The notes under the pieces are model-generated. The model saw only the letters and a program-made list of their open reading frames with translations, did no database searches and was not told the origin of the DNA. From NCBI GenBank assembly GCA_937921595.1, contig CAKZTD010000092.1, positions 1 to 43,853 on the forward strand: a stretch of 43,853 bases of DNA, written 5' to 3'. The position numbers were made by a program, and so were the translations under genes. Position 1 is the first letter of the stretch, and each line of letters begins with the position of its first letter. This document shows positions 1-43,853 of this stretch, piece after piece. This stretch comes from an uncultured Saprospiraceae bacterium (GTDB lineage: Bacteria; Bacteroidota; Bacteroidia; Chitinophagales; Saprospiraceae).

Positions 1-2
1 GT

Positions 3-65
3 GAAAAAGCGATTAACACCCGCGAGACACTCCCCAAGAAGCAAAATTTATCTTTATTTTTCTGA
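3..65 (+). CDS. C-terminal tail of an unidentified gene (5' end outside window)
   Basis: The frame starting at base 3 is open from the window edge to a TGA at 63-65 and gives a 20-residue tail ending PKKQNLSLFF. A strong terminator follows 15 bases later, which supports a real gene end here. The tail contains NLSLF preceded by Gln, resembling the QL(S/D)LF peptide by which bacterial replication and repair proteins bind the beta sliding clamp. The gene could therefore be a DNA-metabolism protein, but this is inference from a short motif. A second frame (1-69) is also open, so even the reading frame is uncertain. Confidence 0.4.
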   Translation, partial: EKAINTRETLPKKQNLSLFF

Positions 66-79
66 GTAGTAAAATCGGA

Positions 80-110
80 CCGCTTGAGAGTAATCTCTAG
101 CGGTTTTTTT
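80..110 (+). terminator. Rho-independent terminator
   Basis: CCGCT and AGCGG arms enclose an inner GAGAG/CTCT stem and are followed by seven T residues at 104-110. It sits just after the stop at 63-65 and presumably ends the upstream transcript. Confidence 0.8.
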
Positions 111-125
111 GTTGTATCAATTTAG

Positions 126-221
126 CAAGCCAGTAAGCCAGTAAGCCAGTAAGCCAACAAGCCAACAAGCTAACAAGCTAACAAGCTAACAAGCTAACAA
201 GCTAACAAGCTAACAAGTTAG
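126..221. repeat. 8-bp tandem repeat, 12 units
   Basis: Twelve consecutive 8-base units run from caagccag through taagccag and caagccaa to caagctaa, ending in caagttag. The units drift stepwise from one end to the other. This array continues directly into the left arm of the imperfect hairpin that ends at the stop codon of the zinc protease gene. It has no coding frame of its own and is not a CRISPR (no unique spacers). Confidence 0.9.
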
Positions 222-295
222 CAGAGCAACAAGTGAGCAATGGGTCCTTCGACTTATTGCTCACTTATTAACTTGTTCATCTGTTTACTTGCTTA
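206..295. repeat. Long imperfect intergenic hairpin (word-repeat element A)
   Basis: The left arm (about 206-240) ends in aagtgagcaat. The right arm (about 254-295) begins attgctcactt and continues with words complementary to caagttaac and aagctaa. The short loop is around 241-253. The right arm runs up to the minus-strand stop codon of the next gene (293-295). It belongs to a family seen at four other gaps in this window. Confidence 0.7.
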
Positions 296-2743
296 GTCTT
301 CATCCTCTCCTAAGATCGCATCAATTCTAGCTTCAATATCTTTAAGGTGATACTTTGTCGATTTATCTTTCTGCTTTTTTATTGCTTTTTCAATCAACTC
401 TTCTAAGTTATCCAACGTTCCTCTCGCTACAGATTTGATATCAGACTGATCAAATTTTGCATCCTCTAATTTCATTAGATCAGCCATCTTATCGATGTAT
501 GCTCGTTGAAGATTTCTACGGAAAGGATCAATTTTACTTCCTTTTTTCAATTCAGAAAAGATTCCATTTTTAGTATCATCAAACAGATTGATCATCGTAT
601 ATTGACCAGACCCATGCAAAGCCTCCATTTCCATTAATCGATTCAGACGGTTTCCATCAAACAAACTGTTCAATGAACGGACCTGTAAACCTCTAAGGCG
701 ATTCATAAAGCCATCAGATTGAATTCTTTGAAGAATGTTGTTGTCCATCATCCAAGTCGGTGTGGTAAAGAGTTGACGGTTTAAAAAGTTAACCGCATTT
801 TTCTGTTTTTCTTTTGGAACAGGCGTATAGACGACCCCTTCTTCATCATAAGTTTTTTGATAATTATAAACACCACCGACATTATTTCCGACATGTCCCA
901 TGTATCTACCAAATTGACCGAGGACTGCACCATAAATCTCTTTTAGATCATCATAATTCCTTCCATCTTCTTCGGTCCATTCCATCAACTTAGGAATAAT
1001 TCTTTGCAAGTTTTTAATCCCAAGATCACTAGCTTTGACGGCATCATCTCCAAGGTCTTCTGTCTGAGCACTAGGGTCTACGGCACCTCTTTGTTGACGA
1101 CCAAATCGATAAACTGGATTATCTGCTTTTGCTTTGATCCAATCATTAAGTGTTTTCTTTTCCGCTTCCGCAGAATTAGCTGAAGGGATTGGCCGATAAC
1201 CGTATTCGATAGACCAAAGGTCATATTCTCCGATTCCTGGATAGAAACTTTTTACACCATCTTCCGGTTGAGCGATATAATTGAAACGCGCATAATCCAT
1301 GATACTTGGAGCTGTACCGTGCGTTGCAGTAAAGGTCGGAGACCGAAGGGAATCAACCGGATAACCTGGACTTGATCCCATGTTATGTGGTAGGCCTAAA
1401 GTGTGACCAACTTCATGAGCCGCAACGAAACGAATCAATTCACCCATCACTCTTTGTTCGAATTTTACACCTCTTGCTTCTGGATTGACTGCAGCCGTTT
1501 GAACCAAATACCAATTCCGTAAAAGGTTCATGACATTATGATACCAAAGAATATCAGACTCTAAAATTTCACCAGTTCTTGGATCATGTACATGAGGACC
1601 TTGCGCGTTTTGAATGTCCGTTGTGATGTAACGAATCACACTATAACGAACATCTTCTGGACTCCAATCTGGATCTTCTTCTTTGCTTGGTGCTTCTTTT
1701 GCAATGATCGCATTTTTAAAACCTGCAGCTTCAAAAGCAACTTGCCAATCTTCAATTCCTTGTTTCAAAAACGGCACCCATTCTTTTGGAGTCGCAGGAT
1801 CGAGGTAGTAAATAATAGGTTTGACAGGTTCCACTAATTCTCCACGATTAAAAGCTGCCATATCTTTTGGTTCCAATCTCCAACGAGTAATGTATCGAGT
1901 GCTTTTAGCTCTTTGTTCATCAGAACCATAATCGATTTGACTCATTGAAAAATACCCAACCCGAGAATCATATAAACGCGACTGCATGGGTTGCTCTGGT
2001 AAGAGAATAAAGGATTGATTCATTTCTAAAGAAAGAGATTTTGTTAATTGATTATCAGGAAGCTTTTTTCCTTTGTAAGTCATGATGTGTCTGACTTCTA
2101 CATTTTTTGGAAAGGCTTTCATATAATTGATCAAAGACCGTTTGCTGTCTAAGCTTCCAATCTCAAAACTCTTTTTTTCTCGACTACTCAATGGGCCGAT
2201 CATGTCAATTTCAGTTGTAAATAATTTATCGACATTGATCACAACGGAACTGCTATCTTGACCCAATGCATTGATATCGAAAATCATAATGATCGGTTCG
2301 AAATTATTATTTTTTAAAGATTGGTAAATTGGAAGATCTTCATCTGCTACGCTATTAAAAGAAACAGAGCGTAATAATAATTGCTCGTCTTTTCTTTGAA
2401 AACGAATGACTTGCTGAGGACGGGATTTCATACCGGCACCACCAAAGTTTAAGTTTTTTACAAAACCAGAAATTCTGCTTACTACAAGGATTTCTTGTTC
2501 CAATAAATCATTCGGAATTTCGAAATAATACTTTGCTCCAACTTTATGAACATTAAAAAGTCCGGTATCTGAAACTGCTTTTTCAGTAATGATATCTTCG
2601 TAAGGTTTTATCTTACTATCACTTTTTTCTTTCTTATCTTTCTCTTCTTTTTTCTCATCGGATTTTTCCTTTTGCGCAAAGGAAGGGGCAACAATCAGCA
2701 TCATGAAAAATGCTAATAGTAGGGTAGGTACAGTTTTTCTCAT
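293..2743 (-). CDS. Secreted zinc-dependent metalloprotease (DUF5117/DUF5118/DUF4953 type)
   Basis: 816 residues with a cleavable signal peptide (about 1-23, ending SFAQ) followed by a Lys/Glu-rich stretch to about residue 45. The zincin site HEVGHTLGLPHN has zinc ligands H443, H447 and H453 and catalytic E444. A SIMDY segment at about 480-484 looks like the Met-turn, with M482. Length and motif order match the large Bacteroidota zinc-dependent proteases annotated with DUF5118, DUF5117 and DUF4953 in that order. It should be exported to the periplasm or beyond; the substrate is unknown. The gene stands alone: a terminator separates it from the upstream minus-strand gene, and its 3' end abuts hairpin element A. 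The family call is firm, the physiological role open. Confidence 0.9.
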   Translation of the reverse strand: MRKTVPTLLLAFFMMLIVAPSFAQKEKSDEKKEEKDKKEKSDSKIKPYEDIITEKAVSDTGLFNVHKVGAKYYFEIPNDLLEQEILVVSRISGFVKNLNFGGAGMKSRPQQVIRFQRKDEQLLLRSVSFNSVADEDLPIYQSLKNNNFEPIIMIFDINALGQDSSSVVINVDKLFTTEIDMIGPLSSREKKSFEIGSLDSKRSLINYMKAFPKNVEVRHIMTYKGKKLPDNQLTKSLSLEMNQSFILLPEQPMQSRLYDSRVGYFSMSQIDYGSDEQRAKSTRYITRWRLEPKDMAAFNRGELVEPVKPIIYYLDPATPKEWVPFLKQGIEDWQVAFEAAGFKNAIIAKEAPSKEEDPDWSPEDVRYSVIRYITTDIQNAQGPHVHDPRTGEILESDILWYHNVMNLLRNWYLVQTAAVNPEARGVKFEQRVMGELIRFVAAHEVGHTLGLPHNMGSSPGYPVDSLRSPTFTATHGTAPSIMDYARFNYIAQPEDGVKSFYPGIGEYDLWSIEYGYRPIPSANSAEAEKKTLNDWIKAKADNPVYRFGRQQRGAVDPSAQTEDLGDDAVKASDLGIKNLQRIIPKLMEWTEEDGRNYDDLKEIYGAVLGQFGRYMGHVGNNVGGVYNYQKTYDEEGVVYTPVPKEKQKNAVNFLNRQLFTTPTWMMDNNILQRIQSDGFMNRLRGLQVRSLNSLFDGNRLNRLMEMEALHGSGQYTMINLFDDTKNGIFSELKKGSKIDPFRRNLQRAYIDKMADLMKLEDAKFDQSDIKSVARGTLDNLEELIEKAIKKQKDKSTKYHLKDIEARIDAILGEDED

Positions 2744-2825
2744 TAGTGGTTTAATTTAATTGTGATTGAAATTGTCTTTCGGGAATTGGGAATGTATATC
2801 TAAGATAAGACACAATAATAACAAA

Positions 2826-2857
2826 AAACGGGAAGATTCAGTTAGAACCTTCCCGTT
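2826..2857 (-). terminator. Terminator downstream of the T9SS repeat protein gene
   Basis: AACGGGAAG and CTTCCCGTT form a 9-bp stem with a loop of about 13 bases. On the minus strand it is followed by a T-rich tract. It lies about 20 bases after the stop of the gene at 2878 and before the protease start at 2743, so the two genes are probably separate transcripts. Confidence 0.85.
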
Positions 2858-2877
2858 TTTAATAGTGGAATATCTGT

Positions 2878-4893
2878 TTAACGACTCACCTGAATCTGCT
2901 TGACTAATTGTCCTATTGGCGTTTTTCCTACGACAAAATAGGCACCTTCTGGAAGCATGGCCACATCGATAGTCTCTTGAAAAGTATTTCCTAAACCATC
3001 ATAAGATTTTTGGAAAACCATTTGTCCAGAAGCAGAAAAGATTCTGATTGACAATTCTTCTAATGGTTTTTCAGCAACAATGTTTAATGTAGTAAAAGCA
3101 TTTGCAGGTACCGGATAGATATTTGCAAAAGTATTCAATCCGTTTTCATCGACTGCAGTAGGATCAACTACATTGATCGTCATGGTATAACTCTCATCAC
3201 TGAATGCTTCTCCATCTCCAACTTTGAATTGAAAAGCATCATAAGGTGATCCTAATTCATCCGTTAATGGAGTGAAAGTAATATTATTGATTTCGTCAAA
3301 AGGAATAATATCTCCTTCATAAACATGAGCTCCATCCCAAAGTAAATATCCAACTTGTTCAATACTTGTAATTAAGATGTTTTCAAAAATATCACCATCA
3401 TCAGGATCAGTAAAAGCAAAATCATCGGTGTTGAAAAAATAAGGAATATTTACAAAAGTAGTTACACTTGTGTCAATAGAAGATGGTAATGAATTCGGAG
3501 TCAGGACATACAAGGTTCCGAGGAAACTATTGTTGTCGTCATACCGTAGATAAATCTTTTCTTGATCTTCCGTCATGAAAAATTGGAAGAATTTATTTGT
3601 AGGATTTTCTACTTCTACAAACTCAGTACCATCAAAAATCCATAAGGTATTATTAAAACCTGCATCGAAATAAATCAAGAACATTTTATTTCCAGCAGTT
3701 GCAGCATATTGACCAAAAGTAAAACCAACCGGTCCGACTACTTCTTCAACGGTGTTGGTCGTTTGATCCAGTCTCATCAATACTTGATTGAAGTTCACAT
3801 CAAAATAAAGATAATAAGGTGCGCCAGCTAATGTATCCGTAAAGAAAGAGTATTGAGAATTAGCAGGAGCATTTACTTGTGTTAGCGTGCCATTTTCTAA
3901 ACTAAATAATGTTTGATTGAAATTGATGTTATCAAAAAATGAGAAGTATGCGATTCCATTATAAATATTTGCTAAACCAGGAAAGTCGAAACCTGGAGGA
4001 GATATGATAGGTGTGAGACTTGTTCCATCATAAACATGAATAGAACTAAGATAGGTATTCATCTCAAAGTAATTGATATACAACTCATCCGTATCTGGAT
4101 TTTCTCCAACAACAAATGAAAACTGTAAATCAGCAGGGCTAGGTACTTCGGTGAAAATAGCACCATCAAATTCATAAAGGCTTGTTGCAAACATAGCATC
4201 CTGAATGCCCATATATAGTACATCTTCACCTTCAAAGGCAAGGAAAACAAAAGAAGTATTAGCTGGTACTCCAGGAACAGCAGCTACATCAGAACCATCG
4301 AAACCGAAGAGTGAAGATGAAAAATTAGTAGGATCGAAAAATGTTAAATATAAAACACCGTCCAATTCTGCTAGGACATTATTGAATTGTAAACCTGCCG
4401 GTGAAGGAACTTCAAAGAAATTTGTTCCATCATATTCATAAAGAAAGGTGTTAAAAGCTACATCGTTTAATGCGACATACATTTTATCATTAAAAGTAGT
4501 CACATAGAAACTAAATGTAAAACCAGCAGGAACATTTAATAGAGTCGCAGTGACACCATCATACTCATATAACTGTGCATTAAAGCCAGGATCAAAAGAG
4601 GTGATGTATTGATTGCCTCCATAAGCATGGCTATAAAATGAGAATGGATTTTCTGGAGGAAGAGGAATTGCATTCAAATCAATGCCATCATAATGATGTA
4701 ACGTTTGTTCAAAATTTTGATCAAAATAATTGAAAAACAAGTCACCATCTTCTCCACCAGAGAAAAAATCAAGACTGAAATTTGGAGGATTTGGAATCTC
4801 TTCTAACATTTGAGCTTTTAGCAAATTGCTGCTCGAAAAACCCAGTATAAGTATTAATGGAAATAATATTTTTTTTGTAAAAGACGTCTTCAT
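2878..4893 (-). CDS. T9SS-exported repeat protein with C-terminal sorting domain
   Basis: 671 residues from the start chosen here. An upstream in-frame extension to 5001 exists, but the ATG at 4893 begins a classic signal peptide (MKTSFTKKILF... ending LLKAQ). Residues about 40-480 hold roughly ten tandem units of about 45 residues with the pattern FDxxFNxxLxxxDG followed by a Val-Pro-Pro stretch and a Phe-rich strand, suggesting a beta-propeller. A cadherin/Ig-like domain follows (about 490-585, with FAFTDPDDGD and FQFKVGDG). The last 85 residues are a type A T9SS sorting domain (IYPVPA motif, then strands ending QIQVSR). It is predicted to be a cell-surface or released protein; the ligand is unknown. 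Neighbours give no functional clue. Confidence 0.85.
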   Translation of the reverse strand: MKTSFTKKILFPLILILGFSSSNLLKAQMLEEIPNPPNFSLDFFSGGEDGDLFFNYFDQNFEQTLHHYDGIDLNAIPLPPENPFSFYSHAYGGNQYITSFDPGFNAQLYEYDGVTATLLNVPAGFTFSFYVTTFNDKMYVALNDVAFNTFLYEYDGTNFFEVPSPAGLQFNNVLAELDGVLYLTFFDPTNFSSSLFGFDGSDVAAVPGVPANTSFVFLAFEGEDVLYMGIQDAMFATSLYEFDGAIFTEVPSPADLQFSFVVGENPDTDELYINYFEMNTYLSSIHVYDGTSLTPIISPPGFDFPGLANIYNGIAYFSFFDNINFNQTLFSLENGTLTQVNAPANSQYSFFTDTLAGAPYYLYFDVNFNQVLMRLDQTTNTVEEVVGPVGFTFGQYAATAGNKMFLIYFDAGFNNTLWIFDGTEFVEVENPTNKFFQFFMTEDQEKIYLRYDDNNSFLGTLYVLTPNSLPSSIDTSVTTFVNIPYFFNTDDFAFTDPDDGDIFENILITSIEQVGYLLWDGAHVYEGDIIPFDEINNITFTPLTDELGSPYDAFQFKVGDGEAFSDESYTMTINVVDPTAVDENGLNTFANIYPVPANAFTTLNIVAEKPLEELSIRIFSASGQMVFQKSYDGLGNTFQETIDVAMLPEGAYFVVGKTPIGQLVKQIQVSR

Positions 4894-5111
4894 AAAATTG
4901 ATTTTAAGGACTATGAAAGAGATAGGTCGTCGCCTCAAAAATAAGTGGATTAATTTATAGATAAAAGAGGAAAGGAGGGAATCTTGGTAGTAAGGCGACA
5001 AAGGGGAAGTTAAGGAGCAAACAAATGTTGAAATAAGGAAAGGACTGTATTACAAAGAAAATGTATAGGACTTAGCTGATTTTTAAAAAAATGAAGAAGA
5101 AATAAAAAATT

Positions 5112-5187
5112 AGATAACAAAATAAGCCAGCAAATTAGCAGTGGGGAGTCATACTGCTAAGTTACTAACTTATCAATTGTTAACTTA
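5112..5187. repeat. Imperfect intergenic hairpin (word-repeat element B)
   Basis: A left arm with ataagccagcaaattagcagt (from about 5120) is followed by a loop and a right arm from 5152 (actgctaagtt..., taactta). It lies at the 3' end of the acyl-CoA dehydrogenase gene, which stops at 5191 on the minus strand, and may act in 3' end formation. The rest of 4894-5190 is AT-rich and shows no gene. Confidence 0.6.
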
Positions 5188-5190
5188 GGT

Positions 5191-6342
5191 CTATATTTTA
5201 TGTTCTTTCAAAACTTCACGAGAGATCACTAACTTCTGAATCTCAGAAGTACCTTCTCCAATCGTACATAGTTTTGAATCTCTATAAAATTTCTCAACTG
5301 GGAAATCTTTGGTATAACCATAACCTCCATGAATCTGAACGGCATCGGTTGAAACTTCAACCGAAGTCTCAGAAGCAAAATATTTAGCTATAGCTCCGAT
5401 CTTGGTCATTTTTTCGCCATTATTTTTCATCGTTCCAGCTTTACGAGTCAATAACTCAGCAGCTTCAATTTTGGTAGCCATATCTGCTAGTTTGAAACTG
5501 ATGCCTTGAAACTTAGCAATAGGTTTTCCAAACTGCTGACGCTCCTGAGCATATTTTACAGAAGCCTCGAAAGCACCCTGAGCTATACCTAATGATAAAG
5601 CAGCAATCGAAATTCGACCACCATCCAAAATCTTCATGGACTGAATAAAGCCTTCGCCTTCTTCTCCCAATCGATTTTCAATAGGGATTCGACAATTATC
5701 AAAAACCATCTCCGCTGTTTCACTAGCTCTCATTCCAAGTTTGTTTTCTTTCTTTCCAGCATTGAAACCTGGAGTTCCTCTTTCAACAACGAAAGCAGTC
5801 ATCCCATGACTATCCAATAGTTCACCGGTTCTAGCGATAACAACCGCTACATTTCCAGACTTTCCATGAGTAATCCATGATTTTGTACCATTAATCACAT
5901 AGTGGTCGCCATCTCTTACAGCTACACATTGCATTCGGCCAGCATCACTTCCGGTATTAGGTTCTGTCAAGCCCCAGGCTCCGATCCATTCACCGCTAGC
6001 TAGTTTAGGAAGCCATTTTTTCTTTTGTTCTTCATTGCCAAAGGTCATAATATGACCGGTACAAAGTGAATTATGAGCAGCCACAGATAGGCCGATTGAT
6101 CCACAAACTTTAGCAATCTCGACGATTACAGTGATATACTCTTGATAGCCTAGGCCAGATCCACCATATTCTTCTGGAACGAGGACTCCAAGGAATCCAT
6201 GTTCTCCCATCTTATGCATCATGTCAATAGGGAAGTGTTGAGCTTCATCCCACTCCATTACATAAGGTCTGATATAGGTTTCAGCAAAATCACGGGCACT
6301 CTGTTGGATGAGATTTAGATTTTCGATAGCAGCAGTATCCAT
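5191..6342 (-). CDS. Acyl-CoA dehydrogenase (short/branched-chain type)
   Basis: 383 residues, the usual length of the FAD-dependent acyl-CoA dehydrogenase family, which oxidises acyl-CoA to trans-2-enoyl-CoA and passes electrons to ETF. The [13 protein letters not shown] segment (about 127-139) matches the flavin/substrate loop. [17 protein letters not shown] near the C-terminus places the catalytic base at E363 (the Glu of the YEGT-like motif). The sequence is complete with no obvious defects. Substrate chain length cannot be fixed by eye; butyryl-, isovaleryl- or 2-methylbutyryl-CoA are all possible. It is a cytoplasmic enzyme of fatty- or amino-acid degradation, and its gene is isolated from other beta-oxidation genes in this window. 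Confidence 0.93.
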
Positions 6343-6805
6343 ACATTGATTGGTTTGAAATACCTACCTCGCTCGCCAAAGCAAGGAGTAAAAGGTATTA
6401 TTGGTTTAATATTGATTAATTCTTAAAAAAAATTTCAGCAAATATACCAAATTTATAATCTTTTGGCTGATCTATTAACGCAATAATTCGTCGGCTGTTC
6501 TATAATAGGACTAATTATATTTTGACTTTGTTTTAGTCTGTAATATTACGAAAAATTATATCCTTGTAAGTGGTTGAAAACCAGTAATATTGGGTGTATT
6601 TTTGCGTTTGTATTTGGGTTTGTCGAGAAAAGTGATTCGCTGGTCGAGAATATTAAAAATCAGCGTTTTTTGACAAATTTCATTTAATCGAATTTTTTAC
6701 GATCTACGTCGACATGGCTTGCAAGGTGAAGCAACTTTTAACCATCTTTATTGTCGTTAAGTATATCCTAAGAGATCCTTTAAAAAACCAAATTCTAAAA
6801 ATACC
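6343..6805. other. Divergent intergenic region, no gene seen
   Basis: 463 bases between the minus-strand acyl-CoA dehydrogenase and the plus-strand CotH-like gene. It is AT-rich and holds a small imperfect hairpin at about 6362-6390 (CCTcGC...GCaAGG) and a promoter-like pair (see 6574-6604). I find no open frame with protein-like composition and no RNA gene. Confidence 0.6.
6574..6604 (+). promoter_or_regulatory. Candidate Bacteroidota promoter for the gene at 6806
   Basis: TTG at 6574-6576 and TATTTTTG (TANNTTTG) at 6597-6604 are 20 bases apart, close to the Bacteroidota -33/-7 arrangement. Transcription would start near 6611, leaving a leader of about 195 bases. The match is by eye only. 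Confidence 0.35.
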
Positions 6806-7882
6806 ATGACAAAGAAGATTCAAATATTTGCTTTTTTCTTTTTATCGATCTTAACTATCACCAGCGCCTCTGCTCAGGGGTTAACTTCCGTAAAAGACTA
6901 TTCTGGTTTTCCATTATTGGATGGTGGAGTAGAATCCGCTAAGACTATCTTTAAAACAATGAATGATACTGATTTGTTGAAAGTTACGCTTACAACAGAT
7001 TTAGATCACCTTATTGAAAATAAAAAGAAAGACGATTATCAGGAAGCTACTTTGACGATTGATTCAGGAGATGGTTTAGAGTTGCACAATGTAAAAGTTA
7101 AACCTAGAGGTAAATTTAGAAGAAGCACTTGTGACTTTCCTCCTTTGAAGATTAAATTCAAAAAAGAGGGGCTTAAAGAAAAAGGTATTTCGACTTCTCA
7201 TAAGTCTTTGAAATTGGTTACCCACTGTATGGATAATCCAGATGCAGAACAAACGATTCTTAAAGAATATATTGCTTATAAAATGTATAACCAATTGACT
7301 GATGCTAGTTTTAAAGTTCAGTTGGTAGAAGTAACCTATGTCAATAGTGCTAAAGATACTTTGGATAATGTAAAATATGGTTTCATTATCGAGAATACAA
7401 ATGAGATGGCAGAACGTAATGAAGGTACAGAAGTGGAGAATCTATATAACTTGACTTTGGATAGTATTAATACAAAATATAGCCATTTGATTCCTATGTT
7501 CCAATACATGATTTCGAATATGGATTGGAGACCTAAAATGTTGCAAAATGTAAAATTCATTGATAAAGAAAATGGCGACCGAATTATGGTTCCTTATGAT
7601 TTTGATTTCTCTGGATTAGTGAATGCTCCTTATGCAATTCCTAACCAAGATTTCAAACAGTCAGATGTGCAAGAAAGAATCTATATGAATAGAGTAGAGG
7701 ATATCAAAGAATTGATGCCGACGATTAAATATTTTACGGCGAAGAAAGAAGATATCATGAATACGATCAAGCAATGTGATAAACTTTCAAAAAAGAACCG
7801 CAAAGAGATGGTCAGATATGTCAATGATTTTTATGAAACTTTGAATGATCCATCTACTCGTTATGGTGCTTTTGTAAAATAA
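6806..7882 (+). CDS. Secreted protein of unknown function, distantly CotH-like (paralogue 1)
   Basis: 358 residues with a signal peptide (about 1-24, ending ASAQ). It is clearly paralogous to the next gene. Shared blocks are a PRGKFRRSTC / ARGKSRRKIC segment, PPLKIKFKK, a SLKLVTHC / TLKLVSYC strand, an ILKEYxAYKxYN helix, a YGFxIENTxE strand and PYDFDFSGLVNAPYAIPN. The order RG(N/K), LK(L/F), Asn/Glu strand, then an Asp-rich PYDFD loop resembles the CotH family of atypical protein kinases, where the last motif holds a metal-binding Asp. That link is inference from motif order; the exact CotH residues are not all present. Its export suggests an envelope or extracellular role. A terminator follows at 7931. 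Confidence 0.6.
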   Translation: MTKKIQIFAFFFLSILTITSASAQGLTSVKDYSGFPLLDGGVESAKTIFKTMNDTDLLKVTLTTDLDHLIENKKKDDYQEATLTIDSGDGLELHNVKVKPRGKFRRSTCDFPPLKIKFKKEGLKEKGISTSHKSLKLVTHCMDNPDAEQTILKEYIAYKMYNQLTDASFKVQLVEVTYVNSAKDTLDNVKYGFIIENTNEMAERNEGTEVENLYNLTLDSINTKYSHLIPMFQYMISNMDWRPKMLQNVKFIDKENGDRIMVPYDFDFSGLVNAPYAIPNQDFKQSDVQERIYMNRVEDIKELMPTIKYFTAKKEDIMNTIKQCDKLSKKNRKEMVRYVNDFYETLNDPSTRYGAFVK

Positions 7883-7930
7883 AAAAGTAAAATTTATCCT
7901 ACTTCTTTATCAGTAAGAAGTGTACCTTTA

Positions 7931-7973
7931 GAGCGCAAAGTATTTTTCATAAATATTTTGCGCTCTTTGTTTT
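7931..7973 (+). terminator. Rho-independent terminator after paralogue 1
   Basis: GAGCGCAAA and TTTGCGCTC-type arms with additional A/T pairing form a long stem, followed by TTTGTTTT. It lies about 50 bases after the stop at 7882 and separates the two paralogues into different transcripts. Confidence 0.85.
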
Positions 7974-8098
7974 AGGTCAAAAAACTGACTCATTTAAGAG
8001 ACTCCCCATCAAAATTAATCATCTCTCCATTGGGATGTTATAATTTGAAAAGCTACTTTTAGATTTATATCAACCCACAGACCCTCAAAAAAACTATC

Positions 8099-9166
8099 AT
8101 GGAAAACAAGCTGATCTTTATTCTTGCTTGCCTTTTTTTACCTTTTATCAATTTCGCTCAAATCGAAGACGACGAGTTTGGATTCGCGGAAGATGCTTCC
8201 AAACCGACCTTGTTTCAGGCGCTTACTAGTGAAAATAATATTCCTACAGTAGTTTTGACTACGGACATCAAAAGGATTTTAAAACATAAAAACTCTCTAA
8301 ATACGGTACCTTCCCAACTTGAATATACGGTGGACGGAACAACGAAAACCTGGAACATCGATCTATCTGCCAGAGGGAAATCTCGCCGAAAGATTTGCTA
8401 TATGCCTCCTTTGAAATTAGAGTTTTCTAAAAAAGAATTAAAGGCTGAAGGTGTTCGCCGAAAGTACAATACACTCAAATTGGTCAGCTATTGTAAAAAT
8501 CAAAACTCTTACGAGAAGTTCATTCTTAAAGAGTATCTAGCTTATAAGATTTACAACATACTCACCAATCATAGTTTCAATGTTCAACTGGTTCATTTAG
8601 AATATCGGGATTCTCTGAACCGGATAAAACCTGTCAAACGATATGGTTTTTTAATAGAAAATACAGACGAACTAGCTAAGCGATTGGAATCAAAAGAGAA
8701 AAATAGATATCAAGTAATCAGGGATTCCACAGATGCTTTTCAGCATGATGTTTTTGCTTTGTATCAGTATATGATCAGTAACTCTGATTGGAAATTGGGA
8801 GGGCTTCACAACATCAAAATTGTACGACATAAAAAGACTAAAAAATACGCTCCGATTCCTTATGATTTCGATTATTCTGGTTTTGTCAATGCTAGCTATT
8901 CTGCTCCAAATATAGATATTGGTCAGACTCATGTAAGGGAAAGAATCTACATGGGAAGCTGTAAGGATTCAAAAGCTTTTGAACCAGTACGTAGTCATTT
9001 TATCGATAAGAAAAGTGAAATTTATGATGTGGTTCAAAGCTTTGAACTGCTGGATAAAAAGACGAGAAAGAGTTCTCTGAAGTTTCTGAAATCTTTTTAT
9101 AAAGTTATGGAAAACGAAAAGAAGTTTAGAAAGAAATGTCTGGCAAGAGGGAAGGTTTGGGAGTAG
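8099..9166 (+). CDS. Secreted protein of unknown function, distantly CotH-like (paralogue 2)
   Basis: 355 residues with a signal peptide (about 1-20, ending INFAQ), then an acidic stretch EDDEFGFAED. It aligns along its whole length with the preceding gene product: LSARGKSRRKICYMPPLKLEF, TLKLVSYC, ILKEYLAYKIYN, YGFLIENTDELAKR, YQYMISNSDWKLGG and PYDFDYSGFVNASY. The paired Cys in RRKIC and VSYC are conserved in both copies and could form a disulphide after export. The C-terminus is very basic (Lys/Arg-rich). The pair arose by tandem duplication followed by strong divergence. Function is unknown; a CotH-like kinase fold is a hypothesis only. Confidence 0.6.
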   Translation: MENKLIFILACLFLPFINFAQIEDDEFGFAEDASKPTLFQALTSENNIPTVVLTTDIKRILKHKNSLNTVPSQLEYTVDGTTKTWNIDLSARGKSRRKICYMPPLKLEFSKKELKAEGVRRKYNTLKLVSYCKNQNSYEKFILKEYLAYKIYNILTNHSFNVQLVHLEYRDSLNRIKPVKRYGFLIENTDELAKRLESKEKNRYQVIRDSTDAFQHDVFALYQYMISNSDWKLGGLHNIKIVRHKKTKKYAPIPYDFDYSGFVNASYSAPNIDIGQTHVRERIYMGSCKDSKAFEPVRSHFIDKKSEIYDVVQSFELLDKKTRKSSLKFLKSFYKVMENEKKFRKKCLARGKVWE

Positions 9167-9189
9167 AGGATTTGGTGAATTACGATATC

Positions 9190-9220
9190 ATTTCCGGCGG
9201 AAATTTGATTGTTGGTTTTT
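9190..9220 (+). terminator. Terminator-like palindrome after paralogue 2
   Basis: ATTTCCGGCGGAAAT at 9190-9204 forms a 6-bp stem with a 3-base loop and is followed by a T-rich tract (ggtttttt at about 9214-9221). It is placed 24 bases after the stop at 9166. Confidence 0.6.
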
Positions 9221-9237
9221 TGATTGAATGTTTTTGC

Positions 9238-9341
9238 TAGAATGAGTGAATGTCAGAATGAGCGGATGTTCGTCTTACCTAAATCTCTGAAGGAAATATT
9301 TATGTTTTTGAGGCTATTCACTCATTCACTCATTTTTTCTA
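9238..9341. repeat. Imperfect intergenic hairpin (word-repeat element C)
   Basis: The left arm (9239-9265) is built of agaatgagtgaatg-type words. The right arm (9314-9341) holds the complementary tattcactcattcactcatt. It fills the gap between converging genes and overlaps the rarA stop codon. Confidence 0.7.
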
Positions 9342-10616
9342 ATACCCATATTTTTCTTTCCAATTTTGTCTTAGTCGTTCTCGAATTTTTTGTTCCGTAG
9401 CATTAGCGGATGGATCGAAAAGCTTCTTTCCAATAATTTCCTCGGGCATAAATTCCATATCTGCGAAATTTCCAATAGCATCATGTGCATATTGATAGCC
9501 TTGCCCATAGTTTAAGTTTTTCATTAATTTAGTTGGCGCATTTCTAATCTGTAAAGGAACAGGAAGGTTACCCGTTTCGCGAACCAAAGCCTGAGCTTTG
9601 TTGATGGCCATATACGAAGAATTACTTTTTGGAGAAGTCGCTAGATAAACGGTAGCCTGAGAAAGAATAATTCTGGCTTCAGGAAGACCAATTGCTTGCG
9701 CAGCTTGAAAAGCAGTAGTAGCCATGAGTAGTGCATTTGGATTGGCCATTCCAATATCTTCAGAAGCAGAAATGATTAATCGTCTTGCGATAAACTTTAT
9801 ATCTTCCCCACCTTCAATCATCCGAGCCAAATAGTAAACCGCCGCATTAGGATCTGAACCTCGAATAGATTTGATCAAAGCCGAAGCAATATCATAATGT
9901 GCTTCTCCTGCTTTATCATAAATCACAATGTTCTGCTGAATGAGATCTTTAACTAAGGCATTGGTGATGATTAATTTTTCACCTTTAGATACTTCATTCG
10001 CAACCAATTCCAAGGTGTTCAAAAGTTTACGACCATCTCCTCCTGAATACATCAAAAGAGCATCATACTCTTTGACTTCAATATCTTTTTCTTTTAAATA
10101 ATAATCCTTAACAATGGCAGTATCGACTAAGCTGATAAGTTCTTCTTTGCTGAGGTGTTGTAATACATAAACCTGTGATCTGGAAAGTAATGCCGAAATC
10201 ACTTCAAAGCTTGGATTTTCAGTAGTGGCTCCGATCAAGGTAATAATTCCACGTTCGACAGCACCCAATAAAGAGTCTTGTTGAGATTTACTAAACCGAT
10301 GAATCTCGTCTATGAAAAGGATAGGATTTGGACTATTAAAAAACTGTTGATTTTTTGCTTTTTCTATCGTTTCTCGAATATCTTTTACACCAGAATTGAT
10401 GGCACTCAAGGAATGAAAAGGTCTCTGAAGCTGATTAGCAATAATGCTCGCCAAAGTCGTTTTACCAACACCAGGAGGTCCCCAGAGGATAAAAGAAGGG
10501 ATGTTTCCAGATTCAATCGCTTTTCGAAGTACGGCCCCTTCACCTACCAAATGAGTCTGGCCAATGTAATCATCCAGATTCTGTGGTCGCATTCTTTCCG
10601 CCAGAGGTTTCATCAT
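9339..10616 (-). CDS. rarA: Replication-associated recombination protein A (RarA/MgsA) AAA+ ATPase
   Basis: 425 residues. The N-terminal AAA+ module has Walker A GPPGVGKTT at 46-54 and Walker B/DEIH at 102-105, followed by sensor residues in GATTENPSFEV. The C-terminal part carries the tetramerisation/MgsA region (SALIKSIRGSDPNAAVYYLARMIEGGED). Length and motifs fit RarA, the WRNIP1 relative that works at stalled replication forks and interacts with SSB. The protein begins MMKPLAERMRP; either of the first two ATG codons is possible. It is a single-gene unit, with its stop inside hairpin element C. Confidence 0.95.
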   Translation of the reverse strand: MMKPLAERMRPQNLDDYIGQTHLVGEGAVLRKAIESGNIPSFILWGPPGVGKTTLASIIANQLQRPFHSLSAINSGVKDIRETIEKAKNQQFFNSPNPILFIDEIHRFSKSQQDSLLGAVERGIITLIGATTENPSFEVISALLSRSQVYVLQHLSKEELISLVDTAIVKDYYLKEKDIEVKEYDALLMYSGGDGRKLLNTLELVANEVSKGEKLIITNALVKDLIQQNIVIYDKAGEAHYDIASALIKSIRGSDPNAAVYYLARMIEGGEDIKFIARRLIISASEDIGMANPNALLMATTAFQAAQAIGLPEARIILSQATVYLATSPKSNSSYMAINKAQALVRETGNLPVPLQIRNAPTKLMKNLNYGQGYQYAHDAIGNFADMEFMPEEIIGKKLFDPSANATEQKIRERLRQNWKEKYGY

Positions 10617-10782
10617 TTTTTTAAGTTTTTCTAAATTCTCGATAAAGATAAGAAAGAAGTTGTTTAAAAATGACTTACAAATAATTCATCAATTCATTTT
10701 TAAATAACTTCTGAACACTACCCAACGGATATGTCTTTTTATACGTTAGAATTATTAAATTAGAAAGGATAAATTGACCATC

Positions 10783-11187
10783 ATGAAATCAATACTTTGT
10801 TTAATTTCTTTTGTATTCCTTTTAACTGGATGTGAAAAAGAATCAGAACCAGATCGTCAAATAATTGACTTTGGTGGTTTGCCTGTGATTGAAGGAGTTT
10901 ACTCAGGGACTTTTGAAAGAGGAGATTCAACGACTAATGTAACTGTAGAGTTTGATGAAAGTACCAATACTTTTTCAGGAACGAGTGATACAGATTATTT
11001 TCCAGCAATAGGAAGTGGAACTTACTCTTACGGGGAAGTTGAGATTACTTTTGAGGATGAGAATGTTTGGCCTGCTAACTTTGATTGGACTTTGATTCTT
11101 AGTCGAGAATGGGATATGGAGTTCACGGATGATACCTTAATTTTTGCAAATTCGATTGGAGATAAATATACTTTAATTAAAGAATGA
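10783..11187 (+). CDS. Small lipoprotein, lipocalin-like
   Basis: 134 residues. The frame can be opened nine bases earlier at a TTG, but the ATG at 10783 has an AAAGGA element about 13 bases upstream and starts a proper lipoprotein signal, MKSILCLISFVFLLTGC, with the lipobox Cys at residue 17. The mature part is rich in beta-strand pattern (GVYSGTF, VTVEFDESTNTFSG, YSYGEVEITF), as in small lipocalin-like lipoproteins of Bacteroidota. The gene is four bases upstream of a second lipoprotein gene, so the two are probably co-transcribed. Function unknown. Confidence 0.75.
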   Translation: MKSILCLISFVFLLTGCEKESEPDRQIIDFGGLPVIEGVYSGTFERGDSTTNVTVEFDESTNTFSGTSDTDYFPAIGSGTYSYGEVEITFEDENVWPANFDWTLILSREWDMEFTDDTLIFANSIGDKYTLIKE

Positions 11188-11191
11188 GATT

Positions 11192-11584
11192 ATGAAAAAA
11201 TTACTTATTGCAATTGTATTCGGGATCCTTGTGTTTTCAGCTTGTAAACCTCAAGAAGTTCTTGTTTCAAACAAATGGAAATTAATAGAAGTATTGAATG
11301 ATCCAGGTGATGGTAGTGGCACATTTATCAGTGTTCAAAGCGATAGAACTATCGAGTTTTTAAATGATGGAACGTTTGAATCTAATGGCGATTTATGCAA
11401 TATGGGCACAGATTCTGATCAGGTATTGACCGGTCTTTATTCAGAAATAGATTTCACGTTAATACCGGATGGATGTTCTATTACCCCAGTTTTTCCAATT
11501 AGCTATACCATGTCTGACGAAGAGTTAATTATAAACTATCCTTGTATCGAGCCTTGTCAGCAGAAATATATAAAAGTGGAGTAA
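11192..11584 (+). CDS. Small lipoprotein, lipocalin-like
   Basis: 130 residues starting MKKLLIAIVFGILVFSAC, with the lipobox Cys at residue 18. The mature domain opens with WKLIEVLNDPGDGSGTF, continues with IEFLNDGTFESNG and ends with paired Cys strands (YPCIEPCQQKY). This is the layout of short lipocalin-like (Lipocalin_5/META-like) lipoproteins. Four conserved-looking Cys in the mature part could form disulphides. The gene lies four bases behind the previous lipoprotein gene. Function unknown. Confidence 0.75.
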   Translation: MKKLLIAIVFGILVFSACKPQEVLVSNKWKLIEVLNDPGDGSGTFISVQSDRTIEFLNDGTFESNGDLCNMGTDSDQVLTGLYSEIDFTLIPDGCSITPVFPISYTMSDEELIINYPCIEPCQQKYIKVE

Positions 11585-11654
11585 AATAAGTTGAATCAGG
11601 TTTTTTACAAGGGCAGCTAAGTGCTTAATCTTCACCTGAAGGAGAAACGAAATT

Positions 11655-11690
11655 CGGAATTCGGATAGCCTGAAAACCGAATACCGTTTT
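11655..11690 (+). terminator. Terminator after the lipoprotein pair
   Basis: CGGAATTCGG (11655-11664) pairs with CCGAATACCG (11677-11686) apart from one mismatch, and TTTT follows. It probably ends the two-gene transcript. Confidence 0.6.
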
Positions 11691-11878
11691 ATCTTAGCTC
11701 AGATTAAATGAAAGACTAATAATTTTTAACCCATATTGGCATTAAATGCATAAAATTCCAACCATCACCCAACCTTTGTCTTTTTATCTACGTGTATAAG
11801 ATTGAAAGCAATAAAGTATATAAAGCTAAAAAAGTGGGAAAAGATTATCTCAATCAGCCAATTAATCTGGAACCACAA

Positions 11879-12082
11879 TTCGAAAACTAAAACAACGGAT
11901 TTATATTTGTATTTTTGCTTTACAATTGATTGACAATCAATACTTTGTTTCCTCAAAGTATGCATTCAAAAATATAAATCCCTAGAATAGGTTTATCTTT
12001 GTTTTTGATAGAATAATATTCATTCAAAAATCGAAATAGACCTATTCTTTTCTGTTTCACAAGACAAAACCCCCGAGGGTAG
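11879..12082 (+). promoter_or_regulatory. Promoter and hairpin-rich leader of the ECF sigma gene
   Basis: TTCG at 11879-11882 and TATATTTG at 11902-11909 are separated by exactly 19 bases, fitting the Bacteroidota -33/-7 pattern. A second TANNTTTG (TATCTTTG) lies at 11994-12001. The leader holds three inverted repeats: ATTGATT/AATCAAT (11925-11931, 11935-11941), ATACTTTG/CAAAGTAT (11940-11947, 11954-11961) and GAATAGGT/ACCTATTC (11985-11992, 12040-12047). The 498-base gap 11585-12082 has no convincing gene; a 66-codon minus-strand frame inside it lacks protein-like features. Confidence 0.5.
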
Positions 12083-12646
12083 ATGAAAGTTAGCCAACAA
12101 TTAATTCAAGATTGTATCAAGGGCGACCGGAGAGCGCAGTTTCAGCTTTACAAGAGCTGTTTCAATGTTTTGATGGGGGTATGTATCCGATATAAGAAGG
12201 ATGAAAGTGAGGCTGCTTCAGTATTGAACATGGGTTTTTTGAAAATCTTGAATAACCTAGAGAAATATAACCCTTCAGCCCCATTTGAAGCCTGGATTAG
12301 AAGAATTATGATCAATACGGTCATCGATGAATTTCGAAAAAACCGTAAAGTGAGAGAATTAATAGAACATACTGATTTTTCAGAAAATGGACACCTGAGT
12401 AAAGCGGTAGATTATAATACAGCCGATCAAATGTTTGATGCACAACGTTTGGAGCTTTTTATAAAAAAATTACCACCGGTTTCTCAAAAAGTTTTTAACC
12501 TATATGCCGTAGATGGCTATAGTCATAAAGAAATAGGAGAGATGTTAGGGATGAGCGATGGAACTTCTAAATGGCATTTGTCTTCGGCAAGAAAGAAATT
12601 ACAAGAAATGATACATCAAGCGATTAACGCTTCTAAAGTGATTTAA
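12083..12646 (+). CDS. ECF-family RNA polymerase sigma factor
   Basis: 187 residues with sigma region 2 (about 20-90: LYKSCFNVLMGVCIRY, PFEAWIRRIMINTVIDEFRKNRK) and region 4 (about 128-180: LPPVSQKVFNLYAVDGYSHKEIGEMLGMSDGTSKWHLSSARKKL). A GAGGGT element just before the ATG may serve as ribosome site. The downstream gene starts one base after this stop and encodes a one-TM protein, the usual position for the regulator of an ECF sigma factor. In Bacteroidota, sigma factors of this kind are common in front of large membrane proteins. The regulon is unknown. Confidence 0.9.
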   Translation: MKVSQQLIQDCIKGDRRAQFQLYKSCFNVLMGVCIRYKKDESEAASVLNMGFLKILNNLEKYNPSAPFEAWIRRIMINTVIDEFRKNRKVRELIEHTDFSENGHLSKAVDYNTADQMFDAQRLELFIKKLPPVSQKVFNLYAVDGYSHKEIGEMLGMSDGTSKWHLSSARKKLQEMIHQAINASKVI

Positions 12647-12647
12647 T

Positions 12648-14114
12648 ATGAGCGAACTCGACAAATTATTTAAAGATAAGTTGGAAAACAGAGCGTTCGA
12701 ATTCAAGGACGCATACTGGGAAGAAGCCGAACGGATGATCGAGCAGGATGAAGATCGTCGTAGACGGGGTGGATTGTGGTGGAAACTTGGATTGTTCTTA
12801 TTGCTTTTTACAGTGGTAGGATACTTTGCTATTAATGGTACAAACTCTGCGGCCCTTTCTAAAGCTTCTGAAAAATCTCCATTGTATACCGTTCCAGAAA
12901 CGCTTGCAAATACTGAATCTAAAACGTCTAATTCCAAAACTCAAAATTCAATTAATCAAAATTCTGAAAACGAAATTTCGAATTCTGAAGCTCAAACAAA
13001 GAATAATAAATCTCAAACAATAAATAACGAGATACAGTACTCAAACCCCAAACTACAGAACCCAAATTCTGGAGTATCAAGCTATGAAAAAAATTCCTCG
13101 CGAATTAAAACGACTCCAAAAGGATCTTTAGATTCCCCAAGTCAGGATGACATTAAGGCATTGGACATTGATGAAATCGATGTTCAATCGCCGCTTCCTG
13201 ATTCTACTGCTACGACGAAAAAGGAGATTGCCATTCAGACCAATACGGCACCATCTTCTGAAGAACAGAACACTGTTGAAAAACAAGAAGAAAGAACTGA
13301 AATTACAGAATTAGCATTGTTAGAAACCATTCCTTCTGAGCTAGAAATTCCTGAGAAAGACTGTAAAGAATGTTTTGGTTTTAAAAAGATAAAATATAAT
13401 CCATTTACTTTTGGCTTAACTGCGGAATCAATTATTTATCCTTTTAATAATGGTAATAGCTCTTGGGTAGGTGGTTCAATGGGAATCACTGGACGATACA
13501 AACTCAACCGTAAATTTGCCATTCGCTCTGCTGTTCAATACTCTTTTATCAATGGAACCAGTGGACGAATTACTAATAAGGATGATGGTGGATTTTTAGC
13601 TGAAAACCAAAGATCAGACTATGATTTTTATTCGCAAGATCAATACAGCTTTGGTTATAGAAATGTACAAAGTATTTTTCCTCCTAAGATTTTTCATTCT
13701 CTGGATTTACCTTTGACGGTGCAGTGGAGAAACCAAAAATCTACTATCGAGGCTGGGGTTCAATGGAATCTTTTATTAGGTGTAAGAGGGAGTGAAATAA
13801 AGACAGCTACTTTATTTCCCTGGGAACAATCAACCTTAGGAGCATCTAGTAGTCTCGATGTTAGTGAAGATAAAAATGATCGATGGTTGCCAAAAGACAA
13901 TTATAAAAAATTGCTGACCCGATTAACGCTTGGTTATCATTATGCAATTAGTCCTTCTTTTACCTTGAATGCTAATGCATATTATAGAGTCCAGAAAGGA
14001 AATAATGATAGCTCGTTTGATACAGCTAGTGTTTTTGATTCAAGTAATGCAGGTTCATTTACACCACAGCGATTACATTTTAGACTTGGAGCAACCTGGA
14101 ATTTTATTAAGTAG
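12648..14114 (+). CDS. Putative trans-envelope regulator: cytoplasmic segment, one TM helix, Asn/Ser-rich linker, outer-membrane barrel-like domain
   Basis: 488 residues. Residues 1-40 are charged (cytoplasmic, with EEAERMIEQDEDRRRR), and 43-62 form a single TM helix. About 65-240 are low-complexity Asn/Ser/Gln/Lys repeats (NTESK, NSKTQ, NQNSEN) and a Thr/Glu-rich part. From about 250 onward, beta-strands with alternating aromatics and a C-terminal TWNFIK resemble an outer-membrane beta-barrel domain of the porin/OmpA-like type. Encoded directly behind the ECF sigma gene, it is a candidate anti-sigma or sensor that could span both membranes. The family is not named with certainty. The linker DNA is itself repetitive (aaattc, ctcaaa words). 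Confidence 0.6.
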   Translation: MSELDKLFKDKLENRAFEFKDAYWEEAERMIEQDEDRRRRGGLWWKLGLFLLLFTVVGYFAINGTNSAALSKASEKSPLYTVPETLANTESKTSNSKTQNSINQNSENEISNSEAQTKNNKSQTINNEIQYSNPKLQNPNSGVSSYEKNSSRIKTTPKGSLDSPSQDDIKALDIDEIDVQSPLPDSTATTKKEIAIQTNTAPSSEEQNTVEKQEERTEITELALLETIPSELEIPEKDCKECFGFKKIKYNPFTFGLTAESIIYPFNNGNSSWVGGSMGITGRYKLNRKFAIRSAVQYSFINGTSGRITNKDDGGFLAENQRSDYDFYSQDQYSFGYRNVQSIFPPKIFHSLDLPLTVQWRNQKSTIEAGVQWNLLLGVRGSEIKTATLFPWEQSTLGASSSLDVSEDKNDRWLPKDNYKKLLTRLTLGYHYAISPSFTLNANAYYRVQKGNNDSSFDTASVFDSSNAGSFTPQRLHFRLGATWNFIK

Positions 14115-14204
14115 ACATAAACAATTCAACTTAATTTAGTTCAATAACTTAAATAATATTAAAGCAAATAAAAAGTCAAAACTTTCATTCATAAAATGGT
14201 AGTG

Positions 14205-14825
14205 ATGAAAAAAATAAATAGCCTAATTTTTATTCTTATTTTGTTTCTAGGACTCTCCTGTTCTAAGGATGATGAACTAGCACTTTCTGATGTCTATTCT
14301 AGCGTTCCCGTTTTTACTTTTTCAGCAAATAACAATGCTTATTCTATTGAAGCGGGAGTAGCTGATTTCTATATGTTTACAGATTATGAAAGAGACTCTT
14401 CCAATGTGTTTTCCTTTATTTCCCGATTCTCTACTTTATCGGATTGTGTTGAAAACTGTTCGGAAGAACTGTTGATTAAAATCCGTGATACGGCACCTTT
14501 AGATAATGTCGATTCGCTCGAAATTTCGGCTGCAATAACCACTGGGTCATACAATTTTGGACTTGCTGCAGATTTGGATTTCAGTGTGGTGGCTATTCAA
14601 TATACGGATAGAGAAGGCAATACTTACCGCTCTGATATTTTAGATCAAAATGGAGAAGGGCTTTTCGAAGTCTTGGATATCCAAGATTATGATATTAATG
14701 AAAATGGAGATCCTACCAAAAAATTAGAAATAAACTTTAATTGTATTTTACAAAACCCTGAAAATGGAGAAATCATCGCTTTTAATAATGCTCATGGTTT
14801 TATAGGAATTGCATATCCTAGATGA
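14205..14825 (+). CDS. Lipoprotein of unknown function
   Basis: 206 residues from the ATG at 14205 (an upstream in-frame ATG at 14196 would add three residues). The start MKKINSLIFILILFLGLSC gives a lipobox Cys at residue 19, followed by the typical KDDE stretch. The mature part has a Cys pair (SDCVENC) and beta-rich segments ending HGFIGIAYPR. No family is recognised. It follows the ECF sigma/barrel pair after 90 bases and may belong to that regulon; this is position only. Confidence 0.65.
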   Translation: MKKINSLIFILILFLGLSCSKDDELALSDVYSSVPVFTFSANNNAYSIEAGVADFYMFTDYERDSSNVFSFISRFSTLSDCVENCSEELLIKIRDTAPLDNVDSLEISAAITTGSYNFGLAADLDFSVVAIQYTDREGNTYRSDILDQNGEGLFEVLDIQDYDINENGDPTKKLEINFNCILQNPENGEIIAFNNAHGFIGIAYPR

Positions 14826-14898
14826 TACCTTGGTTTACCTTTTTTTTGTAGCTTTGTCGATGTATTTATAAACACAATACCTAATACATTCAATACAC

Positions 14899-15774
14899 AT
14901 GACAAAGCATACCCTCCCTGTTTTATTGGTTTTTACTATTTTATCTATTTTTTCCTGTTATACTGATGATTCTTCTCAACCTAGTCTTCCTCGATTACCT
15001 TTCGAAGATTTTTCCGAATTTTTTGACGCCAATAATACAGTAGGAGACACCCTCGTATTCAATTCTGAAGAATTCAGCTCATTGACCACTCCAAAAGGAA
15101 TGACGATAGAAATCCCTGAAAATGCTTTTAGTGTAGGCGGAAATGTTTCTATGGTGATCAAAGAAGCAACAACAAAGTCTGACTTTATATTCTTAAATAA
15201 ACCAACAATAGATGGTAATACTTGGTTGGAGGCGAGCCATTCAATTTCTATTGATCCACTTACAAACAGTGGGCAAGCCAACATCGACAATCCATTGAAT
15301 ATTCAAATGAATTTGCCTTCAGGTGTTTCAGGTGAGGACATGGATTTTTACTATTTTCAAAATGGTTGGAACAAAGATTCTGACATAGATGTGGAAGCGG
15401 TCAACAATTCTATTTCCTTTGGTAGCAAAAAGGCGAACTGGCAAATGGGAGCTAAAGAGTATGACAGTTCAGGAACAGCTCAAGTCAATATTACTACTGG
15501 TGGTTATGGAACGATCCCTCATGATATGAGAGCTTTTGCGGTGCTTGAAGAAAGTAATGTGGTTATACCTTTGGAGTACAATGTATCAGAGGTGACGGCT
15601 AGTGGTAAGGTTCCAACAGGAGTAGACTTTCATATTGTTTTGATGATAATGGATCATTTTTTATTGAGTGTGGGAACGGAAATGTTTTCGATTTCGGGAG
15701 ACATGGATCTTGCAGTTCAAGTAAGAGTGATGTCTCTTGATGAAGCGATTATGACGATCAAAGAGATTGATTAA
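14899..15774 (+). CDS. Lipoprotein of unknown function, ZU5-like segment
   Basis: 291 residues with a lipoprotein signal ending SIFSC (Cys about residue 20). Residues about 60-140 carry TPKGMTIEIPENAF, GNVSMVIKEATTKSDFIF and WLEASHSISIDPL. This pattern (Gly-Met-x-Ile-x-Ile-Pro-x-Asn-Ala-Phe) resembles the ZU5-like modules found in many Bacteroidota surface proteins. The C-terminal half is beta-rich and unassigned. It lies 73 bases after the preceding lipoprotein gene and 21 bases before the DNA glycosylase gene. Function unknown. Confidence 0.6.
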   Translation: MTKHTLPVLLVFTILSIFSCYTDDSSQPSLPRLPFEDFSEFFDANNTVGDTLVFNSEEFSSLTTPKGMTIEIPENAFSVGGNVSMVIKEATTKSDFIFLNKPTIDGNTWLEASHSISIDPLTNSGQANIDNPLNIQMNLPSGVSGEDMDFYYFQNGWNKDSDIDVEAVNNSISFGSKKANWQMGAKEYDSSGTAQVNITTGGYGTIPHDMRAFAVLEESNVVIPLEYNVSEVTASGKVPTGVDFHIVLMIMDHFLLSVGTEMFSISGDMDLAVQVRVMSLDEAIMTIKEID

Positions 15775-15795
15775 AGGTTTTTAAAATAAAGGCCA

Positions 15796-16482
15796 TTGTC
15801 GAAATCTGTCAGAATATATTTCCAAAAAATAAAGCAACTCTTTGAAGCGCATTCGGTTCCGGATCAGATTGCTCCTATGGAGTCCTATATGAAAAATCAC
15901 TTTAGGTTTTATGGGATTAGAAGTCCACAACGGAAAACCATTCTAAGAGATTTCATCAAACAACATCCAATTCCAGAAGGGGAGGACTTAAAAGAATTTG
16001 CCCTGATGATGTGGGCTGATCCTCATCGGGAAATGCAGTATTCTGCAATGGAAATGTTGGATAAAAAAAGCCGAAAGATGGATGCTTCTTTTATTGGTTT
16101 TTATGAAAAACTAATTTTAGAAAAATCGTGGTGGGATAGTGTTGATTGGTTGGCTCCAAATGGATGCGGTAAACTATTTTTAAAATTTCCAGACCAACGA
16201 TTATCTTTTACAGATCGATGGAATGCTTCTGATAATATTTGGCTTCAACGTTCTTCGATTCTTTTTCAATTAAAATACCGTCATGAAACCGATTTTGAAT
16301 TATTGAAAAAATATATTCTGAATCATGCAGACAGTAAAGAATTTTTTATTCAAAAAGCTTCAGGTTGGGCACTTCGGCAGTATGGGAAATATAATCCTAA
16401 TGCAGTGATAAAATTTATAAATGAACATAAAGATGAGTTGTCAAATTTGACAGTAAGAGAAGGTATGAAACATTTGAAGTAG
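15796..16482 (+). CDS. DNA alkylation repair protein, AlkD-like HEAT-repeat glycosylase
   Basis: 228 residues, using a TTG start: an in-frame stop lies three codons upstream and the first ATG would cut off the conserved N-terminal helix. The HEAT-like helical pattern matches the AlkC/AlkD family that excises positively charged alkylpurines. W112-W113-D114...D117 in KSWWDSVDW corresponds to the catalytic Trp/Asp region of AlkD, and SGWALRQYGKYNP near residue 192 to the second aromatic site. The N-terminal YMKNHFRFYGIRSPQRK is also typical. Cytoplasmic. It may be co-transcribed with the lipoprotein gene upstream, though the functions look unrelated. Confidence 0.88.
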   Translation: MSKSVRIYFQKIKQLFEAHSVPDQIAPMESYMKNHFRFYGIRSPQRKTILRDFIKQHPIPEGEDLKEFALMMWADPHREMQYSAMEMLDKKSRKMDASFIGFYEKLILEKSWWDSVDWLAPNGCGKLFLKFPDQRLSFTDRWNASDNIWLQRSSILFQLKYRHETDFELLKKYILNHADSKEFFIQKASGWALRQYGKYNPNAVIKFINEHKDELSNLTVREGMKHLK

Positions 16483-16515
16483 CAATTTAGATTTCACTCC
16501 TCACTCCTCACTCCT

Positions 16516-17274
16516 CTAACTCCTAAGATAGCTCGCCCCATTCACATCGATAATCCCTCCAGTCATAAATTCAGAGCCTTCCGCTGCCAAGAATAAAACC
16601 GCTTGAGCAACTTCAATAGGTTGAGCAACCCGACCCAAAGGACTTTGATTTTTAATTTTTCCACCTTCTGGACTATCCAGTAAATGCTTGGTCATATCCG
16701 TTTCTACAAAGCCAGGAGCGACCACTCCAACGAAAATGTTATAAGGTGCTAAAGATTGTGCTAAAGACTGACTCATGGCATTCAGTCCAGCCTTAGACGC
16801 ACCATAGGCAGGATGATTGGGCTCTCCTCGGAATGCTCCTCTAGAAGAAATATTTACAATCCTGCCACCTCCCTGAAGCATCATATATTGAGCTGCACAA
16901 TAACAAACATTGGCCGGTCCCATAAGATTTACATTCATGGTGCTTTGCCAAATCCGCTGCCAATTCGGATAACTCACTTTATCAATTGGATGAGCTTCAA
17001 ATATTCCAGCATTATTGACGACAATGTCAAGACGGCTGTACTCTTCAGCTATTTTGTTAATCAAAGTTCGGATAGCATCGGAATTTTGGACATCTACCTG
17101 AAACGCTCGATGATTACCCGCCGGTAAAATGGACAAAGTGTCTTTTGCAGCAGCTTCATTTTTGTTGTAAGTAATACAAATATGCGCACCTCTATTCGCA
17201 AAGGCTAATGCAACCGCTCGACCAATTCCTCGAGATCCGCCAGTAATTAAAACTGTTTTATTTTTGAAATTCAT
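16516..17274 (-). CDS. SDR-family NAD(P)-dependent oxidoreductase
   Basis: 252 residues. The classical short-chain dehydrogenase motifs are complete: TGGSRGIG at 11-18 for cofactor binding, NNAG at 87-90, and the catalytic S143/S144, Y157 and K161 (YGASK). The PGFVETDM segment and the C-terminal GGIIDVNGASYLRS fit FabG-like enzymes, but the true substrate is unknown; FabG, acetoacetyl-CoA reductase and many others share this pattern. It converges with the AlkD-like gene, and short cactcct repeats (16496-16516) lie in the gap. Confidence 0.9.
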   Translation of the reverse strand: MNFKNKTVLITGGSRGIGRAVALAFANRGAHICITYNKNEAAAKDTLSILPAGNHRAFQVDVQNSDAIRTLINKIAEEYSRLDIVVNNAGIFEAHPIDKVSYPNWQRIWQSTMNVNLMGPANVCYCAAQYMMLQGGGRIVNISSRGAFRGEPNHPAYGASKAGLNAMSQSLAQSLAPYNIFVGVVAPGFVETDMTKHLLDSPEGGKIKNQSPLGRVAQPIEVAQAVLFLAAEGSEFMTGGIIDVNGASYLRS

Positions 17275-17363
17275 AAAAGAGATGAAAGTCTGTAATTCCT
17301 GATTTTATAAATAAATACCTTTCTTTAGGTAGGCTTAGAATGAGCATTTAAAATTCCAAATTC

Positions 17364-17825
17364 CTACGCCTTTCCTGCAATTATCTTTTCCCGTTTTAGA
17401 TAAATTCTTCCTTGTTTTACTTTTCTACCTTTAGAATTATAATCCTGATAGTAACCAACAAGCCATGATTCTCCTCCTTTCATTTCAAGGCCTATCTGAT
17501 AACGAGTTCTTATTTCGCCAGCGTATTTTTCTTTAAAAGCCAGTTTTGAATCTAATAGATTGATCGATCGATCAGCATTTATAATACCGTAAAAGTCAAT
17601 AATTTTTTCTGTTTCCCGATGATCAACAATATCTCCATGGAGTCTTTTACAAGATCGGCAACCCATGATGATCGGATCTTTTCGACTACCATTTTGAATG
17701 TTGATTTCAAATTTAAATTGCTCATGACCTTCGGTAATTATTCCAACCCAATAACCATTTACATCTTGAGCACTTATCGTATAAGAGGAGAAAAAGAAGA
17801 GCGTAAAAAGAAAAATATATTTCAT
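17364..17825 (-). CDS. Small secreted protein of unknown function
   Basis: 153 residues with a signal peptide (about 1-19, ending TISAQ). The mature domain starts NGYWVGIITEGHEQFKFEINIQ, has a CRSC pair near residue 56, and then beta-strand-rich sequence (RYQIGLEMKGGESWLVGYYQD) with a basic C-terminus. It resembles a small beta-barrel or lipocalin-like fold, but I recognise no family. A small hairpin (TACCT...AGGTA at about 17316-17332) follows on its downstream side. Confidence 0.65.
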   Translation of the reverse strand: MKYIFLFTLFFFSSYTISAQDVNGYWVGIITEGHEQFKFEINIQNGSRKDPIIMGCRSCKRLHGDIVDHRETEKIIDFYGIINADRSINLLDSKLAFKEKYAGEIRTRYQIGLEMKGGESWLVGYYQDYNSKGRKVKQGRIYLKREKIIAGKA

Positions 17826-18010
17826 TAATAGACTTTTTTGTAACTAACTGAAAGTTAAGGTATTTTCATGCAATTTCAAAGTTCGCTTTTGTAGGAAAAA
17901 ATACAATTCGAATACCTTAGATTGGAAAACTATGTAATTTAACTATGTGCATCATTTTCAATGATGCAATTTTCAATATAATTGGTGGGTATAAAATTTT
18001 AACTCCAATA

Positions 18011-18045
18011 AAAAAGCCCCGAGTAAACACCCGAGGCCTTTTTTA
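18011..18045 (-). terminator. Terminator downstream of the di-haem peroxidase gene
   Basis: On the minus strand AAGGCCTCGGG pairs with CTCGGGGCTT (one bulge, two G-T pairs) around a 6-base loop and is followed by T residues. It lies 16 bases after the stop at 18061. The remaining 17826-18010 is AT-rich with no gene seen. Confidence 0.8.
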
Positions 18046-18060
18046 TAAAAGAAATTTAAT

Positions 18061-19455
18061 CTATCTATAAACCAATTTAAAGGTTTTTTGCTTTTGACCA
18101 TTCGAAGCGACCAACTCGTAGATGCCAGAAGGAGCACCTCCACGAGGAACTTCAATAACATTACTTGAAGTTTTAAAAGAGTTAACTAATTTTCCATTAA
18201 TATCAAAGACATTGATGTCATATGACTCATTCCTAATATTGTCAATCTCGACAATGACCATATCAGCCACAGGGTTTGGATATACATTGATGCCTGTTAA
18301 TAATTCTTCATCATTATTCAAAACAGTAATCCATGGATCGGACCATTTATCATCAGTCAATAAAGTATTATCCGTCAGAGTCAGTAAGAAATCGATAAGA
18401 TTTTTTTTCTCTGGCTCAGAAAAATCATAACCCGTAAAGTCGTCACCGAATATCCATCTAAATGCTGAGTTCTCATTAAACTGAACACCTTCACTATAAA
18501 AATCAATGACCTCGTCAAGATTTTCAAAACGACCATCATGCATATATGGAGCACTCACTTCAATATTACGTAAAGTAGGAGACTTAAAAGTTCCGTCAAA
18601 AAAAACATCATTCATCCATTCTCCCATTCCAAGGTCTGTCATCACGGAGTCTAATCCATTATTTCCTGTAAGGAAAAAATCTAAAGGGTCGGTGGAACCA
18701 AAATGAGGAGTTACATGACAGAACGAACAATTTTCTTCGAATAATGATCTTCCTGCAAGTTCACTTGCATTGAAATTCGAAAAATTATCATTTACTCCCT
18801 GATCAAATTTTGAATCAAAAGAAGACATGGAAACTATAAATTGTGCTAGAGAATTAGCAATTCTTTCTTCGTTGATTTCTTCACTACCGTAAGCCGTTAG
18901 AAACAAGGGACCATATTCTTCAGCAGCTTCGAGTTTTGATATCAAAGTAGACATGTCTTTACCAAGCTCATGAGCAGCTACTATAGGTTGCAAAACAGCA
19001 TTTTCTAAACCGAATGATCGGAAATCCCAAAAGAATGAACCACTTAGTTGCCATCCTAAGTCATTTAAAACCATAGAATTTCGAGTAGTCTCTTGATCGT
19101 TGATACCATTACTTAATGCTACATTATCTGCAAAGGAAAATTCTTGCTTATGACAACTTCCGCAAGACAAGGTATTGTCACCGGATAAGCGATCATCATA
19201 AAAAAGTACTCTACCTAATGTAGCAACATCATCTGTTATGCTCGCTACTAAGGTGGTATCTACGACACCCCATCCCATCATAAATTCAAGAAGGTTAGGA
19301 GGAAAATTGACTTCATAATCGTAAGTCTGCGCTGGAAGATCAAGTACTTTGTCATCAGGAGGGAGGACAAGTGTTTGATTGTTAAATGAATTTATGGCAG
19401 AGGTAAGAACTACTAAAAATAGCAAGGAAGCTAGTGTGTAAACGATTCTTTTCAT
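18061..19455 (-). CDS. Di-haem cytochrome c peroxidase (MauG/CCP family) with T9SS sorting domain
   Basis: 464 residues with an N-terminal signal sequence (about 1-22). Two haem c sites are present: C98-GS-C101-H102 and C243-SF-C246-H247. Family landmarks include LGRVLFYDDRLSGDNTLSCG, a Trp-containing SFFWDFRSFGLENAVLQPI segment and APYMHDGRF, which supplies a distal Met/His region. The last 80 or so residues (INVYPNPVADM ... TFKLVYR) form a type A T9SS sorting domain. The protein should be exported across the outer membrane, unlike the periplasmic homologues of proteobacteria. Expected activity is peroxide reduction or haem-based oxidation of a partner; the electron donor is unknown. Confidence 0.9.
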   Translation of the reverse strand: MKRIVYTLASLLFLVVLTSAINSFNNQTLVLPPDDKVLDLPAQTYDYEVNFPPNLLEFMMGWGVVDTTLVASITDDVATLGRVLFYDDRLSGDNTLSCGSCHKQEFSFADNVALSNGINDQETTRNSMVLNDLGWQLSGSFFWDFRSFGLENAVLQPIVAAHELGKDMSTLISKLEAAEEYGPLFLTAYGSEEINEERIANSLAQFIVSMSSFDSKFDQGVNDNFSNFNASELAGRSLFEENCSFCHVTPHFGSTDPLDFFLTGNNGLDSVMTDLGMGEWMNDVFFDGTFKSPTLRNIEVSAPYMHDGRFENLDEVIDFYSEGVQFNENSAFRWIFGDDFTGYDFSEPEKKNLIDFLLTLTDNTLLTDDKWSDPWITVLNNDEELLTGINVYPNPVADMVIVEIDNIRNESYDINVFDINGKLVNSFKTSSNVIEVPRGGAPSGIYELVASNGQKQKTFKLVYR

Positions 19456-20064
19456 GGGGGAATGTTTTAGTTTTTTAAAGAATACCTTTTAAAGCTAAGA
19501 CAATTTTTTGACATTCTCAATATATTATATGAATAAATAACAATTAGCTGACATATTTTAAAAAGAAGTATTTTAATTACAACTGATTGATTATCAGTGA
19601 AAAAGTGTTAATCGCTTTATTCTTTGGACTATTATATTATAAAAAGTCACTACCTGTAGTCACTCTTTAACAATGCAGGATTGTTTTAAAATGCCTAACA
19701 AAATAAGCACTTGGGAATAAGTGTTTTTAGTAATTCATAGGATTTGTCTTCAATAATCACCACTTTATCACATAAAATTACTAAATTTGAGCAGTTGATC
19801 TTAGGATTGACAACACACACATCAATTCTTGAACGGTAGTTTGAGATTTTCGATTTACACATCTAATCACCTCGTACTTCAATATAGCTTGCTGTATTGA
19901 CCCCCAACCTATAAACCAAGTATTTGCGATATACTTTTATTGGATGAAATTCATCATGATTCTGCATTGTTATAATCTGGATTAAATCATGATACTTTAA
20001 CTAACACAATAGAAAGTGTAGAGCAGCTTAGATTGATAAATACATAAGACTTAAAACTACGAGC
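19456..20064. other. Divergent intergenic region upstream of the curli regulator
   Basis: 609 AT-rich bases with no convincing gene. It holds a near-perfect 20-base palindrome at 19880-19899 and a second inverted repeat at 19918-19936 (AAGTAT...ATACTT), both 130-190 bases before the GTG start of the response regulator. A lone TAAATTTG box lies at 19782-19789 without a clear -33 partner. Confidence 0.6.
19880..19936 (+). promoter_or_regulatory. Candidate operator palindromes before the curli response-regulator gene
   Basis: 19880-19899 is a palindrome with CAATATAGC on the left and GCTGTATTG on the right (nine pairs, one G-T). 19918-19936 reads AAGTAT-TTGCGAT-ATACTT. The second resembles the inverted repeat at 20890-20912 before the curlin gene, which suggests common control, perhaps by the regulator itself. 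Confidence 0.4.
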
Positions 20065-20736
20065 GTGAACCCATTACAACTTCTCATTGTAGACGATCAT
20101 CCTATTTTTAGAAAAGGACTAAAATGCTTATTGGAGCCTTGTGAAGAAATAGGAAAAGTAATCATTGCTGAAAACTTCGAAGCCATTAATGTTATCTGTC
20201 AATTCGAAAAAATTGACTTGGTGATTATGGATATAAATCTTGGAAGCCATTGTGGTGCTGAACTAACACAGCGTTTAAAACGCTTCTTCCCTAAGATAAA
20301 AATCATCGCTTGTTCTACTCACCAAGAAAAAGAGTATATCTTTAAAATGATGGAAGCCGGAGCTTCTGGGTATCTATTGAAAGATATAGATATCGAAGAG
20401 TTGAAAGATGCTATCCAGCAAGTGAGCAAGGGAAAAACTTTTTTGTCATCTTCTATCACAAAAGGCTTGACTAGTTTTGATAATCAAAAACAGAACACCA
20501 AGGCTTTGGAAGATAAACTAACCATACGTGAAATAGAGATTTTGACTTTTATCATCCGAGATGAATTGAGTAATAAAGAAATCGCTAACCGACTTTTTAT
20601 CAGTCCTCGAACGGTGGAAACTCATAAACGTAATCTTATTCAAAAACTTCAGGTTAAAAATACAGTCGGTCTTGCTAAGTTCTATTTTGAAAACAATTTG
20701 TCAATTACAGTAAACTACGGGATTCCCTTAGCTTAA
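20065..20736 (+). CDS. NarL/LuxR-family response regulator, probable curli regulator (CsgD-like position)
   Basis: 223 residues with a GTG start (no in-frame ATG nearby). The receiver domain (about 4-120) has the acidic pair D10-D11, phospho-acceptor D56 (IMDINLG) and K in GYLLKDIDIEEL. A LuxR-type HTH follows at about 152-212 (LTIREIEILTFIIRDELSNKEIA, SPRTVETHKRNLIQKL). Unlike E. coli CsgD, the receiver residues are complete, so phosphorylation is likely; no histidine kinase is in the window. The gene sits 242 bases upstream of the curlin gene on the same strand. Control of the amyloid operon is inferred from position and shared palindromes. Confidence 0.88.
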   Translation: MNPLQLLIVDDHPIFRKGLKCLLEPCEEIGKVIIAENFEAINVICQFEKIDLVIMDINLGSHCGAELTQRLKRFFPKIKIIACSTHQEKEYIFKMMEAGASGYLLKDIDIEELKDAIQQVSKGKTFLSSSITKGLTSFDNQKQNTKALEDKLTIREIEILTFIIRDELSNKEIANRLFISPRTVETHKRNLIQKLQVKNTVGLAKFYFENNLSITVNYGIPLA

Positions 20737-20753
20737 AATGCGTGTTTTACGTA

Positions 20754-20784
20754 TTAGAATTCTTAATGATTAGGAATATATTTG
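20754..20784 (+). promoter_or_regulatory. Candidate promoter of the curli operon
   Basis: TTAG at 20754-20757 and TATATTTG at 20777-20784 are separated by 19 bases, close to the Bacteroidota consensus. A start near 20791 would give a leader of about 188 bases that contains the palindromes at 20890-20928. Confidence 0.45.
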
Positions 20785-20889
20785 TACCGCAATTACAATC
20801 TTAAAATTTCTACTAGTCTACAGCTTCTTTCTCTACTACATCCTAAGGGATTTTAATTAAAATTAAATTCAACACACAACCACCTACTA

Positions 20890-20928
20890 AGTATATCTGC
20901 TATTGATATACTCTATCACTTTGTGATA
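20890..20928 (+). promoter_or_regulatory. Two adjacent inverted repeats upstream of the curlin gene
   Basis: AGTATATC (20890-20897) and GATATACT (20905-20912) form a perfect 8-bp inverted repeat. TATCAC (20914-20919) and GTGATA (20923-20928) form a second one with a 3-base centre. They lie 51-89 bases before the ATG and could be protein-binding sites or mRNA leader hairpins. Confidence 0.5.
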
Positions 20929-20978
20929 TCTAATGAAATTTAATCTTACATTTTTTAATATTTAAAATAGAATTCAAA

Positions 20979-21824
20979 ATGAAAAAAATTATTCTCTTTT
21001 TCGCAGTAGGTGCATTTGCAGTAAATGCTTCTTTTGCTCAGACAAACCAAAGTACAGTTGATCAGAACGGAAGTGATAACATGACTGATGTACTTCAAGT
21101 TGGATCTACTAACGTTGCTAACGTTATTCAAGATGCTGATCTAAACGTAACTACTGTTGATCAGGCTGGTGCTGGAAACTCTGCTCAAGTTGAAATGGCT
21201 GGTGGCGAAAATACAGTAAACGTAACTCAAGTTGGTGGATTGAATCAAGCGGTTTCTTTAATTACTGAAGCAGGTAATGTTGCTGCTATTTCTCAAGACG
21301 GTAATGGTAACAGAGCTCGTCAAGAGTTGAATGCTACTAACAGTACTGCAACTATCTTTACTCAAGGTGACAACAGTAAAACTATCCAGCAAGTATCTGG
21401 ATTAGGTAATACTGCTCAAGCTGCTCAGGTTGGAAATAATAACTTGATCACTCAAGCTCAAAATGGTGAAAATACAACTGCATTCACTACTCAAGAAGGT
21501 AATAACGTAATTGCTGTTATGGAACAATCTGGAACATCTAACAATGTTGGATTACTTCAGGTAATGGGAGATAACAACGCTGCTTTTATCGCTCAAACAG
21601 GTAACAATAACTTCGCTGGTGGCGAAGGTGATCCTCAATTATCTCAAACTGGTTCTGATAATACTTTAATCGTTTCTCAAAATGGAGATATGAATGCAAG
21701 TACAATCATTCAGCAAGGTAATGGTAACGAAGCGGTAAACGCTCAACTTAGCAACGAAAACTCTTCTGTTATCAACCAAATTGGTAATGGTAATACTGCT
21801 AATGTTGCTCAAAGAGATAACTAG
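20979..21824 (+). CDS. csgA: Curlin-repeat amyloid subunit (CsgA-like)
   Basis: 281 residues with a signal peptide (1-21, ending SFAQ). The mature protein is almost entirely curlin repeats: about 22 half-units of 11 residues with the ladder Q-x-G-x-x-N-x-A (for example QVGNNNLI, QTGSDNTL, QNGDMNAS, QIGNGNTA), equal to about 11 full strand-loop-strand units against five in E. coli CsgA. A GGEGDP insertion interrupts one unit near residue 217. The mature part has no Cys, His, Trp or Tyr and only four Phe. It should be secreted unfolded through CsgG and polymerise on the cell surface as the major fibre protein. It heads the operon csgA, csgB-like, csgE, csgF, csgG. Major-subunit status is inferred from size and order. 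Confidence 0.85.
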   Translation: MKKIILFFAVGAFAVNASFAQTNQSTVDQNGSDNMTDVLQVGSTNVANVIQDADLNVTTVDQAGAGNSAQVEMAGGENTVNVTQVGGLNQAVSLITEAGNVAAISQDGNGNRARQELNATNSTATIFTQGDNSKTIQQVSGLGNTAQAAQVGNNNLITQAQNGENTTAFTTQEGNNVIAVMEQSGTSNNVGLLQVMGDNNAAFIAQTGNNNFAGGEGDPQLSQTGSDNTLIVSQNGDMNASTIIQQGNGNEAVNAQLSNENSSVINQIGNGNTANVAQRDN

Positions 21825-21847
21825 TATTTCTTTTAATATTTGTTAGG

Positions 21848-21943
21848 TCATATTGATGTTTATTAAAATATCAACATGATTTAGGACAATCATTTACTAC
21901 CTGTTTTGGTATTTTTATAATATCAAAACGGTAGTAATTTTTA
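21848..21943 (+). terminator. Two hairpins after the curlin gene (attenuator or partial terminator)
   Basis: TCATATTGAT (21848-21857) pairs with ATCAACATGA (21870-21879). A stronger stem follows, TACTACCTGTTTTG... (from about 21895) with ...CAAAACGGTAGTA (to about 21937), then ATTTTT. Such structures would let most transcripts end after csgA and leave a smaller share for the downstream genes, a stoichiometry expected for a fibre subunit. Confidence 0.65.
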
Positions 21944-21973
21944 ACCAAAACAAATGACCTGATTCCTTTTTTT

Positions 21974-22043
21974 AGAAGGAGGAATGTCCGAAGATGAATT
22001 CAGTTTATGTTTTTTTAAATATAAAAGAACTCATTTTCGGACA
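21974..22043 (+). promoter_or_regulatory. Strong Shine-Dalgarno and hairpin in the csgB leader
   Basis: AGAAGGAGG at 21974-21982 is unusually strong for this genome. It is 11 bases before an in-frame ATG at 21994, 27 codons upstream of the start chosen for the csgB-like gene. TGTCCGAAGATGA (21985-21997) and TCATTTTCGGACA (22031-22043) form a 13-bp stem with one G-T pair that covers the 21994 start. A 32-codon frame from 21984 also ends at 22082, overlapping the 22075 ATG. Confidence 0.4.
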
Positions 22044-22074
22044 ATTCAGGTTTTTATTAGTATCTTTTACATTC

Positions 22075-22638
22075 ATGAATAAATTACTGAAAATATCTTT
22101 ATTTGTTTTACTACTTTGTAGTACTCAGTTTTTGTTTGCTCAACAAGACCTATCAGAAAGCGATTTGATATTAACCCCGAATCAGCTTTTAGAAGAAGAT
22201 CTAATCAGTGATCAAAACAATGTCCTAATCCAACAGATAGGAAACAAAAACAATGTTGAAATTATTCAGCAACAAACGGATGCAAGTAACTTAGCTAAAG
22301 TATTACAATCGGGAGATTTTAATTTGATCCAAATATTTCAGGCAGGAGGGAACAACCAAGTGGCTGTTATACAAAATGGAAATAATAATACCTATTCACT
22401 TGACTTAGAAGGTACAGATAGCGATATTGCAGTTGTTCAGAAAGGAAGTGACAATTCCATTATTCAGAAGTTGATCAACACCGATAATATTGATGTTGAA
22501 TTTTTGCAAGAAGGAAATAACAATTCTATTGAACATGTTATTGAGGGTTTGACAACACGAGATTATAAAATCTATCAAATTGGTGATGGAATGAAAGTTA
22601 TCGTTCACCAATCTGCTGTTGGAATACCTAATAACTAA
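22075..22638 (+). CDS. Second curlin-repeat protein (possible CsgB-like nucleator)
   Basis: 187 residues from the ATG at 22075, which gives a normal signal peptide (MNKLLKISLFVLLLC ... FLFAQ). Starting at 21994 would add 27 hydrophobic residues. After an acidic stretch (DLSESDLILTPNQLLEEDL), residues about 45-180 hold roughly 12 degenerate half-repeats such as QIGNKNNV, QNGNNNTY, QKGSDNSI and QEGNNNSI. The ladder is less regular and more charged than in the gene upstream, as in nucleator CsgB versus CsgA. The gene lies 55 bases before csgE. The nucleator role is inferred; a minor fibre subunit is the alternative. Confidence 0.75.
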   Translation: MNKLLKISLFVLLLCSTQFLFAQQDLSESDLILTPNQLLEEDLISDQNNVLIQQIGNKNNVEIIQQQTDASNLAKVLQSGDFNLIQIFQAGGNNQVAVIQNGNNNTYSLDLEGTDSDIAVVQKGSDNSIIQKLINTDNIDVEFLQEGNNNSIEHVIEGLTTRDYKIYQIGDGMKVIVHQSAVGIPNN

Positions 22639-22693
22639 TTTTACCTCCAGCCACAATCACACAAAATTTTATTGACCCATAAACTGTCATCTA

Positions 22694-23500
22694 ATGCTAA
22701 GATGGTACTGTTTGCTATTTGTAATTTTTGGAACCTATGCAATTGGAATTGCTCAAGGCAGTGATCTTAATGCTTGGTTTGATTTGCAAAGAAGCGAATC
22801 GGGGCAAGCAGTGATTAAAGGAATGGTCAAAAATAAATCAAACAAAACATTAGCCTATTCTTACTCTATGCGATTGACGAAAGCCGGCCCCTCCGGAAAA
22901 GCAATCAGCACTCAATCCGGTAGTTTTACCTTGCTACCTAAAGAAGAAAAAATTACCTCAGAAATTTCAATTAATCTTGGAGCAACGGCTACCTTCGAAG
23001 TAGCTTTAAAAATATTTGACGATGAAGGAATTGTCGCAGATGAGAAGATGTTAAGTGATGAAAAATTTATTAGCGATTTTCAAAAATTACTCCCTCAAAA
23101 AACAAGCCCAGATAAGATTGTAGCAAATCCAACTGTTGTTAAAAAAACAAGAAATACAGCTACCGATGCTATTGAAATTGAAGGTTTAATCATTGATGAA
23201 ACCAGGTCGAAAACTGGAAGAGACTATTATGAATTTTTCTATGGAAAATGGATCGCTCCACAAGGTGTTTCTGATTTTACGATTACAATCAAAGAATTAC
23301 CAGCAAGGGGTAGGGGAGCAAGAATTTCAGTCGAAGTCAATGGCAATCTACTGATACAGAGAATGCTACAGCCAAGATTAGATGTGATAGAACTACTGGC
23401 AGAGCAATCTGTAAATGCTGTTAAAAAATATTTAGTGGATAACGAAAAATTAAAATCAGATCTCGAAGCAGGAGATCAAAAAGGTAGTGGAGTTTATTAA
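22694..23500 (+). CDS. csgE: CsgE curli secretion adaptor with N-terminal CsgH/CsgC-like domain
   Basis: 268 residues, about twice the length of E. coli CsgE. A signal peptide (1-20) is followed at about 26-118 by WFDLQRSESGQAVIKGMV, SYSMRLTKAGPSGKAISTQSGSF and FEVALKIFDDEGIVADEKM. This is the strand pattern of CsgH, the anti-amyloid chaperone of alphaproteobacterial curli systems and a structural relative of CsgC. The CsgC CxC motif is absent. Residues 158-250 are a clear CsgE domain (IEGLIIDETRSKTGRDYYE, FTITIKELPARGRGARISV, then LLIQRMLQPRLD). CsgE caps the periplasmic mouth of CsgG and passes subunits to it. The fusion would couple anti-aggregation and delivery in one periplasmic protein. 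Confidence 0.88.
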   Translation: MLRWYCLLFVIFGTYAIGIAQGSDLNAWFDLQRSESGQAVIKGMVKNKSNKTLAYSYSMRLTKAGPSGKAISTQSGSFTLLPKEEKITSEISINLGATATFEVALKIFDDEGIVADEKMLSDEKFISDFQKLLPQKTSPDKIVANPTVVKKTRNTATDAIEIEGLIIDETRSKTGRDYYEFFYGKWIAPQGVSDFTITIKELPARGRGARISVEVNGNLLIQRMLQPRLDVIELLAEQSVNAVKKYLVDNEKLKSDLEAGDQKGSGVY

Positions 23501-23533
23501 AAAATCGAACAACAAAAACAAAAATTACGTCCC

Positions 23534-23944
23534 ATGAAAAAAATAACAACCTTCGCATTTTTACTTTTCTTTAGCTTCAATTTTTGTGCAGCTCAAGACT
23601 TTGTTTACAAACCAAAAAATCCTGCTTTTGGAGGTGATACTTTCAATTACAATTGGTTGCTGAGTAGTGCTCAAACTCAAAACTTAATTGAGGATCCTGA
23701 CCTTTTAGAACGAACCCAAGGAAGTACTTTAGATAATTTTACAGAAAGCCTTAATCGTCAATTATTGAGTCAACTTTCAAGGCAATTGATCACTGCTCAG
23801 TTTGGCGAAAATGGCCTCGAAAATGGCAACTATACTGTCGGTGATTTTCAAATTGATATAAGCTCATCAATTGAAGGATTGGTGATCTCTATTTTGGATA
23901 CTGGTGCAGGTGAACAGACTCAAGTGATTATCCCTTATTTCTAA
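23534..23944 (+). CDS. csgF: CsgF curli assembly factor
   Basis: 136 residues with a signal peptide (1-20, ending CAAQ). The mature N-terminus DFVYKPKNPAFGG matches the CsgF segment (FRNPNFGG in E. coli) that inserts into the CsgG channel. WLLSSAQTQN and TLDNFTESLNRQLLSQL follow, as in the family, and the C-terminus is beta-rich. CsgF sits at the outside of the CsgG pore and couples secretion to nucleation by CsgB. It starts 34 bases after csgE and is clearly part of the operon. Confidence 0.93.
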   Translation: MKKITTFAFLLFFSFNFCAAQDFVYKPKNPAFGGDTFNYNWLLSSAQTQNLIEDPDLLERTQGSTLDNFTESLNRQLLSQLSRQLITAQFGENGLENGNYTVGDFQIDISSSIEGLVISILDTGAGEQTQVIIPYF

Positions 23945-24004
23945 TTTTCGATAGATAAAAAATACTTGAGCAAGACAAAATAACAAAATACTAGCAGCTA
24001 AAAC

Positions 24005-24035
24005 TTTCAACAGACCTATAAAAGTGGTACTTTTG
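24005..24035 (+). promoter_or_regulatory. Candidate internal promoter before csgG
   Basis: TTTC at 24005-24008, 19 bases, then TACTTTTG at 24028-24035 fits the Bacteroidota promoter pattern well. Transcription from about 24042 would leave a leader of about 127 bases and allow csgG and the following lipoprotein gene to be expressed apart from the subunits. Confidence 0.5.
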
Positions 24036-24168
24036 CATTGTATTTATATTTCCCTCCTTTAAATACACACAATACCAGCCTTAAAATCATATTTACATTT
24101 TTTAATCATGTTTTGATACATGTAGACTCGTCTGTATATGACAATCTACTGAATTGAATACTTGTCCT

Positions 24169-25590
24169 ATGAACAAAACAATTCGCTTAATATGCCTTCT
24201 GGCTATTGTGATCAGTATGTTTTCCTGCGGGAAGATCATGCAAACTCCGCGTTCTAGTAAAGCACGTCTTGGAGAAGTCACATCGACAACAGAAGATCTG
24301 AAAAATTTGCCACCTCCAAAGGAAAAGGTAGTGGTTGCAGTCTATAAATTCAGAGACCAAACCGGTCAATATAAACCTACAGAAAATGGATCGAGTTGGT
24401 CTACTGCCGTTACCCAAGGAGCAACGACCATACTAATCAAAGCATTGGAAGAGAGCAATTGGTTTATCCCGATTGAGAGAGAAAACGTGGGAAACCTTTT
24501 GAATGAAAGAAAAATTATCCGTTCAAGTAGAGCACAATACAATGCAGGTGCCGGAGGAGAACAATTGTTGCCTGCTTTGCTTTATGCAGGAGTCATTCTC
24601 GAAGGAGGGATTATTTCTTATGATGCAAATATTATTACTGGAGGAGCTGGTCTTAGATATTTTGGTGCCGGAGGAAGCGGTCAATACCGACAGGATCGGG
24701 TGACAGTTTATCTTCGTGCCGTTTCGACAAGTAATGGGAAAGTTTTAAAAACAGTTTATACTTCAAAAACGATACTATCTCAATCGGTAGATGTGGGCTT
24801 GTTTCGATTTGTAAAGTTCAGTCGATTGTTGGAAGCAGAGACTGGATTTACTTACAATGAACCTTCCGAAATGGCTGTGACAGAAGCGATAGAAAAAGCA
24901 GTACAGAGTCTAATCATCGAAGGAGTATTTGATAATCTTTGGGAATTAGAAGAACCTAGAATGTTGGTTGATCAATCAATCTTGGATTATAAAAAAGAAA
25001 AAGAACTCATTCCTCAGACAGATATTTTTGGTAAAAGATTAGACAACCGTCGAAGTAAAATTGCACTCAATCTCAGCTCTTCATCTTTGCAATATAAAGG
25101 AGATTATCCAGAACCTGTTTTAAGGACAGGCGCTGAAATAGGATTGACTTATTCGCAATCTCCTAGCTTTGGATTTAATCTGAATTTTGGAATGAGCCAG
25201 TTGGCTACTAAGCAGTTCTATACTTCTGATGTTAGTTATCTAGATATAAGTGGAAGTTATTTGTTATTACCTTTTGATATGTTTACGCCTTATTTTTCTG
25301 CAGGTCTTGGATTGATCACAGCAAACGAAGGATCACGTCTTGATTTTTCAAATAAAATATATCCAAAAACTCAAGTTGGTTTTGGCTTAGAGTATTTAAT
25401 TAATAATCGAATTGGTATCAAAGCAGGAGTAGACTATAATTATATTTTTAGTGATGATTTTGATGAAGTAGCTCAAGGAAAATATAATGACTTTTTCTGG
25501 AGAGGAAATGTTGGCTTAAGTTTTTATTTTGGTAAAAAATTGGAGAGTTCTCGAAAATTTAATTTTAATGAGAAAGGAAATGATTTTTAA
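24169..25590 (+). CDS. csgG: CsgG curli secretion channel with C-terminal barrel-like extension
   Basis: 473 residues from the ATG at 24169 (a TTG 15 bases upstream was not used). It is a lipoprotein with lipobox Cys at residue 20 (ISMFSC). Residues about 45-265 match CsgG throughout: FRDQTGQYKP, STAVTQGAT, SNWFIPIERENVGNLLNERK, GGAGLRYFGAGGSGQYRQD, TSKTIL, FRFVKFSRLLEAETGFTYNEP. CsgG forms the nonameric outer-membrane pore for curli subunits. The E. coli protein is 277 residues; here about 190 more follow (about 285-473), with strands such as GAEIGLTYSQSPSFGFNLNFG and WRGNVGLSFYFG that resemble an outer-membrane barrel. The constriction loop differs from E. coli: KPTENGSSWSTAV in place of KPYPASNFSTAV. 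Confidence 0.93.
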   Translation: MNKTIRLICLLAIVISMFSCGKIMQTPRSSKARLGEVTSTTEDLKNLPPPKEKVVVAVYKFRDQTGQYKPTENGSSWSTAVTQGATTILIKALEESNWFIPIERENVGNLLNERKIIRSSRAQYNAGAGGEQLLPALLYAGVILEGGIISYDANIITGGAGLRYFGAGGSGQYRQDRVTVYLRAVSTSNGKVLKTVYTSKTILSQSVDVGLFRFVKFSRLLEAETGFTYNEPSEMAVTEAIEKAVQSLIIEGVFDNLWELEEPRMLVDQSILDYKKEKELIPQTDIFGKRLDNRRSKIALNLSSSSLQYKGDYPEPVLRTGAEIGLTYSQSPSFGFNLNFGMSQLATKQFYTSDVSYLDISGSYLLLPFDMFTPYFSAGLGLITANEGSRLDFSNKIYPKTQVGFGLEYLINNRIGIKAGVDYNYIFSDDFDEVAQGKYNDFFWRGNVGLSFYFGKKLESSRKFNFNEKGNDF

Positions 25591-27076
25591 ATTTGGAAAG
25601 TGGACAAAAGGGGCGATTTTATTATTACTCGTCTCTTTGATGGCTTGTCAGGAAGACACGATTATTCCAGAACAGTTTGGTTCTGTATTTGGTGAAGTCT
25701 TGATGAAGGATGAAAATGTTGCTATTGAAATGGCAACGATTTCTACGAATCCTCCAACGAGTTCTGTTTTTTCAGATGCCGATGGAAGATTTGTTTTAGA
25801 AAATATTCCAGAAGGAACCTATTCGCTACGAGCTGAGCAAAGTGGTTTTCTAACTCAAGTTTCAACAGTTACCGTTTTTGCAAATCAGGATGCTAGTGTA
25901 ATCGTAAGAATGGCGAAAGATTCTTTAGAAAATTATCCGCCAACCATTCCTATGAATATTTTTCCTACTGATGGAATGGAAAATCTAGGTGTTGATTTGA
26001 CTTTGGAATGGTCAGCTAGTGATCAAGATGAAGAGGATGTTTTGAGCTATGAAGTTTTACTTTTTAATTCAGATATGACTCAAAGCATAAGCCTGATCAG
26101 TAATAGTATTGATAGTACATTTGAACTGACTGATTTAGATTTTGGAACAAATTATTTCTGGCAAGTAATCGTAACTGATGATCGAAATGATCCAGTTTAT
26201 AGTGAAGTTTGGGGATTTAAGACGGAAGAATTTCCTGATCATCGATTTGTTTTTGCTCGCTCTGAAAATGGAAAATATGATATCTTTTCTTCTGATATAG
26301 ATGGTAATGCGATTCAACTAACAGATAACACAGGAAGCAATTGGCGTCCTCGTATGAATCCTAATCGAACGAAAATCGCGTATATTTCTAATGCCGGAAT
26401 TGATCCTCAAATCTATGTCATGGATCGTGACGGAAATAATGTAACAATGGTTACGAGCATCGCCATTAGTGGTGCCAATCAATTCGAACTAGATTTCTGT
26501 TGGTCACCAGATGGGACTCGGATTTTGTACATGGAAAATGCTAAACTTTTTACCATCAATGCAGATGGAACTGGGCTAACGAACTTTGTACAAGCACCGT
26601 TCGGTTTTACTTTTGCAGAATGTGATTGGACACCACAAGGAAATAAAATTGCTGCTCGGACAGTAGGTATTGATGTTTACGATTCCAATATGTTTACTTT
26701 TGATGAACAAGGAAATTATACGCTTCAGTTTTTCTCAGATATCCCAGGAGGAACAGGTGGGCCTATGTTTTCAATTGATGGAGATGAGGCATTATATACT
26801 CATGATATTTCTGGATTTGAAGCACCAGATGGTCGACAACTTGATGCACATATTTTTACAAAAAATCTAAATACCAATCAGATCATAGATCTCTCTTTTG
26901 AGAAGCCAGCAGGGACCAATGATTTCGATCCTCGATATTCTCCTGATGGTAGTAAGATCATTTTTATGAATACCAATAATGATGGAATTTCTCCAAAGAG
27001 TATTTGGATGATGAGTGTGGATGGAACAGACCGAGAATTACTTTTCGAAAATGCAGAAATGCCGGAGTGGCGATAG
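25568..27076 (+). CDS. Lipoprotein with carboxypeptidase-regulatory-like, FnIII-like and TolB-like propeller domains; probable curli accessory
   Basis: 502 residues from the ATG at 25568, overlapping csgG by 23 bases; the ATG at 25580 is a second option and still overlaps. Translational coupling to csgG is likely. A lipobox (LVSLMAC) gives Cys at about residue 27. Domains in order: a carboxypeptidase-regulatory-like sandwich (about 35-115: GSVFGEVLMKDENVAIEMA, DGRFVLENIPEGTYSLRA), a FnIII-like domain (about 120-220: FPTDGMENLGVDLTLEWSA, TNYFWQVIVTDD), and a six-bladed PD40/TolB-like propeller (about 225-502; SDIDGNAIQLTDN, CWSPDGTRILYMEN, YSPDGSKIIFMNTNNDG). It is probably outer-membrane anchored near CsgG. 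A role in fibre export or anchoring is inference from coupling only. Confidence 0.75.
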   Translation: MRKEMIFKFGKWTKGAILLLLVSLMACQEDTIIPEQFGSVFGEVLMKDENVAIEMATISTNPPTSSVFSDADGRFVLENIPEGTYSLRAEQSGFLTQVSTVTVFANQDASVIVRMAKDSLENYPPTIPMNIFPTDGMENLGVDLTLEWSASDQDEEDVLSYEVLLFNSDMTQSISLISNSIDSTFELTDLDFGTNYFWQVIVTDDRNDPVYSEVWGFKTEEFPDHRFVFARSENGKYDIFSSDIDGNAIQLTDNTGSNWRPRMNPNRTKIAYISNAGIDPQIYVMDRDGNNVTMVTSIAISGANQFELDFCWSPDGTRILYMENAKLFTINADGTGLTNFVQAPFGFTFAECDWTPQGNKIAARTVGIDVYDSNMFTFDEQGNYTLQFFSDIPGGTGGPMFSIDGDEALYTHDISGFEAPDGRQLDAHIFTKNLNTNQIIDLSFEKPAGTNDFDPRYSPDGSKIIFMNTNNDGISPKSIWMMSVDGTDRELLFENAEMPEWR

Positions 27077-27089
27077 GAGGGAGGATTTA

Positions 27090-27142
27090 AAATTCGAGAT
27101 TTTTAAAATAGCCGGCTTCGAATTTCAAGTATATTTTTTTTA
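27090..27142 (+). terminator. Terminator at the end of the curli operon
   Basis: AAATTCGA (27090-27097) pairs with TCGAATTT (27118-27125), followed within 10 bases by a T8 run at about 27133-27141. It separates the operon from the converging minus-strand gene. Confidence 0.6.
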
Positions 27143-27175
27143 TTAGGTGGAAGAAAATTAAAAGAAATGATAGTC

Positions 27176-28294
27176 TTAAAATTCGAGACCTACGTTTAGT
27201 GCAAAATACTCTGCAATCGAAAAATGCGATTTCAAAGAAATTCCAGCAAAAGCTCTGGTTGAAGGATTTTTTAAAATGGGAACATAGTATCGACCAATCA
27301 GTTTGAAGTACATAAAGTTAGGAACCTGGTAAGAAAAATTGCCAAGGTAAGTTCCAGCTTGTAAGGTCAAACCAAAGTTTCCAAAAACAAATTCATCTGC
27401 TAAGAAAATAGTTATTCTCGATGCGCCCCAAACCGCTTCCCTCTCAGAATTAAATGCAAATACATTTTTTCCAAAAACATACAAGGCTTTATTGAATTCA
27501 TAATCTGATCCAAAGAATAATCGATTGACTCGATTGATATAATAGACTCCGGCAATGGAGTAAGCTTCGATTGGATACCGAGGGCCACCAAAAGTTTGAC
27601 TTTCCCGATAACCTAAACTATATTCTAAGCGAAGTCCAAATTTTCTGGGAGAAGCTTTTTCCAGATCATGGCGGATATAATCAGATTCGGAAAGTGTTTG
27701 TGGAGTATAGACCATTCCGATCATTCCACTACCGATGTTGACACCGAAGTTTGGCAACTGTGCAGCACCATTGCTGAAATGAGTAAAGCTAGCACCAAAG
27801 GTAAATTTCAGCTTCTCATTGATTGCATAATCACTCATGAATTTCATATGAGCAATGACATTGAGTGCCGAACCAATCGCATTATTATTAGGATTGGAGA
27901 TGCGATTAAAAGTACGATCCAATAAAGCAAAGCCAGAAGCAAATTGAAACTTCATCTTGAATCGTTCCTTATCAAAAAGTGGAATGTTGATGTTATAATG
28001 AAATCCATAAGCTCGACCAAGCGTATCTCGATTACCAAGATCAAAAATCATTAATCCAGCTCCGACTTTAGGATACTTTTGAAATTGATGCCATTTTTTG
28101 AGACCATAAGTTTGCCAAGTCAGATTGATATCTACTCCAGTGCTCAAGCCAGGAGCATCGAAGATTAACTCCGGCGTATGCTTAATCACCGTACCAAAAT
28201 GTAGGTGAGTTTCTATGCTCATTCCTTTTCTTAACTGAGCAGATGCACTACTCACACTCAATATCAATACAAAAAGTAAAAGGATTTTTTTCAT
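27176..28294 (-). CDS. Acyloxyacyl hydrolase / PagL-like lipid A 3-O-deacylase
   Basis: 372 residues from the ATG at 28294, which begins a proper signal peptide (MKKILLLFVLILSVSSASAQ); an ATG 12 bases upstream is in frame but adds MICS. The sequence is a series of beta-strands typical of an outer-membrane barrel. It holds the PagL-type signature FTHFSNGAAQLPNFGVN (His and Ser of the catalytic triad). PagL enzymes remove the 3-linked acyl chain from lipid A. This protein is about twice the length of P. aeruginosa PagL, as is common in Bacteroidota members. It converges with the curli operon; a direct link is not shown. Confidence 0.82.
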   Translation of the reverse strand: MKKILLLFVLILSVSSASAQLRKGMSIETHLHFGTVIKHTPELIFDAPGLSTGVDINLTWQTYGLKKWHQFQKYPKVGAGLMIFDLGNRDTLGRAYGFHYNINIPLFDKERFKMKFQFASGFALLDRTFNRISNPNNNAIGSALNVIAHMKFMSDYAINEKLKFTFGASFTHFSNGAAQLPNFGVNIGSGMIGMVYTPQTLSESDYIRHDLEKASPRKFGLRLEYSLGYRESQTFGGPRYPIEAYSIAGVYYINRVNRLFFGSDYEFNKALYVFGKNVFAFNSEREAVWGASRITIFLADEFVFGNFGLTLQAGTYLGNFSYQVPNFMYFKLIGRYYVPILKNPSTRAFAGISLKSHFSIAEYFALNVGLEF

Positions 28295-28417
28295 TGAACA
28301 AATCATTATATAATCAATCAGGTGGCGAATTTACACAGAATATTTATATTGAAGTATAAGTTATTATACAGTTTGTCGATATTCTCGGGTCGTTTAAAAT
28401 TTCCATAAGGAGGCATA

Positions 28418-28448
28418 TTTGAATTTTTTATATCTTGGCATAAATTAA
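28418..28448 (+). promoter_or_regulatory. Candidate promoter for the CPBP protease gene
   Basis: A perfect TTTG at 28418-28421 is followed after 19 bases by TAAATTAA at 28441-28448, a six-of-eight match to TANNTTTG with correct spacing. The leader would be about 65 bases. Confidence 0.35.
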
Positions 28449-28518
28449 AAAGTCCTTTAATTAGTTTTTTAACGATTTATAGGATAGAAATGCCGATTAA
28501 GCGGCTAAAATAATTACT

Positions 28519-29511
28519 ATGTTTTTTCAAAGAGCTTTTGAAGGTGAAAATAAATGGTGGATTTGGTTAATCACCCTAGTTATGGCTTTCTTGGGGTATA
28601 CCTTGGGGCAGGTGCCATTATTAATAGGGATGGTTTATTATATTGATAAAAATGATATCATGTCTCAGATGTCCATGGAGGAGCTAGAAGCCTTGTTGAC
28701 GAAGATGGATTTTGAAGCATTAGGTATGGACTTGAACATGACCTTGTTTCTACTTTTACTGATGTTTGTTTTTATGTCCTTATTTTTAATAATCTTTTTA
28801 AAAATACTTCATAAGAGACATTGGAAAACACTCATCACTCCTTTTGAAAAGATAAACTGGAATAAAATATTTTTTAGTTTTTTCCTTTGGTTAGGATTTA
28901 CAGGAATCTTGGAAGCCGTTTCTTATTTCTCTGATCCGAGTGTTTATACCTTGACCTTTGATCTGGGGGAATTCCTCCCCATGTTAGTAATCATTCTTCT
29001 TTTAATGCCGATACAAACAACGACAGAAGAATTAGTTTTTCGAGGATACCTCATGCAAGGATTTGGAATATGGACCAAGTCGAAAATTATTCCTCTAATA
29101 GCAACTTCAGTTCTTTTTGGCCTCATGCACATTATGAATCCAGAAGTCGAAAAATTTGGAATGGGAATCATGATGACTTATTATATGAGTGTTGGATTCT
29201 TTTTAGGCTTGATAACGATTATGGATGGAACCCTTGAATTGGCCATTGGTGTTCATGCTGCAACCAATATGTTTAGCGCAATATTCGTTTCTTATGCCGG
29301 AGGAGCTTTACAAACCAATGCCATTTTTAATACTGAAGTAGTTGACGTTGGAATGATGCTGCCTGTTTTCTTTGTTGTAGCGACCATCTATTTTTTAATC
29401 TGCTGGAAGAAATATAACTGGGTAGGGTGGAGTAAATTGCTGGAACCGATAGTTAGACCGGAACCTCAGATTGCGGATGTTTCAATAGATGTTTCAAATT
29501 CAAATCTTTGA
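28519..29511 (+). CDS. CPBP-family intramembrane metalloprotease (CAAX/Abi type)
   Basis: 330 residues with about seven to eight predicted TM segments. The three family motifs are intact: E170-E171-xxx-R175 (TTEELVFRGYL), FGLMH with H204, and HAATN with H246 and N250. CPBP members are glutamyl intramembrane proteases related to CAAX prenyl endopeptidase and to bacteriocin-immunity proteins. The physiological substrate cannot be deduced. The short hydrophilic C-terminal tail ends NSNL. The gene is 52 bases ahead of the M1 aminopeptidase gene, so co-transcription is possible. Confidence 0.9.
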   Translation: MFFQRAFEGENKWWIWLITLVMAFLGYTLGQVPLLIGMVYYIDKNDIMSQMSMEELEALLTKMDFEALGMDLNMTLFLLLLMFVFMSLFLIIFLKILHKRHWKTLITPFEKINWNKIFFSFFLWLGFTGILEAVSYFSDPSVYTLTFDLGEFLPMLVIILLLMPIQTTTEELVFRGYLMQGFGIWTKSKIIPLIATSVLFGLMHIMNPEVEKFGMGIMMTYYMSVGFFLGLITIMDGTLELAIGVHAATNMFSAIFVSYAGGALQTNAIFNTEVVDVGMMLPVFFVVATIYFLICWKKYNWVGWSKLLEPIVRPEPQIADVSIDVSNSNL

Positions 29512-29563
29512 TCTTAAAAAAATACTAATTTTAAATAAAATTAAAATCTAATAATATTTCAAA

Positions 29564-31408
29564 ATGCAAAAAATAACAATCTTACTAGCACTTCTATTTA
29601 CAGTAACTGTACTATCAGCCCAACCCGATCGGTGGCAACAGCGAATCGAATGTACCATGAACATTGATTTCGATGTTGAAAAACATCAATTCGCAGGGAC
29701 TCAAAAAATAGTTTATTACAATAATTCTCCTGATGAATTAAACAAGGTTTTTTACCACTTGTATTTCAATGCTTTCCAACCGGGAAGTATGATGGATGTA
29801 CAAAATAAAATGTTAGCTGATGCTGATCCAAGAGTAGCCAGCCGAATCTCTTCTTTGTCAGAATCTGAGATAGGTTATTTAAAAATAAAAACATTAAAGC
29901 AGGACGGTAAAAATACAAAATTCGAACATTCAGGTACTATTCTAGAAGTGACATTAGAAAAGCCAATTGCTCCTAATAGCAGCGTAACTTTTGAAATGGA
30001 ATTTGATGGTCAAGTCCCTGTACAGATTCGTCGTAGTGGCCGTAACAATAAAGAAGGAGTGGATTATTCCATGTCTCAATGGTACCCTAAAATGTGTGAG
30101 TATGATTACCAAGGTTGGCATTCAAATCCTTATGTTGGAAGAGAGTTTTATGGTATTTGGGGAGACTTTGATGTAACCATTAATATTCATAAAGACTGGG
30201 TTGTTGGAGCGACTGGATATTTACAAAATACAGGTACAGGACCAACATTGAGACCTGATGTGAGTAAACTTGGAAAAGTAGCTTGGAGGTATTTAGCTCC
30301 AAACGTTCACGATTTTGTTTGGGGAGCTGATCCTGATTACAAAGTCGTTGTTCAAAAAGCTAAAAATGGACCAGAGATGCATTTCGTTTATAAAGAAACG
30401 GCAGACAATAAAGAAGCATGGGCGGCTTTACCAGACATCATGGATAAAGTGTTCGAATTTGCAAGTAAAAATTATGGTAAATATCCTTATGATAAATATT
30501 CATTTATTCAAGGAGGAGATGGCGGAATGGAATATCCAATGGCAACTTTGATTACTGGAGAACGAAATCTAGGAAGCCTTGTTGGGGTATCTGTTCATGA
30601 GCTGATGCACTCTTGGTATCAGATGATACTAGGATCAAATGAAGCCTTACATGCTTGGATGGACGAAGGTTTTACTTCTCATACTTCGGCTGAAATTATG
30701 AACTACTTGAAAGAGCAAAAGCTATTGGGTAACATGTCACCAGTTGAGAATCCACATGCAGGATCTATTGCGAGTTATGCTGGTTTTTCTGCTTCGGGTT
30801 ATGAAGAACCTTTGAGTACACACGCTGATCATTTCAGTACCAATGGTGCTTATGGTGTAGGTGCTTATGTCAAAGGAGCTGTAATGTTGACTCAGTTAGA
30901 ATACATCATGGGGAAACCAAGTTTTGATAGAGCTTTCTTGAAGTATTATGATACTTGGAAATTTAAACATCCTAATCCAAACGACTTTATCCGTGTGATG
31001 GAAAAAGAAAGCGGATTGGAATTAGATTGGTATAGAGAGTATTGGGTGAATTCAACACATACCATAGATTATTCAGTCAATAAAGTAGAAAAAGAAGGCA
31101 AGAAAGAAGTGAAAATTATTTTAGAGAAAAAAGGTAGAATGCCAATGCCAATTGATGTAGTGGTGACGGATAAAAAAGGTAAAAAAACAACCTATACAAT
31201 TCCTTTACGAATCATGAGAGGTGAGAAGACCAGCGATCTTGGTGATGAAATCAAAGTAGCTGAAGATTGGCCGTGGACGAATCCTGCTTATGAATTAATC
31301 ATTCCGATGAAGTATAAAAGAATTGCAAAAGTAGAAATCGATCCTTCGATCCGAATGGCGGATGTGAAGCGAAATAATAATACTTGGGAGAAGAAAGACA
31401 ATGATTAG
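29564..31408 (+). CDS. Secreted M1-family metallopeptidase (aminopeptidase N-like)
   Basis: 614 residues with a signal peptide (1-19, ending LSAQ). The gluzincin site is H345-E346-L-M-H349 with third ligand E368 (MDEGF), exactly 18 residues later as in M1 peptidases. The exopeptidase motif GGMEY is at 320-324. An N-terminal sandwich domain holds QWYPKMCEYD. The ERAP1-like C-terminal helical domain is absent; instead a beta-sandwich (about 510-600) closes the protein. It probably trims peptides in the periplasm or outside. A strong terminator follows. Confidence 0.93.
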   Translation: MQKITILLALLFTVTVLSAQPDRWQQRIECTMNIDFDVEKHQFAGTQKIVYYNNSPDELNKVFYHLYFNAFQPGSMMDVQNKMLADADPRVASRISSLSESEIGYLKIKTLKQDGKNTKFEHSGTILEVTLEKPIAPNSSVTFEMEFDGQVPVQIRRSGRNNKEGVDYSMSQWYPKMCEYDYQGWHSNPYVGREFYGIWGDFDVTINIHKDWVVGATGYLQNTGTGPTLRPDVSKLGKVAWRYLAPNVHDFVWGADPDYKVVVQKAKNGPEMHFVYKETADNKEAWAALPDIMDKVFEFASKNYGKYPYDKYSFIQGGDGGMEYPMATLITGERNLGSLVGVSVHELMHSWYQMILGSNEALHAWMDEGFTSHTSAEIMNYLKEQKLLGNMSPVENPHAGSIASYAGFSASGYEEPLSTHADHFSTNGAYGVGAYVKGAVMLTQLEYIMGKPSFDRAFLKYYDTWKFKHPNPNDFIRVMEKESGLELDWYREYWVNSTHTIDYSVNKVEKEGKKEVKIILEKKGRMPMPIDVVVTDKKGKKTTYTIPLRIMRGEKTSDLGDEIKVAEDWPWTNPAYELIIPMKYKRIAKVEIDPSIRMADVKRNNNTWEKKDND

Positions 31409-31435
31409 GTTTTAGGTAAATTTAAACTTAGAAAT

Positions 31436-31476
31436 AAAAAGCAGTTAGGTTATTGAACCTAGCTGCTTTTTGTTTT
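31436..31476 (+). terminator. Rho-independent terminator after the M1 peptidase gene
   Basis: AAAAAGCAGTTAGGTT and AACCTAGCTGCTTTTT form a nearly perfect stem of about 16 bp (one mismatch) around a 4-base loop, followed by TGTTTTG. Confidence 0.9.
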
Positions 31477-31549
31477 GTAATAAACAAGAAATAATATTCT
31501 TTTCTTTTAAAAAAGGATTAAATTTCGACAACAAAAATATACTGCAATA

Positions 31550-34500
31550 ATGAAACTTATAACTTTTCTTCTGCTCTTTTTATCTCTGTCTGTTTTTGCT
31601 CAAAATGATAGAGAAAACTATAATCTACTTTGGGAGATTTCCGGTAACGGACTGGAAAAACCTTCTTACCTTTTTGGTACCATGCATGTCCAGGATGAAC
31701 GAGCTTTTCAATTTTCTGATTCGGTGATCATTGCGATGGAAAATGTAGACGCCTTCGCTATGGAGATTCATCCGGATTCGATGATGAGTATTCTCATAGA
31801 TTTAGCGGTCAATGGAGATACCACAAATACCTTGAGAGATATTCTGAGTGAAGAAGCTTACGAACGTTTAAATCAGCTTGTCATCGATAAGAAAGGCATT
31901 CCAATAGATTCCCTAGATGTGAAAGATCCAAGTTGGATAGAATTGATGTTGTCAGATTTTGAAGAACCCGGTGATACTGAAAAGCGATCAACTGTTGTCG
32001 ATCTGTACTTGTTTAATTTAGCTTATGATTTAGGAAAATCAACTTATGGATTAGAGCAGTTTAAAGACTATGTGAATTTGACTAATGTATTTTTTAATTC
32101 TTTTGAAAAAGAAGAATATGAAAAAACCGATCTAAAGAAAGAGCAAGAAGAGAAGGCCAGTTTTTATAATGAAATGATCAAAATTTACCATTTGGGAAAC
32201 CTTGAAGAAATCCAAAAATTTGTAAAAAAAGGAGCTTGGGATGAAGACTATGAAAAAGAAATATTGGACAATCGGAATTTTCGAATGGTAGATAGTTTAG
32301 AACTTTTAATGAAAGATGAATCTGTTTTTTGTGGAGTAGGTGTAGCACATCTGTCAGGGAAATATGGAATGATTGAAATACTAAAAGAGAAAGGATTTAA
32401 GGTGAGAAAAGTAGAGCCGACTTTTACAGGTTATGCTGGAAATTTCAAAGTAACAAAAGTTGAACGACCTTGGATTGATTATCAACTGAAAGAATTTGAT
32501 GCTAAAATATCTTTTCCAAAAAAGCCTTTTGAGGTAAATATAGACCTTGGAGACCTATATCCAAAATATGAAACTTGCATGGCAGTGGATATAGGAACAA
32601 ACAGAAGCTTTTTGACTATGGTATTATACCATCCAAAGCTTATTGTAGAAGCTAATGACAAGACCTTTTATAATGGATTTATAGAACGCTGGGCAAGCAG
32701 TCAAAAGGCAGAAATCGTACAGCAAAAAAGAATAAAAGTTAAAGGGATTAATGGGGTACAAGTGACGATGAAAGATGATGAAAGAGGCTTTTCAGTGTGG
32801 CAAATTGTGAAGGTTGGAAGTATTGTGTTTTTACAATCAGTTATTCATGAAGATGGGGATTTTGATCGTGCAGAAATTGATCGTTTTTTTAATTCTTTAG
32901 AGAACAAGGAATCAGGGAAACCTGAACCTTATAAATTTATATCTGAAGAAGGAGCTTTTACTTGTGAACTACCATTAAAGCCTCGTTTCAGAAAAGCTAA
33001 TAATCAAACGGATGAATATGGGGTAGAACGGAATAAATCCGTAAACATGTTTATTGCATTGGATAATGTTACCAATTACCAATTCATTGCTGGTTATTCA
33101 GACAATCCTGCGGGAGTTATTTATTTAGATAATGATACTGTTTTTCAGCAATTAATCGTACACTATGAAGAAAGGTTTGGTATAAGTGTAAATAATTATT
33201 CGGTCAAACGTTTTAAAAATTACGAATGGCTCGAAGCCTTTTTCTTTTTCAAAGATTCTGAATTATGTATCAATGTTATCTTACGTGGAAATCGTATGTA
33301 TCTTTTTTTGGTGCAAGATTTAGTGAACAATGGCGATTTGAAAAAACAGAACAAAAACTTTTTAAATTCTGTTGAATTTCTTCCTTTGACTTTTATGAAC
33401 TTAAAACCTAATCCGATTGATGAGTCCTTCCAAATAGGATTCCCCAATGAGGTCATCATCGATGAATCCGGTAGCGGAAATGGTTATCCATACCAAGATA
33501 CCAAATCTTATAATTCTTTAGATACTCTGTCTAGTGTTAGCTATTCCTGTTATGCCTATAAATTATCACCTTTTTATACGGAAGAAAACTTTGACAGTTT
33601 ACTGAATGCTAGTAGGGACACTATTAATAATTTTGAAAATAAAATCTATTTTGCTGATACAACCTTTCAAAGTGGTAGAGCATTTTATATCAAATCTTTT
33701 CAACCTGAATCTGATGTGATCACTCATGAATTTTCTTTTTATCGTGGATCATATTATTTCCATTTAGCAGTATACAGCAATGCGGAAATACCTGATAAAA
33801 TCGTATGGGAATATTTTAATAGTTTTCAAATTAAAAACGATTTATTTACTATAGATTATATTCAGAAAAATAAAAAAGAAGCATTATGGGAAGCAGTTTT
33901 TTCCAGAGATTCTACGGCACTAGCAGATGCTAAATATGAGATTAGAAATAATCAAATGGATGAAAATGATTTGCCAAATATTTTTAAAGCTTTAGAATAT
34001 GATTTCTCTTATGATACCTTAAGTTATCAATCGATGAAAGATCTGCTCTTTTCACAATTAAGAGGAATTGATGATCCTTCCATACTTACTAGTTTTGAAA
34101 CGCTTTATAAAAAAAGCGGCCAAGATAAATTGCTCCAATTGGATATTCTAAATGCTGCTGTTAAAATAAAATCAGACGATTCGTTTCAATTGTTTTTTAA
34201 ATATATCGATGATTTTAAAAATGAAGATCCGGAGAAATATTATTTATGGAGTACTTATTATTCATTTATAGATACCCTCTCTTTAACGAAAAATTACTTT
34301 CCTGAAATTATGGAATTGATGGATCATGGGATATTTCAGCCAATTTCTTTATACCTGGCGAATAACCTTCTTAAAGATTCTATGGTTTCTGTTGATGTTT
34401 TACAAACCTATACAGATCAGATTTTGAAAACAGGCGAGGCGATTATTTTAGAACATGATTTATTAAACAAAGATTCAATCAAATTTGATGATCCGTTTAC

Positions 34501-35068
34501 TGGATTAAACTCAATCAATGGATTAGTTTCCTTCCTTCCGCTTGCTGATAATTTGGATAATTTTATTAAAAAACAATTTAAGGCCAAAAATAACAAAGTA
34601 ATTTCTAGTGCCATTAAGGCCGCATTAAAATTAGGAATACCTGTTGAAAATGATTTGTATGAGAAAATATTTGAATCAAAATATGATCTATATAATTTAT
34701 TAAATGAAGCTAAACAGGTTAATATATTAGACAAAATTCCTGATCATTTTTACGATCAGAACATTATTGTTGAAGGCCGATTTGCCTATGATTCTTACTA
34801 TGAATATGGTCCTATTCATAATTTCAAAATCATCAAAAAAGAGGAAGTTTCTAAAAACGAAAAGCAATACCGACTGTATCTAGTAGAGTTTAATATCAAA
34901 GGTTATGATGAATTACAAATTGGTATTTGTACACAACCGATGAACGGTGAAGAGGTGAATATTCCACCTGATTATTTTACTTACATAGATTGGTATGAAG
35001 ATAAAAAAAGTAAAGAAGAAGCGATAGAACAGATTATGGGGTATTTTGAAAAATGGGAAGGAAAGTAA
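31550..35068 (+). CDS. Giant secreted TraB/GumN-domain protein with repeat and solenoid regions
   Basis: 1172 residues with a signal peptide (1-17, ending VFAQ). Residues about 25-295 are a TraB/GumN domain: LFGTMHVQD near 41, the helical middle part, and FCGVGVAHLSGKYGMIEIL near 260, with the GTMH and GxxH motifs intact. Stand-alone members are about 290 residues. About 300-755 hold three divergent copies of a roughly 150-residue alpha/beta module; the copies start with FPKKPF, LPLKPR or FPNEV and end RFFNSLE, NFLNSVEF or YFNSFQI. About 760-1075 are helical and resemble an alpha-solenoid. The last 90 residues are a separate beta-rich domain. TraB/GumN domains relate to Tiki-type proteases; activity is untested. 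The gene stands alone. Confidence 0.75.
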   Translation: MKLITFLLLFLSLSVFAQNDRENYNLLWEISGNGLEKPSYLFGTMHVQDERAFQFSDSVIIAMENVDAFAMEIHPDSMMSILIDLAVNGDTTNTLRDILSEEAYERLNQLVIDKKGIPIDSLDVKDPSWIELMLSDFEEPGDTEKRSTVVDLYLFNLAYDLGKSTYGLEQFKDYVNLTNVFFNSFEKEEYEKTDLKKEQEEKASFYNEMIKIYHLGNLEEIQKFVKKGAWDEDYEKEILDNRNFRMVDSLELLMKDESVFCGVGVAHLSGKYGMIEILKEKGFKVRKVEPTFTGYAGNFKVTKVERPWIDYQLKEFDAKISFPKKPFEVNIDLGDLYPKYETCMAVDIGTNRSFLTMVLYHPKLIVEANDKTFYNGFIERWASSQKAEIVQQKRIKVKGINGVQVTMKDDERGFSVWQIVKVGSIVFLQSVIHEDGDFDRAEIDRFFNSLENKESGKPEPYKFISEEGAFTCELPLKPRFRKANNQTDEYGVERNKSVNMFIALDNVTNYQFIAGYSDNPAGVIYLDNDTVFQQLIVHYEERFGISVNNYSVKRFKNYEWLEAFFFFKDSELCINVILRGNRMYLFLVQDLVNNGDLKKQNKNFLNSVEFLPLTFMNLKPNPIDESFQIGFPNEVIIDESGSGNGYPYQDTKSYNSLDTLSSVSYSCYAYKLSPFYTEENFDSLLNASRDTINNFENKIYFADTTFQSGRAFYIKSFQPESDVITHEFSFYRGSYYFHLAVYSNAEIPDKIVWEYFNSFQIKNDLFTIDYIQKNKKEALWEAVFSRDSTALADAKYEIRNNQMDENDLPNIFKALEYDFSYDTLSYQSMKDLLFSQLRGIDDPSILTSFETLYKKSGQDKLLQLDILNAAVKIKSDDSFQLFFKYIDDFKNEDPEKYYLWSTYYSFIDTLSLTKNYFPEIMELMDHGIFQPISLYLANNLLKDSMVSVDVLQTYTDQILKTGEAIILEHDLLNKDSIKFDDPFTGLNSINGLVSFLPLADNLDNFIKKQFKAKNNKVISSAIKAALKLGIPVENDLYEKIFESKYDLYNLLNEAKQVNILDKIPDHFYDQNIIVEGRFAYDSYYEYGPIHNFKIIKKEEVSKNEKQYRLYLVEFNIKGYDELQIGICTQPMNGEEVNIPPDYFTYIDWYEDKKSKEEAIEQIMGYFEKWEGK

Positions 35069-35087
35069 TGCTTCCTATTTTCTAAAC

Positions 35088-36566
35088 TTATCCTTTAATC
35101 AATTTCTTTAACTTCATCAAACCTCGCTTAATTTCTTTCTCGTTCATAGATGCATAGCCTAATCGTGTTGCGTTTATGTTATTCTTTTTTGAAAAATAGA
35201 TATGCGGTTTTGAAATATAGACATCATTGATTAATGCTTGATCAGATAACTTTGCTAAATCGATAGAAGGATCAAACTTCGTCCAAAGTGCCATACCTCC
35301 TTCTGGTCGATCGAAAGAAACGTAATCAGACATTTCTTTTTCCAGAAAATCACAAAGTACATTTCTACGTTTTCGATAAGCATTTAAAGATTTATTTAAG
35401 TGGCGTCGCATCTCTCCATTTTTGAGCATATGGCAGACTGCACGTTCCAAAATCGGATCACATTTCCAATCAATATATCGACGTAATTTTGAAAGATTAT
35501 CTACCAATTCTTTTGAACCTACTAAAAAACCAAGGCGCAAAACAGGAGCGATCAATTTGCTAAACGAGCCAACATAAGTTACATTGTCATTGATGTTCAG
35601 ACTTGCCAAAGGAAGGACAGGGCTACTTTCATAATGAAAATCAAAATCATAATCATCTTCTAAAATTCCAAAGTTGTATTGCTCCGATAATTGCAATAAT
35701 CGGATGCGTCTTTCGGGACTTAATTTTACTGTAGTAGGGTGGTGGTGGTGAGGAATAACATAGACATATTTTATATTTTGTTTTTTTAATATTTTTTCTA
35801 AAATATCAATATCGATTCCGTTTTTATCAACAGGAATACTAATTAAATTTCCTTTGTTCATTTCCACAATCGTATTCAATGCATTAAAACCGGGCTCTCC
35901 TACGACGATGGTATCTTTAGGTTTTAATGTCGCGGAAAAGAGTAGATAAAAAGCCATTATGCTTCCTCTGGTAATAATAATATTTTCGGGATCAGCTTGA
36001 ATGCCACGTGTTTCTCTCAGGTATTTTGTCAATTCTAATCTAAAAATATAATCCCCTTTAAAATCCTTTGAATAGTTTAAGGATTTGATCAAGCTAGGTT
36101 TTTTAAAAATAGAACTATATTCTCTAGAAAGTGCAGTAAGCGGAGCAAGACGAATATCTGGATATCCATCATCAAAAATATATTTGGCCTGATATTTATT
36201 TTTTAAGTTGGTATAATTATCAAAATCCTCAAAGTCATAATTAAATGTGGGCGTGTTACTTTTTGGATTTGATTTTTGATTTTTTTCGTATTTAATTTTT
36301 TGCTTCTCAGGAATCTTATTGATAACAAAAGTTCCAATGGATGGTTTTTTATAAACCCAATCTTGTGCCTCCAGTTCATCATATGCAGCGACTATGGTTT
36401 TTCGATGAACCTCTAGAATCTCCGAAAGCTTTCTACTGCTAGGCAATTGAGTATCTGGACTGATTCTCCCACTCGCAATTTCGTTAATGATACTGTTAGA
36501 AATTTGGACATAGACAGGCATTTCTGAATCTCTATCAAATTTTATCAAGGTTTTATATGGCAACAT
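35088..36566 (-). CDS. MocR-family transcriptional regulator (GntR HTH plus aminotransferase-like domain)
   Basis: 492 residues. The N-terminal GntR winged helix (about 15-85) contains YVQISNSIINEIASGRISPDTQLPSSRKLSEIL. The C-terminal part (about 120-490) is a fold-type I aminotransferase domain with the PLP-binding lysine K337 in GSFSKLIAP and the DDYDFDFHYE segment. MocR proteins use PLP or an amino compound as ligand and regulate nearby genes, typically a divergent one. Here the divergent genes are a GNAT acetyltransferase and a PhzF-like isomerase. TGGACTA half-sites lie directly at its own start codon, suggesting autoregulation. The ligand is unknown. Confidence 0.92.
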   Translation of the reverse strand: MLPYKTLIKFDRDSEMPVYVQISNSIINEIASGRISPDTQLPSSRKLSEILEVHRKTIVAAYDELEAQDWVYKKPSIGTFVINKIPEKQKIKYEKNQKSNPKSNTPTFNYDFEDFDNYTNLKNKYQAKYIFDDGYPDIRLAPLTALSREYSSIFKKPSLIKSLNYSKDFKGDYIFRLELTKYLRETRGIQADPENIIITRGSIMAFYLLFSATLKPKDTIVVGEPGFNALNTIVEMNKGNLISIPVDKNGIDIDILEKILKKQNIKYVYVIPHHHHPTTVKLSPERRIRLLQLSEQYNFGILEDDYDFDFHYESSPVLPLASLNINDNVTYVGSFSKLIAPVLRLGFLVGSKELVDNLSKLRRYIDWKCDPILERAVCHMLKNGEMRRHLNKSLNAYRKRRNVLCDFLEKEMSDYVSFDRPEGGMALWTKFDPSIDLAKLSDQALINDVYISKPHIYFSKKNNINATRLGYASMNEKEIKRGLMKLKKLIKG

Positions 36567-36568
36567 AG

Positions 36569-36628
36569 TGGACTATCTTGTAAATGGTAATTGGACTATT
36601 AAGGTAGTCCAATTTAATTATATTTTTG
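36569..36628. promoter_or_regulatory. MocR operator candidate and divergent promoter
   Basis: AATTGGACTA (36589-36598) and TAGTCCAATT (36605-36614) are perfect 10-base inverted arms around TTAAGG. A direct copy of TGGACTA lies at 36569-36575, exactly 23 bases before the matching position and two bases from the MocR start codon. A -7 box TATTTTTG for the plus strand is at 36621-36628, so the inverted repeat covers its -33 region. A further TAGTCCAA half-site is at 36757-36764. Confidence 0.65.
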
Positions 36629-36791
36629 GAAATAAATAAACGAAAAGAATTATAATTAATCTGTTCGATGTTCTTAGTTTTTTATAAGTGCTTGACTGTA
36701 AGGAGGCTGTGATGAAATATTCAGAATATCTTAAAAGAAGCAGATTCAATATAATTTAGTCCAATAACTTATGTATTAAAAAACTAAAACG

Positions 36792-37388
36792 ATGATCGAT
36801 TTTAATAAAAGCTATACGCTTGAAAATGAAGTCGCCTTTCTAAGACCTCTTGGTTTGGCAGACTATGAAAACTTATTGCCTTTCGCTTTAAAGGAACCGA
36901 ACACTTGGGAGTATAGTCTCCAACCTGCAAATGGCCCAGATAAAATGAAGACTTATATAGGTCGAGCAATGGCGGCTAAAGAACAGAAAACGACTTATCC
37001 TTTTATTGTATTCGATAAACGAAATGGCCAATGTGCAGGCAGTACAAGATTCTATGACTATCAGCCAGAGCACAATACTGTTCAATTGGGATATACTTGG
37101 TATGGGAAAGATTTTCAAGGAACGGGTTTAAATAAAAACTGTAAATTTTTGTTGTTGTCCTTTGCTTTTGAAACAATGAATTTGGATCGAGTAGAGTTTA
37201 GAGCTCATGCAGGAAATGCAAGAAGTATCGCAGCTATGAAAAGTATTGGTTGTACTGTTGAAGGCATTTTACGGAGCAATTTTATAACCTATAATGGTCG
37301 AAGAGATAGCATCATATTGAGTATTTTAAAAGAGGAATGGTTTGGTAGTTTAAAAGAAAAACTAGAAACGAAAATCAAATTGAAATGA
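36792..37388 (+). CDS. GNAT-family N-acetyltransferase (RimJ/RimL type)
   Basis: 198 residues. The acetyltransferase fold is recognisable: an N-terminal LENEVAFLRPLGLADYENL, the central QLGYTWYGKDFQGTGLNK (acetyl-CoA loop region), FETMNLDRVEFRAHAGNARSIAAM and GCTVEGILR near the C-terminus. This pattern matches the protein/peptide acetyltransferases related to RimJ and RimL, though small-molecule substrates are equally possible. Its last four bases overlap the start of the PhzF-like gene, so the two are translationally coupled. It faces the MocR gene across the operator-like repeats and is its most likely target. Confidence 0.9.
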   Translation: MIDFNKSYTLENEVAFLRPLGLADYENLLPFALKEPNTWEYSLQPANGPDKMKTYIGRAMAAKEQKTTYPFIVFDKRNGQCAGSTRFYDYQPEHNTVQLGYTWYGKDFQGTGLNKNCKFLLLSFAFETMNLDRVEFRAHAGNARSIAAMKSIGCTVEGILRSNFITYNGRRDSIILSILKEEWFGSLKEKLETKIKLK

Positions 37389-38194
37389 AAATTAAAACAT
37401 TTATTCTCGATTCTTTTACGGACGAAGCTTTCAAAGGGAACCCTGCTGCTGTTTGTTTTTTAGAGCAAAATCTTTCTTCGAAAAAGATGCTGTTAATAGC
37501 TCAGGAATTGAATTTATCTGAAACAGCTTTTGTCTCAAAAGGAGCAGAAGATAATTTTTACAACATTAGATACTTTTCTGTAAAAATGGAGATTCCACTT
37601 TGCGGTCATGCAACACTGGCTGCTTCGAGTGTGGTATTTGAAATGACAAATGAAGAGGAAATTCATTTTATTACTACTCAAGGCCTTGATTTAAAAATTC
37701 AAAAATCGGGTGAACAATTCATTATGGAATTTCCAATTTATAAAACAAGCCCTGCAATTGCTCCGGAAGATTTATTGGAATGCCTAGGAATCGAAAAGAT
37801 TAATAATTGTGTTTATAATGAGGAGACGAATATCATGCTATTAGATATTCCGGAAACAGAAACACTCGAAAAGCTGACACCCGATTATAACGGTTTATTA
37901 AAAACTCAACTGACGATCAATGGTGTTTTGATTACTGCCAAAGGAGATGGTAAACCTTATGATTTTTATTCCCGATACTTTTGGCCATGGAGCGGAGGGA
38001 ACGAAGATCCGGTGACTGGAGCAACACATACTTTTTTAGCTAAGTATTGGGCAGATCGTTTGGATAAAAAAATATTAAAATCATTTCAGTCCTCTCAGAG
38101 AACTGGATTTATGGATTTGGAAATAATTAATGATTCGTCTTTGCTGATAAAAGGGCAGGTTGTAAAAGTATTTGAAGGAGTTCTTTATAATTGA
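37385..38194 (+). CDS. PhzF-family isomerase/epimerase-like protein
   Basis: 269 residues. The PhzF fold signatures are present: FILDSFTDEAFKGNPAAVC at the N-terminus, LNLSETAFV with the catalytic Glu at E46, MEIPLCGHATLAAS, and NEDPVTGATHTFLAKYW in the second half. In phenazine producers PhzF isomerises a dihydroxy-anthranilate, but most members of this family act on unknown metabolites, and no other phenazine genes are here. The gene overlaps the GNAT gene by four bases (ATGA). Joint control by the MocR protein suggests catabolism or modification of an amino compound; that is inference. Confidence 0.9.
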   Translation: MKIKTFILDSFTDEAFKGNPAAVCFLEQNLSSKKMLLIAQELNLSETAFVSKGAEDNFYNIRYFSVKMEIPLCGHATLAASSVVFEMTNEEEIHFITTQGLDLKIQKSGEQFIMEFPIYKTSPAIAPEDLLECLGIEKINNCVYNEETNIMLLDIPETETLEKLTPDYNGLLKTQLTINGVLITAKGDGKPYDFYSRYFWPWSGGNEDPVTGATHTFLAKYWADRLDKKILKSFQSSQRTGFMDLEIINDSSLLIKGQVVKVFEGVLYN

Positions 38195-38280
38195 GTATGT
38201 GAATCAGGGCTTAAATAGTTTTAGTTTTGGTTTCGCTCCAAGCCAAGAAAAAATGGTATTAGATTTTTAGGCTCTCCTAT

Positions 38281-38312
38281 CCAACCCGACTGCGTCATGC
38301 GGGCAGGTGTCG
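38281..38312. repeat. GC-rich hairpin-like insert
   Basis: Bases 38281-38312 are strikingly GC-rich for their surroundings and contain CCCGAC, GCGTCATGC and GGGCAGG, with short self-complementary pairs CCCG/CGGG and CGAC/GTCG. It looks like a small mobile or extragenic palindromic element. The rest of the 361-base gap 38195-38555 holds the terminator and palindrome listed separately and no gene. Confidence 0.45.
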
Positions 38313-38394
38313 AATACCTAATGCTGTTTGGATTTATATTTAATATTGAAAATAGTTTGCAACGGTTAATGCAAATTTAATATAGGTTTTTTTG

Positions 38395-38432
38395 AGTCAG
38401 GTCATATTTCTATCTATGATCTGACTTTTTTT
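38395..38432 (+). terminator. Terminator after the GNAT-PhzF pair
   Basis: AGTCAGGTCATA (38395-38406) pairs with TATGATCTGACT (one G-T pair), followed by a T7 tract. It is the likely end of the GNAT-PhzF transcript. Confidence 0.85.
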
Positions 38433-38500
38433 ATTTTAGATATTTAGAACCTACTATCGATTAACATTAATTAACCTGTTTTATCGTAAGTTTTCTTCTT

Positions 38501-38515
38501 CAATGATTATCATTG
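38501..38515 (+). promoter_or_regulatory. 7-1-7 palindrome upstream of the DUF2911 gene
   Basis: CAATGATTATCATTG is a perfect 7-1-7 inverted repeat lying 41-55 bases before the start codon. The layout resembles operators of Fur-superfamily metal regulators (Fur, Zur, PerR), though the arms differ from the E. coli Fur consensus. Confidence 0.35.
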
Positions 38516-38555
38516 TTGTTTGATATAATCCAAGAATTTTAAACAGGACCATGAT

Positions 38556-39455
38556 ATGCAGCAAATAATTTTAAGCTTAAGTTTTCTCTTCTTTTCTCTA
38601 AATGCATTTTGTCAAGAACGTAATATTCCTTACCCTAGATTGAGTCCTTTTCAAAAAACAGAAATCAAAGTTGGGCTATGTGATTTGAAATTAGAATATT
38701 GTCGCCCTTCAATGAAAGGGCGTGAAATATTTGGAGGCTTGGTACCCTATGATACCATTTGGAGAACAGGTGCTAACAAAAATAGTAAATTGACTTTTTC
38801 GAAGAATATACTTGTTGGTGAAAAAATGATTGAAGCTGGCGCCTATTCTATCTTTACGGTGCCAGGTGAAAAAGAATGGGAAGTATATTTTTATGATGAA
38901 CTAGATGAATATGGGCTGCCAGATACTTTGGATAATGAAAAAATAATAACCCGATTTTCTGTTCCTTCCATTTCTCTTGATCGTAAAATAGAATCTTTAG
39001 CAATAAATTTTGAAAACGTAACTTCTAATTCCGTTTCTATTGCAATAGCTTGGGAACAAATCATGGTGCTTATTCCAATAAAGATTCCTACCGATGATAT
39101 TATTAAAGAAGTATTTGAAAAAGAATGGGAAATGCTTGCTGAAGATTACAGGACTGCGGCTGGAATATATTTAAATAATGAAAAAGATTATACATCTGCA
39201 TTAATGTGTATTGATAAAGCCATTTCAATTTCGGAAAAGGGGAAGTCGATGGAAGAATACCTAAAAATTGCTGATCGTCAAGATAGACATCTGCCTTATA
39301 GTTATGTCCTTAGAACCGAGATCCTCACCGCTCTAAATGAAACTGAAAAGGCAATAGCTGCTGCTGAAAAATCTCTTATGATGGCGAAGTGGGTGAAAGA
39401 TGACTATTACACAAAAAGGACTGAAGCAAATTTGAAAGTGCTGCGAAATAAATAA
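38556..39455 (+). CDS. Secreted DUF2911-domain protein with TPR-like C-terminus
   Basis: 299 residues with a signal peptide (1-19, ending AFCQ). Residues about 20-175 match the DUF2911 family of Bacteroidota: IKVGLCDLKLEYCRPSMKGR, IFGGLVPYDTIWRTGANKNS, LTFSKNI and GAYSIFTVPGEKEW. Residues about 185-299 are helical with a TPR-like pattern (YTSALMCIDKAISI, ETEKAIAAAEKSLMMAK). An ACAGGA element lies about eight bases before the start. The family has no known function; the domain is beta-rich and periplasmic or extracellular. Confidence 0.88.
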   Translation: MQQIILSLSFLFFSLNAFCQERNIPYPRLSPFQKTEIKVGLCDLKLEYCRPSMKGREIFGGLVPYDTIWRTGANKNSKLTFSKNILVGEKMIEAGAYSIFTVPGEKEWEVYFYDELDEYGLPDTLDNEKIITRFSVPSISLDRKIESLAINFENVTSNSVSIAIAWEQIMVLIPIKIPTDDIIKEVFEKEWEMLAEDYRTAAGIYLNNEKDYTSALMCIDKAISISEKGKSMEEYLKIADRQDRHLPYSYVLRTEILTALNETEKAIAAAEKSLMMAKWVKDDYYTKRTEANLKVLRNK

Positions 39456-39910
39456 TAATAATAATATAAACTACTATACACTTTTGTAATCAAATTTTAA
39501 AGATGAGTGAATGAGCGAATTTATGAATGAGAGAATACCCTCCCAAATGTAACAGAAACAAGCTTTATGCTAAGGTTTTTTCCAAATATTCACTCATTCT
39601 TTCATTCACTTATTTTGAAAAGGAATATTGAGTAAAGCACTAAAAATTAGAGACTTACCCGAAAAGTTTATAGCAATTTAATAATAATAATTCGAAGAAA
39701 GTCGGACTCGATATTATAAATATAAAGCAGGTAATCTTGTTGAAGAATTTACACGCACTCGGAAGTATAATCAATGTGGAAATTTCATTTATTGAAAAGG
39801 GTAAGAAAAAAAATCGATTCACTAAATTTTTACACTAGATAGAAGATTAGTAAACTTTACTTTTCGAAGACAGGTTTTGCTATATGTGCCTAATGTGGTT
39901 CAAAAAAAAA
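39456..39910. other. 455-base intergenic region, no firm gene
   Basis: It contains hairpin element D (39501-39617), then AT-rich DNA. Short open stretches at about 39627-39681 and 39695-39790 read like protein fragments (for example KALKIRDLPEKFIAI) but are interrupted by stops, so a decayed gene is possible though unproven. No RNA gene is recognised. Confidence 0.5.
39501..39617. repeat. Imperfect intergenic hairpin (word-repeat element D)
   Basis: The left arm 39501-39537 consists of gatgagtgaatgagcgaa-type words ending gagagaata. The right arm 39585-39617 reads atattcactcattctttcattcactta. It uses the same gtgaatga vocabulary as element C, 30 kb away. Confidence 0.7.
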
Positions 39911-41377
39911 TCACACCAAACCAAAAGCAAGTTCCTTCCCCTCCAAAACAGAACTCCCCATCAAAAACGCATCTACCGACCTAGCCGCTTCCCGACCTTC
40001 AGAAATGGCCCAAACCACCAAGGACTGGCCACGACGCATATCACCTGCTACAAAAACCTTTGGGTTATTCGTCTGATAATTTTCATCGACAACATTGCCC
40101 CGATCATCAATAGCAATGTTTAATTGCTCCAACATCCCTTCAAACTGCGGATTCAAAAAACCAATCGCCAGTAGCGCTAGCTCGCAAGGTATTTCTCGCT
40201 CACTTCCTGGAATCTCAATCAATTGTGGCCGAGTATTACCATGCGGAATATCCCATTTTACATCCACTAATTGAACTGCCTTTAATTGCCCTTTTTCATC
40301 ACCAATAAAAGCCTTGGTCATCATTGCCCATTCCCGATCACAACCTTCTATATGCGAAGTCGAAGTTCTCAAAATCATCGGATACTTCGGCCACGGATTT
40401 TCAATGCTTCTACTCTTTGGAGGCTTAGCCAAAAGTTCAATCTGTGTTACAGTTTTCGCCTGATGACGGTTGGAAGTACCTACACAATCTGCTCCTGTAT
40501 CACCTCCGCCAATCACCACCACGTTTTTTTCTTTAGCTAAGAGTTCAATGTTTTTTGGAATCTCATCACCAGCTACACGTTTATTATTTTGTTCTAAAAA
40601 ATCCATAGCAAAGTGAACACCTTTTAATTCCCGGCCGGGGATATTTAAATCTCTTGGAATCGTGGAACCGCCACAAAGAATTACTGCATCAAAGTTTTCT
40701 GTCAACTGATTAGCGTCTACATCAACTCCAATATTTTGATTGGTTTTAAAAACAATCCCAGCTTCCTCCATGATTTTTATACGACGATCAATAATGCTTT
40801 TTGCTAACTTAAAATCTGGAATTCCATATCGAAGTAATCCACCAATTCTTGAATTTCGTTCAAAGATTGTTACTTCATGACCGGCTTTGTTTATTTGTAC
40901 CGCCGCAGCTAAACCAGCAGGACCAGAGCCAATAACAGCAACCGTCTTTCCTGTTCGGTGTAAAGGATGTTCCGCTTTAACATATCCTTTTTCAAAAGCA
41001 ATTTCTGCTATTGATTTTTCAATATGCTCGATCGCAACGGGTGATTGATTAATCCCAAGGACACAAGCCGATTCACAAGGAGCTGGACAAATCCTTCCAG
41101 TAAATTCCGGAAAGTTATTGGTCTCCGATAAAATCTCGTATGCTTTTTTCCAATCAGATTCAAATACAGCCTCATTAAAGTCTGGGATGATATTTCCAAG
41201 AGGGCATCCGCTATGACAAAAAGGAACACCACAGTCCATACATCGAGCTGCTTGCTTGACGGTTTGCGTTTCACTGAAATCCTGATAGAGTTCTTCGTAG
41301 TCTTTGATACGCTCTTCTGGTTTACGAGTTTGAGGTGTCTCGCGATTGTATTTTTGAAAACCTTTTGGATCTGTCAT
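39911..41377 (-). CDS. gltD: Glutamate synthase (NADPH) small subunit
   Basis: 488 residues, the normal GltD length. The N-terminal Fe-S region has [17 protein letters not shown] (about 42-58) and CPAPCESAC. Two nucleotide-binding motifs follow: [14 protein letters not shown] (about 147-160, FAD) and [13 protein letters not shown] (about 287-299, NADPH). The C-terminal [25 protein letters not shown] fixes the flavin. GltD feeds electrons from NADPH to GltB for glutamate formation from glutamine and 2-oxoglutarate. It lies 100 bases behind gltB on the same strand. Confidence 0.96.
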
Positions 41378-41390
41378 TTTATTTAAATTA

Positions 41391-41477
41391 TTAAGTGAGC
41401 AATTGAATAAGCCAACAATGGAGTAAGTTTCTTAGCGAAGATTTGTTAACTTACTATCTTGTTTTATTGTTAACTTT
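41391..41477. repeat. Imperfect hairpin between gltB and gltD (word-repeat element E)
   Basis: The left arm (41391-41430: aagtgagcaatt, aataagccaac, gagtaagtt) is complementary in words to the right arm (41441-41477: ttgttaacttact, attgttaacttttt). It lies inside a two-gene operon and shares words with elements A and B. Confidence 0.6.
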
Positions 41478-43853
41478 TTACGCAATGGCTTTTAAAATTT
41501 TATTATTCTTTTTATTCATCGCTGCCTTATAATCCTTTGGCATGACCTTAGTAAAACAAGATTTAGCTTTTTTCCAATTATTTAAAATATCGAGCGCTCG
41601 GTTGCTACTGGTATATCGGAAATGATCGCGAATCATGGTACGCAGTAATTCCTCATCTCCCTGATCTAATGGATCAAGATCCACCATTTCCATATTGCAA
41701 TTATTTTTAAAATCATTATTTGTATTATAAACAAAGGCCATTCCTCCGCTCATACCTGCTGCGAAATTTTTTCCCGTTGACCCAAGGACGATAACAGTAC
41801 CTCCGGTCATATATTCGCAACCATGATCGCCGATACCTTCGATGACGGTCTTAACACCAGAGTTTCGAACACAAAAACGTTCGCCAGCCATTCCTTTGAT
41901 ATAGGCTTCACCGCTGGTCGCTCCATAGAAAGCCACATTGCCAATGATGATGTTTTCGCTAGGATCGAAAGTCGCATCTCGGTCAGGACTGACGATCAAT
42001 TTTGAACCTGATAATCCTTTTCCAAAATAATCATTTGCTTCTCCTTCGAGAATGAATTTTAATCCTTTGGCACCAAATGCTGCAAAGCTCTGTCCCGCAG
42101 ATCCTCTGAACCTAAACTCAATGGTATCATCCGGCAAGCCAGCTCCTTTATACTGTTTTGAAATTTCATTAGACAGCATTGTTCCAACTGCCCGATCTGT
42201 ATTTTCAATAGGAAAGGTAGTGCTGATTGGGCTACCCGTTTTTAAAGCATGCTTAGAATATTGAATCAATTTTCGATCTAAAACATTTTGAATGCCATGA
42301 TCTTGTTCAACTGATTTGTATTGTTTGATTTGTTCATCTGCTGGTTCCTTATAAAGAATTGGACTAAGGTCGAGCGTTTTATATTTCCAATGACTGATGT
42401 GTTTTTTTAATTTTAGCAACTCGACTTTACCAACCATATCGTCGATGGTTCTGAAACCTAATTCAGCCATAATTTCACGAAGATCTAAAGCTAAGTGGGT
42501 AAAGAAATTAATGAGATGTTCTGGCTTGGCGGCGAATTTTTTTCTAAGTTCTTCGTCTTGAGTAGCAATACCTACTGGGCAAGTATTGAGATGGCATTTA
42601 CGCATGAGTATACAACCTTCGACGACCAAAGCAGCAGTAGCGATTCCCCATTCTTCAGCTCCGAGTAGCGTCGCTATCGCTAAATCCCGACCCGTTCTGA
42701 TCTGACCATCTACTTGGACTCGGACACGATTTCGCAATTTGTTTTTCACAAGGGTTTGATGTGTTTCAGCTAAGCCCAATTCCCAGGGTAATCCGGTATG
42801 ACGAATGGATGTGAGGGGAGAAGCACCCGTTCCGCCATCATGACCTGAGATCAAAATCGCATCCGCATGTGCTTTCGTTACACCAGAAGCGATGATGCCA
42901 ACTCCGGCTTTTGAAACCAATTTTACATTGATTCTAGCTTGTCGATTTGCATTTTTTAAATCAAAAATTAATTGTGCTAAATCCTCGATAGAATAAATGT
43001 CGTGATGGGGTGGAGGAGAGATTAAACCAACACCAGGCGTGGAATGTCTTACTCTGCCGATCCAATCATTCACCTTATGTCCGGGAAGCTGTCCACCTTC
43101 TCCAGGCTTGGCACCTTGTGCCATTTTGATTTGCAATTCTTCGGCATTGCTGAGATAATAACTCGTTACACCAAAACGCCCTGATGCCACTTGTTTGGTT
43201 GCCGAGCGTTCCCAATCTCCATTTTCTTTTCGTTCAAAACGAGACTCATCTTCACCACCTTCGCCACTATTACTCTTTGCACCAATCCGATTCATGGCAA
43301 TCGCCAGAGTCGTATGTGCCTCATGTGATATAGAACCAAAAGACATCGCTCCAGTTACAAATCTTTTTAAAATATTTTCTACAGGCTCTACTTCTTCAAG
43401 AGGAATCGACTGGCCTTTTCTAAAGGTCAATAAACCTCTAAGAGTACATGCTCTTTCTAATTGATCGTTAATGTTTTCAGCGTATTTTTTATAAGTTTTA
43501 AAATCATCCATTCGACTAGAATGTTGAAGCAAGTGAATCGTCTGGGGATTGAAAAGATGATATTCTCCTTTTTGTTTCCATTGAAAAATACCTCCAGCTT
43601 CTAAAGTGGTATTGCTTTGTTTTTCATCATAAGCCAATTGTTGGCGAACTAAAATTTCTTTTGCAATGCCATCAAATCCAATTCCTTTTATTCTGGAAAT
43701 ACTTCCTTTAAAACAAGTTTCTACGACTTCTTCTGCGAGTCCAAGAATTTCAAAAATCTGAGCACCTTTGTAAGAAGATAAAGTTGAGATTCCAATTTTA
43801 GACATGATTTTTAAAATCCCTTTGCCAATTGCTTTTATAAAAATATCAATCAG
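41478..43853 (-). CDS. gltB: Glutamate synthase large subunit, C-terminal half (5' end outside window)
   Basis: The frame stays open to the window edge. The apparent ATG at 43805 is internal, because upstream codons read [15 protein letters not shown] directly before [19 protein letters not shown], as in full-length GltB. About 790 of some 1500 residues are visible. The FMN domain shows [13 protein letters not shown] and [23 protein letters not shown]. The 3Fe-4S cluster Cys lie in [15 protein letters not shown]. The C-terminal GXGXG beta-helix domain ([28 protein letters not shown]) is complete. The N-terminal glutaminase domain is not in the window. It pairs with gltD downstream. Confidence 0.96.

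Follow-up and report, generated by a model that had tools for sequence, protein, structure and literature searches.

A CsgC/CsgH-like domain fused to CsgE in a Saprospiraceae curli operon, with a candidate recoding site between the same two domains in relatives

The csg operon and its fusion gene

The window, by which is meant the whole 43,853-nucleotide stretch of DNA that was analysed (contig CAKZTD010000092.1 of an uncultured Saprospiraceae bacterium), carries a row of csg genes that lie on one strand in an operon-like arrangement: two curlin genes, a csgH-csgE fusion gene, csgF, and csgG. These genes and the parts of the fusion are listed here in window coordinates.

20979..21824, forward strand: curlin subunit of the CsgA/CsgB type, 281 aa (Pfam Curlin_rpt PF07012, E 2.4e-20, 8 stretches)
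21994..22638, forward strand: second curlin-repeat protein, 214 aa (Pfam Curlin_rpt, E 2.6e-9, 2 stretches)
22694..23500, forward strand: csgH-csgE fusion gene, an open frame of 268 aa plus stop
22694..22756, forward strand: putative signal peptide, residues 1-21, identified by eye (the predicted model has a helix at 2-15)
22766..23053, forward strand: CsgC/CsgH-like seven-stranded domain, about residues 25-120
23093..23179, forward strand: linker, residues 134-162, disordered (pLDDT <50) and basic
23138..23151, forward strand: A7 run in the linker (GTT AAA AAA ACA), at the site where relatives from another genus carry A10-G
23177..23497, forward strand: CsgE domain, residues 162-268
23534..23944, forward strand: csgF, 136 aa (PF10614, E 3.9e-40)
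24154..25590, forward strand: csgG, 478 aa (PF03783, E 1.7e-65)

Both curlin-repeat proteins have a mature pI of 4.05, the 281-aa one being very acidic. As in the case of CsgC and CsgH, the gene adjoins a curlin gene, with the second curlin ending at 22638 and the fusion starting at 22694. Linker residues 123-160 have a pI of 9.70, and the length of the linker varies strongly among relatives of the fusion.

The C-terminal half of the fusion is a clear CsgE, as the sequence-only reading of this DNA had stated. Pfam PF10627 matches residues 162-254 with 65.5 bits (E 5.8e-18), well over its gathering cut-off of 25, and the window protein, used as a single query against the PDB, recovered CsgE 2na4 at E 3.7e-6. 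The predicted fold of this half is likewise that of CsgE (2na4); the cut-off of the enterobacterial CsgE equivalog NF007701 was missed (47.5 versus 137 bits). The same reading had pointed out that CsgE of E. coli lacks such an extension and that CsgC is separate there. In effect, E. coli CsgE (PF10627, PDB 2na4) has 129 aa and no N-terminal domain, in contrast to the window CsgE, and CsgC has its own gene in csgBAC. According to the available text of two papers, E. coli CsgE has a role in secretion, caps CsgG in a 9:9 complex, and inhibits curlin at a 1:1 ratio (PMC5135000, PMC4838910).

Some further observations concern the surroundings. The csgG product has about 200 extra C-terminal residues with a weak likeness to an outer-membrane barrel (OMP_b-brl, 27.3 bits, cut-off 28.7). 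The same genome contains a second csg locus with csgG, csgF, csgE, and curlin-like proteins (L003, contig C77 of G000, 2064-11528). At the edge of both loci there is a LuxR-type response regulator, recognized by eye (window 20065-20736; L003 2064-2792), which is a possible counterpart of CsgD, and in both a lipoprotein-like protein that looks FN3- or TolB-like by eye follows csgG (window 25529-27076; L003 2823-4346) and may be a member of the curli system. A promoter scan was uninformative, with 20 promoter-like sites against 19.4 expected, and a tRNA scan found none.

An N-terminal relative of CsgC and CsgH

The N-terminal half had been read as a CsgH/CsgC-like domain at residues 22-125, and this assignment was confirmed, with limits close to those of the strands at about 25-120. 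The NCBIfam model of CsgH (NF041112) matches residues 37-114 with 44.2 bits (E 1.5e-11), above its curated cut-off of 35, and scores the isolated N-domain at 47.1 bits. The Pfam model of CsgH (PF21112) gave 18.8 bits (E 0.0016) at residues 36-102, below its cut-off of 27, and the single-sequence PDB search reached CsgH 2n59 only at E 1.

A profile was built from 12 N-domains of Flavobacteriia (families f4 and f5), with neither the window domain nor CsgC of E. coli among its sources. It matches the window domain with 39.8 bits (E 9.8e-11), and CsgC of E. coli receives 30.8 bits (E 6.2e-8). A second profile, of 17 Saprospiraceae N-domains and with the same two sequences excluded, gives E. coli CsgC 12.9 bits (E 0.021). 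In shuffled controls, the best scores obtained with the two profiles were 8.7 and 8.9 bits, and the profile scores, set against the best shuffled score of 8.7 bits, place the resemblance of the N-domain well beyond chance. Matches of these profiles to their own members (12 from Flavobacteriia, 17 from Saprospiraceae) prove nothing because they are circular; the NF041112 counts given for the phylum sample and for the set of 30 domains come from a public model and are independent of the home-made profiles.

When a profile of 30 N-domains (alignment A5) was compared with all PDB sequences, the top three matches were CsgC 2xsk (E 1e-4), CsgC 2y2t (1.1e-4), and CsgH 2n59 (5.3e-4), and the fourth had an E of 0.28. 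In this set, NF041112 recognizes 26 of the 30 N-domains and the CsgC model NF007507 recognizes 16 (E up to 0.01), and the sequences are very divergent, with zero invariant columns in the alignment.

The predicted model contains the seven-stranded Ig-like sandwich expected of a CsgC or CsgH fold, with strands at residues 25-33, 39-47, 53-65, 68-80, 85-93, 100-108, and 113-120. Foldseek with the predicted N-domain ranked CsgH 2n59 best. VIA-align ranked CsgC 2xsk best, but unrelated Ig-like domains tied with it or nearly matched it. By sequence and predicted fold, the N-domain is a homologue of CsgC/CsgH.

Nevertheless, several features of the known proteins have not been kept. The available text of Taylor 2016 defines CsgH by two cysteines distant in sequence and CsgC by a CxC motif, and places the pI of both more than 2 units above that of curlin (PMC4838910). 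Window residues 22-122 contain no cysteine, and neither does any of the 30 aligned N-domains; thus, the window domain falls outside both cysteine definitions and is a cysteine-less CsgC/CsgH relative, not CsgH under the published disulphide definition. Its pI of 5.44 compares with 4.05 for the curlins, a gap of 1.4 units and less than the published 2, whereas E. coli CsgC (6.80) and CsgA (4.51) differ by 2.3 units. Among the 30 N-domains, the median pI is 6.51 and 13 carry a net positive charge. The residues changed in the CsgH 'Quad' mutant, given as K32, D36, R45, and K47 in the available text of PMC4838910, correspond to S58, T62, I71, and T73 in the window domain, and CsgH K37 is aligned with K63, as read by eye from the single-sequence PDB alignment. 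The published electrostatic signature is only weakly present in the window domain, which weighs against reading it as an inhibitor. In the window's family, one gene (L183:1480-2256, genome G479) encodes an N-domain that, by eye, begins with a CxC pair and has one more cysteine close to the end; the others are cysteine-free.

Compared with CsgH of Alphaproteobacteria (NF041112, PDB 2n59), the window domain has in common a profile match above cut-off, the seven-stranded fold, and a place in a curli operon next to curlin genes; it differs in its fusion to CsgE, the lack of cysteines, the absence of the mutagenised charges, and the smaller pI gap to the curlins. CsgC of Enterobacterales (NF007507, PDB 2xsk and 2y2t) is a separate csgBAC gene with CxC, in contrast to the fused and cysteine-free window domain.

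Fused and separate csgH in the Bacteroidota and a proposed function

In an evenly drawn phylum sample of 394 genomes, csgE was found in 41, and NF041112 matched in 22 genomes at E up to 0.001. Among the 41 csgE genomes, the CsgH match lies within the csgE frame in 13, in an adjacent frame in 2 (G316 and G324), and in a separate gene in 6, with none in the other 20. The separate csgH genes (G166, G385, G195, G344, G309, and G231) are frames of 125-243 aa on the csgE strand, 4-7 kb from csgE, and the CsgE proteins of these six genomes show no significant match to the CsgH domain. Thus, in the sampled genomes, a fused and a separate csgH are mutually exclusive. G019, which lacks csgE, also gave a match, in a frame of 836 aa, and this was taken as chance.

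The survey of Bacteroidota CsgE proteins that the sequence-only reading had proposed showed the fusion to be common in relatives. In the window's family, csgE occurs in 19 of 150 genomes as 20 genes, and the N-domain was detected in 14 of these with a profile that contained no family members and in 16 with a joint profile; the CsgE N-domains of G037 and G158 went undetected by the home-made profiles. Named relatives of the window fusion are Saprospiraceae MAGs, the best with 51% identity, and several proteins of the family are identical to entries from named Saprospiraceae (for example, L174 and L087), so that Saprospiraceae is the most likely source of the window. In family f5, csgE is present in 78 of 349 genomes (57 genera), and 76 of the 78 frames have 238-405 aa, the short ones being those of G316 (115 aa) and of G1043 (152 aa, truncated by the contig end). 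All 27 of the f5 sequences that were newly examined have a CsgH domain inside the csgE frame, although that of L275 is partial.

Within the window's own genome, there was no further CsgH match over the cut-off. The CsgE of the second csg locus has an N-domain of similar length, which was rejected as CsgH: NF041112 did not match it up to an E of 1, and the home-made profiles matched it marginally, at E 0.0014 and 0.00061. A viral origin of the fusion was likewise set aside, as the window protein, scanned against viral contigs, yielded 12 pattern matches and zero relatives.

Other domains have been found in the same position. An N-terminal LysM domain is present in 8 of 44 CsgE proteins (L040 and other loci of family f24), and OmpA is fused to CsgE in two Paludibacter MAGs (L128:514-1557 and L133:1739-2725). 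Hence, the CsgE N-terminus is a modular slot that may hold a CsgH-like, a LysM, or an OmpA domain.

It is probable that the window gene product is a two-domain periplasmic chaperone, in which an inhibitor of the CsgC/CsgH type is tied to CsgE at the export gate. The sequence-only reading, that one protein could keep subunits soluble and bring them to the CsgG pore, is supported. This reading draws on the identity of the domains by sequence and predicted fold, the operon context, the wide conservation of the fusion, and the presence of separate csgH in fusion-free genomes. In E. coli and R. palustris, CsgC and CsgH halt curlin nucleation at substoichiometric ratios, according to the available text of PMC4838910 and PMC5135000. 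For the window fusion, we infer inhibition, nine-fold assembly, and hand-over along the following lines. In the periplasm, the N-domain would prevent the acidic curlin subunits from folding. It would be joined by a flexible linker to CsgE, the nine-fold adaptor that forms a cap over the periplasmic face of the CsgG pore; the variable length of the linker among relatives fits such a tether. Up to nine inhibitor domains would be placed at the export gate in this way, and subunits could be handed over locally. In E. coli, by contrast, inhibition is carried out by free CsgC.

Alternatively, the N-domain could be of CsgC/CsgH ancestry but have lost its anti-amyloid activity and now be a spacer or anchor by which CsgE is placed. 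LysM and OmpA bind peptidoglycan, and their presence elsewhere in the N-terminal slot means that positioning CsgE may be the purpose of the slot. The absence of the known functional charges, the small pI gap, and the high divergence of the N-domains, without an invariant column in 30, all speak for such a change. Against it, a separate csgH occurs where the fused domain is missing, as expected if either arrangement does the same task, and 26 of the 30 N-domains still match the CsgH model. In addition, a frame found in 35 genomes of another genus (see below) would release the free domain, which would be hard to understand if it were only an anchor. On this balance, the loss of activity is unlikely.

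A conserved A10-G junction in genus g20

Genus g20 of family f5, a large genus of the window's class and probably Flavobacterium, has csgE in 72 of 299 genomes. In 37 of these, one frame holds both the CsgH and the CsgE half, and in 35 the halves lie in different frames. In all 35 split genomes, the halves meet at exactly ten A followed by G (35 loci among L190-L243 with L066; in L066 at about 4953-4965), and the frame offset between them is identical. The run is preceded by G in 31 genomes and by C in 4, and the flanking codons vary; the run has stayed at ten A through much divergence. The G is the third base in AAA AAA AAG codons in 35 of 35 split genes, although AAG accounts for 116 of the 753 lysine codons in CsgH domains. 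Runs of at least ten A or T occur 9 times elsewhere in these loci (272,357 nt). Apart from this, a survey of 179 csgE frames showed runs of at least nine A in five loci only (L035, L036, L066, L067, and L071), with L035/L066 and L036/L067 coming from the same genomes.

The split CsgE is still conserved, with some of the best CsgE scores of the genus. Its frames have 112-129 aa and begin at or near the run, so that there is no room for a signal peptide. Before the conserved core, 18 of the 35 frames have no ATG, GTG, or TTG and 17 have one to four, while near-cognate codons are present in all 35. Genome-wide, GA10G occurs 1-5 times, and the csg junction was among the occurrences in all eight split genomes tested; in G375, a fused genome with A11, it is absent from the csg junction. 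As a separate observation, 7 of the 37 fused g20 genes carry 9 to 11 consecutive A, in frame, within the linker (L215, L217, L218, L221, L222, L235, and L240), at which slippage would release CsgH alone.

We moderately favour A10-G as a programmed slippage or frameshift site, from which one gene would give free CsgH and CsgH-CsgE in a set ratio and so couple amyloid restraint to export capacity. Either programmed slippage during transcription or -1 frameshifting may be at work, and the length of the run somewhat favours the former. At the g20 site, the free inhibitor would be in excess, and the fused gate protein would be made in a set share. There is precedent in dnaX-type recoding, which proceeds by an A AAA AAG frameshift in E. 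coli and by transcriptional slippage on A9 in Thermus. The g20 junction resembles it in its A-run followed by G, the AAA AAA AAG frame, the position between two domains, and the potential for a short and a long product; it differs in that it is found in g20 relatives and not in the window and has no downstream RNA fold that could be found. In the window gene itself, recoding was rejected, since there is an A7 only and one frame is open throughout; the gene would be the always-fused form of the device seen in g20.

The split genes might also be two plain genes, a decaying csgE, or an artefact of a run with an assembly error, with no recoding involved. Homopolymers are prone to error and every sequence was taken from an assembly, and the ATG, GTG, or TTG codons in 17 genomes, with near-cognates in all 35, could allow separate initiation. 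RNAalifold on the 35 sequences 3′ of the run predicted no pair and no conserved fold, which leaves a hairpin-stimulated frameshift unsupported. Furthermore, the split trait is clustered, with at least 3 split/fused changes on a tree of the 72 g20 CsgE domains that has few columns and many unresolved forks; the 35 genomes are consequently not independent events. Nevertheless, the constancy of the run, of the next base, and of the offset amid differing flanking codons speaks against these explanations, as do the 18 genomes without a common start codon for CsgE, frames too short for a signal peptide, the conservation of CsgE, and the occurrence of so infrequent a string at the csg junction in each of the eight genomes tested. 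The absence of recoding is quite unlikely in light of these points. Finally, that the N-domain common to fused and split genes is an unrelated Ig-like domain, matching CsgH by chance or at the level of fold, is very improbable, as sequence profiles single out CsgC and CsgH, shuffled controls stay below 9 bits, and the gene sits in a csg operon.

The components described here are known, CsgH in Bacteroidetes included. In the available text of a 2012 survey, csgC is absent from all Bacteroidetes genera (PMC3521004), and a CsgH sub-family in Bacteroidetes was reported in 2016, with the location of the gene not stated in the available text (PMC4838910). The fusion to CsgE and the recoding of csgE are apparently unreported in the open-access literature, in which no mention of either was found; this is not proof of absence, and the word 'fused' does not appear in the available text of PMC3521004, PMC4838910, or PMC5135000. 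For part of the phylum, the fusion would be a simple answer to the missing csgC of Bacteroidetes: the inhibitor is built into CsgE. Since the two domains occur in nature in a fused, a separate, and an apparently recoded form, they offer a ready-made test of whether amyloid inhibition needs a physical link to export. If the reading of the g20 junction is true, the A10-G site would act as a switch, based on recoding, within the chaperone system of a functional amyloid.
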